DNA of 64,000 nucleotides, from positions 1-64,000 of the forward strand of contig JAJRYD010000044.1 in assembly GCA_024275955.1 (NCBI GenBank), in the 5' to 3' direction. The position numbers and the translations under genes were made by a program. The number at the start of each line of letters is the position of its first letter. The stretch's first letter is position 1. The notes under the pieces were generated by a model. The model saw nothing but the letters and a program-made list of their open reading frames with translations, was not told the origin of the DNA and searched no databases. This DNA comes from Nitrospirota bacterium (GTDB taxonomy: Bacteria > Nitrospinota_A > UBA7883 > JACRGQ01). Below, in pieces: positions 1-64,000 of this stretch.

Positions 1-1
1 G

Positions 2-487
2 AAAGGGAAGGCTCATAAAAGATATGAGTTTGGCTGCAAGGTTGGAATCACAACAACTTCCAAAGATAACTTCGTTGTTGGCGCGATGGCGTTTCATGGT
101 AATCCTTATGACGGCCATACCTTAAACGATTCTGTAAAGCAGGCGGAGCGGTTGGGTGGTTTTGAGTCGAAGGAAATTTATGTCGATATGGGATACCGCA
201 AACATGACTACGATGGCAAGGCGGCTGTTCACCTTGCGAGGCGGGGGTTAAAGAAGGTGAAGCGGAGTTTGCGGAAGTGGTTGAAGCGCAGGTCGGCTAT
301 CGAGCCGGTGATTGGTCATATGAAAAACGATGGACGGCTTGGGCGGAACTATCTGCTTGGCAAAGAGGGCGACAGGATGAACGCCGTTCTCTGTGGTGCT
401 GGGCATAATATGAGAAAGCTACTACGGGCTTTCCTATTTTTTCTTTTTGGCTGGCGGTTTTACGAAGATTTATCGGCAGAAAACTAA
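2..487 (+). CDS. IS5-family transposase, C-terminal part (5' end outside window)
   Basis: This is the C-terminal half of a DDE transposase. The frame is open from base 2, so the real start lies upstream of the window. The visible part carries the AFHGNPYDGHTL stretch, the second catalytic Asp in YVDMGYRKHDYDG and the catalytic Glu in AIEPVIGHMKNDGR, followed by the usual RNYLLGKEGDRMNAVL and NMRKLLR tail of IS5-type transposases. It catalyses excision and insertion of its own element. The stop is 84 bp before the end of the convergent nucleotide-sugar dehydrogenase gene, so the element's right end must lie in that interval. I could not define the inverted repeat because the left end is missing. 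The frame looks intact in the part visible. Confidence 0.85.
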   Translation, partial: KGKAHKRYEFGCKVGITTTSKDNFVVGAMAFHGNPYDGHTLNDSVKQAERLGGFESKEIYVDMGYRKHDYDGKAAVHLARRGLKKVKRSLRKWLKRRSAIEPVIGHMKNDGRLGRNYLLGKEGDRMNAVLCGAGHNMRKLLRAFLFFLFGWRFYEDLSAEN

Positions 488-571
488 ACAGGAAGGTCAG
501 TTACAAAACCTTGCCACGCTAAAAACCTACTTTATCAAGGGCGACTAGGTACCACTGCTCTCTTCCAGTTT

Positions 572-1882
572 TTAAAGCCGCCAATAATTAAAAGCTGGAA
601 GTCTTCGAGAACTATAAGCTGACTTTATATCAATAAAAATCGGTTTTTTTTCACCATTTTTGGCAAACTTCAAAAACTCCGCCTCAGCCCTCTCAAGGAA
701 TTGCTCATGCGGGACTGCCATAATTATAACATCCACATCGCTTATATCTTCTTCCTTCGAAAGCTTCATACCACACCTCTTCTCAACCTCGCTTGGCAAT
801 GCCAAGGGGTCGACTATATAAACTTCGAGCATGCTCTCTTTAAGTCTATTAATAATGCTAATAACACCGCTATTACGAATGTCCGTGACATTTTCTTTAA
901 ATGTTATTCCCAAAATAGCCACCCTTGCGCCTTTAAGTTCTTTGTCACTATCGATTAACATGTTCATGGCAGTATTAGCAATAAACTCTCCCATCCCTGA
1001 ATTTAGACGACGACCTGCCAATATCACTCTGGGAGTATATCCTAGAGATTCAGCAAGATGGGAGAGATAGTAAGGATCAACACTAATACAGTGTCCTCCC
1101 ACTAAGCCAGGCTTGTAAGGATGAAAATTCCATTTGGTGGACGCTGCGTTTATAACATCCGTAGTATCAAGTCCTATTCGGTCAAACACCAAGGCCAGTT
1201 CATTAACCAAGGCTATGTTAATATCACGCTGGATATTTTCAATCACCTTTGCCGCCTCGGCTGTTGCAATATTTTTGGCAGGGTAAACGCTCGTTATCTT
1301 CCCATAAACCATTTCAAGAATAGATAAAGCCTCATCGTCTTCAGCGGCAATAATTTTGGTTATTTTATCAATAGTATGTTCAGGGTCACCGGGATTGACA
1401 CGCTCAGGAGAATATCCCAGTTTAAATTGACTCTTCCTTCCCAAGCCAAGTTCTTTTTCAAGGATTTTTTCAGCAAGCATTTCTGTAGCCCCAGGATAGA
1501 CTGTAGACTCACTCACTATAATTGACGGTTTGTGGAGGTGCTTTCCCACTGCCCTTAATGCTGATTCAAGGCATTTTAAATCTGGCATATTATCACTGGT
1601 AACCGGAGTTGGAACGGCAATGATTACTAATGGTGATTCCGAAAGTTTTTGGGGGTCGAGAGTAAATTCAATCGTAACTTTGCCTATAAGTTCATTATTT
1701 TCATCGTGTATGTCGTGACCATTTTTCAGATTTGAAATACGCTTTTCGTCAGTATCAAACCCTATAACGGAAAAATGCCTCGCAAGTGCAATTGCAAGAG
1801 GAAGGCCCACATAGCCAAGCCCGACCACAGCAATAGGTTTCTCTCTCTCACGAAGCACTGATTCTATTTCACAAAAGTCCAT
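572..1882 (-). CDS. UDP-N-acetylhexosamine / nucleotide-sugar 6-dehydrogenase (WbpA/TviB/WbpO type)
   Basis: An NAD-dependent enzyme that oxidises the C6 hydroxyl of a UDP-N-acetylhexosamine to a uronic acid, supplying precursors for surface polysaccharide. The N-terminal Rossmann motif VGLGYVGLP is visible. The central helix region reads KWNFHPYKPGLVGGHC, with the catalytic Cys at about residue 265 of GGHCISVDPYYL, and the C-terminal UDP-binding domain follows. The length of 436 aa is normal. I chose the ATG at 1882, preceded by TGGAGA, over an in-frame GTG at 1912. The upstream region is an insertion-sequence scar, so the native promoter may be lost or supplied by that scar. TviB, WbpA and WbpO cannot be told apart by eye, so the exact substrate is open. 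Confidence 0.88.
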   Translation of the reverse strand: MDFCEIESVLREREKPIAVVGLGYVGLPLAIALARHFSVIGFDTDEKRISNLKNGHDIHDENNELIGKVTIEFTLDPQKLSESPLVIIAVPTPVTSDNMPDLKCLESALRAVGKHLHKPSIIVSESTVYPGATEMLAEKILEKELGLGRKSQFKLGYSPERVNPGDPEHTIDKITKIIAAEDDEALSILEMVYGKITSVYPAKNIATAEAAKVIENIQRDINIALVNELALVFDRIGLDTTDVINAASTKWNFHPYKPGLVGGHCISVDPYYLSHLAESLGYTPRVILAGRRLNSGMGEFIANTAMNMLIDSDKELKGARVAILGITFKENVTDIRNSGVISIINRLKESMLEVYIVDPLALPSEVEKRCGMKLSKEEDISDVDVIIMAVPHEQFLERAEAEFLKFAKNGEKKPIFIDIKSAYSSRRLPAFNYWRL

Positions 1883-1915
1883 ATTTCTCCAAATCGTTAA
1901 ACATGCTAGCACACT

Positions 1916-2090
1916 ACTGTCCGGTTAAAATAGCGAAGCTTGTCTAGGCTCCATCTCCACATCTTTAAGTCTGTCCGGCTTTAGGGTCAGAATGTCGACC
2001 AAAGCTTTTCTGTCCAATAAGAGTTTCCCGTATTGCTTCAAAAGATTATAGGAGCTGGCTGGCCCCAAGCAAGTCAGTTGCAAATTTGAA
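1916..2090 (-). mobile_element. probable insertion-sequence remnant: transposase 3' end plus terminal repeat
   Basis: On the minus strand a frame of about 55 codons is open from roughly 2090 to a TAA at 1925-1927. It contains SSYNLLKQYGKLLLDRKAL and ends MEPRQASLF. The stop codon lies inside CTGTCCGGTTAAAA (1917-1930, plus strand), which looks like an IS terminal inverted repeat, as in elements whose transposase stop overlaps the end repeat. I do not recognise the family with certainty. It separates the O-antigen-ligase-like gene from the dehydrogenase gene. It could instead be a decayed host gene. Confidence 0.4.
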
Positions 2091-2101
2091 TTATAAGCAA
2101 A

Positions 2102-3436
2102 TTATTGCACGGCCATATTTCTTTTGAACAACTTGGAACAGGAACAAAGAACCCCTAAAAGTATCCAGTATGGCACGCCGAAAAATGGACCCTCAAGTGC
2201 AACATGCCCAAAAAGATAAAAAGATGCTACAATAAAAGCCAATATAGAACCTAATGTAATTCTTGCTTCATATGATTCCTTATCTAGCTCTCTATATATT
2301 TTAATGGCGCTGTAGAGCGCATACCAAATTAAAGTGAGATAAACCAGCATTCCTTCCATGCCGACTCTTCTAAGAACTGATACATATGAATTGTGAGGAT
2401 CGTGATAATTTGAATTTTTTAGCAATTCATTAGAATAATTCCCAAAAACAGAACCGCCAAACCCTATACCGTAAGGATATCCAGTAAAGTCTCTCATTTC
2501 GGCAACAAGTATAGTTCTTCTCACATCTCTTGAGTATGTCTGTGGATTTAGAAGCGAACCAAGCGGATGTGTTTTCTGTTGCGGTGTAAAAAAGAGAGAG
2601 AGTACTATCAAAAGCACTACAGCTAGGTATCCGTTGCGTGGAATATCAAAGTGCCTTGTTGCGGCATAGGCGACCAAGATAAAGAGTAACGCCAACATTC
2701 CTGTTTTACTGTATGAGTAGAAGAATATGATAAAAAACAGCCCAAGAAAGTAGAGCTTCAATAGGTTGCCCCATCCCCGCCTGACAGTAAAAATAAAGGG
2801 GAGTACAAATCCGGCCACGACCGTATAATAAAATGAATTCCGCAACGAGTAGTTTTTCTGCAAATCCGTAACGGGAAGAGTTCCATATAGAAAATTTAAA
2901 ACTTCGGAAAAAAGATTTGGAAGAGTGCCGAGCGCAATCGCTCCGATAAGCCATTTAAGGTCTTCGAGATTGCGAACATGCGCTAAAAACAGGAGCGTAA
3001 AAAAGGAATAATAGATAATCACAAAATCACGTGTTGCTTCAACAATCCCCCAGTAAAAAACGGTTTTTGCGTAAAGAAAAGCTCCTACTCCAAAATATAG
3101 CAAAATAAATAGTAGTGGCTTCCTGTATTCTTTGTAGAGAAATTGGAGTTTTGAAACTGAAGATATTCCCAGTATCAAGAGCATCCATTCGGCAATATAA
3201 ATCGGAATATGGTCAGCTTGTAGAGAGACATATGCAAAATCTTTGTGTTTATAGGCTAGGCAAAAAAGGAATACTGCGAGAACCTGCTTGGGAAACCTTA
3301 GCCCAAGAAGCGAAAATGAAAAAAAGAACCCACCCACCACTGATGTAAAGCCGTTAACGGACAAGAGAAAAGAAAGTCCAAAAAGCGCGGATAAAATGGC
3401 AAGGGCTATAAAAGGCTTATTTGTGGAATTTGACAC
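2102..3436 (-). CDS. O-antigen ligase / Wzy-like polysaccharide membrane protein
   Basis: A 444-aa polytopic inner-membrane protein with about ten to twelve hydrophobic segments. The periplasmic loop before the last helices contains DPHNSYVSVLRRVG, the H-N-S signature of the Wzy_C / O-antigen ligase superfamily. Such proteins join or polymerise undecaprenyl-linked glycans on the periplasmic face. The start is a GTG preceded by TAGGGATTAG. It lies 31 bp downstream of the ABC permease gene on the same strand, and the surrounding 23 kb is rich in nucleotide-sugar genes, which supports a polysaccharide role. Ligase (WaaL) and polymerase (Wzy) cannot be separated by sequence inspection. Confidence 0.75.
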   Translation of the reverse strand: MSNSTNKPFIALAILSALFGLSFLLSVNGFTSVVGGFFFSFSLLGLRFPKQVLAVFLFCLAYKHKDFAYVSLQADHIPIYIAEWMLLILGISSVSKLQFLYKEYRKPLLFILLYFGVGAFLYAKTVFYWGIVEATRDFVIIYYSFFTLLFLAHVRNLEDLKWLIGAIALGTLPNLFSEVLNFLYGTLPVTDLQKNYSLRNSFYYTVVAGFVLPFIFTVRRGWGNLLKLYFLGLFFIIFFYSYSKTGMLALLFILVAYAATRHFDIPRNGYLAVVLLIVLSLFFTPQQKTHPLGSLLNPQTYSRDVRRTILVAEMRDFTGYPYGIGFGGSVFGNYSNELLKNSNYHDPHNSYVSVLRRVGMEGMLVYLTLIWYALYSAIKIYRELDKESYEARITLGSILAFIVASFYLFGHVALEGPFFGVPYWILLGVLCSCSKLFKRNMAVQ

Positions 3437-3467
3437 TCTAATCCCTAAAAAACAATCGCCCCGAAAA

Positions 3468-4751
3468 TCATACGAATATATCTTTTCTGTCTGAAAGATA
3501 GTTAGCCAGAAGTAGTGCGGCGGCGCTTATGAGCAATAAGGCCACAATTTTATAAGAAAATTCGCCTAGTGAGAAAGGTGACTGGAACATAAGAACCCAC
3601 GCATCCATATAACTAGTAAAGAAAAGAAACCGGATATCTTGAAAAATTGAAAGCCCTCCGAGCGTAAATAATATTAAATAGGTTATGGAAGATATTCCTA
3701 CTACAGTAGCTGGCTCCGGTTTCATATAAGTTATTAACACCGAAAAAGCCGCAACAGGCAGGAGACTTATGGTACAAACCGGAACGGAAAGAAAAAACAG
3801 CATTAAAGCACCTTCCGACAGAATGATTCTTGGGTTTCCTATATTGCCTACAATCTGGGAATCAATGTTGAGGTTACCAAAACCGGCGAATGAACAACCT
3901 ACAATTAACGTTAGAAAAATAAAGAAAAACACCGTTCCAAAAAGGTATGCCGTCAAAACGATAACCTTTGAAAGAATTATCTGCCACTTCTCCACAGAAC
4001 GCAATAAGGCTGTCCTTATCGTGGCATGGGAGAACTCTTCAGTAAACATCTGCGCCGTAACTACAATTGTAATTAATGGAAAGATGAAGACAACGGAAAA
4101 GTACAACGATAAATAAGTGTACCTCATGCCGTTAAAACGCTCGCGATCAACCATACGGCGTTTTAGCTCCACAGGTTCCATTAGCCACAGCATTCTCTTC
4201 TTGACCCTTTCAACAAAAAGGTCGTCTCCTCCAAGCGGAACTTCTCCCTTTATGTCCATAAGATCGGTAGCATGCGCAGTAGCCAGAGAAAAGGAGAACA
4301 GGCTAATGTTTAAGGTGCTTTCCCTTGCAGGGTTCTCCTCTTTGCAAGGGCAGTCTTCTATAGGACGGGGAAGCGGTTTGGGATTTAAAAGACTATCAAT
4401 GAGCGTACCCAGATAATTGAAATCATTCATTTTCTGCTCAACAGGAGCTTCAAGAGCGTTACTGCCATCTTTAACATGGAAGCTCAGGGTTGGGGTTGTC
4501 GATAGAAAAAAAACATTTTTAACCATTTCCCCAATACCGGAAAAGATGTTTGCAATTAGCGAAGGCGAGTATTTTTCACTCTCGATAAGTCCCTGCCTAT
4601 TGGTCTCGGTAATTTCAACACCATTTTTCGCGGCATATACTTCAAACCCAAAAAGCATTACACCAAGAAAAAATATAATCACAATTGGGGCAACCCAAAA
4701 AACCGCAGATTTTAGAAGCTTTTCCGCCTCAATTAATATCAACCGTGACAT
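3468..4751 (-). CDS. ABC-2 type transporter permease (NatB/NosY-like)
   Basis: A 427-aa membrane subunit. One transmembrane helix lies near the N-terminus (about residues 15-40). It is followed by an extracytoplasmic domain of roughly 180 residues containing a short Cys-rich segment (DCPCKEENPA), then five or six helices. This is the layout of NatB/NosY/CcmB-like ABC-2 permeases of the ABC-2 exporter fold. It pairs with the ATPase gene immediately upstream: the ATPase stop at 4753-4755 is one base from this ATG (4751). A TTG at 4763 would overlap the ATPase and is less likely. The cargo is unknown. Association with O-antigen-like genes hints at envelope function but does not prove glycan export. 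Confidence 0.75.
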   Translation of the reverse strand: MSRLILIEAEKLLKSAVFWVAPIVIIFFLGVMLFGFEVYAAKNGVEITETNRQGLIESEKYSPSLIANIFSGIGEMVKNVFFLSTTPTLSFHVKDGSNALEAPVEQKMNDFNYLGTLIDSLLNPKPLPRPIEDCPCKEENPARESTLNISLFSFSLATAHATDLMDIKGEVPLGGDDLFVERVKKRMLWLMEPVELKRRMVDRERFNGMRYTYLSLYFSVVFIFPLITIVVTAQMFTEEFSHATIRTALLRSVEKWQIILSKVIVLTAYLFGTVFFFIFLTLIVGCSFAGFGNLNIDSQIVGNIGNPRIILSEGALMLFFLSVPVCTISLLPVAAFSVLITYMKPEPATVVGISSITYLILFTLGGLSIFQDIRFLFFTSYMDAWVLMFQSPFSLGEFSYKIVALLLISAAALLLANYLSDRKDIFV

Positions 4752-4752
4752 A

Positions 4753-5694
4753 TCATTTGCCAAATTCCAAAATTTTGGAACGGGATTCTGAGATAAGATC
4801 CATCACAGAGTATTTTTTGAGAGAGAATTCAAAAATCTTACATCCGTTCTCCACGAGAGTTTTTACCAGTTGATTAGCGTAATCCTTCTCAAGATTCAGC
4901 TTAATGCCACCATCCATCTTTACGGAACCATGTACAAATTCCATCTCACTTATCAAATCTAGAACTTTTTCAGCTGGGCTACAATTGAGAAAAAAGTAGT
5001 ATGGGAATTCCAACAGATCGCTCAATGACCCCATATATACTTTTTTGCCCCTCTCAAGCATCAGCACCTTGTCGCATAGCTCTACAATAAAATCGAAGTT
5101 ATGGCTGGTTATGATAAAGGTCTTGCCATTCTTTTTCATTTCCTTGAACAGTTTTGTGATATTGCCCACCCATGCTTCATCAAGTCCTTGAGTCGGTTCA
5201 TCCATTATAATTATCGGCTTATCATTCAAAAGAGCCAGCCCTATACCAAGCCGCTGGAGCATCCCCCTGGAGAATTGCCCAACTTTTTTATACGCTTCAT
5301 CTGCAAGGCCGACCTTCTCAAGAGCATCGAATATCTGTTCCCTTGAAGGATAATGAGAAAAATCTGCAGTTATGCTGAGGTTACTATAGGCCGTCATGTA
5401 GGAATAAAAAGCTGGTATTCCTACAAACCCCGTGACATTCGATAAGGCCGTAGCCCTGTTTTTATGGGGTGAGACCCCTCTTATTTTTATTTCACCAGAA
5501 GTAGGGGCGACTAAGGCTGTTATGATTCTTAACAGCGTTGTTTTACCCGCGCCGTTCTCACCGATGATTCCAAAACAACCGTCATTACCAACGCCAAATG
5601 ATATTTTGGAAATAAGCTCGGCACTGCCCACTCTTTTTCCAAGAGAGGACACCTCAAGGTTCAAAGGAATGCTCTCTACGCCACCTTCAGTCAT
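4753..5694 (-). CDS. ABC transporter ATP-binding protein
   Basis: A 313-aa nucleotide-binding subunit. It has Walker A GENGAGKTT at residues 45-52, a Q-loop region, the signature FSRGMLQRLG, Walker B IIIMDEPTQGLD and the H-loop TSHNFDF. A C-terminal extension of about 90 residues follows, as in NatA/CcmA-type ATPases that partner ABC-2 permeases. I chose the ATG at 5694 behind AGGAGATAAT over a TTG at 5718. The 132 bp between asd and this gene contains a TATAAT (minus strand, 5780-5785) and a short GGAA/TTCC hairpin followed by T residues, so it may be transcribed separately from the leucine genes. It forms a translationally close pair with the permease. Confidence 0.9.
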   Translation of the reverse strand: MTEGGVESIPLNLEVSSLGKRVGSAELISKISFGVGNDGCFGIIGENGAGKTTLLRIITALVAPTSGEIKIRGVSPHKNRATALSNVTGFVGIPAFYSYMTAYSNLSITADFSHYPSREQIFDALEKVGLADEAYKKVGQFSRGMLQRLGIGLALLNDKPIIIMDEPTQGLDEAWVGNITKLFKEMKKNGKTFIITSHNFDFIVELCDKVLMLERGKKVYMGSLSDLLEFPYYFFLNCSPAEKVLDLISEMEFVHGSVKMDGGIKLNLEKDYANQLVKTLVENGCKIFEFSLKKYSVMDLISESRSKILEFGK

Positions 5695-5826
5695 CGCAGA
5701 ATTATCTCCTGATTGCAATGCGGGCCTTTATTCTTTCGTATTTGAACTTTGCCTTTGCGTTCTCCCTAAACATGGCAACATTATACAGTCATTCCAAAAA
5801 ATAGGAACAGGTTCCAGTTAGAGACT

Positions 5827-6831
5827 TCAGCTTAGCAATTCCGCAATCTGAACAGCATTAAGTGCCGCACCTTTACGGATATTATCGGACACAACCCACA
5901 TATTAAGACCGTACTCAACGGTCGAATCTTTTCGTATTCTGCCTACAAATACTTCGTCGTTACCAGCGGCTTCAATCGCCACAGGGTATATGTTTTGGGA
6001 AGGGTCATCCAAAACAGCAACACCGGGCGACATAGCAAGGATATCTCTCGCATATTCAGGTGATATCGGTTCATAAAACTCAACATTCACAGATTCTGAA
6101 TGACCAAAGAACACAGGAACCCGCACACAGGTAGCCGACACTTCCATGGAATCATCATCCATAATCTTTTTGGTTTCGTTCACCATTTTAATCTCTTCTT
6201 TAGTGTAGCCGTCTTCCTGAAAAACATCTATGTGCGGAAGGCAGTTAAAAGCTATCTGATGCGGATATACGTTTTTCTTCACTCCCTGCATACTAAAAAG
6301 CGATCTCACCTGTTGGCTAAGCTCGTCAACAGCCTTTTGACCCGAACCAGAAACCGCCTGATAGGTGGAAACCACCACTCTCTTTATCTTTGCTTTTTGG
6401 TGTAACGGATTAAGAGCTACAACCATCTGTATAGTGGAACAGTTTGGGTTGGCAATAATCCCTTTGTGCCATGCAATCGCACCTGGGTTTACTTCTGGTA
6501 CTACCAAAGGTACAGCCTTATCCATCCGCCATGCGGAAGAGTTGTCAATAACAGTCGCCCCAGCCTTGACAGCTATCGGCGCAAACTCTTTGGATATCGA
6601 ACCGCCAGCGCTAAATAGGGCTATGTCGATATTTTCAAACGAATCTTCGTCGAGTTCTTCCACTTCTATATCGCGTTTGCGAAACATAAGGGTTTCCCCA
6701 GCAGATCTAGCTGATGCTAAGAGGGCAAGGCTCTTTATCGGGAAATCTCTTTCCTCAAGGATTTTCAAAAACTCGTTACCGACAGCGCCGGTAGCACCGA
6801 CTATCGCAACATTAAATCCATCTTCACCCAT
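5827..6831 (-). CDS. asd: aspartate-semialdehyde dehydrogenase
   Basis: Converts L-aspartyl-4-phosphate to aspartate semialdehyde with NADPH, the branch point to lysine/diaminopimelate, threonine and methionine. The 334-aa protein shows the nucleotide-binding GATGAVG near residues 12-18 and the nucleophile Cys131 in NPNCSTIQ. The downstream catalytic region has Q and the VSTYQAVSGSG stretch. Length and order are typical. Its ATG directly abuts the leuB stop with no spacing, so it is the last cistron of leuC-leuD-leuB-asd, a common arrangement in bacteria. Confidence 0.97.
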   Translation of the reverse strand: MGEDGFNVAIVGATGAVGNEFLKILEERDFPIKSLALLASARSAGETLMFRKRDIEVEELDEDSFENIDIALFSAGGSISKEFAPIAVKAGATVIDNSSAWRMDKAVPLVVPEVNPGAIAWHKGIIANPNCSTIQMVVALNPLHQKAKIKRVVVSTYQAVSGSGQKAVDELSQQVRSLFSMQGVKKNVYPHQIAFNCLPHIDVFQEDGYTKEEIKMVNETKKIMDDDSMEVSATCVRVPVFFGHSESVNVEFYEPISPEYARDILAMSPGVAVLDDPSQNIYPVAIEAAGNDEVFVGRIRKDSTVEYGLNMWVVSDNIRKGAALNAVQIAELLS

Positions 6832-7899
6832 TTACGACAACTCTTTTACAACGAGGTCGCCCATTTCAGAAGTGGAAACTTTTTGCGTACCATCGGAATA
6901 TATGTCGGCAGAGCGATAGCCTTTATCCAGCACTTTTGCCACTGCGTTTTCTATCTCAGCACCTGCCTGCGGATTGTCAAAGGAATATGTAAGCATCATC
7001 GCCACACTAAGTATCGACGCAAGCGGGTTGGCTATCCCCTCCCCCGCTATATCTGGCGCGCTTCCATGTACTGGCTCATACATACCCTTCTTGCCGTTAA
7101 GCGAAGCGGATGGAAGCATGCCAAGAGAACCAGTAAGCATAGCCGCCGCATCCGAAAGTATATCTCCAAACATATTGGTAGTTACTATCACGTCAAACTG
7201 CTTCGGGTTGCGGATAAGCTGCATCGTCGCATTATCTACATACATATGCGAAAGCTCCACTTGCGGGTAATCTTTATGAACCTCTATTACTACCTCTCTC
7301 CAAAGTTCGGTGCATTCGAGTACGTTGGCCTTATCTACGGAGCAAACCCTTTTATCTCTTTTAATAGCCGCTTCGAAAGCGACGCGGGCAATACGTTCTA
7401 TCTCAGGGGTGGTATAAACAAGAGTGTTAAACCCTCTTTTGCCGCCCTCAAAATCTTCTACACCGCGAGGCTCCCCAAAGTAGATGCCGCCTGTAAGCTC
7501 TCTTATCACCAGAAGGTCAACACCTTCTACTACCTCCCGTTTAAGGGTGGATGCATCTATAAGCGGGCTAAAAAGCTTTGCGGGCCGAAAGTTGGCGTAA
7601 AGATCCATCGCACTTCTTAAGCCGAGTAAAGCTTTTTCTGGACGAACGGAAATATCGAGCGGTTCCCACTTCGGACCGCCAACAGCGCCGAGAAATACAG
7701 CATCGGCTTTTTGGGCAATCTCAAGGCTCTTATCGGGAAGCGGATGCCCGAACTCATCATAAGCGGTTCCGCCGACAGGCGCATCCTCAAACTCGAAACC
7801 AAAGCTATGCTTCTCATCAATAGCCTTTAGAATCTTCACCGCTTCGGATGTTACCTCCGGCCCTATTCCGTCGCCGGGACAAAGAGCTATTAACGGCAT
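6832..7899 (-). CDS. leuB: 3-isopropylmalate dehydrogenase
   Basis: Catalyses the NAD-dependent oxidative decarboxylation of 3-isopropylmalate to 2-oxoisocaproate in leucine biosynthesis. The 355-aa protein starts [12 protein letters not shown] and has the [11 protein letters not shown] substrate loop, the NMFGDILSD metal-binding segment and the [15 protein letters not shown]-binding motif. All family landmarks are present. It lies 3 bp after leuD and abuts asd, so it is clearly co-transcribed. Confidence 0.98.
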
Positions 7900-7902
7900 T
7901 GC

Positions 7903-8397
7903 CTACGCTCCTATCTTTTTCTTAACGGCGGCCATAAGTCCACCAGTTTTTATCAAATCTTGCATGAATGGAGGTATAGCCGATGCCTGATACTCTTCAC
8001 CTTTGGTAAGATTCTTTATCAGGCCGCTGTCCATATCAACTTCCAGTTTATCTCCCTGCTCTATCTTCTCCGCCGCTTCATCCGATTCAAAAATCGGCAA
8101 ACCCATATTGAACGAATTACGATAAAAAATCCGCGCGTACGACTTTGCTATTACGCAAGATACTCCAGCACCCTTAATAGCAATCGGCGCATGCTCACGG
8201 CTGGAGCCGCACCCAAAATTCTTTCGGGCGACAATAATATCTCCCGCCCGCACCTTTTGGGGAAACTCAGGGTCTGCGTCTTCCATCAGATGCTTCGCAA
8301 GTTCCTTCGGGTCGGTACTCACAAGATACCTTGCCGGAATAATTGCATCGGTATCTATATCATCGCCAAAAGTGTGCGCCTTGCCTTTAAAAGCCAT
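7903..8397 (-). CDS. leuD: 3-isopropylmalate dehydratase small subunit (short, archaeal-like type)
   Basis: Swivel-domain partner of LeuC in the isomerisation of 2- to 3-isopropylmalate. The 164-aa protein opens with FGDDIDTDAIIPARY and carries RKNFGCGSSREHAP, the substrate-recognition loop. At 164 aa it matches the shorter LeuD class shared with archaea rather than the roughly 200-aa enterobacterial form, consistent with its short LeuC partner. Its ATG shares one base with the leuC stop (TAATG), implying translational coupling. Confidence 0.96.
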   Translation of the reverse strand: MAFKGKAHTFGDDIDTDAIIPARYLVSTDPKELAKHLMEDADPEFPQKVRAGDIIVARKNFGCGSSREHAPIAIKGAGVSCVIAKSYARIFYRNSFNMGLPIFESDEAAEKIEQGDKLEVDMDSGLIKNLTKGEEYQASAIPPFMQDLIKTGGLMAAVKKKIGA

Positions 8398-9659
8398 TAT
8401 GCAACCTCCTCAGGTGAAGAAATTTTTCCCGTTATCGCTGTTGCCGCCGCCACCGCCGGACTCGCGAGGTATATTTCGCTTTTGCGCGAACCCATACGTC
8501 CTACAAAATTGCGGTTGGTGGTGGTTAACGCTTTTTCGCCGTCAGCAAGTATTCCCATATAGCCGCCAAGACAAGGGCCACATGTCGGAGTGGAAACAAC
8601 CGCTCCAGCATCCATGAAGATATCTATAAGACCATTGCTCATCGCCTCTCTCTGTATTGCGGGAGTTGCAGGGATTACTATCAGCCTTATGTTGCTAGCC
8701 ATTTTTTTACCTTTTATCAGGTTCGCTACGGTTTCAAGGTCGGAGTAGCGCCCGTTTGTGCAGGAACCTACTACAACCTGATCTACCATTATGTCGCCGA
8801 CTTCCGATATCCCCTTGACATTCGATGGAAGGTGCGGGAACGCAACCTGAGGCTCAAGTTCTCCTACGTTTACCTCTATCCTCTCGCAATATTTGGCATC
8901 CACGTCGGACTCGTAATATTTCGCTTCTCGCTTGAATCGGCCTTCAACATACTCCCTTGTTTTGCCGTCGGGGTGGAAGATGCCGTTTTTAGCGCCTGCT
9001 TCAACAGCCATATTTGCTATCGTAAAGCGGTCATCCATCGAGAGATGCTCTATCGCGTCACCTTTGTACTCCATGCTCTTGTATAGTGCTCCATCTACGC
9101 CTATCTTGCCGATTATGTTAAGGATTATATCCTTGCCGCTTATCCACTTACCCGGTTTACCTTTTAGCTCGAAGAGAATTGTCTCCGGCACCTTGTACCA
9201 AGCTTCGCCGGTTATCATCGCCGCCGCAAGGTCGTTACTACCGACGCCAGCGGCAAAAGCTCCGAGAGCGCCATATGTGCAGGTATGGCTGTCTGCGCCG
9301 ATCACGAGGTCTCCCGGACCCACAAGACCCTGCTCGGGCAAAATGGCATGCTCTACGCCCATTCTGCCATCCGCCCAAAAATTGATAATTCCCTGATCTT
9401 TGGCAAAATCACGCACCACCTTTATCTGGTTGGCCGAAGCGATATCCTTGGCAGGTGCAAAATGGTCCATCACCAACACCACGCGCTCTTTGTCAAATAC
9501 CTTTTTGGCACCTACCCTATTGAATTCTTTGACAGAAATAGGAGCAGTTATGTCGTTTGCAAGGGCTATATCAACTTTGCAATTAACAAGCTCGCCAGGC
9601 TTCACCTGTTCGGCACCAGCGTGGGATGCCAGAATTTTTTCTGTTATAGTCATTTCCAT
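8397..9659 (-). CDS. leuC: 3-isopropylmalate dehydratase large subunit (short type)
   Basis: The [4Fe-4S] aconitase-family catalytic subunit of isopropylmalate isomerase. Visible motifs are [23 protein letters not shown] and PTCGPCLGG, which supply the cluster cysteines. At 420 aa it belongs to the shorter class also seen in archaea and homoaconitase relatives (the E. coli form is about 466 aa). I chose the ATG at 9659, preceded by GGAG at about 9 nt, over an in-frame GTG at 9686. It is the first gene of leuC-leuD-leuB-asd and diverges from the ydcF-like gene. leuA is not in the window. Confidence 0.96.
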
Positions 9660-9823
9660 GTTCAAAGTCTCCGTTGAATTAAACACTGAATTCTATCAAA
9701 AAATATCAGAAATGGACAAGTTTTTGCGATAAAACGACCAGAAAAAGCACTCCATGAGTGGAATAGCTATATCAGTCTTGCTAGGATGAGCATTCTTATG
9801 TTTAAAGGTATTTTAAAAAGTAG

Positions 9824-10420
9824 ATGATTAGAAGAGTAGTCGCTACCACCATGCTATTAGTGCTTATCCTTTCTGCTTTTCACGCTCCTATCCTTAATGG
9901 CTTATCATCCACCTTAGTAAGGAAAGATACAATCACCATTGCCGACGCAATTGTCGTCCTTGCCGGGGATAATAAAGGCGAACGAATGATGACTGCGATA
10001 GAACTTTATAAAAAAGGATTTGGTAAAAAAATCATCTTTTGGGGTGGGCAACTCTACTGGAAATTCACTTATGCTGGTATGTTTTTAAAACAACTGGATG
10101 AAAGCGGCGTTCCGAGAGAAGACATTTTATACTCGGATGAAAAGCTGACAGAAATTAGTTCAAAAGGAGAAGCAAAGGTTAACATAAGGCTACTCAAAGA
10201 GGCTGGGTATAAATCTTTCATCCTAGTTACTTCCCCTTACCATACCGCGCGAGCAGGAAGAGTGTATGACTCTCTTATTGCAGACAGTGAAATAAAAATG
10301 TATGTGCATCCATCAAAAAATTCTCGTGTACAGATAAAGGGATGGTGGAAAGATCGCGCTAGTGCCAAAACAATCTACTACGAACTCAATAAAACTATCT
10401 ATTACTATTTGACAGACTGA
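9824..10420 (+). CDS. YdcF/SanA-like DUF218 membrane-anchored protein
   Basis: A 198-aa protein with one N-terminal hydrophobic segment (residues about 5-25) and then a DUF218 fold: ADAIVVLAGDNKGERM, a GG pair in FWGGQ and VTSPYHTARAGRVY, the hallmark of YdcF/SanA/ElyC-like proteins. Relatives act at the envelope, and some influence lipid-carrier or peptidoglycan metabolism. No catalytic activity can be assigned here. It is a single gene, convergent with uvrC and divergent from leuC. No strong Shine-Dalgarno precedes the ATG. Confidence 0.75.
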   Translation: MIRRVVATTMLLVLILSAFHAPILNGLSSTLVRKDTITIADAIVVLAGDNKGERMMTAIELYKKGFGKKIIFWGGQLYWKFTYAGMFLKQLDESGVPREDILYSDEKLTEISSKGEAKVNIRLLKEAGYKSFILVTSPYHTARAGRVYDSLIADSEIKMYVHPSKNSRVQIKGWWKDRASAKTIYYELNKTIYYYLTD

Positions 10421-10482
10421 GAGAAAATCTGCTCAATTCAGAATTTTTCCTATTCGACTATTGAAATGAGAAAATACTGGAT

Positions 10483-12291
10483 TTAAAGTTTTTCCAGAAT
10501 TTCACCGGCCAGTTGTCGGTTTATTGACAACACTTCGGCTAGCTCGTCCACATCGACAAATTTAGCCGCTTTGAGTGACCCGTATTTACTAATCAATATT
10601 TTTTTACGCTTTGCCCCAAAACCTTTAACACTGTCCACTTCATTCCTAAAAGCAGTTTCATCTCTTTTTTGCCTATGGTATTTAATGGCAAACCTGTGCG
10701 ATTCATCCCGCAACCGCTGAAGCAGAAATCGCCCGGAACTTTTGATCGGAAACTCAATCGGCCCTTTAACACCCGCCAGATGGAAAATATCTGTTTCCGA
10801 CCTTTCCCTCTCTTTTCCTTTTGCTATTCCAAGAACGGCCTGCTTAGGATTATACCGTTTCACAATCTCCCACGCGGCATTAACCTGCCCTTTGCCTCCG
10901 TCTATCACCAGCAGGTCGGGAAACTTTTTATTCTCTATACTTAATCGCTTAAACCTACGTTCTACAACTTCGGCTATCATTGCATAGTCGTCAGACCCTG
11001 TAATTTTTAGTTTAAATCGTTTATATTCTGATTTTTTAGGCTCGCCATTGAAAAAACTTACCAAAGAACCGACACCGGCAATGCCAGAAATATTGGAGAT
11101 ATCTATACACTCCAACACGGTGGGCCATTCGGCCATGTTTAGAAGATTTTTAATTTCATTCAAAGCCTCTTTGCGCGACTCTTCACTTGAGGTAAAGTTT
11201 AAAAGTTTCAGCTTGGCATTTTCTATTACCATTTCAAGAATTTTCATCTTTCTTCCACAAAGAGGCCTGATAGTTTCAACCTTATGTCCCCTCAATTTTT
11301 GCAACCAGCTTCTTACAACCTCCATCTCATCTGGAAAAACATTAAGAATAATTTTGGATGGAACAACAAAAGCAGAATTATAAAACTGTTGAATAAAAGC
11401 TTCGATAAGTTCCTCAGGGTCATCGGCTTTTTTAAACTCGAAATTCTGGTCACCGACAAGCTTGCCACCTCTCACCATCATGACCCTAACTATCCCAATG
11501 CCGCCCTCGACAATTGCAGCGATATAATCTTCATCAATCTTTTCTGAAGCTGTGTCTATCTTCTGCGTCTCCTGCACCAGTTGAATCGCCTTTAGCTGAT
11601 TGCGCAAAAGTGCCGCCTTCTCAAATTCGTACCCGTCGGATGCCGCTTTCATATCGCGCTTTATGATTGTCGTTATTTCCCTCTCTTTCCCTTTAAGAAA
11701 ACCGACTGTCATTTTAACCACTTCTCCATATTCCTCGATGGAGATTTCGCCACTGCACGGCCCAAGACACCGTTTCATCTGAAAGTTGAGGCATGGCCTT
11801 CGCGGAAGCACACTGTCCAGATTGTCCCTGCTTTGCCTTAAAGCGAAAATACGGTGAATCGTCTTTTTAACCAACCTTACGGCAGTAGCAGAAACATACG
11901 GGCCGAAATACTGAGCTCCATCCTTTAGCAAACGCCTTACGACCAGAAGTCGCGGAAACTTTTCGTTGGTCAGTTTCAGGTAGGGATACGTTTTATCATC
12001 CTTCAGCATAATATTGAAGCGTGGTTTTTCTTTCTTGATAAGGTTATTTTCCAGTATCAACGCCTCGACTTCGTTATCGGTAGTTATAAAATCGACATGG
12101 TCGACTAAGGAAACCATTAAAGCTATCCGTGAAGAGTGTTTTGCCGCCATATTGAAGTACGAACGAACCCTGCTTTTAAGGTTTACCGCCTTACCAACGT
12201 ATAAAACCTTATTTCCCCTATCCTTCATAAGGTAGGTTCCCGGCTTTGACGGTATACCGGAGATATCCGGTTTTTTGCTCTTAGTGTCCAT
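10483..12291 (-). CDS. uvrC: excinuclease ABC subunit C
   Basis: Makes the dual incisions around UvrB-marked DNA lesions in nucleotide excision repair. The 602-aa protein has an N-terminal GIY-YIG nuclease (GTYLMKDRGNKVLYVGKAVNL, from about residue 17) and the Cys-bearing linker CLNFQMKRCLGPC. A UVR motif (about 195-235), the RNase H-like C-terminal nuclease (ECIDISNISG ... LLVIDGGKGQ) and a terminal helix-hairpin-helix (VKGFGAKRKKIL) follow. I chose the ATG at 12291 over a TTG two codons upstream. It is monocistronic and convergent with the ydcF-like gene. Confidence 0.97.
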   Translation of the reverse strand: MDTKSKKPDISGIPSKPGTYLMKDRGNKVLYVGKAVNLKSRVRSYFNMAAKHSSRIALMVSLVDHVDFITTDNEVEALILENNLIKKEKPRFNIMLKDDKTYPYLKLTNEKFPRLLVVRRLLKDGAQYFGPYVSATAVRLVKKTIHRIFALRQSRDNLDSVLPRRPCLNFQMKRCLGPCSGEISIEEYGEVVKMTVGFLKGKEREITTIIKRDMKAASDGYEFEKAALLRNQLKAIQLVQETQKIDTASEKIDEDYIAAIVEGGIGIVRVMMVRGGKLVGDQNFEFKKADDPEELIEAFIQQFYNSAFVVPSKIILNVFPDEMEVVRSWLQKLRGHKVETIRPLCGRKMKILEMVIENAKLKLLNFTSSEESRKEALNEIKNLLNMAEWPTVLECIDISNISGIAGVGSLVSFFNGEPKKSEYKRFKLKITGSDDYAMIAEVVERRFKRLSIENKKFPDLLVIDGGKGQVNAAWEIVKRYNPKQAVLGIAKGKERERSETDIFHLAGVKGPIEFPIKSSGRFLLQRLRDESHRFAIKYHRQKRDETAFRNEVDSVKGFGAKRKKILISKYGSLKAAKFVDVDELAEVLSINRQLAGEILEKL

Positions 12292-12364
12292 AGGCAAATG
12301 ATACCTGATTAATAATCTTGTAGGAAGAACGAGGCATTAAGCGATCTGGGAGTAATGCCCGCTT

Positions 12365-12475
12365 TCATTCCACGGGGATGTCATGCCTAGGTATTGTAAT
12401 CCGCTCGCCTTTTGCAACCTGGTCTAAAAGGCTCGACAAATCTCTTTTTGCTTCATAGAATCCGGCCTTTTTCAT
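12365..12475 (-). pseudogene. truncated Phd/YefM-family antitoxin remnant
   Basis: A 36-codon minus-strand frame starts at ATG 12475 and stops with TGA at 12365. It begins MKKAGFYEAKRDLSSLLDQV and continues with a KGERITIPRH segment, the N-terminal DNA-binding signature of Phd/YefM antitoxins (E-A-K, LL-x-x-V, KGE, T-x-x-x-H-x-x-P-V). Family members are usually 75-90 aa, so the C-terminal toxin-binding part is missing. No toxin reading frame follows before uvrC, so this is most likely the relic of a toxin-antitoxin module. An operator-like repeat sits just upstream (12488-12506). It is too short for ordinary ORF calling. Confidence 0.65.
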
Positions 12476-12487
12476 AACCCCTCTATA

Positions 12488-12506
12488 ACTAGTCTAAGAC
12501 TAGTCT
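12488..12506. promoter_or_regulatory. antitoxin-operator-like repeat
   Basis: ACTAGTCT occurs twice (12488-12495 and 12499-12506) separated by three bases. AGACTAGTCT at 12497-12506 is a perfect 10-bp palindrome. It lies 13-31 bp upstream of the antitoxin-remnant ATG, where Phd/YefM proteins bind for autorepression. The operator role is inferred from position and symmetry. Confidence 0.5.
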
Positions 12507-12713
12507 GATAAATATTTCCGAAGCTGTCAAATTCATAACCACGAGCAATATTTAGTAAAAAACCTGCCGTGATGGGGGAGCAAAGTTGAATAAAACGCCC
12601 AAATGAGTCTACCCACTACTTAACATCTCAATAAACAAACTATTGCAAAAGAATAGACTAAGAATATTACTTTCCCCCAAAGGGAAACACAAATTTATAG
12701 TACTATCGTGTCT

Positions 12714-13595
12714 ATGGGTTACAAAGGGATAATACTGGCCGGTGGTTCCGGAACGCGGCTCCACCCGCTGACTCATGCGGTAAACAAACAACTTATGCCG
12801 GTTTATGACAAACCACTTATCTACTATCCGCTTTCGACACTGATGCTTGCCGGTATACGCGAAATACTCATTATCACCACTTCGCAGGACCAGAAAGCCT
12901 TTAAAACCTTTCTAAAAGATGGCTCGGACTGGGGGTTATCACTGCAGTACGCGGTTCAGCCAAGCCCCAACGGGATTGCACAGGCTTTCCTTATAGGAGA
13001 AAAGTTTATAGGAGAAGACACGGTATGCCTGATTCTTGGCGACAACATCTTTCACAGTAATGGTCTCGAAAAGCTGATGGACAACGCTACTAAACGGACG
13101 GAAGGGGCTACTGTGTTTGGCTACAGTGTGAGCAATCCGTCCATGTACGGTGTGGTAAGTTTCGACAAATCCGGCCATGCTGTCGATATAGAGGAGAAAC
13201 CAAAAAAACCAAAGTCCAGTTACGCTGTTACCGGCCTTTATTTTTACGACAATAAAGTTGTGAGCATTGCAAAAGGAATTAAACCATCAGCAAGAGGCGA
13301 GCTCGAGATTACCGATCTAAATGGCATATACCTTAAAAATGGAACGCTTAACGTGGAAATTCTTGGCCGTGGAACCGCGTGGCTCGATACAGGCTCGCAC
13401 AATTCGCTTCTGGATGCGGCAAACTTTGTCAAAATCGTAGAGGAACGCCAAGGGCTAAAAATCGCCTGCCCGGAGGAGATAGCCTATCACAAAGGATTTA
13501 TTGATGCCGCCCAACTTGAAAAACTGGCGGAACCGCTTAAAAAAAATGGCTACGGACAGTACCTTTTAAAAGTTTTAAGCGAAGAAGATTCGTGA
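12714..13595 (+). CDS. rfbA: glucose-1-phosphate thymidylyltransferase
   Basis: Makes dTDP-glucose from dTTP and glucose-1-phosphate, the first step to dTDP-rhamnose and other deoxysugars. The 293-aa protein has the nucleotide-binding [13 protein letters not shown] near residue 8, [20 protein letters not shown], the LGDNIFH metal-binding Asp and the [13 protein letters not shown] region. Length is typical of RfbA/RmlA. Either GTG 12708 or ATG 12714 could be used, and neither has a clear Shine-Dalgarno. I prefer the ATG. It leads a plus-strand trio with a deoxyhypusine-synthase-like gene 10 bp downstream and then a radical SAM gene. rfbB, rfbC and rfbD are absent from the window. Confidence 0.95.
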
Positions 13596-13605
13596 CTACC
13601 TCAAC

Positions 13606-14583
13606 ATGAGCTGGTCTAAACTTACAGCCATCTATTTCGATAGATCACGGCTTCGTTTAAAACCACTTGCCGAGAGAGTCCACGACCTCGACTTATCGGT
13701 TATGAAATCTCTTTCTAGAACAGACACCTGCTCCGATTCCATTAGACAGACCGCCCGTAGGATTGTTTCCGCACGCAAGAGTGGAAGCGAAGTTGTGATG
13801 ATGATCGGCGGGCATGTTATCCGTTCCGGCACTCAGAGGTACATCATCGACCTTTTGGAGAAAGGGCATATCTCGTGTATTGCGACAAACGGTTCGTGCG
13901 CGATACATGATTTTGAACTCTCGCTAATAGGTGCTACCACCGAATCGGTAGCAAAATATGTCAGCGAAGGACAGTTCGGGCTCTGGGAGGAGACTTCCAG
14001 AATCAACGATATCGTAAACGACGCGCATGCTTCAGGTAAAATCGGAATGGGGAAAGCTATCGGCAAAGCTATATATGATGGTAATTTCCCTAATAAGGAG
14101 CTGAGTGTTTTTGCCGCATGCTACAGACTTAAAATACCGATAACCGTTCATGTCGGAATTGGACACGATATTATTCACGAGCATCCAAACTTTGATGGTG
14201 CCGCAGCCGGTGCGACATCGTATCTCGATTTTTTGCGTTTTGCCAAGGTTGTAGAAAATCTCGAAAACGGTGTGGTGATGAATTTCGGTAGTAGCGTTAT
14301 GGCTCCTGAAGTTTTCCTTAAAGCGTTAAGCATGGCAAGGAACGTGGCCGGCATGGAGGAAAGAAGAATTGTTGATTTTACCACGCTGGTATGTGACCTG
14401 CTCGACCTGCCAGAAGAAGTAAGCGCAGAGCCTTCCAAGGAAGAAACTAAATATTATTTCCGACCATGGAAAACGATGCTCGTAAGAACCGTTGCAGATG
14501 GTGGAAAAAGTTTTTACGCCAAAGGTAAACACTCTGATACAATTCCAGAGCTTTGGACGGCAATTCAAGAAGAAAGTTCATAA
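13606..14583 (+). CDS. deoxyhypusine-synthase-like protein
   Basis: A 325-aa soluble protein resembling bacterial members of the deoxyhypusine synthase (DS) family. It has GGHVIRSGTQRYIIDLLEKG followed by NGSCAIHDFELSLIGATTES, the G-rich NAD-binding and H-D-F/E-E-type segments, then HVGIGHDIIHEHPNFDGAA and VVMNFGSSVMAPEVF. True deoxyhypusine synthase transfers an aminobutyl group from spermidine to eIF5A. Bacteria lack eIF5A hypusination, so the substrate here is unknown. I do not see the eukaryotic GGGV-KH segment; GSSVMAPEVF stands there instead. It sits between rfbA and a SPASM radical SAM gene on the same strand (gaps 10 and 48 bp), suggesting a shared pathway. Homology is judged by motif recall and needs a profile search. 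Confidence 0.6.
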   Translation: MSWSKLTAIYFDRSRLRLKPLAERVHDLDLSVMKSLSRTDTCSDSIRQTARRIVSARKSGSEVVMMIGGHVIRSGTQRYIIDLLEKGHISCIATNGSCAIHDFELSLIGATTESVAKYVSEGQFGLWEETSRINDIVNDAHASGKIGMGKAIGKAIYDGNFPNKELSVFAACYRLKIPITVHVGIGHDIIHEHPNFDGAAAGATSYLDFLRFAKVVENLENGVVMNFGSSVMAPEVFLKALSMARNVAGMEERRIVDFTTLVCDLLDLPEEVSAEPSKEETKYYFRPWKTMLVRTVADGGKSFYAKGKHSDTIPELWTAIQEESS

Positions 14584-14631
14584 AACATAATCAACCTTTA
14601 TAGGTGCGAAAAAGGGACAATATAAGTCAAC

Positions 14632-15699
14632 ATGGACGAGTTTAGAATCGACAGCCACAAACTCCTTTACCATGTGCCAAGGGTAAACGACTGGCTGGCT
14701 GGGAAAAATATTTATCCCGTCTACATGGAAATAAGCCCGATGGGAACCTGCAACCATCGTTGCACTTTCTGCGCGCTTGATTTTATGGAATACGAAGTAA
14801 GGTATCTTGATGCCAGCATACTGAAAGAAATGCTTTCCGAGATGGGAGAGCTTGGGTTAAAAAGCGTGATGTACGCTGGTGAAGGTGAGCCGCTACTGCA
14901 TAAGCGTATCGCCGAGATTACGGAGCATACAAAAAAATCGGGAATAGACGTAGCTTTTACCACTAATGCTGTTCTTCTAAGTAAAGCTATGTCTGAAAAA
15001 ATTCTTCCATATACAGAGTGGATAAAGGTAAGCATTAACGCTGGGAGTAGAGAATCGTACTCAAAAATTCATAGGGCTAAACCGGAAGATTTCGACAAGG
15101 TGATTAAAAATATGACTGACGCGGTAAAGGTCAGGGAGGAAAATGGATACAGTTGCGCACTTGGAATGCAGATGGTGCTGTTGCCGGACAATGCTAATAC
15201 TGTCTTGGACCTAGCTAAAACGGCAAAAGATATCGGAATAGATTACTTGGTTATAAAACCATACTCTCATCAGGATTTAAGCAAAACCGAAGATTACAAA
15301 GATATCAGGTATGAAAAGTACTTAACGCTTGCTGATCAGTTAAAGAAGTTCAACGATAAGAACTTCAACACAGTATTCCGCATTAACACAATGAAGAAGT
15401 GGGACGACGGCGACCGTAGCTATAATCGTTGCCTTGCCCTGCCCTTTTGGTCCTATATCGATTCTGGAGGCGGGGTCTGGGGTTGTAGCGCATACCTTGG
15501 CGACGACAGGTTTCTTTATGGGAACATAAACGAAAGCAGTTTTAAGAAGATATGGGAAAGTGAAAAAAGGGAAAGATCTCTCAAATGGATAGAAAAAGAA
15601 CTTGATACGCGTGACTGCAGGGTTAACTGCAGAATGGACGAAGTGAATAGGTACCTTTGGGATTTAAAAAAACCACCGCCGCATCACAATTTTATCTAA
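14632..15699 (+). CDS. radical SAM protein with SPASM-like C-terminus
   Basis: A 355-aa radical SAM enzyme. The cluster-binding C-x3-C-x2-C is Cys40, Cys44 and Cys47 (GTCNHRCTFCALD). The GGE-like motif is AGEGEPLLH. The C-terminal quarter holds an auxiliary-cluster segment with cysteines in NRCLALPFWSY, VWGCSAYLGDDRFLYGN and DTRDCRVNCRM, plus the GNI-x-x-x-x-x-x-IW pattern typical of SPASM/twitch proteins. Such enzymes modify peptides or small molecules by radical chemistry. No precursor peptide is apparent. It is last in the rfbA / deoxyhypusine-synthase-like / radical SAM series and lies about 400 bp from the next gene. Confidence 0.85.
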   Translation: MDEFRIDSHKLLYHVPRVNDWLAGKNIYPVYMEISPMGTCNHRCTFCALDFMEYEVRYLDASILKEMLSEMGELGLKSVMYAGEGEPLLHKRIAEITEHTKKSGIDVAFTTNAVLLSKAMSEKILPYTEWIKVSINAGSRESYSKIHRAKPEDFDKVIKNMTDAVKVREENGYSCALGMQMVLLPDNANTVLDLAKTAKDIGIDYLVIKPYSHQDLSKTEDYKDIRYEKYLTLADQLKKFNDKNFNTVFRINTMKKWDDGDRSYNRCLALPFWSYIDSGGGVWGCSAYLGDDRFLYGNINESSFKKIWESEKRERSLKWIEKELDTRDCRVNCRMDEVNRYLWDLKKPPPHHNFI

Positions 15700-16098
15700 C
15701 GTCCCAGTTTGAAAGTGCGGTAGCTATCTGCTTACACTAAAAGCTATTTCTCAAACCAAATCAGGACTCATACTCTACCAGCTCCAAGAATCAATGCATA
15801 TCTCATTGACGTTCCCCCAATAACCCTAAGTAAGTAACAACTGTGATGAACTCGAAATAATCACGTTCTAGAATTTAGCATCTATCGGAATTAATCTCAA
15901 AGTTGTTTTGACCGCCATTTATAGTTGCTCAGGGTACTGCTTTAGTGAATGCTCCCCGCTATGGTAGGCCGTCCAAAAATAGGAAGGTTAAAGATGTTAA
16001 AATACCGATAAGATTTCATAAAGAAGTATGTGAAGCGACTCATCCCATTTTGTAAACCGCGAGAAATTACAAGTTGGAGAGACTCAAAAAAAAGATGC
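15700..16098. other. gene-free interval with a possible small coding relic
   Basis: About 400 bp between convergent genes. No intact gene is seen. On the plus strand a 36-codon frame (GTG 15945 to TAA 16053-16055) reads APRYGRPSKNRKVKDVKIP and then an IRFHKEV segment. Its charged GRP-x-K ... V-KIPIR-x-HKEV pattern recalls small ribbon-helix-helix regulators. After the stop the same frame continues with basic residues (TARNYKLERLKKK), as if a stop had interrupted a longer protein. This is only a suggestion. Confidence 0.3.
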
Positions 16099-17115
16099 TC
16101 ATTTTGGCTTAAAGCCGTTCCCCTCAAGCTCTTTTAGTTTTTTAATGTTAAAAAATTCAGGGACGAAATAATCTTTCCCGATATCTTTTTTAACAAACTC
16201 GGCTATTTCCGCGATGGCATCCGATACACTTACCTGCGGAACAAAGCCAAGAACGTTTTTAATTTTAGAAAAATCAACATTGTAATCCCTGCGGTCTGCG
16301 TCATCTGGCGTTACCTCAACAACAGTATTACCAATCTCCTTTTGAACCCTTTCAGCCAGATTTTTTATCTGAAAATTATTTTCATTGGAGCCTGCGTTAA
16401 ACAGTTGTCCAAAAACCTTCTCCAGCTCAGCTTCTATTGTCATTTTAAAGATATTCGCCGCATCGCGCACATGCAAGAACGGTCTCCACTGCTCTCCCCC
16501 ACCCATGACATATATTTTCCCTTTTGTTATCGCGTGCATCGTCATCATGTTTATCGCCAAATCGAACCGCATGCGTGAACTGTAACCAAAGATTGTCGCC
16601 TGCCTTATACTTGTCGGACAAAATGTATCGTCAGCAAGACTAAAAACTTCCTTTTCACTTTTGAGCTTTAATTCTGCGTATAGGGACACCGGCTCGCAAG
16701 CAGATGTTTCCTTCAACAGCTCTTTCCCTCCATGCCCATAAACCGAGCATGAAGAAGCAAAAACAAAACGACCACATTTTTTCTTTTTGGCTAATTCCGC
16801 GAGCCTTACCGTTGCATTATGATTAATTTCTGTAGACCATTTTGGGTCTAGGTCGCATGAAGGGTCATTAGAAAGAGATGCCAGATGAACGACACTGGTT
16901 CCATACTCAAGGAGTGTCTCAATAGACTTTGTATCTCTAATATCACCTTCTATGACAGAAAGGTTTTTGTGGGACGATAAAAGCTTGATAGGCTTAAGGC
17001 CAAAATAGAAGCAATCAAACAATTTGACTTCATAACCAGAATCCAACAGTTGCTTAACAAGCTGAACGCCTATATAACCGGCACCGCCTGTTACCAGCAC
17101 CTTTTTGCTACTCAT
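16099..17115 (-). CDS. NAD-dependent nucleotide-sugar epimerase/dehydratase (extended SDR)
   Basis: A 338-aa extended short-chain dehydrogenase. The Rossmann motif is GGAGYIG at residues 10-16. The catalytic Ser region is FASSCSVYG (about 119-127), the Tyr/Lys pair is Tyr146/Lys150 (YAELK), and the sugar-binding tail includes WRPFLHVRDAA. This is the GalE/WbpP-like family acting on UDP- or dTDP-sugars. The substrate cannot be read from sequence. Its start overlaps the end of the 2-epimerase gene by 8 bp, so the two enzymes are coupled and probably act in one sugar pathway. Confidence 0.85.
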   Translation of the reverse strand: MSSKKVLVTGGAGYIGVQLVKQLLDSGYEVKLFDCFYFGLKPIKLLSSHKNLSVIEGDIRDTKSIETLLEYGTSVVHLASLSNDPSCDLDPKWSTEINHNATVRLAELAKKKKCGRFVFASSCSVYGHGGKELLKETSACEPVSLYAELKLKSEKEVFSLADDTFCPTSIRQATIFGYSSRMRFDLAINMMTMHAITKGKIYVMGGGEQWRPFLHVRDAANIFKMTIEAELEKVFGQLFNAGSNENNFQIKNLAERVQKEIGNTVVEVTPDDADRRDYNVDFSKIKNVLGFVPQVSVSDAIAEIAEFVKKDIGKDYFVPEFFNIKKLKELEGNGFKPK

Positions 17116-18217
17116 GGTATTCGATTAGCACCTGTACGATACGGTCAGCGGTGCCTCCATCCCATAGCGGAGGCAACGCTTTTTTCTCATGATTATTGCT
17201 TTCGTTCATAACAGACTTTACAGATTCCAACAAGTCATCCACCGATGCCAGCCTGTTGGTCCCATCGGTAATTGTCACTGGCCTCTCGGTATTCGGCCTT
17301 ACAGTGACGCACGGCACCCCAAGAAAAGTTGTTTCCTCCTGAATACCACCAGAATCGGTAATTACAAGCATCGAATTTTTTATAAAACTCAAAGTTGTGT
17401 GGTAAGAAACCGGCTCAAGCAATTTCAGTGCTGGCTCACTTTTAAGCTGTTCCAGCAGATTAAATTCTTTAAGTCTTCCCAACGTTCTTGGATGCGCAGG
17501 GAAGACGACAGGCAGTTTTTTAGAAAGAATCGAAAGCGTACTAACTAAGCTCTCCAACTTATCCTTCGCGTCGACATTAGACGGTCTGTGCATGGTAACA
17601 AAACAGTATTCCGAATTTTTCAATCCTAGCTTCTCGCAAGGGTTGGCCTTCTCTATCTTTTCAAGATTTGCGACAACTGTATCAATCATAATATTGCCAA
17701 CCATCTTGATTTTTTCTTTATCAACCCCTTCGTTCAAAAGATTTTGACTCGCATCACTACAATGAGTGAACAGTAAGTCAGATATAGAATCGGTGAGTCT
17801 GCGGTTTATCTCTTCCGGCATCGTCATATCAAACGACCTAAGACCAGCTTCGATATGGGCAACCTTGATACCAAGTTTTTTGGCAACCAGCGTTGCGGCA
17901 ATAGTAGAGTTAACGTCGCCCACGACTACAACCCAGTCCGGTTGTTCTTCAAGGCAGACATTTTCAAACGCCTTCATAGTGTCTGCTGTCTGTACAGCAT
18001 GACTACCAGAACCTACGTCTAGGTTTATGTCGGGCTTTGGAATATCTAGTGCATCAAAAAACTCTTGGCTCATTTTGTGGTCATAGTGTTGGCCTGTATG
18101 CACTAGGATATGGGAAGCAGTTTCGTTAAGCCTCATTAAAGATTTACAAAAAGGAGCGATTTTTACGAAGTTTGGTCTCGCCCCTACAACGCTTATTATC
18201 TTAATTTTCTTGGGCAT
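17108..18217 (-). CDS. wecB: UDP-N-acetylglucosamine 2-epimerase (non-hydrolysing)
   Basis: Interconverts UDP-GlcNAc-type and UDP-ManNAc-type sugars in the cytoplasm. The 369-aa GT-B-fold protein begins VVGARPNFVKIAPF and has HTGQHYD, VGDVNST, HIEAGLRSFD, MPEEINRRL, THCSD, VTMHRPSN and the DSGGIQEE motif with active-site acidic residues. WecB and WbpI (which acts on a 2,3-diacetamido uronate) share these motifs. With a WbpA-like dehydrogenase, a WbpE-like aminotransferase and a WbpM homologue in the same window, the WbpI role is possible. It overlaps the downstream epimerase by 8 bp and follows the capD-like gene by 41 bp. Confidence 0.9.
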   Translation of the reverse strand: MPKKIKIISVVGARPNFVKIAPFCKSLMRLNETASHILVHTGQHYDHKMSQEFFDALDIPKPDINLDVGSGSHAVQTADTMKAFENVCLEEQPDWVVVVGDVNSTIAATLVAKKLGIKVAHIEAGLRSFDMTMPEEINRRLTDSISDLLFTHCSDASQNLLNEGVDKEKIKMVGNIMIDTVVANLEKIEKANPCEKLGLKNSEYCFVTMHRPSNVDAKDKLESLVSTLSILSKKLPVVFPAHPRTLGRLKEFNLLEQLKSEPALKLLEPVSYHTTLSFIKNSMLVITDSGGIQEETTFLGVPCVTVRPNTERPVTITDGTNRLASVDDLLESVKSVMNESNNHEKKALPPLWDGGTADRIVQVLIEYHE

Positions 18218-18258
18218 ATTCGTAAGACTGGTTTATTGGCATTCCCAGCAAGCAATCA

Positions 18259-20181
18259 TTAATGACGCTGGGAAGGAGGAGCATTGTAATCAAGATTGAA
18301 ATTGGTGTCTGGGCTATCATAAGCTTCAGAAAATCCAGAGATTCCATTCCTAAGCATGTCATAAGCCATTATCGGCGAATCCTCCCATTTCTCCAATACC
18401 TTTTCCATTACCACAGGTATTGTATCAAGATTCATATCATCTTTTTTAAGAACGGAGATTTTAGGATTTTCGGTTTTATTAAGTTTCTCGCTCGACAGAC
18501 TAAGCTCCTCGTGCATTTTTTCTCCGGGACGCAAGCCAGTAAAGCTTATATCAATTTCTTTTCCAGGCTCAAAGCCTGCCATTCTAATCATCTCTTCAGC
18601 AAGTTCAAAGATTTTTACCGGCTCACCCATGTCAAGTATCATGGTATCTCCCTGCTTTCCCAAGTAAGCGGCCTGAAGTATAAGCAGTACCGCTTCTGGT
18701 ATCGTCATAAAATACCTTGTGATATCTTCGTGCGTAACTTTTATCGGCCCGCCTTTTTCTATCTGCTTTTTAAAGATAGGGATTACACTGCCATTACTCC
18801 CAAGAACATTACCAAATCTGACTGAAAGAAATTTCGTGCTTCCTTCTCCCGAAAGGTATTTCGCGTAAAGTTCACCCATTCTTTTTGTCCAGCCCATTAC
18901 ATTTGCCGGATTAACAGCTTTATCTGTAGAGATAAAAACGAAAACTTCAGAGCCTGCTTCATGCGCCATATCCGAGACATTTTTTGTCCCAACCAGATTG
19001 TTGTATATCACTTCATCTATGTTGGCTTCCATCAGCGGTACATGCTTGTGTGCGGCGGCATGAAAAACAAGCTGTGGTTTATGAGAAGAAAATATAGTGT
19101 CCATCTTCTTTCGATTGGTCACATCCGAACAGTAGTATTTAGTCTTGATTTGAGGCGCTGATTCCAATAAATCCTGTTGAAGATAAAAAAGAGGTGTTTC
19201 GCTATTATCAACGCATACAATCTCATCGGGCATAAAGGAGGATATCTGGTTACACAGCTGGCTCCCTATTGAACCGGCCGCGCCTGTGACAAGAACCCTT
19301 TTTCCCCGTACCATCCCTTCGACCTGCGAATAGTCGATTTGAACCGAATCCCGCTGTAGAAAGTCTTCAATAGCGACATCTCTTAATTGTGAAACCCCGA
19401 CTTTGGAGTGGACCATATCAAGGTACGGCGGGATAATCCTACACTGCACTTTTTCCTTCCGGCAATCGGTGAATATCTTTCTTATTATCTCCTTTTCAGG
19501 GTTTGAGGCGATCATAACTTCGTTGATACTAAATTTGTCGATGATGCCTATTAAATCGTCACTGGTGCCCAAATTTTGCACCCCATGAATTATTGACCCT
19601 TTGTGCTTTTCATCATCGTCAAAAAAACCAACTACGCCATACGGCTCTACATGGTGGTGATGGTGTAATGACCTGAGTAGCATCTCTCCTCTGGAATCGG
19701 AACCATAGATTAAAATATTTCTGGAGGCAGTATCATTTGCCATCGGCCAAAATTTTTGACCTAAAATTCCAGCAACTACCCCTTTTAAGAGTTGCCTAGA
19801 AAAGTAAACCCGAATTGAAATACGAAAAATACTGGTGAAAGCGATAGTCAAAATAGTATCAAGCAGAAGTACTGACCTTGAAACACCTTCCCCATACTTT
19901 ATAAAAACAATTCCAGCTATCACTATCAACAGTGAAATAATCGAAGACCGTACAATTTTTATCAGGTCGAGGACACCGGTATATCGCCAAGGGCCTCTAT
20001 AGAGTCCGTTCATGGAAAAAACCACAAATTTGGTAAAGACAACAGGTACAAGTATCTGCGAGAAAAGCTCTTGGTGAATAGTGGGAACTCCCTCGAATCT
20101 TAGCCAATAGGAGGCAAAATATGCCAGTGTAAAAAGAATTATATCGCCGCTAGCAACTACTAAACGATTGACGGTAAACAC
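18259..20181 (-). CDS. membrane-bound UDP-sugar 4,6-dehydratase (CapD/WbpM family)
   Basis: A 640-aa protein with four or five N-terminal transmembrane helices (residues about 5-135), a CoA-binding-like Rossmann domain (LIYGSDSRGEMLLRSL) and a second SDR domain. The latter has TGAAGSIGSQLCNQI, then FISTDKAVNPANVMGWTKR, where TDKA and M-x3-K take the place of the usual S-Y-K. This is the architecture of WbpM/CapD/PglF, which convert UDP-GlcNAc to UDP-4-keto-6-deoxy sugars for N-acetylquinovosamine, fucosamine or bacillosamine. The start is a GTG at 20181. An HHHHHV run at about residues 173-178 bridges the domains. It heads the capD / wecB / epimerase series. Confidence 0.92.
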   Translation of the reverse strand: MFTVNRLVVASGDIILFTLAYFASYWLRFEGVPTIHQELFSQILVPVVFTKFVVFSMNGLYRGPWRYTGVLDLIKIVRSSIISLLIVIAGIVFIKYGEGVSRSVLLLDTILTIAFTSIFRISIRVYFSRQLLKGVVAGILGQKFWPMANDTASRNILIYGSDSRGEMLLRSLHHHHHVEPYGVVGFFDDDEKHKGSIIHGVQNLGTSDDLIGIIDKFSINEVMIASNPEKEIIRKIFTDCRKEKVQCRIIPPYLDMVHSKVGVSQLRDVAIEDFLQRDSVQIDYSQVEGMVRGKRVLVTGAAGSIGSQLCNQISSFMPDEIVCVDNSETPLFYLQQDLLESAPQIKTKYYCSDVTNRKKMDTIFSSHKPQLVFHAAAHKHVPLMEANIDEVIYNNLVGTKNVSDMAHEAGSEVFVFISTDKAVNPANVMGWTKRMGELYAKYLSGEGSTKFLSVRFGNVLGSNGSVIPIFKKQIEKGGPIKVTHEDITRYFMTIPEAVLLILQAAYLGKQGDTMILDMGEPVKIFELAEEMIRMAGFEPGKEIDISFTGLRPGEKMHEELSLSSEKLNKTENPKISVLKKDDMNLDTIPVVMEKVLEKWEDSPIMAYDMLRNGISGFSEAYDSPDTNFNLDYNAPPSQRH

Positions 20182-20281
20182 TCTTTGAATTTTCCCTTAA
20201 AATTTTATGACGCTTTTCCCATACATCTTACATCCCTATCGGTGAAAAACAAAATACTTATATTTCAATAATATACAAAAT

Positions 20282-21901
20282 CTACATAAATCTATTTGTA
20301 ACTGGATATCGTCTATCTTTGCCAAATGCTTTAGGGGTAATTTTTACGCCTGGCGCTCCTTGCCTTCTTTTGTATTCGCTCGAATTTACCAGTCTTAAAA
20401 CCTTGACAACCTCGTCCTCTTGGTACCCCCGTTTAACAATCTCTTCTATGCTCTCTTCGTCTTCCAAATAATGCTTTAAGATGGCGTCAAGCAGAGAGTA
20501 ATCCGGCAGGGAGTCACTGTCTTTCTGGTCAGGCCTCAACTCTGCCGACGGCTCTTTGGTAATAGTTGACTGTGGAATCTGGGCTAAGTCAGGGTTGGCA
20601 TTAACCCATTCGCAAACTTCGTAGACCATAATCTTTGGCAAATCTTTTATCACTGCAAAACCGCCGGCCATATCGCCATACAAGGTGCAGTACCCGACGG
20701 AAAGCTCGCTCTTATTTCCCGTTGTGAGAACAAGGCTTCCAAACTTATTACTGATTGCCATCACAAGAGCGCCTCTTATTCTCGCCTGTATATTCTCCTC
20801 CGCGACACCTTGCTCAGTGTCTCTAAATTTTTCTTCAAGAGCACTGTCGAAAGCTTCCATCAAAGGAGTGATAGGGATAAGATCAAGCTCTATTCCATAA
20901 TTTTGGGCAAGTTCACGAGCATCCAAAAGGCTCGACTCCGATGAGAAGTATGATGGCATAGCAACCCCGCTAACGCGATCTTTGCCAAGCGCACCAACCG
21001 CTATAGCTACGGTAAGCGCCGAATCGATACCACCGCTAACGGCGATGATAGCTTTATTAAAGCCGTTCTTTTCAAAATAATCTTTCACGCCGAGCGTTAA
21101 CGCGCGATAAATATTCTCTGGATAAGAAAGCGGCTGGTTAATAACCGCATTCGAATCACTCTTGCCATCATCAACAGGTATGTCTACTACCAGCAAATCT
21201 TCTTCAAACTCTTTTGCAGAGGCGACAATCTCTCCCTCGCCATTACATACAATGGAGCCGCCATCAAACACCAGCTCGTCCTGCCCGCCCACAAGGTTGC
21301 AGTAGGCAACATGCTTGTTCTGCTTTTTGGCCCACTCCCGAATAATCTTCCTTCTCTCTTCCGTCTTGCCTATATGGAACGGTGAAGATGAAAGGTTTAG
21401 TATCAGCTCAACATCAGGCCTGCCGCAAACTTCTGATATCAACTCGTTATCCACCCATATATCTTCACAAATAGTTACCGCAATATTTACGCCAGAAATC
21501 ATTACCGGCTCGTTCGTCTCCGCAGGCGTGAAATACCTCTTCTCGTCAAAAACCCCATAGTTGGGCAGTTCCGATTTATTTACAATCTGCCTTAGCTCTC
21601 CATCAGAGAGAACAGCCGCCGAATTGTAGAGAGACCCATTTTCCATAATCGGTAGCCCCACAACCGCGCTTATTCCCACAGTTACCGCTCTTAAGCGTTC
21701 GAGAGATTCTTTTGCCGTTGCAATGAAATTTTTATTATAAAGGAGGTCTTCTGGAGGGTATCCGGTCAGTACAAGTTCTGGAAAGAGAATTAGCTGAACT
21801 TTATCTAGTTTTACTTTTTCGATTATCTCCCGAACTTTTTTTTCATTTTCCAAAATATCCCCTACTGTAGGATTTATCTGGGCGATGGCAATACGAAACA
21901 T
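20282..21901 (-). CDS. nadE: glutamine-dependent NAD+ synthetase
   Basis: Amidates deamido-NAD to NAD using glutamine. The 539-aa protein fuses an N-terminal CN-hydrolase glutaminase (Glu42 in FPELVLTGYPP, Lys in NKSELPNYGVFDEKRYF, nucleophile Cys in TICEDIWV) to a C-terminal PP-loop synthetase with SGGIDSALT and TTGNKSELSVGYCTLYGD. I chose the ATG at 21901, behind GAGGAATTAG, over a codon at 21925. It begins 27 bp downstream of the aminotransferase stop and precedes the capD-like gene, so a housekeeping gene is embedded in a sugar cluster. Confidence 0.97.
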   Translation of the reverse strand: MFRIAIAQINPTVGDILENEKKVREIIEKVKLDKVQLILFPELVLTGYPPEDLLYNKNFIATAKESLERLRAVTVGISAVVGLPIMENGSLYNSAAVLSDGELRQIVNKSELPNYGVFDEKRYFTPAETNEPVMISGVNIAVTICEDIWVDNELISEVCGRPDVELILNLSSSPFHIGKTEERRKIIREWAKKQNKHVAYCNLVGGQDELVFDGGSIVCNGEGEIVASAKEFEEDLLVVDIPVDDGKSDSNAVINQPLSYPENIYRALTLGVKDYFEKNGFNKAIIAVSGGIDSALTVAIAVGALGKDRVSGVAMPSYFSSESSLLDARELAQNYGIELDLIPITPLMEAFDSALEEKFRDTEQGVAEENIQARIRGALVMAISNKFGSLVLTTGNKSELSVGYCTLYGDMAGGFAVIKDLPKIMVYEVCEWVNANPDLAQIPQSTITKEPSAELRPDQKDSDSLPDYSLLDAILKHYLEDEESIEEIVKRGYQEDEVVKVLRLVNSSEYKRRQGAPGVKITPKAFGKDRRYPVTNRFM

Positions 21902-21928
21902 TTCTAATTCCTCAAAGGTATCCAAAAA

Positions 21929-23041
21929 CTACTTTACAGCCTTTTTAACCTCAGAAACGACTCTCTCTATCTCATCTTCGGAAAGGTATGGATGCATCGG
22001 AAGGCTGAAAACCGAGTTGGAGACTTTCTCGCTTACCGGAAAGTCGCCTTCCCTGTATCCCAAATATTGGTACGCAGTCTGCAGATGCAGAGGTTTTGGA
22101 TAGTACACAGCAGTAGGGATTCCAGCTTCTGACAACCGTTCTCGCACGATATCCCTGTCGCTCACCAAAACGGAATACTGCGCCCATGCACTTTCTGTAT
22201 TGTTCGGTACAACGGGAGTCTCAACCACGCCCAGCAAGCCTTCCGTATAACGCATGGCAACTTCTCCGCGCGCTTCTATCTCATCGTCAAAAATTTCCAT
22301 TTTGGCCAGCAGAACCGCCGCCTGAATGGAATCCATCCTGCCTGTTATTCCTACCCTAATGTTGTCGTACTGGCTCTTCCCCATCCCGTGAATCCGTATG
22401 GAGCGAAGTTTTTCCGCCATAACGTCATCATCGGTAAAAACAGCGCCGCCGTCACCGTAACAACCAAGAGGTTTTGCAGGATAAAAGCTTGTGGCGGCGG
22501 CATCGCCAAACCGGCAAAGCTTCTTGCCTTTGTATACCCCGCCAAAGCCCTGACAGCCATCCTCCAGCATAAAAAGACGGTAATTGGAAGAAATCTCCCC
22601 AATCGAATCGTAGTCGGCAGGAAGGCCGAACATATCGACAGGAATTATCGCTTTGGGCTTCAAGCCTTTTTTTTGGGCATTTTTAATAGCTGCCTCGATT
22701 TTTGAAGGCTCCATATTAAACGTTCCAGCATCAATATCGACAAAAACAGGAGTAGCCCCCAAAAGGCTTATAACCTCTGCCGTGGCGACAAAAGTAAAAG
22801 GTGTGGTTATCACCGCGTCCCCCACCCCCACCCCTTTGGCCATAAGAGCCATCAAAAGGGCATCTGTGCCGGAAGAGCAGGAAATGACATTTTTGACAGA
22901 AACAAAGCGTGATAAAGCTGTTTCCAGCTCTCCCACTTCCGGCCCCATTACATAAGCGCCGCCGTCAAGCACCGCCGCTATGCGGCGATTCAGCTCCGGC
23001 CTTATCCTGAGCTGTTGGGCCGCAAGATCAACAAATTTCAT
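21929..23041 (-). CDS. PLP-dependent sugar aminotransferase (DegT/DnrJ/EryC1, WbpE-like)
   Basis: Transfers an amino group to a keto-sugar nucleotide. The 370-aa protein has SSGTDALLMAL (phosphate-binding), PFTFVATAEVI, LEDGCQGFGG (Asp binding the pyridine nitrogen), the Schiff-base Lys190 in SFYPAKPLGCYGDGG, and a tail ending SLPMHPYLSEDEI. The layout resembles WbpE, which makes UDP-3-amino-GlcNAcA. I chose the ATG at 23041; a TTG at 23083 is in frame but extends beyond the family start. It diverges from cheA across an intergenic region containing an 18-bp palindrome. Confidence 0.9.
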   Translation of the reverse strand: MKFVDLAAQQLRIRPELNRRIAAVLDGGAYVMGPEVGELETALSRFVSVKNVISCSSGTDALLMALMAKGVGVGDAVITTPFTFVATAEVISLLGATPVFVDIDAGTFNMEPSKIEAAIKNAQKKGLKPKAIIPVDMFGLPADYDSIGEISSNYRLFMLEDGCQGFGGVYKGKKLCRFGDAAATSFYPAKPLGCYGDGGAVFTDDDVMAEKLRSIRIHGMGKSQYDNIRVGITGRMDSIQAAVLLAKMEIFDDEIEARGEVAMRYTEGLLGVVETPVVPNNTESAWAQYSVLVSDRDIVRERLSEAGIPTAVYYPKPLHLQTAYQYLGYREGDFPVSEKVSNSVFSLPMHPYLSEDEIERVVSEVKKAVK

Positions 23042-23107
23042 AACTTTTTGATATCCTACACTGACTCCGGCAATCTGTTGCAAAAACCGTTTTAAAGAGA
23101 GCCTCTT

Positions 23108-23125
23108 TTGGTATTATAATACCAA
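23108..23125. promoter_or_regulatory. perfect 18-bp palindrome in a divergent promoter region
   Basis: TTGGTATTATAATACCAA is its own reverse complement. It lies between the divergent aminotransferase and cheA genes, 67 bp from the former start and 103 bp from the latter. The centre contains TATAAT on both strands (plus 23115-23120, minus 23113-23118), so it could be overlapping -10 elements, a dimeric repressor operator, or both. The regulator is unknown. Confidence 0.55.
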
Positions 23126-23228
23126 GACAAGCTAGCATTTATTTAGCTGGCACACCATCTGATTTTCATCTAGAGAGGTTTTACACCATTGTTGGAGTAT
23201 AGTTTATTTACCATGAAAAACAGACATT

Positions 23229-25412
23229 ATGAGTGACTCTGCCCAAAAACAGATTTACGAAAGCTTCCTCTCAGAAACTGCCGAATTGCTGGCAGAACTC
23301 GAAAGAGAGGTAATAAAACTCGAAGCATCTCCCGAAGAAAAGGAAACTGTAGATAACATCTTCCGTTGTCTGCACTCCTTAAAAGGCAATAGCTCCCTGC
23401 TTGGCCTTTCGGACATAAAACTTTTCGTACACCAGATGGAAAACATGGCCGACAAGATCCGCAATAGGGAGCTGGAAGTGACCACCAATGTCATAAATAC
23501 TCTTCTTGAAGCTTCAGATCTCTGCAAAGGCTTATTCGGGCGTCTCCCAAAAGAGATAGAAAATGTGCCGCTACTGCCGGAAGAGGAGGATTTTCTGGAA
23601 CGGGTCTCTGCCATAACCTCGCCCGACAATCCTGAGTCTGAATTTGAAGCACTTAGAATTGAACTTCTAAAATTCTTTTCCCACCCTGATATACAGATAG
23701 AGCTAAAATCGAACGATGCTTTAAGCACTCTAGCAAACCTGATTCAGGAAGCGGCGCCGCTTCTTATGGAAGATAGGCGGACAGTTAAGGCCGAAGCGCC
23801 GTCTATTTTTTATAAAGGTCTGGATGTAGGCCGAGAATACCTCAGCATTAAGTCGATTATAGAGGAAGCAAAGGCCGGAAATGCCTCGGATACCCAGTAT
23901 TCAATCGTTGTGAAAAACCTGGAAGAACTTCAGACTAAACATCAGGAGAATGACCAGAATGACGCTTACGAGCTTCTGGAAAGCCTTAGGGAAGATCTTG
24001 AAATGCTGTATCACGACGAATCCGGCTTTGATGATGTGTTGGCGCAGATTACCGAGGAAGCATTAGAAACGTATGAAAACAATCTAATGAAAGTCGAGCC
24101 TGAGACAGGCAACTATCAAGCCGATGGCGCAGATAAAAAAGATTCCAAAGAGGAATTACAATCCAAAGCCGGAAAACCATCGGCATTGCAAAATGGTCTG
24201 CGAGGTCAGGTGCTAACCAAACAGATAAGAGTGAACCAAGAGAAGCTTGATAAGGCTATCGGCACCGCTGGAGAGCTGGTAACCATTTCAGAATTTTTTA
24301 ACTACATTAACAGCCAGATATTAATAGACACCGAGAACGTAAAAAAACAGCTGAGAAATTTCAAGGATGCCTCAATGGCTCTACAGGAACTTAGCGAAGA
24401 CCTTTCCAGAGAACTTTACGATATACGCAAAGTACCGATAGAGGACTCTCTGGAGAGGCTTCCACGAGTTGTGCGGGACGAACAAAAAGCATTGGGCAAA
24501 AAAGTACGGTTAGTAATCGAAGGCGAAGATACACCTGTTGACAAAGGCCTTGTTTCAAAGCTCGAAACCATACTGGTTCATATGATCCGAAACAGCATCG
24601 ACCACGGACTCGGAACCCCAGAGGAACGAAAGCAGGCAGGGAAGCCAGAGGTAGGCACTATATCAATTACCATCACCAGTGACGACACCATGATGAATAT
24701 TATTCTTGCCGATGATGGAAAAGGTATAAACCTTGAAAAGCTTAGAGAAAAAATGATTAAATCCGGCAAATACGATGAAAAAGCGGTTCGAGCTATTTCT
24801 GACCAAGAGCTTGCCGAAGAAATTTTTGCTCCAGGACTATCCACAGCGAGTGCTGTGACCGAAACATCAGGACGAGGTGTCGGAATGGATATAGTCAACT
24901 CCACCATAATGGAAATGGGAGGCAACGTTAAGGTCGACACAAAAGTCGGCAAAGGAACTTCGATAACACTGCGGTTCCCCCTAACTCAAACAACAATGGT
25001 TAAAAAAGGGCTTGCTGTTGCCGTGGGGAAATCGGTTTTCCTTGTTCCTATAGAAGTAGTTATAGAATCTTTTCGACCATCTAACGGGCAGATTACTCTG
25101 GTGGAGGGCAAAGCCGAAGCGGTACACAGACGAAATGAAATAACCCAGTTGGTGCGGCTACACCGGCTGTTCGAGATTGAGGCAGTAACAACCGATCCAT
25201 ACGATGCCATTTTGCTGATGGTCCATCACAAGAAAAAGAAAATCTGTTTCATGGTTGATTCCGTAATAGGGCAACGGCAGATAATATACAAAGATCTTGA
25301 CATCAAGACAGTTCGCCAGCCTGCGCCATTTGAGGGAGTTTCTGTCTATGACGGTAGCCGGCTGGCGATGATATTGGATGTTCATGGAATAATGGAACAA
25401 GCGGAAAAATAA
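23229..25412 (+). CDS. cheA: chemotaxis-type histidine kinase CheA
   Basis: A 727-aa CheA-like sensor kinase. The N-terminal Hpt domain carries the phospho-accepting His49 in FRCLHSLKGNSS. About 270 residues of acidic, poorly conserved sequence follow, where the P2 domain would be. The dimerisation helices (from about 335) contain KLDKAIGTAGELVTISEF. The HATPase has HMIRNSIDHGLGTPEER (about 448-464), DDGKGI (about 495) and TSGRGVGMDIV. A C-terminal CheW-like domain (about 590-725) has GKSVFLVPIEVV and the IIYKDLDI and GVSVYDGSRLAMILD stretches. The partner gene downstream (24 bp) is a CheD-receiver fusion. No cheW or chemoreceptor gene is nearby, so the input proteins are elsewhere. Confidence 0.95.
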   Translation: MSDSAQKQIYESFLSETAELLAELEREVIKLEASPEEKETVDNIFRCLHSLKGNSSLLGLSDIKLFVHQMENMADKIRNRELEVTTNVINTLLEASDLCKGLFGRLPKEIENVPLLPEEEDFLERVSAITSPDNPESEFEALRIELLKFFSHPDIQIELKSNDALSTLANLIQEAAPLLMEDRRTVKAEAPSIFYKGLDVGREYLSIKSIIEEAKAGNASDTQYSIVVKNLEELQTKHQENDQNDAYELLESLREDLEMLYHDESGFDDVLAQITEEALETYENNLMKVEPETGNYQADGADKKDSKEELQSKAGKPSALQNGLRGQVLTKQIRVNQEKLDKAIGTAGELVTISEFFNYINSQILIDTENVKKQLRNFKDASMALQELSEDLSRELYDIRKVPIEDSLERLPRVVRDEQKALGKKVRLVIEGEDTPVDKGLVSKLETILVHMIRNSIDHGLGTPEERKQAGKPEVGTISITITSDDTMMNIILADDGKGINLEKLREKMIKSGKYDEKAVRAISDQELAEEIFAPGLSTASAVTETSGRGVGMDIVNSTIMEMGGNVKVDTKVGKGTSITLRFPLTQTTMVKKGLAVAVGKSVFLVPIEVVIESFRPSNGQITLVEGKAEAVHRRNEITQLVRLHRLFEIEAVTTDPYDAILLMVHHKKKKICFMVDSVIGQRQIIYKDLDIKTVRQPAPFEGVSVYDGSRLAMILDVHGIMEQAEK

Positions 25413-25435
25413 TATTTCCAGCAAAGGATTTTAAA

Positions 25436-26377
25436 ATGGAAAAGAAAAGAGTTTTTGTTCTTCCCGGCGAACTAGCAGTTACAAGACAGCCAACCATCAT
25501 TTCGACATTGCTTGGCTCATGCGTTTCTATCTGCCTGTATAACAAAAAAACCGGCACGGCCGGCATGAACCACTTTATGCTCCCCACTGGAGAAAGAGGC
25601 GATGAAATGAAAAACAAGTATGGAGATATCGCCATCCAAAAACTTGTCGAGATGATGAAAAAACTTGGCTCAAACACCTTCGATCTCGAAGCTCATATCT
25701 ATGGTGGAGGCAATGTTGTGGGACACCTTAGCGCGGGAGAGGGCGTAGGAAAAAGAAACATAGCTATGGCCGACAAAATGATGGCCAATTACAATATTAA
25801 AGTGAGAACCAGAAAGGTGGGGGGCGACAATGGCAGGAAGCTGTTCTTCGACACATCTACCGGAACTATTGAAGAAAGATTAATAGAAAGGTCTGAATCT
25901 GCGCAGTCTCTGGCCGACAAAAAGAAATCGCTTGCCGGAAGGAAAATTCGGGTTCTCGTAGTAGACGACTCTGCCACAATCCGGCAAATAATAACCACCG
26001 CCATATTAACCGACCCCCAAATTGAAGTTGTCGGGGAAGCTGAAGATCCATACCACGCGAGAGAAAAAATACTGGAACTAGACCCAGACGTAATTACGCT
26101 TGATATCATCATGCCTAAAATGGACGGGATAACATTCCTAAAAAAACTTATGTTACATATGCCAAAACCTGTCATCATTGTCAGCTCTATTGCCCAAAAA
26201 GGCAGTAAACAAAGAGGAAGAGCGGAGGAAATAGGAGCATTTGATGTGCTGGACAAAGAAGAGCTTAACCTCTATAAGGGCATTGAGACCACAGCAAAAA
26301 TCCTCGTCCCCAAGATAAAAATGGCGGCACAAGCTTTGGTCAAGAAAAAGTCACACGGCGAAATCAGCCATATCTAA
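25436..26377 (+). CDS. CheD glutamine deamidase fused to a CheB-like receiver domain
   Basis: A 313-aa two-domain protein. Residues 1-150 are CheD, which deamidates chemoreceptor glutamines; the catalytic triad is visible as Thr24, Cys29 and His46 in STLLGSC and MNHFMLP. Residues about 170-300 are a response-regulator receiver with VVDDS (Asp177, Asp178), the phospho-acceptor Asp223 in ITLDIIMPKMDG, VSS, and a DKEE segment carrying the Lys. The receiver continues SSIAQKGSKQRGRAEEIGA, close to CheB, but the protein ends where the CheB methylesterase domain would begin. AAGGA precedes the ATG. It is the second gene of a cheA / cheD-receiver pair, so CheA may phosphorylate it directly and couple kinase state to deamidase activity. 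Confidence 0.88.
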   Translation: MEKKRVFVLPGELAVTRQPTIISTLLGSCVSICLYNKKTGTAGMNHFMLPTGERGDEMKNKYGDIAIQKLVEMMKKLGSNTFDLEAHIYGGGNVVGHLSAGEGVGKRNIAMADKMMANYNIKVRTRKVGGDNGRKLFFDTSTGTIEERLIERSESAQSLADKKKSLAGRKIRVLVVDDSATIRQIITTAILTDPQIEVVGEAEDPYHAREKILELDPDVITLDIIMPKMDGITFLKKLMLHMPKPVIIVSSIAQKGSKQRGRAEEIGAFDVLDKEELNLYKGIETTAKILVPKIKMAAQALVKKKSHGEISHI

Positions 26378-26609
26378 CTTATTCACTGCCCCCTTGCCCG
26401 CCCTTGCCAGTCAATTTTCCACCTTTTTTCGATACCTCTTTTAAAATATAATGCCCTCAATGAGATGTTTTTCAGCATGATACGCATAACCAACATTAGT
26501 GTCTGAGGCTGTGGATAGTGGAAAATACGATATCGCGTTAACATTATTGGCTACAATACCGAAACATAAATAAACTCAACGGATATGTAAGAAATAATAC
26601 AAGCTAAAA

Positions 26610-28061
26610 ATGATTAAAGATTACGAAACAAACATCAGGGAATTCACTAGGCTACTTGATATTGGTGCGATACTCGCATCATTTTATCTTTCTTTCTATA
26701 TTCGTGATTCCCAAAGCTTCGCGCTAGTCGCACACAAATATCTAGGCGGCATTCTGGCGTTTACCATTACGGATAACTTTGAGCTACCTGTTTACGAAAA
26801 GTACCTATGGTTTATTATTCCTCTATGGCTGATCCTGCTAACTTATGGGCGGACATACCTCTTTAGCAGAATAGAAACCTTTTCTCATGTATTTCTCAAC
26901 CTGCTCAAGGTCCATATAATCGGTGGGTTCATACTTAGCGCTTTCCTGCTATTGCCATATTCTCAAGATTTCAAACGCTCCTTTTTTCTCCTGTTCATTC
27001 TTATCTCTTTAATTCTGACAACAGCCATCCGGTTTATTTTTATGATGCTTTTTGAGTTTTTCCGCTCACACGGGAAACTAAGCAATCACGCAATAATTTT
27101 AGGAACCGGAAAAAATGTTGAAAGGCTTCTCAAGGAGCTTAACGATCATCCTTACTGGGGGTTCCGTATTATCGGCATCCTTACACCTAGTGGCGATGAG
27201 AGTGACAAACTCTCAAGCCTTGCTCATCTTGGTACCCTAGACGACTTAAGTAATGTTTTGCGAAAAGAAACCGTTGATGACGTTTTTGTAATTTCCGACG
27301 GCAAGGCCCACTCGGAATTGAATTCTACCTTAAAAATATGTGAAAGTATCGGGGTGAACGTTCACCTTATCCCTAACAAATACGACCTTAGTATCGCTCG
27401 CTCAACCATCGGCACGATGGGAAAACTGGAGTTCATTACTTTTTCAAGCACGCCTGCCGACCTTGCTCCACGATTGGCAAAGCGTACTATCGATATTCTA
27501 GTGTCAATAACCCTTTTGCCACTACTACTAATAACCACCATCGTGGTCGCAATCTTGATTAAATCGGAATCACATGGGCAGGTATTTTACAAATCAATCA
27601 GAATAACCCGCAACAGAAGGCCTTTCGCATTCTACAAGTTCAGAACAATGTTTGAAAATGCCGAACAAACAAAAAAAGAGCTTGAAGAAAAAAACCAGAT
27701 GAGCGGTCCGATCTCTAAAATAAAAGACGACCCACGCGTTACCAAGATCGGCAAACTCTTGAGAAAATACAGCATCGACGAACTTCCACAAATTGTAAAC
27801 GTCCTCAAAGGAGATATGAGCTTAGTCGGACCCAGACCACCTACCCCCAGCGAAGTTGACCTGTACGAATTTCAGCAGTTGCGTAAACTTAGCATGCTTC
27901 AAGGCATGACAGGGCTTTGGCAGGTAATGGGGCGGGACGATATAAACGATTTTGACGAAAGACTTAAACTTGACCTTAAATATATCGACAGCTGGTCGCT
28001 TGGCCTTGATTTTAAAATACTTCTTAAAACCATCCGAGTGGTTTTTAAAGGGGCTATGTGA
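26610..28061 (+). CDS. undecaprenyl-phosphate sugar phosphotransferase (WbaP/WcaJ family)
   Basis: Initiates glycan assembly by moving a sugar-1-phosphate from a nucleotide sugar to the lipid carrier. The 483-aa protein has four or five N-terminal helices, a Rossmann-like CoA-binding domain (LGTGKNVERLLKEL) and a C-terminal catalytic domain after a re-entrant helix. The catalytic domain shows AKRTIDILVS, FYKSIRITRNRRPF, YKFRTMFENAEQ, DDPRVTKIGKLLRKYSIDEL, LVGPRPPTPSEV and GMTGLWQVMGR, all diagnostic of the polyprenyl glycosylphosphotransferase family. It follows cheD by 232 bp and is probably monocistronic. It provides the priming step for the nucleotide sugars made by neighbouring genes. Confidence 0.94.
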   Translation: MIKDYETNIREFTRLLDIGAILASFYLSFYIRDSQSFALVAHKYLGGILAFTITDNFELPVYEKYLWFIIPLWLILLTYGRTYLFSRIETFSHVFLNLLKVHIIGGFILSAFLLLPYSQDFKRSFFLLFILISLILTTAIRFIFMMLFEFFRSHGKLSNHAIILGTGKNVERLLKELNDHPYWGFRIIGILTPSGDESDKLSSLAHLGTLDDLSNVLRKETVDDVFVISDGKAHSELNSTLKICESIGVNVHLIPNKYDLSIARSTIGTMGKLEFITFSSTPADLAPRLAKRTIDILVSITLLPLLLITTIVVAILIKSESHGQVFYKSIRITRNRRPFAFYKFRTMFENAEQTKKELEEKNQMSGPISKIKDDPRVTKIGKLLRKYSIDELPQIVNVLKGDMSLVGPRPPTPSEVDLYEFQQLRKLSMLQGMTGLWQVMGRDDINDFDERLKLDLKYIDSWSLGLDFKILLKTIRVVFKGAM

Positions 28062-28144
28062 CAAACTCCCTAAAAGGCCTAAATCACTAAAAAAAGAACC
28101 CGATTCGTAAAGCGTAAAAGATTCACAAGCCGGATTACCGCTCA

Positions 28145-28170
28145 CAAAAAAACCGCTTCCGTAGGGAAGC
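28145..28170 (-). terminator. intrinsic terminator of the FGE/PEGA gene
   Basis: On the minus strand GCTTCC-CTAC-GGAAGC (28155-28170) is followed by CGG and seven T residues (28146-28152). It sits 11-37 bp downstream of the stop of the FGE/PEGA gene and fits a short rho-independent terminator. Confidence 0.65.
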
Positions 28171-28181
28171 AAAGGCATATT

Positions 28182-30041
28182 TTAGTCGGCACAACGAAAG
28201 CCTATTCGGTTGTTCCTTATCTCTGGATATAGGGCGTACCTATTGGTTGTCCGAAGAAGATCGGGATGATTATACCAAGAACCACCGCGCAAAACTTTTA
28301 AATCCCCTGTGCCGGGTCCAGTAACATTGTAGACAGGGCTTTTATCGTAGTACTTCAGGTTGTACCAATCGCTCACCCATTCCCACACATTTCCGCTCAT
28401 ATCATAAATCCCTAAAGAGTTTGGGGCAAAGCTTCCTACGGGAAGCGTCTGATTTCTAAATTTGCCAGAGCTAGAATATTCTTTTTTATGTCGTGAGCTG
28501 GCATTAAAGTTTGCGTCTTCATCTCCCATTATCTTTTTCTCAGTGGCAGTAATGATCTCTTTTCCAGCTTCCCTAGCCGCGTATTCCCACTCCGCTTCCG
28601 TAGGGAGCCTCTTGCCGACCTTGTTGCAGTAAGAGTCGGCTTCATCCCATGTAACATTTTCCACGGGGCAGTAGGGGCAGTCTTCAAAGGCAGATCGGCT
28701 TTTCCCCATAACCTTTGTATAGGACAATGTTGTCACTTCAAATTTATCAATCGCGAATGGACTCAGGCAAACTTCATGTACTGGCTTTTCATCCCCTTCT
28801 TTCATATCTTGAAAGTCACCCATTTCATAACAGCCGCCTTCCAGCATTACCATTTTTGGAAGAATATTGTTGAGGGGGACATCAATCTTTTTCTCCTCTT
28901 TATCATTAATGTTGACAGACTTTGCCCCTTTCATACTATCGGAAACAATTTCTATAAGCCTTTTGCCTATCCCTACTTCTTCAGCAAATGGAACCTCTCC
29001 CACATGCCTACCGTCGATAAATATTTTTGCCCCTTTTCTAAAAGGGATAGATGATATTGTAACTTTCCCGCGAAGTTTTTTGAGTGTCGCCTTTTGGGGA
29101 AGAATTTCAAAAGTTGTACCCGCGGTAATAACTTGCGGTATATAGGCGGTAGAGTACCCATTCTTGGATACCGCCACCATGTAGCGCCCTTTTGGAATCC
29201 TCTTGTTAAAAGGTGTCGCACCTTTGGAAGTTACGGAGCAGTTCCAATCTCTTACAGTTACCAAAACATTTTTCACGCTGGAAGCAACTACAAGCTCTCC
29301 AAAATTTGGTACCAACTCCAGCAGTAGCTCTAATGTTCTAAAGTTATCGTCCTCATCTTTGAAAACCGTTTTCAGAACTTTATCCATATAAAGTTTCTTT
29401 TTTAATGTAATTACAGCAGGCCCCGGCTCCACTTTCACTCTCCCGTTAAAAGGCGTTCTTCCAAGCAGATTTTCGTTTATGTATATGCTGGCTCCATTTG
29501 GGATGCTGTCAATTATTATGGGCATCTCTTCAGTATCATCCGACTCTTCCACTTTTATATTTTCTTTTTCAGGATTAAAAAATCTTTTAAGCGTTTTCCC
29601 TCCATCGTAAACAATCGCCTTTAGCGCGTCTGTCGCCTGCCTATCATCAAAAACATGACAGCTCCAGCTACTGAAAAAAATAGGCTTGATATCAAATCTA
29701 TCTCTAATTTCAAGAAACAAGCTATAGCCCGACAGCTTTTTTTTGATTAATGCCGTCGCGGTAATATCGCTCTTAAATTTTTTTGAAGCTCTTTTTAGGC
29801 AGTCGCCATCTTTGCATTTACTCCATTCGATTATTGTCGAATATTCTGCCAATCCTTTGCGGATAATAGCTTCCATTTCAATAGCAGATTCGTTGTCAAG
29901 ACCATCAGCGGAAAAAGGAAAAAGAACTATCGCACCCTTATCCTCGGCAGAGCTATTACCTGTAGCCAGTAGCAAAAGAAGCAGAAGTAGCAGGAGCTTA
30001 GCCGGACATTTCTTACGCATCCCCCATCTATTTTTTTTCAC
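28182..30041 (-). CDS. secreted PEGA-repeat protein with formylglycine-generating-enzyme-like domain
   Basis: A 619-aa exported protein. The N-terminus is basic followed by ten consecutive leucines and a likely cleavage near GNSSA-ED. Residues about 35-165 form a domain resembling an outer-membrane/TolB-like fold of unknown role. Two or three PEGA-type repeats follow (IDSIPNGASIYINENLLGRT near 175-215; ISSIPFRKGAKIFIDGRHVG near 325-370). The C-terminal FGE/SUMF1 domain (about 392-619) shows LPTEAEWEYAAR, DMSGNVWEWVSDW, LRGGSWYN and NRIGFRCAD. The paired active-site cysteines of true FGE are not both visible, so it may bind ligands rather than oxidise sulfatases. It lies downstream of an ECF sigma gene on the same strand. 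The start is GTG 30041; ATG 30020 is also possible. Confidence 0.85.
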   Translation of the reverse strand: MKKNRWGMRKKCPAKLLLLLLLLLLATGNSSAEDKGAIVLFPFSADGLDNESAIEMEAIIRKGLAEYSTIIEWSKCKDGDCLKRASKKFKSDITATALIKKKLSGYSLFLEIRDRFDIKPIFFSSWSCHVFDDRQATDALKAIVYDGGKTLKRFFNPEKENIKVEESDDTEEMPIIIDSIPNGASIYINENLLGRTPFNGRVKVEPGPAVITLKKKLYMDKVLKTVFKDEDDNFRTLELLLELVPNFGELVVASSVKNVLVTVRDWNCSVTSKGATPFNKRIPKGRYMVAVSKNGYSTAYIPQVITAGTTFEILPQKATLKKLRGKVTISSIPFRKGAKIFIDGRHVGEVPFAEEVGIGKRLIEIVSDSMKGAKSVNINDKEEKKIDVPLNNILPKMVMLEGGCYEMGDFQDMKEGDEKPVHEVCLSPFAIDKFEVTTLSYTKVMGKSRSAFEDCPYCPVENVTWDEADSYCNKVGKRLPTEAEWEYAAREAGKEIITATEKKIMGDEDANFNASSRHKKEYSSSGKFRNQTLPVGSFAPNSLGIYDMSGNVWEWVSDWYNLKYYDKSPVYNVTGPGTGDLKVLRGGSWYNHPDLLRTTNRYALYPEIRNNRIGFRCAD

Positions 30042-30149
30042 CCGCGTAATTCTATCAAAATATATTAAAAACTTTCAGAGGTTCTTTGAGTCTATCTAGG
30101 CTTTCATCTGAAGTACTCTTTGCAGAACGATGTAGTACACTTTACACCA

Positions 30150-30785
30150 TCAACCCTTTTCACTGCTTCCCTGCACAGCTTTCTCTTTACCTTCATGGAG
30201 GTAGTACTCGGAAAGCTCCTTGCGAAGGAAAAGCCTCGCCCTATGTAGCCTCGACTTTACTGCGGCGACTGAAATACCAACTGCTTCTGCCACATCTTCT
30301 CCGCTCAAACCTTCTCTCTCTCTTAAAACAAAAACTATCCGATATTTCTCCGGCAAAGCCTGCAAGCTTTTTTCGATATGCTCCTTTAGCTCATCGTCCA
30401 GAAGTTCATTTATAGGAGTGGTATACCACCCCTGCCCCATAATATTTTTTCTTTCTGCTTCTCCGGGGAGCAGGTCTTCAAACGAAAGGTGGTAGCCCGG
30501 TTCGTCTTTCCTCCTCCTCTTATTTCTAAGGCAGGCGGTGGAAGCTATTTTGTAAAGCCATGTTTTAAAAGATGCCTCACCGCGAAAACCGTTCAGGTAT
30601 CTATAAGCATTTAGAAAAGTTTCCTGAAGAACATCTTTCGCGTTCTCGCCGCAACCGCACATTTTGGAAAGAAACCGATAGATTCTCCCCTCGTAAGAGG
30701 AAACAAGCTTCTCGAACGCCAAGAGGTCTCCACCCTTAAACTTTTTAACGGTTCTAGCGTCCCGTTCTTTTTCAGTAATATCCAT
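30150..30785 (-). CDS. ECF-type RNA polymerase sigma factor
   Basis: A 211-aa sigma-70-family protein containing only regions 2 and 4. Region 2 spans about residues 20-90 (YRFLSKMCGCGENAKDVLQE, then AYRYLNGFRGEASFKTWLYK). Region 4 spans about 135-190 (ALPEKYRIVFVLREREGLSG, then VAEAVGISVAAVKSRLHRAR). It directs transcription of a specific regulon, usually for envelope stress. I chose the ATG at 30785 over a TTG at 30797. No anti-sigma gene is adjacent. The FGE/PEGA gene lies 108 bp downstream and is the obvious candidate for co-transcription. Confidence 0.92.
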   Translation of the reverse strand: MDITEKERDARTVKKFKGGDLLAFEKLVSSYEGRIYRFLSKMCGCGENAKDVLQETFLNAYRYLNGFRGEASFKTWLYKIASTACLRNKRRRKDEPGYHLSFEDLLPGEAERKNIMGQGWYTTPINELLDDELKEHIEKSLQALPEKYRIVFVLREREGLSGEDVAEAVGISVAAVKSRLHRARLFLRKELSEYYLHEGKEKAVQGSSEKG

Positions 30786-31000
30786 ATAAAATTCCAAGGT
30801 AAGTATACCCCGAATACGACGAGATATACTTAGATACTGCCAGAAATTACTCTCCTAAAAACAACATGATACCCCATAAAACAGTGAAGAGCATTTTCCG
30901 ACTGCTAACTGCCCGGAATTGTGCTACCATCTCCAACTATCTAAAAAACTGGGTATCTATGAATGACAGTCTACATTCTGGGTGCTAGGCGATTTATTAA

Positions 31001-32482
<1,482 letters not shown>

Positions 32483-32485
32483 TCT

Positions 32486-34036
32486 ATGACTGACACAGCT
32501 CATCAAGAAAAGATTCTTATCCTTGATTTTGGTTCGCAATATACCCAGCTTATTGCGAGAAGAATCAGAGAAATCGGCATTTACTGCGAAATTTTCCCAT
32601 GCACCGATAAAATCGGCAAGATAAAAGAGTTTAACCCAAAAGGTATAATACTCTCCGGCTCTCCTTTTAGCGTTCACAAAAAAAGCTCTCCCAAAATACC
32701 GGCAGGCATTATAAAGCTAGGGGTTCCTCTGCTTGGTATCTGCTACGGCATGCAGTTGATTACCGATTTCTTTGGCGGAAAGGTACAAGAATCTAAAAAA
32801 CGCGAGTACGGCCACGCTGTTCTGACCACAGATGATAGAGACGATATTCTGGCCGGCTTTAAGAAAAGCGAGCAGGTTTGGATGTCGCATGGAGATAAAA
32901 TTATAAAACTCCCAAAAGGGTTTAAGAAAATTGCCCATACGGAAAACTCTCCAGCGGCGGCAATGAAAAACGAATCTGCCCGTATATACGGGCTACAGTT
33001 CCACCCGGAAGTTATTCATACCCCAAATGGCACGAAGCTTTTAAGAAATTTCTCCAAAAAAATATGCGGTTGCAAAGGCAACTGGAATATGGGGTCGTTT
33101 CTTAAATACGAAGTAGAGAAAATCCGGCAGAGGGTAGGAAAAGATAAAGTTATACTCGGCATATCCGGCGGTGTCGATTCAACGGTAGCGGCCGCCATAA
33201 TTCATAAAGCGATAGACAAACAGCTTACATGTCTTTTTATAGACAACGGTTTACTCAGAAAAGACGAGGCCAAAAAAGTTCTAAAAAGTTTTCGGGATAA
33301 TCTTCATATCAAGGTGAAGTTCAAGGATGCTTCGATGGAATTTCTCAAAGCACTCCACGGAGTTACTAACCCTGAAAAGAAACGAAAAATAATCGGCCGA
33401 AAGTTCATAAAAATCTTCCGTGAAGAGGCAGAAAAAATAGGCAAAGTAAAATTCTTGGGGCAAGGCACCCTTTACCCCGACGTGATAGAGTCGGTCTCTT
33501 TTAAGGGGCCATCGGCGGTAATAAAAAGCCATCATAATGTCGGTGGACTGCCTAAAGTTATGAAACTAAAATTGTTAGAGCCGTTGCGGGAGCTTTTCAA
33601 GGACGAGGTGCGGGTTTTGGGGCGTGAGATGGGCCTAAGCAGACAGTTAATACAAAGAATGCCTTTTCCGGGGCCGGGACTAGCTATAAGGATAATCGGC
33701 TCGATTACCGGCGAAAGGCTGAAACCTTTGCGCTAATCCGATGAAATTGTAGTAGAAGAGATTAAAAAAGCCGGTCTTTACACCGAAATATGGCAAGCTT
33801 TCGCGGTGCTTTTGCCGATTAAGACTGTCGGGGTTATGGGCGACCAGAGGACGTATGAGAATGTGCTTGCGATAAGAGCTGTGAACAGCAGGGACGGTAT
33901 GACAGCCGACTGGGTACGTCTTCCGCAAGAGCTTTTGGCAAAAATCTCAAACCGGATAATTAATGAGGTACAAGGGGTCAATCGTGTGGTATATGATATA
34001 TCGTCGAAACCGCCTGGAACAATTGAATGGGAATAA
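32486..34036 (+). pseudogene. guaA: GMP synthase guaA interrupted by one in-frame TAA
   Basis: GMP synthase aminates XMP to GMP using glutamine. The N-terminal class I amidotransferase has Cys86 in GICYGMQ and His/Glu in QFHPE. The PP-loop SGGVDSTVAAA is near residues 227-237. After GERLKPLR, codon 417 (33734-33736) is TAA. The same frame then continues without further stops through [52 protein letters not shown] and KPPGTIEWE to TAA at 34034-34036, an otherwise complete 516-codon gene. Relatives have an E or R codon here (LREADAI-like), so a single GAA-to-TAA change would explain it. A sequencing error, a real nonsense mutation or readthrough are all possible. Truncation would remove the C-terminal dimerisation domain. 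Confidence 0.93.
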
Positions 34037-34048
34037 ACTGGAGGTAGC

Positions 34049-34318
34049 ATGGTAGATGCGAAATGGGGAAAGCGATATACCTGTTTTAAGTGCGATACAC
34101 GGTTCTACGATTTAAACAAACCAGACGCAGTCTGTCCTAAATGTGAGGCGAACCAAAGCAAGGCTCCCCAAAAAGGGGTGCTTTCGGCCGCGGCCAAAGC
34201 GAGACGAAAACTTATGCCGGTAGAAGAATCTTCGGAAGAAGACGATACGAAAGCCGAGACTGATAGACTCGATATCGACCCTCTGGAAGATACCAGTCCA
34301 CTGAAAGTTGAAATATAG
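34049..34318 (+). CDS. FYDLN-type zinc-ribbon protein (TIGR02300-like)
   Basis: An 89-aa small protein. The N-terminus has a four-cysteine ribbon (CFKC and CPKC) around the conserved block TRFYDLNKPDAVCPKC, the signature of the FYDLN acid family. The C-terminal half is rich in Glu and Asp (EESSEEDDTKAE). Function in the family is unknown; nucleic-acid or RNA polymerase contact has been speculated for such ribbons. GGAGG precedes the ATG. It lies between guaA (12 bp) and dnaE (2 bp), so it is probably co-transcribed. Confidence 0.82.
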   Translation: MVDAKWGKRYTCFKCDTRFYDLNKPDAVCPKCEANQSKAPQKGVLSAAAKARRKLMPVEESSEEDDTKAETDRLDIDPLEDTSPLKVEI

Positions 34319-34320
34319 AG

Positions 34321-37300
34321 ATGCAAGGTGAAGATTTTGTCCATCTTCACCTTCACTCTGAATACTCTCTGCTCGATGGAGCGATAAAACTTAGCGACCT
34401 ACTGCAAAAAACCGAAGCTCTCAATATGTCCGCTGTTGCGGTAACAGATCACGGCAACCTTTTCGGTGCGTTAGAGTTCTATCAAAAAGGTTTTAGGAGC
34501 AGTGTGAAACCGATTATCGGGTGCGAAGTATATGTCGCCCCCACAAGCCGGCACGACAAGACAGCAACCCACTCGCCGGACGAAGACAAATCCCATCATT
34601 TGGTATTGCTAGTAAAGAACATAAAAGGCTATGAGAACCTTTGCAAACTTGTTACCGCTGGATACACGGAAGGTTTTTACTACAAGCCTAGGATAGACAA
34701 AGAACTTCTTGCGGAGCATCACGAAGGGCTTATCGCTCTTTCGGCATGCCTTCAAGGAGAGGTGGCAAGAAGACTTCTCTCCGGCAAAGAAGATGAAGCC
34801 GAAAAAGCAGTATCGTTTTATAAAGAGCTTTTCGGAGATAATTACTACCTCGAAATACAGGATCACGGCATACCGGAACAGAAAAAGATAAATCCACTTA
34901 TAGTCAATCTCGCAAAAAAGTTCGGCATAAAAGTCGTCGCTACCAATGACGCGCATTACCTGCTTAAAAAACATTCAGACGCGCACGATGCCCTCCTTTG
35001 CATAGGTACCGGAAAAATACTCTCCGATACAAACAGAATGAAATATTCCACAGACGAATTTTATCTAAAATCGGCCGAAGAGATGAGACAACTTTTTTCG
35101 TGGATACCAGAAGCGGTAACAAATACGAAGGAAGTTGCTGATAAATGCAACCTTGATATGAACCTTGGCGATTATCATCTCCCTGAATATAAAGTGCCAG
35201 CCGATACCACTCCTATCCTATACCTTGAAGAACTTGTGGAACGCAACCTTGCGGCGCGCCTTGAGGAAGAGAAAAAGCGAGGCGACACCATGCCGGATGA
35301 AAAGATTAAGGAATACAAAGAAAGGCTTAGAACGGAACTTGGCGTAATCAAGAATATGAAATTTGCAGGCTACTTTCTCATTGTATGGGATTTCATAAAT
35401 TACGCGGTCAAACACGATATCCCTGTCGGGCCGGGACGTGGGTCTGCCGCTGGAAGCCTTGTCGCTTACTGCTTGGGGATTACCGATGTAGACCCGATTA
35501 AATACGGCCTGCTTTTCGAGCGTTTCCTAAACCCCGAAAGAATATCAATGCCGGATATCGACATTGACTTTTGTATGAACAAACGCGACGAAGTAATAAA
35601 GTACGTCAACGAAAAATATGGAAATGACAATGTAGCCCAGATAATAACATTTGGAACAATGAAAGCTAGAGGTGTCATCCGCGACGTAGGCCGCGTGATG
35701 GACATACCTTACGCTGAAGTAGATAAAATTGCAAAGCTGATACCTGAAACGCTAGACATAACTATTGACAAAGCGATAAACACGGAAAAAAAACTCGCCG
35801 AACTCCAAAAGAAAGATTCCCGAATAAAAGAACTGCTTGAAACAGCAAAAATTCTGGAGGGTATCGCGAGGCACGCGTCTACGCATGCCGCCGGAGTTGT
35901 TATAGCCCCTTCGGAGCTGACCAACTATCTGCCCCTATATAAAACCAATAAGGGAGATATAGTCACCCAGTTTTCCATGACTAACTGCGAAGACTTAGGG
36001 ATGCTCAAAATGGATTTCCTGGGGCTCCGGACTCTTACCGTTATCGACTGGACGGAAAAAAAGATACGAGCGGAAAAGGATCCAGATTTTTCAATTAAAA
36101 ATATACCGATGGATGATGCGGTCACGTTTGCCCTGCTTTCAGAGGCAAAATCGCTAGGTGTTTTTCAGCTGGAATCATCCGGCATGCGCGACATACTGCG
36201 AAAGCTAAAACCTGAAACTTTTACCGATATCATAGCGCTTGTAGCGCTCTACAGACCAGGCCCAATAGGAAGCGGCATGATAGATTCATTCATAAAAAGA
36301 AAACATGGCACCGAAAAAATTGAAAACATACTCCCCCAGATGAGCGAAGTACTAGAAGAAACATACGGGGTTATCGTTTATCAGGAACAGGTAATGAAGC
36401 TTGCCAACGTGCTTGGAAACTTTACCATGGGACAAGCGGATAACTTAAGAAAAGCTATGGGCAAAAAGAAAATGGACGTTATGGAAGCCCAGCGGGAGCT
36501 TTTTATGAGTGGGGCGAAGAAAAACAAAATTAGCGAAAAGAAAGCCAAAGAGGTTTTCGAACTGATGTTCCAGTTCGCGGAATACGGGTTCAACAAATCC
36601 CACTCCGCCGCCTACGCGCTTATCGCATACCAGACTGCCTACTTAAAGGCACACCACCCTCGAGAATTCATAGCCTCCATCCTTACATCCGAGATGGACA
36701 ACACCGACAAAGTTGTTGTTTACCTTAATGAATGCAGAGAATTGGAAATTGAGGTTAAACCGCCAGACATTCAAGTAAGCAATGTAAATTTTACTGTAGA
36801 CGGTGATTCGATAATCTTCGGCCTTGCCGCTGTAAAAAATGTAGGAGTGAATGCCGTAAAGGAGATAGTCGGCACGCGCGAACAGGGGGGAGAATTTAAG
36901 TCAGTCGCAGATTTCATAAGAAGAATCGACACAAAGTCGGTAAACCGGCGCGCACTGGAATCGCTTATAAAGTGCGGGGCTTTCGACTCTGTCTATAAAA
37001 ACAGAGCCGCTCTTTTTGAATCTATCGACCAGCTTATGTCCGAAGCTTCCAGAACACGGGACGAGGTGGCGGTAGGGCAAGGCAACATGTTCGATAACCT
37101 TGAATCGGCGGAACAAAAAGAGAAAAGGCTTATCAAGAATGTTCCAGACTGGCCGGAACATGACAAGCTCCTTTTTGAAAAAGCGACTGTCGGTTTCTAT
37201 ATAACCGGCCATCCTCTCGAGCCTTATAAAAAAGAGCTAAACCGTTTCGCGACTCATAGCGCATCGGAGGTTTCGGATGCCGAAAACCAGAAAGAAATAA

Positions 37301-37845
37301 GGCTTTGCGGCATGGTCGGCAGTTTAAGGAAACAGATGACAAAAAAACAAAAATTAATGGGCTTCATAACGTTTGAAGATCTTACAGGCTCGGTAAACGT
37401 AATAGTATGGCCGGAGACTTTTGAAAAATCATTAAGCCTTCTGGAAAGTCACGGCCCTATACTAATACATGGCAAAGTAGACGCTGATGAAAATGAGGTA
37501 AAAGTTATCGCCTCAGATATCATTTCGCTTAAAAAAGCAAAATCAGAATCGACTGATAAAATACATCTGGACCTTAACATGGTCGGCATGGAAGAAACCA
37601 CTCTAGCCGAAATTAAAAAGATAGCTAAAGCGCAAAAAGGAAAAAGTCTCCTTGTACTGTGCTTTTCACATCCCGATAAAGGAAAGGTGAAAGTTCATGC
37701 CTCCGAAAATTTCCGTGTAGAAAATAATGACGAATTTGAAAAGAAGATTGAAGGACTGTTAGGGGCTAGGTCTATTCGTTATGAATGCACGGTTAAGACC
37801 CCTGAAAAACCACGCCGCCGCTACCCACGCGCCGCCAACGACTAA
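34321..37845 (+). CDS. dnaE: DNA polymerase III alpha subunit
   Basis: The replicative polymerase catalytic subunit. The 1174-aa protein starts with a PHP domain (HLHLHSEYSLLDGAIKL), has the polymerase core with GPGRGSAAGSLVAYCLGITD and the catalytic acidic motif MPDIDIDFCMNKR (about residue 413), VYQEQVMKLAN and YGFNKSHSAAYALIAYQTAY. C-terminal helix-hairpin-helix and OB-fold (IRLCGMVGSLRKQMTKKQK) regions follow. It is full-length, with no proofreading domain, as expected for DnaE. It starts 2 bp after the FYDLN gene. Confidence 0.98.
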   Translation: MQGEDFVHLHLHSEYSLLDGAIKLSDLLQKTEALNMSAVAVTDHGNLFGALEFYQKGFRSSVKPIIGCEVYVAPTSRHDKTATHSPDEDKSHHLVLLVKNIKGYENLCKLVTAGYTEGFYYKPRIDKELLAEHHEGLIALSACLQGEVARRLLSGKEDEAEKAVSFYKELFGDNYYLEIQDHGIPEQKKINPLIVNLAKKFGIKVVATNDAHYLLKKHSDAHDALLCIGTGKILSDTNRMKYSTDEFYLKSAEEMRQLFSWIPEAVTNTKEVADKCNLDMNLGDYHLPEYKVPADTTPILYLEELVERNLAARLEEEKKRGDTMPDEKIKEYKERLRTELGVIKNMKFAGYFLIVWDFINYAVKHDIPVGPGRGSAAGSLVAYCLGITDVDPIKYGLLFERFLNPERISMPDIDIDFCMNKRDEVIKYVNEKYGNDNVAQIITFGTMKARGVIRDVGRVMDIPYAEVDKIAKLIPETLDITIDKAINTEKKLAELQKKDSRIKELLETAKILEGIARHASTHAAGVVIAPSELTNYLPLYKTNKGDIVTQFSMTNCEDLGMLKMDFLGLRTLTVIDWTEKKIRAEKDPDFSIKNIPMDDAVTFALLSEAKSLGVFQLESSGMRDILRKLKPETFTDIIALVALYRPGPIGSGMIDSFIKRKHGTEKIENILPQMSEVLEETYGVIVYQEQVMKLANVLGNFTMGQADNLRKAMGKKKMDVMEAQRELFMSGAKKNKISEKKAKEVFELMFQFAEYGFNKSHSAAYALIAYQTAYLKAHHPREFIASILTSEMDNTDKVVVYLNECRELEIEVKPPDIQVSNVNFTVDGDSIIFGLAAVKNVGVNAVKEIVGTREQGGEFKSVADFIRRIDTKSVNRRALESLIKCGAFDSVYKNRAALFESIDQLMSEASRTRDEVAVGQGNMFDNLESAEQKEKRLIKNVPDWPEHDKLLFEKATVGFYITGHPLEPYKKELNRFATHSASEVSDAENQKEIRLCGMVGSLRKQMTKKQKLMGFITFEDLTGSVNVIVWPETFEKSLSLLESHGPILIHGKVDADENEVKVIASDIISLKKAKSESTDKIHLDLNMVGMEETTLAEIKKIAKAQKGKSLLVLCFSHPDKGKVKVHASENFRVENNDEFEKKIEGLLGARSIRYECTVKTPEKPRRRYPRAAND

Positions 37846-37915
37846 CGATGGCAAACGCGACTTGCAAACGACTACCGAGCCATTAGGTGCCGGCTAACAG
37901 ACAGCCTATAGTGGG

Positions 37916-38401
37916 CTACTTAGGCTCAAAGGTAAACTCTACGTTGAACGCTTCATCCTTATCTGTCTTGAAGGGTATCACAACCGTCGCGGCATCATCC
38001 GAGACCATCGCGCTTATTTTATGATTCTCTCCAGAGACAACGGTAGGAATTCCCGCTTCGTAATTCATTCCATTCTCCGAAAGTCTTTTTCTGGAGTCGC
38101 CGGTAATCATGTTTGTCATCTCACCGACAGCATCCATAACATCGTCATCTATATCTGATTTTTCTTCATAAAGCATCCTAGAGACAATCGTGCAGGCGGC
38201 TTCTTTGGAAAACGATAGAACAACCAAACCGTTATTCTCTCCAGTTAGCGATATTGCGCCGGTAACATCGCCAAACAGGGATGAATTAGACTTTAATGAC
38301 GGTTTTCCGATGACAGGGTTAGTTTGACACATAGTGCCGAGAACATTCTTGGTACCCTCGATAAAAGCGTTAACGACTGCGGCATTTATAGGTTTTGACA
38401 T
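37916..38401 (-). CDS. cheX: CheX-type CheY-P phosphatase
   Basis: A 161-aa CheX/CheC-like protein that dephosphorylates CheY-P to reset flagellar signalling. The catalytic helix reads DAVGEMTNMITG, with Glu94 and Asn97 three residues apart, as in CheX. A single such motif and short length favour CheX over the two-motif CheC. A strong GGAGGGGA precedes the ATG. It is monocistronic, convergent with dnaE and about 14 kb from cheA. Confidence 0.87.
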   Translation of the reverse strand: MSKPINAAVVNAFIEGTKNVLGTMCQTNPVIGKPSLKSNSSLFGDVTGAISLTGENNGLVVLSFSKEAACTIVSRMLYEEKSDIDDDVMDAVGEMTNMITGDSRKRLSENGMNYEAGIPTVVSGENHKISAMVSDDAATVVIPFKTDKDEAFNVEFTFEPK

Positions 38402-38859
38402 TCCCCTCCCCCAATTCCATCAATAGTTATGGCATGATGATACCATTTAAAACTAAGGTTGTTAACCCCACCTTTTCCTTATTTGAATGACTGGTACAAA
38501 AAATAATGCAAACTACTTACTAAAAACACTAAAAAACTCCTCCAGCCTTATATCTAAAATGCTTCCATGCCCCCTATCCTACGGAATAAAACCGCACTAC
38601 GAGGAGACAAATAATTATATATTGTAACTAAATAGCAAGAATACTATCCTTGAAATTTGATTTTTATACCGAAAAAGGCCTGACTCGCCCCATAGGAGCC
38701 TGCCCCCGGGGCTGATACTTTTCAACTTTGCTTCCATTTTTACAAGCTAGCCATTCAAAAATGGAGAAAGAAGTTATATCCAAAAAGCGTTAACCAATCG
38801 ACGCAGATTGCCGGAGCCTACCGGCTAACCTGCCTCGTAGATGCTGTTTTTCACTCGCT
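38402..38859. other. gene-free interval between putA and cheX
   Basis: About 460 bp without a convincing gene. It is AT-rich apart from two short GC-rich islands: one around 38681-38715, containing CCTGCCCCCGGGGCTGA, and one around 38806-38825 with CCGG-AGCCTA-CCGG, a short hairpin. The proximal part must hold the cheX promoter. I see no riboswitch, tRNA or repeat array. Confidence 0.4.
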
Positions 38860-41838
38860 TTATATATCCTCTACCTCCGGGGCATAACCGCTACGCATTG
38901 AATTTTCGGAAATGGTACGCGAATCGGCAAAATGAAGCAAATATCCAGGCCCTCCAGCCTTGATGCCGGTGCCGCTCATCCCAAAACCTCCAAACGGCTG
39001 TCTGTATACAAAAGCTCCGGTTATATTCCTGTTAAAATACAGGTTCCCCACCCGAAATTTACGCTTTGCCATCTCAAGATGTTTTGGACTACGGGAAAAA
39101 ATACCGCCGGTAAGAGCAAACTCCGTCGACACAGCGGCATCCAGAGCCTCCTCAAAAGTTTCGACCTGCATAAGTGCTACTATCGGCCCAAAAAACTCTT
39201 TTTGCATCAACGGATGCTCAGCATCGCTAACTTCAAACAGCGCTGGAGGTGCGAAGTAGCCGTTATCAAAATCTTTTTGTAGCTCTTTTACGAAAAGCAG
39301 GTTTGCCCCTTTTCCGGGATTGTTTATAACTTCCATCAATCTTTTATATGCCGCTTCACTTACAACCGGCCCAAGACGGCATTCCGGCTTACTGGCTGAA
39401 GATATTATTATGCTTTTACATGCTTCTACTAAGCGGTTTGCAAAATTCCTGTATGTCTGCTCTCCTACTATTATAACTCTGGAGCAAGCGGAACACTTTT
39501 GGCCGGCATATCCAAACGCACTTTTTATAACCCCTAGAACCGCCTCGTCGATATCGGCATCATCGTCGACTATAATCGCGTTCTTGCCGCCCATCTCGCA
39601 GATAACCCGTTTAACTTGGGGCTGACCTTCTAAAACCTTTGCCGCTTTTTCTATAATGGAAAGGCCAACCTCCTTACTGCCGGTAAATGCTACCTGCACC
39701 ACAGAAGGATGCTTTACAAGATAATCACCAACAGATTCACCGGCACCGGGAATGAACTGAACGACGCTGGACGGAAACCCCGCCCTGATAAAAAGCTGAT
39801 AAACTCTATAAGCAACCGCTGGCGATCTTCCCGAAGGCTTTAGTATTACAGGATTACCGGCAACCAGCGCGGCTGTTGCCATACCGCAAAGAATTGCGGC
39901 GGGAAAATTCCACGGTGTTATTATAACCGTAGGCCCCCTCCCCTCGTAGAAAAGGCTGTTATCTTCTCCGGGAGTATTGCCCATTTTTCGCGGTAGAAGC
40001 TCCACTCGCGCGCGCGCCGCGTAGTAGCGGCAGAAGTCTATCGCCTCGGCAACATCAGCATCGGCTTCTCTTATAGGTTTTCCAACTTCTAAGGTTTCAA
40101 GCGCGGCGATATCTGCCCTGTTTTCTTCCAGAAGGCCGGCAAGCTTTTCAAGCATCGCGCTTCGTTCCTCCACTCTCTTTTCCAGCCATTTTGGATAGGC
40201 GCGCATCGCCGTGACGACGGCGCTCTCCGCTTCAGATTCACTTGGAATGACAGCTCTGGAAACAAGCTGATGGCTTTCACTTGGGCAGAAAATTTCGGTG
40301 GTATCGCCGTCAAAACGTTCTCTACCGTCAACTACTACCGGCACGTTAACAGGAAGCAACCTGCCGGTATCACTAATGGCGGATAGATATTTATTCCTAT
40401 TTTTTTTATTTGTAAAATCGGCAAAGGGAGCGTTTCTAAAACCGTTTTTGGTTTCAATACCTTTCTTCTCTTCCAAAAAGTGAGGCTTGGCAAGAAGCTT
40501 GGCTTCGTCGGCTCCTTCGTGATAGCTCATCCTTAAAAAACCGGAATTGGACATATTTTCAAGCAACCGTCTAACAAGATAACCGATACCGGGTAAAAGC
40601 TCTCCTATAGGCGCGTACAGTCTTAGCCTGCTTGCCAGCTCTTTAAACGCCATCCTCTCCGGCTCCGCCATTCCATAGAGCATCTGTATTTCATACGCGT
40701 TCTTTGAAACCCCTATATCATCGGCAGTCGCGATGGCATTTAGCAATGAACGGTGGTTATGGCTTCCAAATGCCGGACGAAGGTAATCTACATTGTCTAA
40801 AAGTTTTCGAGTAAGCAGTTCGTAATTGGCATCGGTATTCTCCTTTCTCGTATAAACCGGACACGGCAAGCCGTTGCTCAGCGCGTTTACAACCTCAAAA
40901 TCCCAGTAAGCTCCTTTCACAAGCCGAACTGTTATAGCTGTTCCCCTCAACTTTGCGAGCAACAGTAGCCTTTCAAAATCTTTTTCCGATTCTTTAAGGT
41001 AAGCCTGAATAACTATTCCAAGATGCGGACAGCTTTTAAGCTCTGGCGTGAAAAGAATTTCTTCAAACAGGTTATAGGTTATTTCATGGTACTCCCATTG
41101 TTCCATGTCGAAGTTCACGAAAACATTTTTCTCTTTTGCCAAGATAAGGATGGGAAGCACCATCTCTTTAAGGCGGGAAACGGCGCCAGCAGGGTCGAGA
41201 CTATTAAGCTGTGGGTCCATCGCCGAAATCTTGATAGAAACATTCGCAACCGGAATCGGCCCCGCACAATCGCTAGACAGCGATTCATCGGTGGGCCATT
41301 GCTTAACCTCATCGGATACCACACTAATTAGGTCTATGTATCGCTTCTGGTACGTTTTGGATTCGCTGTTACTGAGCGTAGCCTCGCCAAGTATATCAGC
41401 CGTAAAGCCTATCCCCCCGTCATAGAGTTTTCGCATTTTTGGCAATGCTTTCTCTGCGCTACTGCCGATGATAAACCGCTGAGCAAGAGTTTTAGCCCCT
41501 TTTTTAATCACTAAGCTACTCACTCCTGATGTCAACCAATTTGACGCCGCTTTAGTTGCTATCGAAATCACACCCGGAAGCTCTCTGCCGTCTTTTAGAA
41601 GATACTCGTTTAAATGTTCTGTTATCTGCCTAGAAGTTTCAAGAGACGGCAAAACATCTACAAAGCGGAGTAGGTCAACCTTGAAAGCTGAATCTTTCAT
41701 CGCCCAGCCGAGAACCTGCCCCTCCCAGAAAGATTTATCAAAAATGGTAGGTATACCGCCTTTGATTAGTCTATCCAATTTTTCTTTTAGTTTCAGAATG
41801 TCCGATTCGAGTTTCTTATTATTATCTATCAAAGGCAT
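38860..41838 (-). CDS. putA: bifunctional proline dehydrogenase / L-glutamate gamma-semialdehyde dehydrogenase
   Basis: Oxidises proline to glutamate in two steps. The 992-aa protein has the FAD-dependent proline dehydrogenase barrel in its first half (ISIKISAMDPQLNSLDPAGA, IVIQAYLKESEKDFERLL, VRLVKGAYWDFE, FGSHNHRSL, EIQMLYGMAEPER, RRLLENMSNSGFLR). The aldehyde dehydrogenase half (from about 510) has TPWNFPAAILCGM, FTGSKEVG, CEMGGKNAIIVDDDADIDEA and the nucleophile Cys in YAGQKCSACSR. It lacks a ribbon-helix-helix repressor domain, so it is catalytic only. It lies 36 bp downstream of agrE in what looks like a dedicated arginine-to-glutamate operon. Confidence 0.96.
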   Translation of the reverse strand: MPLIDNNKKLESDILKLKEKLDRLIKGGIPTIFDKSFWEGQVLGWAMKDSAFKVDLLRFVDVLPSLETSRQITEHLNEYLLKDGRELPGVISIATKAASNWLTSGVSSLVIKKGAKTLAQRFIIGSSAEKALPKMRKLYDGGIGFTADILGEATLSNSESKTYQKRYIDLISVVSDEVKQWPTDESLSSDCAGPIPVANVSIKISAMDPQLNSLDPAGAVSRLKEMVLPILILAKEKNVFVNFDMEQWEYHEITYNLFEEILFTPELKSCPHLGIVIQAYLKESEKDFERLLLLAKLRGTAITVRLVKGAYWDFEVVNALSNGLPCPVYTRKENTDANYELLTRKLLDNVDYLRPAFGSHNHRSLLNAIATADDIGVSKNAYEIQMLYGMAEPERMAFKELASRLRLYAPIGELLPGIGYLVRRLLENMSNSGFLRMSYHEGADEAKLLAKPHFLEEKKGIETKNGFRNAPFADFTNKKNRNKYLSAISDTGRLLPVNVPVVVDGRERFDGDTTEIFCPSESHQLVSRAVIPSESEAESAVVTAMRAYPKWLEKRVEERSAMLEKLAGLLEENRADIAALETLEVGKPIREADADVAEAIDFCRYYAARARVELLPRKMGNTPGEDNSLFYEGRGPTVIITPWNFPAAILCGMATAALVAGNPVILKPSGRSPAVAYRVYQLFIRAGFPSSVVQFIPGAGESVGDYLVKHPSVVQVAFTGSKEVGLSIIEKAAKVLEGQPQVKRVICEMGGKNAIIVDDDADIDEAVLGVIKSAFGYAGQKCSACSRVIIVGEQTYRNFANRLVEACKSIIISSASKPECRLGPVVSEAAYKRLMEVINNPGKGANLLFVKELQKDFDNGYFAPPALFEVSDAEHPLMQKEFFGPIVALMQVETFEEALDAAVSTEFALTGGIFSRSPKHLEMAKRKFRVGNLYFNRNITGAFVYRQPFGGFGMSGTGIKAGGPGYLLHFADSRTISENSMRSGYAPEVEDI

Positions 41839-41874
41839 AATATTATCTCCGCCTCTTTTTAAAAACTACTTCTC

Positions 41875-43944
41875 TCATATCCCTTGTAGCCTTCTTACCA
41901 ATAGCGAAAGGAACAGCCCGACATCTGTAACTACCCCAACCGATTCAAGGCTCCCCCTATCGGCAAGTTTAGTCACTACCGATGGATTAATATCGACGCA
42001 AACCAGCTTTACCCCCGCCGGAGTCATGTTCCCCGTAGCTATAGAGTGGAGCATGCTAGAAAGCATAAGTATCATATCTGCCCCTTCTATCATCGCCGCG
42101 TATTCTTCCTGAGCCTTTATAATATCCATTTTTGTTTCGGGCAATGGTCCATCGTCACGGATACTGCCGGCAAGGCTAAACGGAACGGCATTTCTGATAA
42201 GCTCGTAAAAAAGCCCTGATTTTAACTTACCGCTTTCAACAGTGCCTTTAATGGAACCAGCTTTGCGTATACGGTTGATAACTTCAAGGTGGTTTCGATG
42301 ACCGCCTTCGACAGGATTGCCTGTTTTTAAATCTACTCCAAGACTTGTTCCGAGCATCGCATTTTCTATATCATGGACAGCTATAGCATTGCCGCCGAGA
42401 AGAGCGTTGAGATAACCATTGCGTGCCATCCATGCGAGATGCACCCCGCCGCCTGTATGAATTACAACCGGCCCGGCAACGACAACAAAGTGCCCGCCAT
42501 TCTCTTTTATACGTTTCATCTCCCAAGCTATACTTTCGACAGCAAGCTCTACACGCCGTTCGCTGGAACTGCTCGAAGCCATAAATCCAAACTGATCACG
42601 GTACATATGCTCACTTTTCAGATTAAAACTTCTTATCCCGTCACTGCCCACAACAACCTTCTCGCCTTCTTTAAGGTTCCTTAAGAGTTTACACCTAGCG
42701 GAAATACCAGAAATAACAACTACCCCATCCATTCTTTGCTTCTCTACATCCAGCCATTCGCCTTTAATCCGTACTTGGGTAGGATAGATGGTAGTGCCGT
42801 AAAACCTTTCAGGAGCAACACCTCTTTTAACAACAGTTGCAACGACAGCATCTTTACTTTCTTTTTCTGGAAGCCTCGCTCCATGCTTGATGATTTTCTG
42901 AATGAGATAATCCAGCTTCTCCTGATTGGGTGCTGTAACCTCTATTTCTGCGCGCGAATACTCTGTACGCTTTTGACCGAGGTGCATACCTTTAACAAGA
43001 AACGCCCCTCCCCCCCTGGCAATGTCATCGCAAATTCTGCTCATCAGCTCGGAGTCAATCAGCTGACCTTCTACAAGAACTTTCCTTCCAGCCACGGGCG
43101 AAACAGCACCGCTTACAGAAGGCTTCACCTCATCCAGAAGAAGCGTTAAACATTTCGCGCTTCCACCGCCTTTTATAAATTCCGAAAGCTCTGTTTGGAC
43201 AACCTTGAACCCAATTGAAGTAAGCTCTCCGCAAAGAGTGGCTGTGCATCGGTTCATAATAATCGTATGGCCGATAACTATAGAATTAGCAGAGAAAGAA
43301 ACAGCATTCTCGCTATCTATTAAGATTCTTTTTTCTTCGGGTACGAGACTTTCTATCATTCTGTTGGAATCAATATCAAAGGCATCAGGATAGTAGAGGA
43401 GATACCTGTCGGGCAGTGGTAGAAAACATGTATCGAGATGATAGAAACGTGGATCGACAAGTCTTAGGCTTACGACCTTTATATTAAAAATCATCGCCAA
43501 AAGCGGATGAGATTCAAGCGAGCTTCTTTGTCCGTAAGCGGCCCAAAGCCATCGCCCTTCCCTATCGAGCAGAGCGTCTACGCCCCCTTCAAACGGGAGA
43601 TCGGGCGGAATAAAATGCAGTTTAAAACCTTTATCCTCGAACCATTGTTTAAAATGTTTTTCTTCTGGCTGACGTTCACGGTAGGCAAAATGAGAAATTA
43701 CCACATCGTTGCCGATTAACAGACCGGCATTGGCAGTGAACACCATATCGGGAAGGCCTCTTTGAGGCTCGACCAATTCGACCTTGGATATTGAGCCGAC
43801 TATCCGGCGTAGCGCCTCCCATTGCTCCCTAGCCGACGTCGATGCAGTCCGTCCGACGTTTCCTTTCATCCATGGATTTATTACATAATTGACACCGAAA
43901 TAATCAGGCCGGCACATTAAAAACCTAACATCAGGATTTGCCAT
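41875..43944 (-). CDS. AgrE/ArgZ-like arginine dihydrolase fused to a LOR/SDH (ornithine cyclodeaminase-type) domain
   Basis: A 689-aa fusion. Residues 1-280 are a guanidine-modifying-enzyme fold with Asn72 in FTANAGL, His169 in RFYHLDTC and nucleophile Cys265 in GGGSAKCLTL, matching within one residue the catalytic set known from cyanobacterial ArgZ (Asn71, His168, Cys264). These residues hydrolyse arginine to ornithine, CO2 and ammonia. The C-terminal 400 residues are a LOR/SDH domain (RAEIEVTAPNQEKLDYLIQ ... VVVAGPVVIHTGGGVHLAWM). In Anabaena AgrE this domain converts ornithine to proline. I chose the ATG at 43944 behind GGAGGG over 43986. With putA directly downstream, the pair would convert arginine to glutamate. 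The LOR/SDH activity here is inferred. Confidence 0.85.
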   Translation of the reverse strand: MANPDVRFLMCRPDYFGVNYVINPWMKGNVGRTASTSAREQWEALRRIVGSISKVELVEPQRGLPDMVFTANAGLLIGNDVVISHFAYRERQPEEKHFKQWFEDKGFKLHFIPPDLPFEGGVDALLDREGRWLWAAYGQRSSLESHPLLAMIFNIKVVSLRLVDPRFYHLDTCFLPLPDRYLLYYPDAFDIDSNRMIESLVPEEKRILIDSENAVSFSANSIVIGHTIIMNRCTATLCGELTSIGFKVVQTELSEFIKGGGSAKCLTLLLDEVKPSVSGAVSPVAGRKVLVEGQLIDSELMSRICDDIARGGGAFLVKGMHLGQKRTEYSRAEIEVTAPNQEKLDYLIQKIIKHGARLPEKESKDAVVATVVKRGVAPERFYGTTIYPTQVRIKGEWLDVEKQRMDGVVVISGISARCKLLRNLKEGEKVVVGSDGIRSFNLKSEHMYRDQFGFMASSSSSERRVELAVESIAWEMKRIKENGGHFVVVAGPVVIHTGGGVHLAWMARNGYLNALLGGNAIAVHDIENAMLGTSLGVDLKTGNPVEGGHRNHLEVINRIRKAGSIKGTVESGKLKSGLFYELIRNAVPFSLAGSIRDDGPLPETKMDIIKAQEEYAAMIEGADMILMLSSMLHSIATGNMTPAGVKLVCVDINPSVVTKLADRGSLESVGVVTDVGLFLSLLVRRLQGI

Positions 43945-44108
43945 AAAACCCTCCAGAATAAAAGTAGATGCTACAAGCGATTCCATTCACCATGTTAGCG
44001 GGAACGGTTCGTAATCAATCGCTATCCTGTCTGCCTATATTTTACAGAATTACCTTTTTTGTACCTAGTTAAATAGAGTTTTTATCAAAAAGCTAAAAAC
44101 AGACCAGC

Positions 44109-44131
44109 AACAGCTTATTTATAAAGCTGTT
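44109..44131 (-). terminator. hairpin downstream of the membrane-protein gene (possible terminator)
   Basis: AACAGCTT (44109-44116) and AAGCTGTT (44124-44131) form an 8-bp stem with a 7-nt loop. On the minus strand it lies 20 bp after the stop of the membrane-protein gene. The T run (TTTTT) starts nine bases further on, so it is not a canonical terminator. Confidence 0.4.
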
Positions 44132-44150
44132 ACCTGCTACTAATCTAGGT

Positions 44151-45977
44151 TTAACGGCTACTTGAATTCTGCTTTTTACGAACATATTTTAAGATAAATC
44201 CGGCAAAGAGATAGCCAAAGAGCGCGAGGTAAGCGGCAAGCATCATCGACGCTAAAACATTGGCCACCTTTTGTCTGACAGGAATCTTAAATGGAAAGTT
44301 TTTATAAGAGACAAAAGCTCTAGCCTCCTCCATCTGGTCTGCCCGAAAATGGTCCCCCGGGCTACAGCTGTTTTCTTTCGGGTAAACGTAGCAAGCTGGG
44401 TTTTTAATATTAAGCAGGCCATCTGCTTCGGCCAAAACTGGCCCCGGCTTGAGTGATTTTGGGCGAAAATCCTCAAGGCTGTATCCAAAAATAGGTTCAT
44501 AGCAAAGAAGGTAAGAGTAGCCACTGGCTAGAAAATTGTTTCGCCCCAAGACCCCGGCAGGTTTACCTTGAGCGTTAAAAACTTGGTATATCTCTTTAAC
44601 GCGCGGTTTAAACCGAGCCTTTTTTGACTCTTGGTATCCTTTTATAATCGGATTGGGATCGTAATATTGCTTATAGTAGAACTTTCTTTCCAAAGAAATA
44701 TTAAACACAACTATGATTATTATTCCCAAAGAAATAATTGTCATATTGTGTCTTTTGAGGAATGGTATTTTCTCCAGCATAAGTGCCGAAAGCAGGATAA
44801 CAATTGGAATATAAAGTGAAAACCAACGTATAAGAGTTGAACTGGTTTTAATAATTGGAATGGTTTTTAAAAAAGAGTTCCATGATGGTGAATAGAAGTT
44901 AAGAATTATCGGCAGTGAAAGAAGAGAGAGGAGTGATAGAACTGTTAAACTTTTATTTAAATTAAACTGCCCCAAGCCGCTTCTAATGGAATTAAAACGA
45001 AGAAACCAAAAACAGCCGAGCAGTATGATAAGTAGCGGAATGAACGTGACCCCGAATTCGAATTCATGTCTTCCAACTAAAAAGTTAGAGTTTGCTATTA
45101 TTGCGTTTGCGCTAATCTCGTCTGGTATCCAGAAAACAGTTCTTATTAGCAATCCCAGCAGGTCTACCATGTTAGGAATGCCCGGAAGGTGGTAGAACTC
45201 CCTTGGAAAATTCTTTAAGAAACTGAGCGCTCCTATGATAGAGGGAGAAGCCAGAATGATAGAAAAAAAGGATGCTAAAAAAAATTTAACCGCAAAAGTG
45301 TTAAAGCTGGCTTTCCCCCAGAAAACAAGAATGTAAATAAGCCCGATGCCAAAGACTGATAGCATTATGGGCGGAAGAAACTGCGACATGCCCGAATAAT
45401 AAATGTAGGCAATTATAAAACCTGCCAAAGCAGAATCTTTTAAAATCCCCCAGCCTGTCTTATCCGAACCTAGAATTAATAATGCTATGAATGGAAGTAG
45501 CATAAATCCATGATAATTAATATGCCCCACAATAAAAGCATGAGAGTAGAAGGTGTTAAAGAGGAAAAGAGTTCCTCCAAGAACAGCTGTTCCCCTTGAA
45601 ACATAAAAAACCTTTCTAAGGAGAAGATAAAAACCTGAAAAGCCCAAACCTGCAAAAAGAGTTAAGGTTATTTTGGTAGAGGCTATCGGCCCAAAAAAGA
45701 ATAGCAAAAACTGAGCTAGTGAAAAGTGCTCGGTTTGTGGGGTGAAAAACTTCGGTAGACCTCCGCAAAACGATGGAGTGAACCATGGAATGCTAAAAAA
45801 GCCGTTCACTCTATGCCAATAATAGCCGTCAAAGATATCTGGAAAGCTGTAAGAGAAGTCGTGTCCCATTAAATGAAAACGGTTCGGATAAAACCTATAG
45901 TAAATATAAGCATGAACAACAAGGAGGATAGTACAAACTATAAAAACGTCTCTCTTTGATATTACTTTTTCAGGCAT
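44151..45977 (-). CDS. polytopic membrane protein, possible GT-C/YfhO-like
   Basis: A 608-aa protein with about eleven to thirteen transmembrane helices. A conserved-looking first loop (NRFHLMGHDFSYSFPDIFDG) follows the first helix and contains acidic residues where GT-C glycosyltransferases often keep a catalytic Asp. Helices spread to about residue 440, then a periplasmic-type domain of about 120 residues precedes a final helix and basic tail. I do not recognise a named family. The organisation resembles YfhO-like and other lipid-linked-sugar membrane proteins. It is downstream of agrE on the same strand but separated by over 160 bp. Confidence 0.6.
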   Translation of the reverse strand: MPEKVISKRDVFIVCTILLVVHAYIYYRFYPNRFHLMGHDFSYSFPDIFDGYYWHRVNGFFSIPWFTPSFCGGLPKFFTPQTEHFSLAQFLLFFFGPIASTKITLTLFAGLGFSGFYLLLRKVFYVSRGTAVLGGTLFLFNTFYSHAFIVGHINYHGFMLLPFIALLILGSDKTGWGILKDSALAGFIIAYIYYSGMSQFLPPIMLSVFGIGLIYILVFWGKASFNTFAVKFFLASFFSIILASPSIIGALSFLKNFPREFYHLPGIPNMVDLLGLLIRTVFWIPDEISANAIIANSNFLVGRHEFEFGVTFIPLLIILLGCFWFLRFNSIRSGLGQFNLNKSLTVLSLLSLLSLPIILNFYSPSWNSFLKTIPIIKTSSTLIRWFSLYIPIVILLSALMLEKIPFLKRHNMTIISLGIIIIVVFNISLERKFYYKQYYDPNPIIKGYQESKKARFKPRVKEIYQVFNAQGKPAGVLGRNNFLASGYSYLLCYEPIFGYSLEDFRPKSLKPGPVLAEADGLLNIKNPACYVYPKENSCSPGDHFRADQMEEARAFVSYKNFPFKIPVRQKVANVLASMMLAAYLALFGYLFAGFILKYVRKKQNSSSR

Positions 45978-46252
45978 CTCGTAAAAGGATACACTCTCTA
46001 AAAAGAATCAACAATGAAATCTGCCTCCATGTGCAATCTGCTTCACGTTGAGGTGTCGGTTACTTAAAATGCGGTTTGCGTGTTTCCCCAGCCTTAGAGG
46101 GCAACATAGAGCTAATCTATTGATTTTATTCATAAAATAAAGATGTATCGAACCATTTTTCTGCATCCTTAACTAATTTTATTCCAGTTAGTTTGAAGAA
46201 TCTGGAGTCGCTCACGCCTTAAAATATAGATTTCCAACGGCTGTATTCATAG

Positions 46253-46591
46253 AAGGCTTCAGTTCTACCAATTTTCAAGCAGGCTAAGAAAGATAGAATT
46301 GGCGATGGTTATCTGTTTATTAATCCTAAAACTGGAAAGCATTTTACTTTGTGCGGGCTGAGCAGTGCGTGGAGAAAAGCTTGCGATTTAGCAGGGGTTG
46401 GAAACTACACACTTCAAGAGGCAACAAGAAAAACTGTTACCAATGATGCCCTTGAACGAGGTATCGACATGAGGGATATTGCAACCGCTATGGGGAATAG
46501 CCCAGACGTGATTCTTAAACATTATGGACAGATTTCTGCGAATAGAAACTTACGTGTTTTCGCTGAAGTGATAAGGCTACCCAAGAAATGA
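46253..46591 (+). pseudogene. tyrosine recombinase (integrase) C-terminal remnant
   Basis: The frame opens right after a TAG at 46250-46252 and runs to the stop at 46589-46591. It encodes the last 112 residues of a phage-type integrase: GDGYLFINPKTGKHFTL, SSAWRKACDLAGV, then TLQEATRKTVTND where the H-x-x-R box belongs, and the nucleophile Tyr in DVILKHYGQIS. The N-terminal half and the first catalytic Arg are missing, and the H-x-x-R His is replaced, so it is inactive. It ends 69 bp from the 3' end of tRNA-Ser on the opposite strand, the usual place for an integrase of an element inserted at a tRNA gene. Confidence 0.78.
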
Positions 46592-46660
46592 ACCGTACAC
46601 GGTTCGTACACGGTTGCCCAGAATTTAACTTGTTGGATAACAAAAGCATTTCCGTAAAAA

Positions 46661-46746
<86 letters not shown>

Positions 46747-46890
46747 AAAGCGCATAGCAGAGTCTAACCTAATACTGCTTTAGCTCAAGCAATTTTATTT
46801 AAAAATAAAGGCCGCCGTTTGCATCTGTGCAAAAACCAAAACTGAGCTACACGTGAATTCCTATTAAAAAAAAAGAAACCCCTCTTTGTT

Positions 46891-48159
46891 CTACCCAAGT
46901 TTCGTCAAATTATTCATGTAGTGCCGCAAAGCTTCAGGAAGCTCTACCGTGCCATCTTCATTCTGAAAATTCTCAAGCAACGCGACGACAGTTCGCCCTA
47001 CCGCAAGACCTGAGCCATTGAGTGTATGGACAAGCTCCGGCTTGCTTTTTTTATCGCGCTTAAACCTTATAGCCATCCGGCGTGCCTGAAAATCGACAAA
47101 GTTAGAGCAGGATGAAATTTCTACATAGCGGTTCTGCGAAGGAAGCCATACCTCTATGTCATAAGTTTTTGAAGCGGAGAAGCCTAGATCGCCTGAACAT
47201 AGCTGGACAACCCTGTATGGAAGCTCAAGCTTTTGCAGTATCGATTCGGCATCAGCTGTTAGTGATTCCAGCTCTTGCGCGGAGTCTTCAGGCTTACTTA
47301 GCTTAACCAACTCTACTTTGTTAAATTGATGCTGGCGTATCAAGCCTGTGGCAATCTTGCCGTAAGAGCCTGCCTCGCTTCTAAAGCATGGAGTAAAAGC
47401 ACAGAATTTTTTTGTGAGATATCCTACAGGAACTATTTCGTTACTATATATATTTGTAATCGGCACTTCGGCTGTAGGGATAAGATAATACTCGCCTCCA
47501 TCAACCTTAAATAAATCTTGCTCGAACTTCGGCAACTGCCCTGTACCTGTCATAGATTCAGCATTAACGATAAAAGGAGGCAATATCTCTTCATATCCAT
47601 TTGCGGAATGAATGTTAAGCATAAAGCCTATAAGGGCCCTTTCTAGTTTTGCCCCAGCTCCACGGTAAAGAACAAAGCGGGAACCACTAATTTTTGCGGC
47701 TCTTTTAAAATCAAGGATGCCAAGCGACTCGCCTATATCAAGGTGTGACTTTGGTTCGAAGTTGAACTTGCGAGGCTCGCCCCATTTGCGAACTTCGATA
47801 TTATCTTCTTCGCTTTTGCCTTCAGGTACCGACTCATCGGGAATATTCGGGATTTCAAGAAGCAAAGAACGTAGTCTGCTTTCGGCCTCACGGCTCTCCG
47901 ATTCGTCCTCTTTGATGCTCTCGGAGAGTTTTTTCATTTCTGCTTTAGGCTCGGAAATATTCTTTCCTTCCTTTGCCATAAGCCCGATTTTGGCCGAAGC
48001 CTCGTTCATTTTTCGTCTATTTTCTTCAAGCTCCCGCTGAATGGCAAGGCGCTTATCATCAAGGTCTAAAATTAAATCAAGATTTAAATCGATCTTACGG
48101 ATAGCAAGCTTCGATGCCACCAGCTCTTTATCTGCTTTTAAAAGTTTTATATCAATCAC
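46891..48159 (-). CDS. serS: seryl-tRNA synthetase
   Basis: Charges tRNA-Ser with serine. The 422-aa class II enzyme has an N-terminal coiled-coil arm (residues about 30-105) and a catalytic domain with motif 2 ([12 protein letters not shown] ... [14 protein letters not shown]) and motif 3 ([21 protein letters not shown]). It starts 13 bp downstream of the TPR lipoprotein gene, and tRNA-Ser(UGA) follows 144 bp beyond its end on the same strand, an apt pairing that may be chance. Confidence 0.98.
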
Positions 48160-48172
48160 GAAGTTTTACCTA

Positions 48173-48961
48173 CTATCGGTTTTTTTCTTCTAACCGTTCC
48201 TCTATCGCGTTGATTTTTGCCTGTATTAAAGCTTTGTTTGGAAATTCATCCGCGAGATCTCTGTATATCACAAGCGCGTCACTGTAGTGTTCTTTTTCTT
48301 CCATACAGACCCCCATAGAAAGGAGTATATCGTGTCTCCATTCATTGTCAGGATATTTTTTTAGAAGTTTTCTATATGCCTTGCTGGCTCTTTGGCAATC
48401 GCTAAGGACAAAGTAACAGTTAGCTATCTGGTAGTCTGCCTCTGCGATAAGTTCACTATCGGGGTACCTGTTTTTCAAGGTTTTGTATTCGATGATCGCT
48501 TGCGAATAGTCTCCTTTTCTGTAGTAGGACCTGCCTATGGCAAATTGATAATTGTCACTTTTGCCCGGGTCATCGGCGCTGTCAATGAGCCTCTGGTATT
48601 GTATAACCGCGTTATCGTATTCCTTTAGAGTATTTTCGTATATTGAGGCTATATATTCAGAGGCAACCCTAGCCTCTTTACCGCTGGGATATACCGAAAT
48701 AACTTTCGAGAAATACTTAATCGCCTTTTCCGGCTCAGATAGATTAAGGAAAAAAGTTTCCCCAGAGCGCAAAAGCGCTTTCTCGGCGTATGGTGAATTA
48801 GGGTATCTGTCCGCCACCTGCAAAAAAAGACTTACAGCCTCTCTGTAGTTGCTGTTCAGCAACTGGTTTTCTGCTTCTTTTAGAAGCATGTCGCCATTTG
48901 AGGTGCAGGAAACCAGTAAGCCCAGGCTAAAAGCCAAGAAAATCTGCTTTGGAGTCGACAT
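48173..48961 (-). CDS. BamD/YbgF-like TPR outer-membrane lipoprotein
   Basis: A 262-aa lipoprotein. The signal peptide ends in the lipobox LLVSC (Cys19). The mature part is a run of tetratricopeptide-like repeats (YREAVSLFLQVADRYPNSPY, AIKYFSKVISVYP, YSQAIIEYKTLKNRYPDSEL, ASKAYRKLLKKYPDNEW, YSDALVIYRDLADEFPNKAL). BamD and CpoB/YbgF homologues organise outer-membrane protein assembly or Tol-Pal coordination, and the exact one is undetermined. Its ATG shares one base with the gyrA stop (TAATG), so it is translationally coupled, with serS 13 bp downstream. Confidence 0.8.
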   Translation of the reverse strand: MSTPKQIFLAFSLGLLVSCTSNGDMLLKEAENQLLNSNYREAVSLFLQVADRYPNSPYAEKALLRSGETFFLNLSEPEKAIKYFSKVISVYPSGKEARVASEYIASIYENTLKEYDNAVIQYQRLIDSADDPGKSDNYQFAIGRSYYRKGDYSQAIIEYKTLKNRYPDSELIAEADYQIANCYFVLSDCQRASKAYRKLLKKYPDNEWRHDILLSMGVCMEEKEHYSDALVIYRDLADEFPNKALIQAKINAIEERLEEKNR

Positions 48962-51408
48962 TATTCCGGTTTATCGCCTTCTTCCCTATCTTCCTCAAGA
49001 ATGGCGATTGACATAACCCTACTTTCCCCATCGGTATCGACTATCGTTACTCCTTGCGTGTTTCTTCCAATAGTAGAAACCTCTTTTACTTTGGTCCTTA
49101 CCATCTGACCATCCTCCGTGATAAGGAGCATTTCATCTTCATTATCGACAGCTTTTAACGCGACGACATCGCCGTTTCTTTTGGAGTTAATTATGTTTAT
49201 TACACCCTTTCCGCCTCGGCCGATAAGGCGGTACTCAGAAACAGCGGTTTTCTTGCCAAACCCGTTTTCGGTAACTGTAAGTATAGTTGAATCCGGCTTG
49301 GTAAGCGCCATTCCAATAACGCTATCGCCCTTCTCAAGTTTTATACCACGCACCCCGCCTGTATGCCTGCCCATCGGCCGGCACTGTTTTTCATGGAAAT
49401 GAATCGCCTTGCCTTTGCCGGTGCCGAGAAATATTGCGTTGTCGCCATCGGTGATACCGACTCCAGTCAAAACATCATCATCGGAAAGTTTTATGGCAAA
49501 AATCCCGCGCTTATGAATGTTGGCGTAAGCAGAAAGAGCTGTTTTCTTTACCGTACCGTTGCTTGTAGCAAGAACAAGGTAATGATCGTTGCTAAAATCT
49601 TTCACGGCAAAGACAGAGGTGACTGTTTCGTCAGAAGGTATGGCAAGAAGATTCGCAAGCGATTTTCCTTTAGCTACACGGCTCGCAAGCGGTACCTCCC
49701 ATACTTTCACACGGTACACTTTTCCTGCCGAGGTAAATATCATCAGGTACGAATGAGTGGAAGCGATGAAAACCTTGATAACGATATCCTCGTCTTTCAT
49801 CCCCATCGACCTTACGCCTTTGCCACCTCTTCTTTGGGCTCTATAGGTATCAATAGGAACACGCTTTACATATCCACCCTGTGTAAGGGTAACTACCATA
49901 TCTTCATCGGCGATGAGGTCTTCGGTATCAAGGTCCCCTTCCATCTCTACTATTTCGGTACGGCGGTTATTGCTATATTTTTTCTCTATTTCGGATGTCT
50001 CGTCTTTTATTATTTTGTACTTTTCTTCCTCGTGATCCCGAATATAGACAAGCCTTTCTATATCTTTTTTGATGCTTTCCAGCTCGTCGATGATTTTTTT
50101 GATTTCCAGCCCGGTAAGGCGCTGTAGGCGCATTTCTAAAATAGCTTTGGCCTGCTCCGATGAAAGGCCGAACTTACCGATAAGCGACTGTTGAGCCTCT
50201 GGAGGGTTTTTGCTTTTCCGTATAAGCTTTACCACTTCATCAATATTGTCTACAGCGACTTTCAGGCCTTCAAGGATATGCTCCCTTGTCTTTGCCTTTT
50301 TTAGGTCAAACAAAGTCCTTCGCGTAATAACAACCCGGCGATGCTCTATAAAATGGCTCAACACCTCTTTAAGGTTAAGGAGCTTGGGTTGCCTGTTTAC
50401 CAGCGCTATCATAATAATGCCGAAAGTATTTTCAAGCTGAGTATGCTTATAAAGCTGGTTCAAAATAATATTCGGCACCGCGTCTCTTTTAAGCTCCACG
50501 ACGACTCGAATGCCGGTTCTATCGGACTCGTCTCTCAAATCCGAGATTCCAGTAATCTTTTTATCTCTTACAAGGTCGGCAATCTTTTCCAGGGTGCGGG
50601 CTTTGTTTACCTGATATGGAAACTCTGTGACGATTATATTTTCCTGATCTTTTTTACCAGGCTCGAACTCGCACTTAGCCCGCAGGCGTATATGACCACG
50701 CCCAGTCAGGTATGCCTGATGAATTCCCGTGCGTCCCCGAATTATACCGCCGGTAGGAAAGTCCGGCCCCGGTACTATTTTTATAAGATCTTCTACCGAG
50801 CAGTCTTTATTTTCGATAATGTATCTCACGGCACTACTCAGTTCGTGAAGATTGTGCGGCGGAATATTCGTAGTCATCCCAACCGCGATACCGGAAGAGC
50901 CGTTTAGCAAAAGGTTCGGAAACTTGCACGGCATAACCGTAGGTTCTTTAAGAGTATCGTCGTAGTTCGGCGTGAACTCGACGGTATCTTTATCAAGATC
51001 TACAAGCATTTCGTCGGTAAGCTTGTCGAGCCGTATTTCGGTGTAACGCATAGCGGCGGCAGAGTCGCCGTCTATCGACCCAAAGTTACCTTGACCGTCA
51101 ACCAGCGTGTGGCGCATCGAAAATTTCTGGGCCAAACGAACAATGGTATCGTAGACCGCCTGATCGCCGTGAGGGTGGTATTTACCGATGACATCTCCAA
51201 CGATTCTGGCCGATTTTTTGTACGCCTTATTATGAGTATTGCCCATTTCATTCATCGAAAAAAGCACCCGTCTATGGACAGGTTTCAGTCCATCACGCAC
51301 GTCCGGCAAGGCTCGGCCGACGATTACGCTCATCGCATAGTCCATATACGAAGTACGCATTTCGTCTTCAATATTTACAGGTAGTTGCTTACCTCCTTGC
51401 TCATCCAT
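48961..51408 (-). CDS. gyrA: DNA gyrase subunit A
   Basis: Breakage-reunion subunit of gyrase. The 815-aa protein has the DNA-cleaving Tyr122 in AMRYTEIRL, the tower and coiled-coil dimerisation domains, and a C-terminal beta-pinwheel with the GyrA-box-like QRRGGKG. Numbering matches E. coli through this region. The position equivalent to Ser83 is Gln (HGDQAVYD) and Asp87 is kept. It heads a gyrA / BamD-like / serS run. Confidence 0.97.
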
Positions 51409-51660
51409 AAGCGGATAATTCTACCACTAAAATAAACATTTTTCGCCTCTTTTTTTGGACTTTTTTACCTTATTTTTCAGTATGTTAAACAGCCAGAAAT
51501 CGAATTTCTCGTAAGGTTTCAAAGTTGGGTCCCGCAGTCTTAATCTGCCTATGGAATAGAGCCTTAGAGAGGTTGAAAATATGCTTATATAGATGCGCGA
51601 AAGGTGCTTTCTTCCCAACCTGAGTAGCTCTCCGAAATTTTTTAATAATGCAAATTACCG

Positions 51661-51933
51661 CTATCCCAGCTTTGCATAGCTGTCAATAATCCCAAAAATC
51701 TCCTCAATCTTTTCGTCTGCCTCGCCTTTCCTTATCGCATCAGCGACACAGCTCTTTATATGGCCACGCAAGATATCTAGGTTTGCCTTTTTTAATAACG
51801 ACTGCGCGGAAAGTATCTGCTTACTAACATCTATGCAGTATCTATCATCTTCGAGCATTTTTATGATTCCATCTATCTGTCCCCTAGCGGTTTTCAAGGT
51901 ATGGCCCGCCTTTTTTCTCGATTCAGTGCGCAT
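51661..51933 (-). CDS. csoR: CsoR-family copper-sensing repressor
   Basis: A 90-aa all-helical metal-sensing repressor. The CsoR Cu(I) ligands appear as Cys33, His58 and Cys62 (YCIDVSKQI; RGHIKSCV), the C-H-C fingerprint distinguishing CsoR from nickel RcnR or formaldehyde FrmR. When Cu(I) binds, the tetramer leaves its operator. It is the last gene of copA-copZ-csoR, 3 bp after copZ, so it sits in the operon it should repress. The probable operator is at 54644-54670. Confidence 0.93.
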   Translation of the reverse strand: MRTESRKKAGHTLKTARGQIDGIIKMLEDDRYCIDVSKQILSAQSLLKKANLDILRGHIKSCVADAIRKGEADEKIEEIFGIIDSYAKLG

Positions 51934-51936
51934 AAC

Positions 51937-52152
51937 CTATCCTTCGGAAATTCCGGTTACGGTGTAACCAGCTTCGGCTACCGCTTTTTTAAGCGTCTCA
52001 TCGTTTAGTTCTATATCCGATTCTACCGTGGCAGTTTTAGAGCCGAGGTCAACATTAACGGAAATTACACCTTCGTTACCTTCAAGAGCTTTAGTGATAT
52101 GAGCGACACAACTTCCGCAGGTCATCCCTTCGATCGTAAGTAACTTTTTCAT
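51937..52152 (-). CDS. copZ: copper chaperone CopZ-like HMA protein
   Basis: A 71-aa single heavy-metal-associated domain with GMTCGSCVAHI (Cys12, Cys15), the Cu(I)-binding M-x-C-x-x-C. It delivers Cu(I) to CopA and CsoR. I chose the second in-frame ATG (52152), six bases after AGGAG; the ATG at 52158 touches that element directly. Spacing to copA is 13 bp and to csoR 3 bp. Confidence 0.92.
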   Translation of the reverse strand: MKKLLTIEGMTCGSCVAHITKALEGNEGVISVNVDLGSKTATVESDIELNDETLKKAVAEAGYTVTGISEG

Positions 52153-52165
52153 TTCCATCTCCTTT

Positions 52166-54619
52166 TCATTTAAAATTTTTCAACCTGAGCGCGTTTAGCA
52201 AAACAGAAATAGAACTAAAGCTCATAGCCGCCGCCGCGAAAGCAGGTTTTAAAAGCGGGCCGTCGAAAAAAACCAAAGCCCCAGCGGCGATAGGAATGCC
52301 GAGAGCATTATAAAAGAACGCCCAGAAAAGATTTTGCTTAATGTTTCTTACGGTAGCGCGGCTAAGCCTTAGCGCTTTTTCCACGCCTCTTATATCTCCG
52401 CTCATTAGAACTATATCGCCTGTTTCAATAGCTACATCGGTTCCTGTTCCTATCGCTATGCCGACATCGGAGCGCGCAAGGGCCGGCGCGTCGTTTATAC
52501 CATCACCTACCATGGCAACTTTTTTACCAGCTTTCTCCTGAAGCTTTCGAACCTCCTTCTCTTTATCTTCCGGCAGTACTTCGGCTATAACTTTTTCGAT
52601 CCCTGCTTCGCTTGCTATCGCCCGCGCCACCGGAAGCGAATCGCCGGTTATCATCGCCGTCTCTATTCCCATTTTGTGGAGTTTCTCAATAGCTCCGCGG
52701 CTTGTTGGCTTTATCGTATCGGCAACGCCGATTACTGCGCCAAGCTGTCCGTTAATGGCAAGCAGTAAACATGTCTGACCGTTCGCGGATATTTTTTTAA
52801 GCGACTTTTTCGCAGGCTCTATGTCTACCCCGCCGTTCTCGAGCATCAGAGGTTTCCCCAGCATTATATTCTTCCCCTCATAAACACCGGTTACTCCAAA
52901 GCCTGGAACCGACTTAATGTCATCCGCGATTGCTGAAAAAGTAATCTCCTTTTTAGCGGCGGTAAGAATAGCTTTTGCGATGGGGTGTTCGGAACCAGAT
53001 TCGACGGCAACGACTGCGCGGAACAACTCCTCCCTTGAAAAACCATTAAGGGGCTCGAAGCTGGTGACTGCCGGATTACCTTCCGTTATTGTTCCGGTTT
53101 TATCGAACAGCACCATGTTTATCTTATGAGCGTTTTCAAGCGCGACCGCGTTTTTGATAAGTATTCCCATATCCGCGCCGCGCCCTGTGCCTACCATTAT
53201 CGCCGTCGGAGTTGCCAGCCCCAAAGCGCATGGGCAGGCGATTATAAGTACCGATATAAATATGGTCAACGAAAATGAAAACGGCTGACCGGAGAGCATC
53301 CACCCTGTGGCAGACAGAAATGCTAAAAGCACAACAACAGGAACAAAAACAGCAGAGACCTCGTCCGCCAGTTTAGCTATCGGGGCTTTTGATCCTTGAG
53401 CATCTTCGACAAGTTTTATAATCCTTGCTAGAGTAGTTTCGCTCCCTACCTTTTCGGCACGCATCTCTATCGTGTTCTCTCCGTTTACGGTGCCGCCTGT
53501 CAAGTTGTCGTCTGCTTTTTTCGTTACAGGCATACTTTCGCCGGTAATCATAGATTCATCTACAACGGTCGTTCCTTTAACCAATAGGCCGTCTGTCGGA
53601 ATTTTTTCTCCCGGTTTTACCAAAAGCATATCTCCCGGACGCAAGTCATCAACCGGCACAATCTTATATTCGTTTCCATCAATAAGAGTAGTGCTGTCTG
53701 GCACGAGGCTGACAAGCTTTCTGATTGCCGACGATGTCTCGCTTTTAGCTCTCTCCTCCATAAACTTACCCAACAGAACCAGAGCGATAATAAAACCGGC
53801 CGCCTCGAAATAAAGATTATGGATGAAAGACGAATCGCCATAAAAAATTTTAGCCGTTCCAAAGATGGAATATAAAAACGCGGCCGATGTCCCTATAGCG
53901 ATAAGCGAATCCATATTCGGCCCTAAATGAACAAGAGCCTTTCCGCCGGAAATATAAAACCTGCTGCCGGCAAACAGTATAGGCAATGTAAGAAAAAGCT
54001 GGAAGAGTGCAAGATTTTGGGGGTTAGTTTTTGCTGAGATAAGCTCCGGCAATGTTAGCCCTGCCATAGGCCCCATAGCTATAAACCCGAGTGGAATGAC
54101 AAAAGCAACAGCGACGGCGAGGTTGAAACGCGGCTGATTTAAAAGAGGAATTTTTTTGTCCTCTCTCATTTTTATATCAATGTTTGACAAAGCTTTGTAG
54201 CCAGCTTTTTCTATGACCGCTCTTAGCTCTGATAGCCTGATTACCGTTGGGTCGAACGTTATCGTCGCTTTTTCTGTCGCCAGATTGACCGAAGCCTCTA
54301 GCACCCCTTCGGTTTTATTTAGGCTTTTTTCTATCCGTGTTGAACAGGCGGCGCATGTCATGCCGCCAATCGGGATAGTTACCTTTCCAAGCTCCGGCTC
54401 TGCTACGCCGTATCCAGCATCTTTTACCGCTTTTTCTATCAGCTTTTCGTCAGAAACATTGCCGGCAGACTGGACGGTAAGCTTTTGTGTGAGGAGATTG
54501 ACAAAAGCCGAACTGACACCATCTAGTTTTTTAACGCTTCTCTCAACACTGCTTGCGCAGGAGGCGCAGGTCATGCCTACAACCTTTAGGACTGTTTCTT
54601 TGCTGTTAATCTTTTCCAT
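52166..54619 (-). CDS. copA: Cu(I)-exporting P-type ATPase with two HMA domains
   Basis: An 817-aa P1B-ATPase that exports Cu(I). It has two N-terminal HMA domains (MTCASCASS, Cys18/Cys21; MTCAACSTR, about residues 88-91), eight helices, a TGES actuator loop (DESMITGESMPV), the CPC metal site (IIACPCALGLATP), phosphorylation motif DKTGTITEGNP, the HP locus (SEHPIAKAIL) and GDGINDAPALARSDVG. The promoter upstream carries a copper-repressor-like operator. It heads copA-copZ-csoR. Confidence 0.97.
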   Translation of the reverse strand: MEKINSKETVLKVVGMTCASCASSVERSVKKLDGVSSAFVNLLTQKLTVQSAGNVSDEKLIEKAVKDAGYGVAEPELGKVTIPIGGMTCAACSTRIEKSLNKTEGVLEASVNLATEKATITFDPTVIRLSELRAVIEKAGYKALSNIDIKMREDKKIPLLNQPRFNLAVAVAFVIPLGFIAMGPMAGLTLPELISAKTNPQNLALFQLFLTLPILFAGSRFYISGGKALVHLGPNMDSLIAIGTSAAFLYSIFGTAKIFYGDSSFIHNLYFEAAGFIIALVLLGKFMEERAKSETSSAIRKLVSLVPDSTTLIDGNEYKIVPVDDLRPGDMLLVKPGEKIPTDGLLVKGTTVVDESMITGESMPVTKKADDNLTGGTVNGENTIEMRAEKVGSETTLARIIKLVEDAQGSKAPIAKLADEVSAVFVPVVVLLAFLSATGWMLSGQPFSFSLTIFISVLIIACPCALGLATPTAIMVGTGRGADMGILIKNAVALENAHKINMVLFDKTGTITEGNPAVTSFEPLNGFSREELFRAVVAVESGSEHPIAKAILTAAKKEITFSAIADDIKSVPGFGVTGVYEGKNIMLGKPLMLENGGVDIEPAKKSLKKISANGQTCLLLAINGQLGAVIGVADTIKPTSRGAIEKLHKMGIETAMITGDSLPVARAIASEAGIEKVIAEVLPEDKEKEVRKLQEKAGKKVAMVGDGINDAPALARSDVGIAIGTGTDVAIETGDIVLMSGDIRGVEKALRLSRATVRNIKQNLFWAFFYNALGIPIAAGALVFFDGPLLKPAFAAAAMSFSSISVLLNALRLKNFK

Positions 54620-54641
54620 ACTGCCATCTCAATTCAGCTAT

Positions 54642-54670
54642 ATTATACCCCTCCCCTAGTGGGGTGTATA
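54642..54670 (-). promoter_or_regulatory. copA promoter with CsoR-like operator in its spacer
   Basis: Minus strand: -35 TATACA (54665-54670, 4 of 6), a 17-bp spacer and -10 TATAAT (54642-54647, 6 of 6). The spacer is the pseudo-palindrome CCCCACTAGGGGAGGGG, flanked by TATA on both sides, which resembles G-tract CsoR operators (T/A-flanked C4 and G4 blocks). A repressor there would block RNA polymerase directly. The copA start is 22 bp downstream of the -10. Confidence 0.72.
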
Positions 54671-54687
54671 TAGAAATTTGTAAGCTA

Positions 54688-56187
54688 TTAAAAATCCTTA
54701 ATGTACTCAGGAAGTGGACACTGCCCACAACCGGCAGGTGCTTTGTAGCAGAAGTCGTTGTAAAGCTGTATTATCCCCTGCTGGTGCCGGACGGTATCTA
54801 TCAAATAACGCCTTTCTTTCCCCAGAAGGTTGCGTACCATAAAGTCGATAATAGAATTAGACGACGGTTTTGGAACGATATAATAAGCTTCATAAAGATT
54901 TTTTTCCATTTCTCTGTCATGCTCGGCACGGCAAAGTGCAAGAAAAAACGGGACGACACAGTCGACCATAAGCGATATCGACCTATCCCTCCCGATAAGT
55001 TTTTTTGGCAGACGTGTAGCCCTGTTAAAGTTGTATCTAACATCCCAAAATCTATCCGAGACATCTGTAAAGAGGCGCATCATTTTAGCCACCTTACTTC
55101 TTGGAGCCAAGCTTGATAAAAGAATCTTTCTAAAAAAGTCGATGTCGCAACACTCCGTCGCGATATGCGAAAAAGCACCAAGCCTTCTATGGGGATAGTT
55201 GACAGGTCTACAGCCGAGCATCGACCAGTCGCTAAGGGAAAAAAGATTCGCCACACGAGTGGAAATATTTACCTTGCCGTACTCAGCTAGCATTTCTTTT
55301 AGTCGGATATCTTCGGAAGTAGATTGAGCCGACTCCAAAAGACCGGTGGATACAAAGAAGACAGCCTGTGCCGTGACAGAGGCTTCCAGCTTAGAGTTCT
55401 TCGAGATAATTTCATCGAGATATTCAATCGGAATATTTTCGGCAACTGTGAGAAACTCTCTTTTAAATCTGGAGTAGCCCATGCATTCAAACATCGCTTC
55501 GTAAAAAACCTGCCGCGTGCCGGCAGATTCCATCCTGTCTATAAATCTGTTGGACTTTATAAGCATTCGACCTTCGCTTATAATATCCAAAATTATGGCG
55601 GTATCTGTTTCGTTCTTTTTAATGAACTCTTTTCTGCAAGGCGGGTTATCCGCCCTTCCTGTAACAGGCGAATCGCCAAGCTCTATCTCTTTTTCCAATT
55701 CGTCCAGTGAATGCCGGAGGTAAAGGCCAAGTTCTAACTCGTGCAATATTTCACCTTTTCTGTTCGCGGCGGGAGCCGTTTTTTCCGATCGGCTTAAAAA
55801 AACATGGAGAATAGTTTTATCGTAATGCCTAGAGATATGATGTTTATGCTGATACCATTCTCTAGCGTCAAGATGTATCTCTATATCTCCTGATATTTTT
55901 TTGCCGTCTATGAAAATCTCTCCATTTTTAAAGTCTGGCCCTTCACGCCTGTTAAAGCGTCCAGCCTTTAGGATTTTTACAGAAACACCGTTTGTGGTTT
56001 TCATCGAGCCGTTATTAAAAAGCATATTCTTCCAGAGAAGCTGTACTACCTTCTCGGATATCCGTCTTGGGGTTAACGGCATGTAACCGGTTTGAGGATG
56101 CTCTAAAACCCTATCGCTCTTACCACTTTTAAGAAGAAGGTACGCAAGTGAGAACCTGCTACGCTCAAAATGGCGGGGCAAACTCAC
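54688..56187 (-). CDS. DUF2851 family protein
   Basis: A 499-aa protein of unknown function. The N-terminal region carries REGPDFKNGEIFIDG and GDIEIHLDAREWYQH, then HYDKTILHVFL, the recurrent DUF2851 pattern. The C-terminus has CDIDFFRKILLSS-like helices and a terminal Cys motif (CYKAPAGCGQCPLPEYI). No catalytic residues are known to me. The start is a GTG overlapping the SAM-hydrolase stop by 4 bp, making an mtaB / SAM hydrolase / DUF2851 operon. Confidence 0.8.
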   Translation of the reverse strand: MSLPRHFERSRFSLAYLLLKSGKSDRVLEHPQTGYMPLTPRRISEKVVQLLWKNMLFNNGSMKTTNGVSVKILKAGRFNRREGPDFKNGEIFIDGKKISGDIEIHLDAREWYQHKHHISRHYDKTILHVFLSRSEKTAPAANRKGEILHELELGLYLRHSLDELEKEIELGDSPVTGRADNPPCRKEFIKKNETDTAIILDIISEGRMLIKSNRFIDRMESAGTRQVFYEAMFECMGYSRFKREFLTVAENIPIEYLDEIISKNSKLEASVTAQAVFFVSTGLLESAQSTSEDIRLKEMLAEYGKVNISTRVANLFSLSDWSMLGCRPVNYPHRRLGAFSHIATECCDIDFFRKILLSSLAPRSKVAKMMRLFTDVSDRFWDVRYNFNRATRLPKKLIGRDRSISLMVDCVVPFFLALCRAEHDREMEKNLYEAYYIVPKPSSNSIIDFMVRNLLGKERRYLIDTVRHQQGIIQLYNDFCYKAPAGCGQCPLPEYIKDF

Positions 56188-56984
56188 GTTGGGGACAAAA
56201 ACCTTACCGCTACCGAATCTCCCAAACAGATATCATATGACTTGCTGGCGTTTTTATTACGCATGAAAAGTTCTAAAAGATCAAAGCTGTTAATAATCGC
56301 CCCAAGCTCTCCGTTTTCCATAGATTGGTAATATCTACTTAAACCTTTTACCAGATATTTTCCGGCAACCTCTATGCTTATACTCCGCGTGGGGAAAAGC
56401 TTTTGCATCTGCTGAATCGTTTCCGTAGGCACATTTGTGAACAGATTGCCGAAATGATCAATATAGGTCACTTCTCCTTTTATGACATCGGCTTCAATTT
56501 GAGGCTCAGATAGTCTGAATTTATCCCTGCTTTTAAGCGGCTGACCAAAGTCATCCATAGCCCTTGAAAAAAGCTTCGCGGCTGTTGGCGCGAATATATC
56601 TCTGCCATGAAATGTGGATGAAATATTATCTCTAAAAAAACAGTTGTTGGAAATTTTTACGATCTTCTCGACCTTAGAATCTAGAAAAGTAAAAACTCCG
56701 TTATCTGGGCCGACATAGTAGTAACGCTTTGTCTTGATTATTATAGGATCTCTAGCAGAACCTACGCCGGGGTCGACTACGACAAGATGTACTGTTCCTT
56801 TTGGAAAAGAGTCTTTAATTCCACGCAGGCAGAGCGCCGCTTTCATAATATTTTGCGGAGGGATATCGTGGGTTATTTCTACAAACCTTATCTCAGAATC
56901 TATTGACAGCATTACCCCTTTCATTATCCCTACCCATGGGTCGGATAAACCAAAGTCTGTCGTCAGCGTAACGATCTTACTCAC
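56184..56984 (-). CDS. S-adenosyl-L-methionine hydrolase (DUF62/duf-62 family)
   Basis: A 266-aa SAM hydroxide adenosyltransferase-like protein that cleaves SAM to adenosine and methionine. Diagnostic blocks are LTTDFGLSDPWVGIMKGVM, EITHDIPPQNI, VHLVVVDPGVGSARDP and YVGPDNGVFTFL. The same fold includes fluorinases and chlorinases, but the common hydrolase form is more likely. The start is a GTG overlapping the mtaB stop by 4 bp, and the end overlaps the DUF2851 start by 4 bp. Confidence 0.85.
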   Translation of the reverse strand: MSKIVTLTTDFGLSDPWVGIMKGVMLSIDSEIRFVEITHDIPPQNIMKAALCLRGIKDSFPKGTVHLVVVDPGVGSARDPIIIKTKRYYYVGPDNGVFTFLDSKVEKIVKISNNCFFRDNISSTFHGRDIFAPTAAKLFSRAMDDFGQPLKSRDKFRLSEPQIEADVIKGEVTYIDHFGNLFTNVPTETIQQMQKLFPTRSISIEVAGKYLVKGLSRYYQSMENGELGAIINSFDLLELFMRNKNASKSYDICLGDSVAVRFLSPT

Positions 56985-58249
56985 TTAAGTTCGCCCAACA
57001 TTCCTGTTGCCGTAACTTCTTTGAGACGGACATTCGCAAGAGAGCCTTTCATTTCCCTGCCACCACGAAACTCGACAGTTATAAAGCTGTCGCTCTTACC
57101 TCTCAAGACTCCACTATCATCCTCTCCTGCCTCGACCAAAACTACGACATCAGAGCCGATAAGGCTTTCCCGAAATTTAAGGTTCTTCGCGGTTGCCATC
57201 AGTTTCAACAGTTTTGCTCTTTCCTTCTTTACGGCAGACGATACCTGCCCGCCCATCTTAGAAGAATCTGCCTGCTCTCTGGCTGAGTAGGCAAAAACAT
57301 GCGCGTATGTAAACGGTAGCTCCTCAAACATTTGTAAAGAGTTATTAAACTCCTCATCGCTCTCACCGGGAAAACCAGCAATAATATCGCACCCAAGCGC
57401 AAGGTTTGGCAGGTGGTACGATGCCAGCTCTATCTTTTTTCTATAGTCGGAAGCACTGTACGGTCTTCTCATCATTTTGAGAACTCTGTCGCTTCCTGCC
57501 TGAAGAGGTATATGGAGATACCGGCAAATATTTTTATTCTCGGCCATTACTTCAAGAAGCTCTTTGGTAACCTCATTAGGATTTATGGAGCTTAAGCGAA
57601 ACCGTGCTTTTTTATTTTCGGCCACCAGATTTAAAACATTTGCAAGATCAATATCGCCCGACAAATCGTTTCCATACTGTCCGACGTTTATGCCGGTAAG
57701 GACTATCTCCTTTGCTCCGTCTTTGATAAGTTTTTCTGTTCTCTCTTTTACAAATTCTGGAGAGGCCGACCGGCTTTTCCCACGCGCGAGCCTTACCACG
57801 CAAAAAGAGCATGTTTCATCGCACCCGTTTTGGATTTTCAGGTACGCGGCGGTACGGCTTTCCATAAACCCGACCGCTGTTTCTAAAAAACCGTCGGCAG
57901 AGTTAACCCCTCCGGTATATGTTTTGGCGCTGTTTTTTTTAGAGAGAAAACTCCCGGTGCTGAATTTTTCCTCGTTGCCTAAAACAAGGTCTACCCCTTC
58001 AATCTCGCCGACCGCCCGCGGGTCCAGCTCTGCCCAGCATCCGCTTACCACTATCGAAGCATCTGGGTTTTCCCTTATGGCACGCCTCACCGCGTGGCGG
58101 CTTTTCGCTTCGGATTTTGCGGTAACAGCGCAGGAATTTATTACAACCACCGGCTTGTCAATGTCAGCGCCTATCCGCTCTTTAATCTCCGCCGATTCGT
58201 ACCTGTTAAACCTGCACCCACAGGTAATTACTTTTGGTTTGTCCCGCAT
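56981..58249 (-). CDS. mtaB: tRNA (N6-threonylcarbamoyladenosine37-C2) methylthiotransferase MtaB
   Basis: A 422-aa radical SAM methylthiotransferase. The N-terminal UPF0004 domain holds three cluster cysteines (CGCRFNRYESAEI, INSCAVTAKSEAKSR, VSGCWAEL). The radical SAM motif is CDETCSFCVVRLARG, and a C-terminal TRAM domain (about 360-422) ends the protein. The length and the CSFCVVRLARG variant point to MtaB rather than MiaB or RimO. It adds a methylthio group to t6A at position 37. I chose the ATG at 58249 over a TTG at 58267. It is the first gene of its operon. Confidence 0.9.
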   Translation of the reverse strand: MRDKPKVITCGCRFNRYESAEIKERIGADIDKPVVVINSCAVTAKSEAKSRHAVRRAIRENPDASIVVSGCWAELDPRAVGEIEGVDLVLGNEEKFSTGSFLSKKNSAKTYTGGVNSADGFLETAVGFMESRTAAYLKIQNGCDETCSFCVVRLARGKSRSASPEFVKERTEKLIKDGAKEIVLTGINVGQYGNDLSGDIDLANVLNLVAENKKARFRLSSINPNEVTKELLEVMAENKNICRYLHIPLQAGSDRVLKMMRRPYSASDYRKKIELASYHLPNLALGCDIIAGFPGESDEEFNNSLQMFEELPFTYAHVFAYSAREQADSSKMGGQVSSAVKKERAKLLKLMATAKNLKFRESLIGSDVVVLVEAGEDDSGVLRGKSDSFITVEFRGGREMKGSLANVRLKEVTATGMLGELK

Positions 58250-58348
58250 CTGGAAGATTATCTTCAATTATCTAAACCGAAGTCAACCTAACACGATGGA
58301 ACAGTTATCAATATACTGTTGGGAAAAGTGATTAATACGAAAGTGTCC

Positions 58349-58402
58349 GCCCCACCTTTAGAATGATAACTTACCAAAAAAGTAGACGGCCCCACAGTTA
58401 GA
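58349..58402. repeat. pair of GCCCCAC-x2-TTAGA motifs
   Basis: GCCCCACCTTTAGA (58349-58362) and GCCCCACAGTTAGA (58389-58402) are direct near-repeats 40 bp apart in an AT-rich interval between mtaB and flaG. The look is of a decayed transposon end (IS3-like ends often carry such G/C blocks) or of a binding-site pair. I cannot decide between them. Confidence 0.3.
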
Positions 58403-58466
58403 GCAACCTCCATCTATTCTATGCAAGCAGATAAAATTCAACAGGTTAAAAACCTCTAAATAACGC

Positions 58467-58494
58467 TAAAGAAGCAAAACGATGTTGCCGATAA
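58467..58494 (+). promoter_or_regulatory. sigma-28 (FliA)-type flagellar promoter
   Basis: TAAA at 58467-58470 and an exact GCCGATAA at 58487-58494 are separated by 16 bases. The sigma-28 consensus is TAAA-N15-GCCGATAA, so the -10 is perfect and spacing is one longer. The next gene, 49 bp downstream, encodes a FlaG-domain protein, which fits a late flagellar class. Confidence 0.7.
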
Positions 58495-58543
58495 GACAGA
58501 TGAGAACAGATAGATTTATGGACAGGAAAATAGGTAAAAGACA

Positions 58544-59023
58544 ATGGAAGTAAGAAAAATAGATAGGGTAAAAGTTGAAGCCAAGAGAGTTGACGACTCT
58601 GCCAGAAGCTCCAGACGAACAGCCAGAGAAGATGCGCCTGTCGAGCGGATGGAAGAGGCTCCCAAGCCCGAACCTAACAGAAAAGCCGACAGCACCTTTA
58701 GAAAGCCCCGCAACGAGGAAATCTACAACCGCAAACGTGACGATGCGGTAAAAGAGATGAAAACTGCCAGTGCGAAGAAGGCTGAAAGAGAGATGGTAGA
58801 CCTCTCTGAAAAAGCAAAAAAGGCGGAGCTGGAAGCGAGCGTCAAGCTGGAGCCTGCTGGTACATACAATGATTATACGGTAAACTCTGACAATGAAGTT
58901 ATTGTTAAGGTTCGCAACCGCGAGACCGGCAGTCAGGTTAAGCAGATACCGAGTGAAGAATATGTTTCGGCCAAACGGGCTTTTAGGCAGATGGTCGAAA
59001 AAATCTTTGATACCAAGATTTAA
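58544..59023 (+). CDS. flaG: FlaG-domain flagellar protein
   Basis: A 159-aa protein. The N-terminal 95 residues are strongly charged and probably disordered or coiled (KRVDDSARSSRRTARED, KKAEREMVDLSEKAKKAE). The C-terminal 65 residues form a FlaG domain: VIVKVRNRETGSQVKQIPSE, then YVSAKRAFRQMVEKIFDTKI. FlaG acts late in filament formation and can limit filament length. The N-terminal half is longer and more charged than in most FlaG proteins, which may be lineage-specific. A sigma-28-type promoter precedes it. Confidence 0.85.
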   Translation: MEVRKIDRVKVEAKRVDDSARSSRRTAREDAPVERMEEAPKPEPNRKADSTFRKPRNEEIYNRKRDDAVKEMKTASAKKAEREMVDLSEKAKKAELEASVKLEPAGTYNDYTVNSDNEVIVKVRNRETGSQVKQIPSEEYVSAKRAFRQMVEKIFDTKI

Positions 59024-59100
59024 AACCGCTTTCGTGCCGACAACTCTTAACAACTGCGGGCGTTTTTTTTGCTCCCTCTCTCCTCACCTGAGCTAGCGAC

Positions 59101-59619
59101 ATGCTAAGACCATATAGAGGAATCAGCCCCAAAATCGGAAAATCGGTTTTTATCGAAGAGTCTGCGCAGGTAATCGGCGATGTGAAAATCGGCGATGAAT
59201 CATCTATCTGGTTTAATACCACTGTTCGTGGAGATGTAAATTATATCCGTATAGGAACACGGACAAATATTCAAGATAACTCGGTAATACATGTTACTCA
59301 CAATACCTACCCCACAATTCTCGAAGATGATATAACCGTAGGCCACTCTGTTACTATCCACGGCTGTACCATACGCTCTAGAGTGCTTTTAGGAATGGGC
59401 GCGATAATTCTAGACGGTGCGGAAATAAGCTCTGACTGCATAATCGGGGCTGGAGCGCTAGTTACCGAAGGGAAAGTTATCCCGTCCGGCTCGCTTGTAA
59501 TTGGATCCCCCGGCAAAGTGGTAAGAGAACTAACTAAAAAAGAAAGAGATATGCTTCTAGAGTCGTCCCAAAACTATATAAACTACAAAAATGAATACCT
59601 TAAAGAGCTTTTAAAATAG
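59101..59619 (+). CDS. gamma-carbonic-anhydrase-like hexapeptide-repeat protein
   Basis: A 172-aa left-handed beta-helix protein. Hexapeptide repeats run through IDESAQVIGDVKIGDESSIW-like segments, NIQDNSVIH and VTIHGCTIRSRVLLGMGAII. The metal-binding histidines appear in IHVTHNTYPT and VGHSVTIHG. A C-terminal helix follows. This is the YrdA/PaaY gamma-class family. Many members hold zinc but their carbonic anhydrase activity is unproven. It follows flaG by 77 bp and is followed by the sulfur genes after 317 bp. Confidence 0.87.
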   Translation: MLRPYRGISPKIGKSVFIEESAQVIGDVKIGDESSIWFNTTVRGDVNYIRIGTRTNIQDNSVIHVTHNTYPTILEDDITVGHSVTIHGCTIRSRVLLGMGAIILDGAEISSDCIIGAGALVTEGKVIPSGSLVIGSPGKVVRELTKKERDMLLESSQNYINYKNEYLKELLK

Positions 59620-59936
59620 AACACCGATATCGACTCTAACCTCTATGCAGGTTTACAATTCTGGGTTTTTATAGCAAATAACTAGTCGCCATACAATAAG
59701 TTAGAGCGAAGGTAGAGATTTTTGTGCTTTTATTCCAGTTTTAGCATAAAAATAACTTTCATTCTGATAAGTGATTTTTGTCCTGCATTTAAGTCTATTT
59801 AGATATTAGATGTTACTTTTCAAATAATTACAAGCTAGCTAATAGCTATTGTATATTGATTTTTAATCTTGACAAATTTAGTAGGTTTTTATAAACTCTC
59901 AATACTCAAAATAATTTGGCAGGAAGGATTTTCACC
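59620..59936 (+). promoter_or_regulatory. leader and promoter region of the sulfur-assimilation operon
   Basis: No gene is seen in these 317 bp. A sigma-70-type promoter is visible: TTGACA at 59869-59874, 17 bp, then TAAACT at 59892-59897 (alternatively TATAAA at 59890-59895 with a 15-bp spacer). The ribosome-binding AGGAAGG is at 59921-59927. I recognise no riboswitch or CysB-type site. Confidence 0.45.
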
Positions 59937-61001
59937 ATGAGTGGTACCAAAAACGGTAAAAAACTACGGATTACAGTTGACCATAATCTTGATGAAACGG
60001 TAATCAAGAAGATAGCTGTAGATGCCGAAGTCGCTGGTAAAGATGCTAAAGGCAAGATAGATTTTGCAGGTCTTCGTGCCGGCGGGTTTATAAAGCAAAG
60101 ACAAAAAGATAAGTTTACGGTACGGCTCAACTGCCCCGGCGGCAGAATGACTATCGAAAAGCTTAAAACCGTGGCTAAGGCGGCAGAAAAGTTTGGCGAC
60201 AAGTTTGTACATTTCAGCGTGAGGCAGTCTTTAGAAATACCTACTGTCGATTATCACGATTTTAACGAACTGACCGATATGCTTGGAAGCGTGGAGCAGA
60301 AGATAGCTTCTTGCGGCCCTCGGGTGCGGGTGCCTACGGCATGCGGCGGGTGCGAATACAACCCCAACGGAATAGTCGATACGCAGTCTATGGCACAGAC
60401 GATAACAGATATGTTTTTTGGAAGGAGAACTCCGCACAAGTTTAAGATATCTCTTTCCGCATGCCCGCACGACTGCATTCACTCAACCGGTACCGACCTC
60501 GGGCTACAGGGAGCGATATTCCCAAAGTGGGATGTAGAAAAGTGTACGGGCTGTACTATCTGTTCGTCCGCCTGCACTGAAGATGCGATTGAGTCCGATA
60601 AAAAGACAGGACAGCCGATTTTTGACGCTTCGCAATGTATTTACTGCGATGACTGCGTAAGGGCATGCCCGACGATGGCATGGGAAGCAGAAGAGCGTGG
60701 GTATATGGTTCGCGTTGGCGGGCATGGCGGAAGACACCCAGCTTTTGGTACCGCTGTTGCCAACTTTCTCTCCGACGATGAAACATTAAAAGTTATAGAC
60801 GGCACCATCACATGGTACCAGCAAAAAGGCGAATCGCATGGACGTATAAGGCTTGGAAACCTTTTGCTAAAGGAAGGGATGATGGCAAGCTACATGGAGA
60901 TGCTGAAAGCTACTATTGGAGACGCAAAGCTTGAAAAGAACCCTGCCCTGCCCCGCCTGATAGTTACGAACCCAAAAGGAGAGAAGAAGAATGGAAAATG
61001 A
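59937..61001 (+). CDS. siroheme sulfite/nitrite reductase-like protein with two [4Fe-4S] ferredoxin motifs
   Basis: A 354-aa reductase of the dissimilatory-type/AsrC/Fsr-C family. An N-terminal ferredoxin-like domain (GGFIKQRQKDKFTVRL) precedes the siroheme-[4Fe-4S] site. That site reads ACGGCEYNPNGIVDTQ and SACPHDCIHS, giving Cys136, Cys139, Cys176 and Cys180. In characterised enzymes the first pair is C-x5-C. Here position 142 is Asn and a Cys appears at 139. A ferredoxin insert (CTGCTICSSAC, about residues 206-217; CIYCDDCVRAC, about 239-250) adds two clusters. It is co-transcribed with a TusA-like gene (11-bp overlap) and APS reductase, so the likely role is reduction of sulfite to sulfide for assimilation. 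I chose the ATG at 59937 behind AGGAAGG over a TTG at 59916. Confidence 0.78.
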   Translation: MSGTKNGKKLRITVDHNLDETVIKKIAVDAEVAGKDAKGKIDFAGLRAGGFIKQRQKDKFTVRLNCPGGRMTIEKLKTVAKAAEKFGDKFVHFSVRQSLEIPTVDYHDFNELTDMLGSVEQKIASCGPRVRVPTACGGCEYNPNGIVDTQSMAQTITDMFFGRRTPHKFKISLSACPHDCIHSTGTDLGLQGAIFPKWDVEKCTGCTICSSACTEDAIESDKKTGQPIFDASQCIYCDDCVRACPTMAWEAEERGYMVRVGGHGGRHPAFGTAVANFLSDDETLKVIDGTITWYQQKGESHGRIRLGNLLLKEGMMASYMEMLKATIGDAKLEKNPALPRLIVTNPKGEKKNGK

Positions 61002-61245
61002 GCCAGACTTAAAAGCAGATCTCTTTATAGATATCTCTGATGAAGTCTGCCCTATGTCGTTTGTCAAAACCAAGCTTGCTCTCGACAAGATTGAGAGTGG
61101 GCAGGTTTTGGAGCTGATATGCCAAGCCGGAGATTCGGTAAAGAACATATCTATACAGCTTAAGGATGAAGGACATTTAATAAAAGGCGTAAAGCGCGAA
61201 AGTGAAGATATCTTTCGCATAAAGATACTAAAAGACGGTTTATAA
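60991..61245 (+). CDS. TusA-like sulfur carrier
   Basis: An 84-aa small protein with the TusA Cys-Pro-Met motif (DEVCPMSFVKTKLALDKI, Cys20) and the G-x-V-L-E-L pattern. TusA-family proteins carry sulfur as persulfide. Its ATG lies inside the end of the siroheme-reductase gene (11-bp overlap), and APS reductase follows 26 bp later. In this setting it may accept the sulfide or relay sulfur to biosynthesis. Confidence 0.85.
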   Translation: MENEPDLKADLFIDISDEVCPMSFVKTKLALDKIESGQVLELICQAGDSVKNISIQLKDEGHLIKGVKRESEDIFRIKILKDGL

Positions 61246-61271
61246 GATTGTGATTTACAGGAGGAGGAAGA

Positions 61272-61973
61272 ATGAGCGAAAATATGCAGGAACTGGTTGA
61301 TACTCTCCATTTTGGAGAAAAGGTTGAACGGGCCGAGAAACTTCTAAAAGAGTACTTCGATAAATACGGCGATCAGGCTGTAGTGGCCAACTCGCTTGGC
61401 AAAGACTCTATGGTTGTTTGGGATATGGCGGTAAGGATTAGGCCCAACGTTAGAGGGTTCATCGTTACTACGCCTTTTAAACCAAAAGAGACCAAAGAGT
61501 ACATGAACAGGCTTGTTGCGAAGTACCCCAGCCTGAAAGTTTACGAAGCAGATAGACCGCTGGAAAAGATATACGAAACCGATGTCGATAAATGCTGTGA
61601 CATTTACAAAGTAGAGCCGGTGAAACAAGCTGTTCGGGAGATGGATGTAAAGGCATGGATTACCGGCCTTCGATGCACCGAAGGCAGAACCCGTACCGAC
61701 TACAAAGAGGTCGAGCATAGAGATAAAGACCTCGTAAAAGTAAACCCTATTCTCCTTTTTAAGGAAAGAGAGATTTGGCAGTATATGGCGGTTTACGGAG
61801 TGGAAGCTAACAGCCTCTACAGGATTGGCTACCGCTCACTCGGCTGCACGCCATGCACCGCTATCACAGCGTCCGACGACGAAAGAGACGGCAGATGGGC
61901 CGGCACATCGAAATGCGGCGGCGAGTGCGGTATCCACACACGGCCTCTAAAGGAAGATGCCGTAGCTAGTTAA
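61272..61973 (+). CDS. cysH: adenosine-5'-phosphosulfate reductase (iron-sulfur CysH)
   Basis: Reduces adenylyl sulfate to sulfite. The 233-aa protein has the PP-loop-like SLGKDSMVVW and the cluster cysteines of the APS-reductase subclass (Cys108-Cys109 in DKCCDIY; Cys192/Cys195 in GCTPC). The catalytic Cys219 is in GGECGIHT near the C-terminus. The four-Cys pattern marks an APS rather than PAPS reductase. GGAGGAGG precedes the ATG. It is the last gene of the operon and is followed by a strong terminator. ATP sulfurylase is not in the window. Confidence 0.93.
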   Translation: MSENMQELVDTLHFGEKVERAEKLLKEYFDKYGDQAVVANSLGKDSMVVWDMAVRIRPNVRGFIVTTPFKPKETKEYMNRLVAKYPSLKVYEADRPLEKIYETDVDKCCDIYKVEPVKQAVREMDVKAWITGLRCTEGRTRTDYKEVEHRDKDLVKVNPILLFKEREIWQYMAVYGVEANSLYRIGYRSLGCTPCTAITASDDERDGRWAGTSKCGGECGIHTRPLKEDAVAS

Positions 61974-62002
61974 TTTATAAACTAGTCCGTAGAACGATTT
62001 AT

Positions 62003-62040
62003 AAGGCAGACAGGTTTTTGTAATCTGTCTGCCTTTTTTT
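62003..62040 (+). terminator. rho-independent terminator after cysH
   Basis: GGCAGACAG (62005-62013) and CTGTCTGCC (62025-62033) form a perfect 9-bp stem with an 11-nt loop, followed by seven T residues (62034-62040). It lies 31 bp after the cysH stop. Confidence 0.93.
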
Positions 62041-62411
62041 ATTTCCCCCACACAAAACATGGAGACCGTAGCACGGCGGGCAGTTGCCGTGCGTGATAGA
62101 TTTCGTAATCAATAGGCTGGCGGTTAATTCCGTTTAGCGGCTCCATATTTTCAATAGGTTGAAGTCTTTAGCATATCAAGAACTTCCAGCAGCAGGCGTA
62201 TTGTAGGCGAAAAATTATTATCATTTTATGCTTTTATTGGAATCCCAGATAAAAAAACCATTTTGAACTTTATTGTCAATCTGCGAAGCCTTGAATCTAG
62301 TGACAAATGATTGTAAGTTAATTGAACTAACCTTGATAGGCTGGTGGGGTGGGCATTAGTGCGAAAGGATAGCCTTGAGGTTGGTAGCGGAAATGTGGGG
62401 GGGAGTAAGGA
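62041..62411. other. gene-free interval before the NIT/SpoIIE gene
   Basis: About 370 bp with no recognisable gene. GCACGGC (62071-62077) and GCCGTGC (62086-62092) form a perfect 7-bp hairpin in an otherwise AT-rich stretch. The promoter of the downstream sensor gene must lie here. GTAAGG precedes its ATG at 62412. Confidence 0.4.
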
Positions 62412-64000
62412 ATGAGAGACGTTTTTACAACTAGATTTAAGCTATATTCGATTGTTATAGTCCCCCTGTTAGCATTGTCTTTTTATTCATTCAACATTTT
62501 TATCGAAAAAAGGGCTGTGTTGGATGAAATGAATAATCTCAAAAACCTTTCTTACTTAGCGCTGGAAATCAGCGACCTTGTGCATGAGTTACAAAAAGAG
62601 CGTGGAATCAGCTCACTTTTTCTAGCTTCTAAAGAAAAAGATTTTTCTAAAAAGCTTTCCAAGCAGAGATTGTTAACGGATAAAAGCTTTTCAGATTTGA
62701 CCATACTTCTTGACAGTTTTGTAAATGTGAAATATGGGAAAGATTTTCAGGAAAGACTAAAGGCTTCTATCACCAAGTTCGGAGCTTTGGGTGCCAAAAG
62801 AAATGCCATAGACTCTTACACACTTTCACTTGAAGATTCCATAAATTACTTCACAACTGTTAATCATGGTTTCTTGGAAACGGTAGGATTAATACCTAGC
62901 TTTACCACCATACATGAAATGGGCAACATGTTTCTGGCATTCCATTTTCTGCAGGACATGAAGGAACACTCTGGAATAGTAAGAGCCATCTTAAGCGCGG
63001 TATTTCATATGGACACTTTCGAGCGGGGTCTGTATGTGAAATATATAGAATCCGTACATGAAGAAGAGTACTCAAAAAAGTATTTTCTAAATTTAGGTTC
63101 GTTAAAATCCAGGGCTATCTTTTTTCAAGAATCAAGTAAGGAAGTTACAAGAGAAGTGCGCAGGATGCAGAATATTGCCGTTGAAAAAGGGACTGAGGGT
63201 GGTTTTGGCATTGACCCCGAACACTGGTTCGATATGAAGACTAAAGAGATAGACAACTTGGGGAGGGTTGTGTTTTTATTCTCTAGAGAAATTCTTGAAG
63301 TAGCAAACGCCGAGCAGAAAGAGGCTAGATATGCTTTGGTAATTAGCATTTCCTTGAGTCTCGCTGCTATATTGTTTGCAATAATAATTATGAGAAACTT
63401 ATTGCACAGCAATAAAAAAATTAACCAATACACTGCAAAGATGGAAATGGCGCTACGTATGGCCGAAGATGCATTAACTTTCCTGTTAAAACCTCCCGGC
63501 CTAACACCCTTCTTTATTACTTCTCCAATGTATCACACAGCCAGAACCGTTGGCGGCGGTGATGCGTTACGATGGATAAGGTTCAGGTCAAGATATGCTG
63601 GTGTTTATCTGCATGACGTATCCGGCCATGATATAGAGGAGACTTTGCTGAACATATTAGCTACAGCATTAGCAGACGACTGTAAAACTAACCCCCAAAA
63701 GAAATCCGTAAGCCTTCCATCCGTCTTTTTAACTGATATGAACAAAGGGTTAACAAAGTTCTGTGAAAAGACAGGTCATTTTATAACCGCAGTTTATGCT
63801 CTTATGGAATTTGATTCACGAGAGATTAAGCTTTCTCTTGCAGGCCACCCAGCCCCGTGGCTGATAAATCCAGATGGCAGTATGGAGATGGTTGGAAAAC
63901 AAGGCTTCATGCTGGGGCAATTTGATATAAATCTGGAGGACAGTAACAGATATAGTGATGTTTCTCTGATGCTAAAAACAGGTCAACTATTACTCATATA
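62412..64000 (+). CDS. NIT-domain membrane sensor with PP2C/SpoIIE phosphatase output (truncated by window end)
   Basis: The frame is open from ATG 62412 (GTAAGGA upstream) to the end of the window, about 529 codons, with no stop seen. One helix lies at residues about 10-30. A NIT-type sensory domain follows (LVHELQKERGISSLFLAS, then SKKLSKQRLLTDKSF; nitrate/nitrite-sensing family) up to about residue 300. A second helix comes at about 308-330 (YALVISISLSLAAILFAIII). The cytoplasmic region is a SpoIIE-like PP2C domain (GGGDALRWIRF, VYLHDVSGHDIEET, LAGHPAPWLINPDG, QGFMLGQFD) with the metal-binding aspartates. Such proteins sense a periplasmic ligand and dephosphorylate an anti-sigma antagonist. 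The ligand here is only suggested by the NIT name. Confidence 0.82.
   Translation, partial: MRDVFTTRFKLYSIVIVPLLALSFYSFNIFIEKRAVLDEMNNLKNLSYLALEISDLVHELQKERGISSLFLASKEKDFSKKLSKQRLLTDKSFSDLTILLDSFVNVKYGKDFQERLKASITKFGALGAKRNAIDSYTLSLEDSINYFTTVNHGFLETVGLIPSFTTIHEMGNMFLAFHFLQDMKEHSGIVRAILSAVFHMDTFERGLYVKYIESVHEEEYSKKYFLNLGSLKSRAIFFQESSKEVTREVRRMQNIAVEKGTEGGFGIDPEHWFDMKTKEIDNLGRVVFLFSREILEVANAEQKEARYALVISISLSLAAILFAIIIMRNLLHSNKKINQYTAKMEMALRMAEDALTFLLKPPGLTPFFITSPMYHTARTVGGGDALRWIRFRSRYAGVYLHDVSGHDIEETLLNILATALADDCKTNPQKKSVSLPSVFLTDMNKGLTKFCEKTGHFITAVYALMEFDSREIKLSLAGHPAPWLINPDGSMEMVGKQGFMLGQFDINLEDSNRYSDVSLMLKTGQLLLI

Follow-up and report, generated by a model that had tools for sequence, protein, structure and literature searches.

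In Anabaena, the bifunctional enzyme AgrE releases three NH4+ and one CO2 while converting arginine via ornithine to proline, and PutA converts the proline to glutamate (PMC8262935). Counterparts of both genes are present in the window (the whole 64,000-nucleotide stretch of DNA that was analysed), where a fused arginine dihydrolase/ornithine cyclodeaminase gene (agrE) is followed by putA in a host that is not a cyanobacterium. Based on homology, it is very probable that the two genes form an operon for the catabolism of arginine to glutamate by the mechanism proposed below.

Anatomy of the agrE-putA locus

The features of the locus are collected in Table 1. A mechanical open reading frame finder places the start of agrE at 43986, 14 codons earlier than the ATG at 43944. 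The later start, from which the protein begins MANPDVRF, is favored because a strong GGAGGG lies four bases ahead of it and because homology to related proteins begins there. No terminator-like site was found between agrE and putA, and, with the short gap and the shared strand, a two-gene operon is plausible. The coordinates and 36-bp spacing given in the original prediction are exact, and the apparent operon that it proposed agrees with this predicted arrangement. A membrane-protein-like gene (44151-45977) without a Pfam match lies approximately 200 nt upstream of agrE, and a CheX-like gene (37916-38401) is located approximately 460 nt downstream of putA. An Rfam search of positions 34000-49000 identified no regulatory RNA or riboswitch at the operon, its sole match being a tRNA. 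Further upstream, a short open reading frame (46349-46591, plus strand) whose translation resembles the C terminus of a tyrosine recombinase adjoins tRNA-Ser(TGA) (46661-46746, minus strand), and these may be the remnant of an integrated element.

Table 1 Features of the agrE-putA locus, with positions in the window
Feature	Coordinates	Strand	Description
agrE	41875..43944	-	Fused arginine dihydrolase/ornithine cyclodeaminase, 689 aa
Arginine dihydrolase domain of AgrE	43141..43932	-	aa 5-268; N72, H169, C265; NF052232 387.6 bits (cut-off 450)
Ornithine cyclodeaminase (OCD) domain of AgrE	41881..43089	-	aa 286-688; TIGR00300; LOR/SDH N-terminal part and Rossmann fold; PF04455, PF21571, PF21570
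agrE-putA gap	41839..41874	-	36 nt; GGCGGAG ribosome-binding-site-like stretch ahead of putA (from sequence)
putA	38860..41838	-	Proline dehydrogenase/L-glutamate gamma-semialdehyde dehydrogenase, 992 aa, without repressor domain; PF18083, PF01619, PF00171
Shine-Dalgarno GGAGGG of agrE	43949..43954	-	From sequence
Terminator-like hairpin in the gap that separates agrE from the gene at 44151-45977	44106..44134	-	Weak; number of such hairpins not above shuffled background

AgrE narrowly passes the full-length NCBIfam model NF052231 (bifunc_ArgZ; 1028.3 bits, cut-off 1025) and scores well above the cut-off of the TIGR00300 ornithine cyclodeaminase model (521.8 bits, cut-off 410.8). Since its score against NF052232, the model of the stand-alone dihydrolase, is below the cut-off, it is a somewhat divergent member of the family. 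The similarity to Anabaena Alr4995 far exceeds what chance would give (phmmer E about 1e-259), with the structure 6lrf matching residues 5-687 (E 2.8e-259), and the solved Anabaena and Synechocystis enzymes align over residues 4-688. The three catalytic residues of the dihydrolase domain are all present and are invariant in 49 aligned dihydrolase domains (9 from the host phylum, 29 of the cyanobacterial type, and 11 unfused). PDB 6lrh has Ala at the position of C265 and PDB 6juz has Ser at that of N72, as expected if catalytic residues were mutated for crystallography. The OCD domain retains the near-invariant residues of its family in the alignment.

The PutA chain starts directly with PutA_N, followed by Pro_dh and Aldedh (Pfam), and therefore lacks a ribbon-helix-helix repressor, as in PutA of type A. 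Among solved structures, it is closest to the minimal PutAs 5ur2 (E 2.8e-273) and 4nm9, and the motifs RLVKGAYWD, GYLVRRLLEN, ICEMGGKN, and GQKCSACSR, which mark the proline/flavin site and the Glu and Cys of the aldehyde dehydrogenase, are intact. Thus, the AgrE/ArgZ-like fusion with catalytic Asn72, His169, and Cys265 and a LOR/SDH domain, and the PutA without a repressor domain, all of which had been read from the sequence in the original prediction, are borne out by these comparisons.

Genes for the nickel-pincer cofactor

Ornithine cyclodeaminases of the TIGR00300 family are annotated in NCBIfam as dependent on the nickel-pincer nucleotide, which is made by LarB, LarE, and LarC (PMC11770544). 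The cyclodeaminase half of AgrE would probably need this cofactor as well. The host genome encodes LarC together with an overlapping LarB-like open reading frame (at locus L046; the LarB name was read from sequence) and a LarE that scores over the cut-off. LarA is also encoded, and therefore AgrE cannot be identified as the cofactor user from the presence of the lar genes. Among 361 genomes outside the host phylum, LarC is present in 25 of the 26 with an OCD domain versus 156 of the 335 without one (Fisher p = 3.5e-7, in a test that ignores shared ancestry), and the sole OCD genome without LarC is a draft with 85% completeness. Of 11 genomes in which only a stand-alone dihydrolase is present, 3 encode LarC. 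Within the host phylum, nearly all genomes (21 of 24) encode LarC, whether or not they have AgrE. This co-occurrence supports, and does not prove, nickel-pincer dependence of the cyclodeaminase; as the cyclodeaminase half tracks larC across bacteria, it backs a cofactor claim that can be tested. The locus had been described at the outset as a complete route in two proteins, which would hold for the predicted enzymes, both being encoded, but omits the genes for LarB, LarC, and LarE that are probably required.

The control genomes show two other patterns. LarC and TIGR00300 are present without LarA in Methanocaldococcus jannaschii and Haloferax volcanii. In Synechococcus elongatus and Corynebacterium glutamicum, LarC is accompanied by neither LarA nor TIGR00300, which hints that other proteins also use the nickel-pincer cofactor.

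Distribution of agrE and its linkage to putA

The host belongs to a non-cyanobacterial phylum represented by 24 genomes in the collection, and AgrE is present in nine of these, across four families of one class. The pathway had been attributed to a non-cyanobacterial lineage, which is correct as to the host, and the gene is not peculiar to this genome. A scan of named genomes yielded best-matching loci (the best 80 listed, by which other hosts are not excluded) with 55% to 59% identity, all of them cyanobacterial except one labeled 'uncultured bacterium' (L085), whose position in the trees is basal in the cyanobacterial set. No plasmid record covered 80% of AgrE. A stand-alone cyclodeaminase with 55% identity to that of the window and no adjacent dihydrolase (L176 in genome G183, 7277-8497) falls on the cyanobacterial side of the OCD tree on a long branch, and it is possible that it was split from, or has lost, a fused partner.

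Related genomes had been proposed as the place to look for the same gene pair, and none was found there. In seven of the eight agrE-bearing relatives, putA, or the piece of it that was found, is on a different contig from agrE, and the eighth (G022) has a putA fragment only. Genome G006 has no agrE in the stretch upstream of putA. Likewise, none of the best 80 named loci listed, nearly all cyanobacterial, has putA in the flanks of agrE (42 of the 80 have 6 kb on both sides). A conserved agrE-putA block in the phylum was not found among the relatives in which both genes could be placed, a set in which the genus of the host has no second species. Among the genomes compared, the pairing is confined to that of the host.

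The putA gene of the window groups with those of five members of its family (99/99), four of which lack agrE, indicating that it is the family's own copy and was present before the pairing. PutA proteins of this family (L023-L027) have 37% to 39% identity to those of other families of the class (L028-L032) and 42% to 45% identity to those of unfused clusters in other phyla. The family probably acquired putA separately from the rest of the class.

These unfused clusters, in which putA, OCD, and dihydrolase genes are separate, consecutive, and on the same strand, are present in 4 of the 361 other genomes and belong to two other families (G243 in one; G047, G194, and G332 in the other). In genomes G065, G210, G365, and G314, the OCD and dihydrolase genes are adjacent and putA is not nearby. 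The order of the unfused genes, OCD and then dihydrolase, is opposite to that of the domains in AgrE. Since the same functions have been assembled recurrently, chance is unlikely as the reason for the pair in the window. For the same reason, the window is not alone in having a compact pathway. The gene pair of the predicted compact module is present, but such a module outside cyanobacteria is not unique, and no relative in which both genes could be placed has the pair.

Proposed pathway, origin, and comparison with described systems

In the proposed pathway, the N-terminal domain of AgrE would convert arginine to ornithine, CO2, and two NH3 via Cys265, His169, and Asn72. The C-terminal domain would then deaminate and cyclize ornithine to proline with release of a third NH3, probably using nickel-pincer nucleotide supplied by LarB, LarE, and LarC, which are encoded elsewhere in the genome, and PutA would convert proline to P5C and P5C to glutamate. 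This is the originally predicted sequence of arginine to proline to glutamate with ammonia release, for which homology provides good support. No cyanophycin synthetase over the cut-off was found in the genome; on this basis, a role in cyanophycin mobilization is rejected, and the storage-polymer role of cyanobacteria does not carry over. By default, the pathway would supply nitrogen and carbon from arginine that is external or derived from protein.

Alternatively, AgrE could act mainly as an arginine dihydrolase that returns ornithine to arginine synthesis, with an inactive or minor C-terminal domain and putA as a chance neighbor for general proline breakdown. An ornithine-ammonia cycle of this type has been described for cyanobacteria, where the amount of ornithine that leaves the enzyme is unsettled (PMC8262935), and the absence of linkage between agrE and putA in relatives is consistent with it. 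However, the high TIGR00300 score and the near-invariant residues kept in the OCD domain, together with the recurrence of putA-OCD-dihydrolase clusters in other genomes, make this explanation unlikely. Arginine catabolism through proline to glutamate is preferred.

As to its origin, the pair, or agrE alone, might have been imported recently from cyanobacteria. Outside the phylum, the fused form was found in only 3 of the 361 sampled genomes, all of which nest inside cyanobacteria in the trees, as such an import would suggest. Nonetheless, the AgrE sequences of several families of the phylum form one clade (99/89) outside the cyanobacterial clade in the OCD-domain tree, and the same arrangement is seen in the dihydrolase tree (SH-aLRT 88), in which the unfused sequences carry long-branch warnings. 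The window AgrE is also closer to its class relatives (64% to 65% identity) than to cyanobacteria (about 57%), none of the best 80 named loci listed has putA close to agrE, putA is its family's own, and the G+C of the pair matches that of its surroundings. A recent transfer is thus disfavored to the point of being extremely improbable. We tentatively suggest, as one possible history, that the fused AgrE is old and common to cyanobacteria and the host phylum rather than a recent leak, and that its pairing with putA arose independently in the host genome, as a fused-gene version of the putA-OCD-dihydrolase cluster that was built elsewhere from separate genes.

Enzymes of both kinds were known before; what is modestly new is the occurrence of a cyanobacterial-type fusion across a small unrelated phylum, here adjoining the enzyme of the next step. 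Arginine breakdown by the AgrE route, as described for cyanobacteria, is thereby extended to an uncharacterized bacterial phylum, and the genomic context backs the AgrE-to-PutA sequence outside cyanobacteria. AgrE of Anabaena (Alr4995; PDB 6lrf, 6lrg, and 6lrh) and ArgZ of Synechocystis (Sll1336; PDB 6juy) share with the window AgrE the domain order, a full-length alignment, and the catalytic Asn, His, and Cys. In contrast to these, the window AgrE belongs to a non-cyanobacterial host and a separate clade and adjoins putA, an arrangement unseen in the best 80 named loci listed. The C-terminal half is by score a member of the TIGR00300 ornithine cyclodeaminases (Methanocaldococcus jannaschii MJ1480 type) but is fused to a dihydrolase, whereas the cyclodeaminase stands alone in many other genomes. 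Like the minimal PutAs without a repressor (PDB 5ur2 and 4nm9), the window PutA is a single polypeptide of about 1000 aa that combines PutA_N, Pro_dh, and Aldedh, and differs in that its gene lies directly downstream of agrE. The unfused clusters of G243, G047, G194, and G332 likewise encode the whole route from arginine to glutamate in neighboring genes of one strand; they do so with three genes, putA first and a separate OCD gene before a separate dihydrolase gene.
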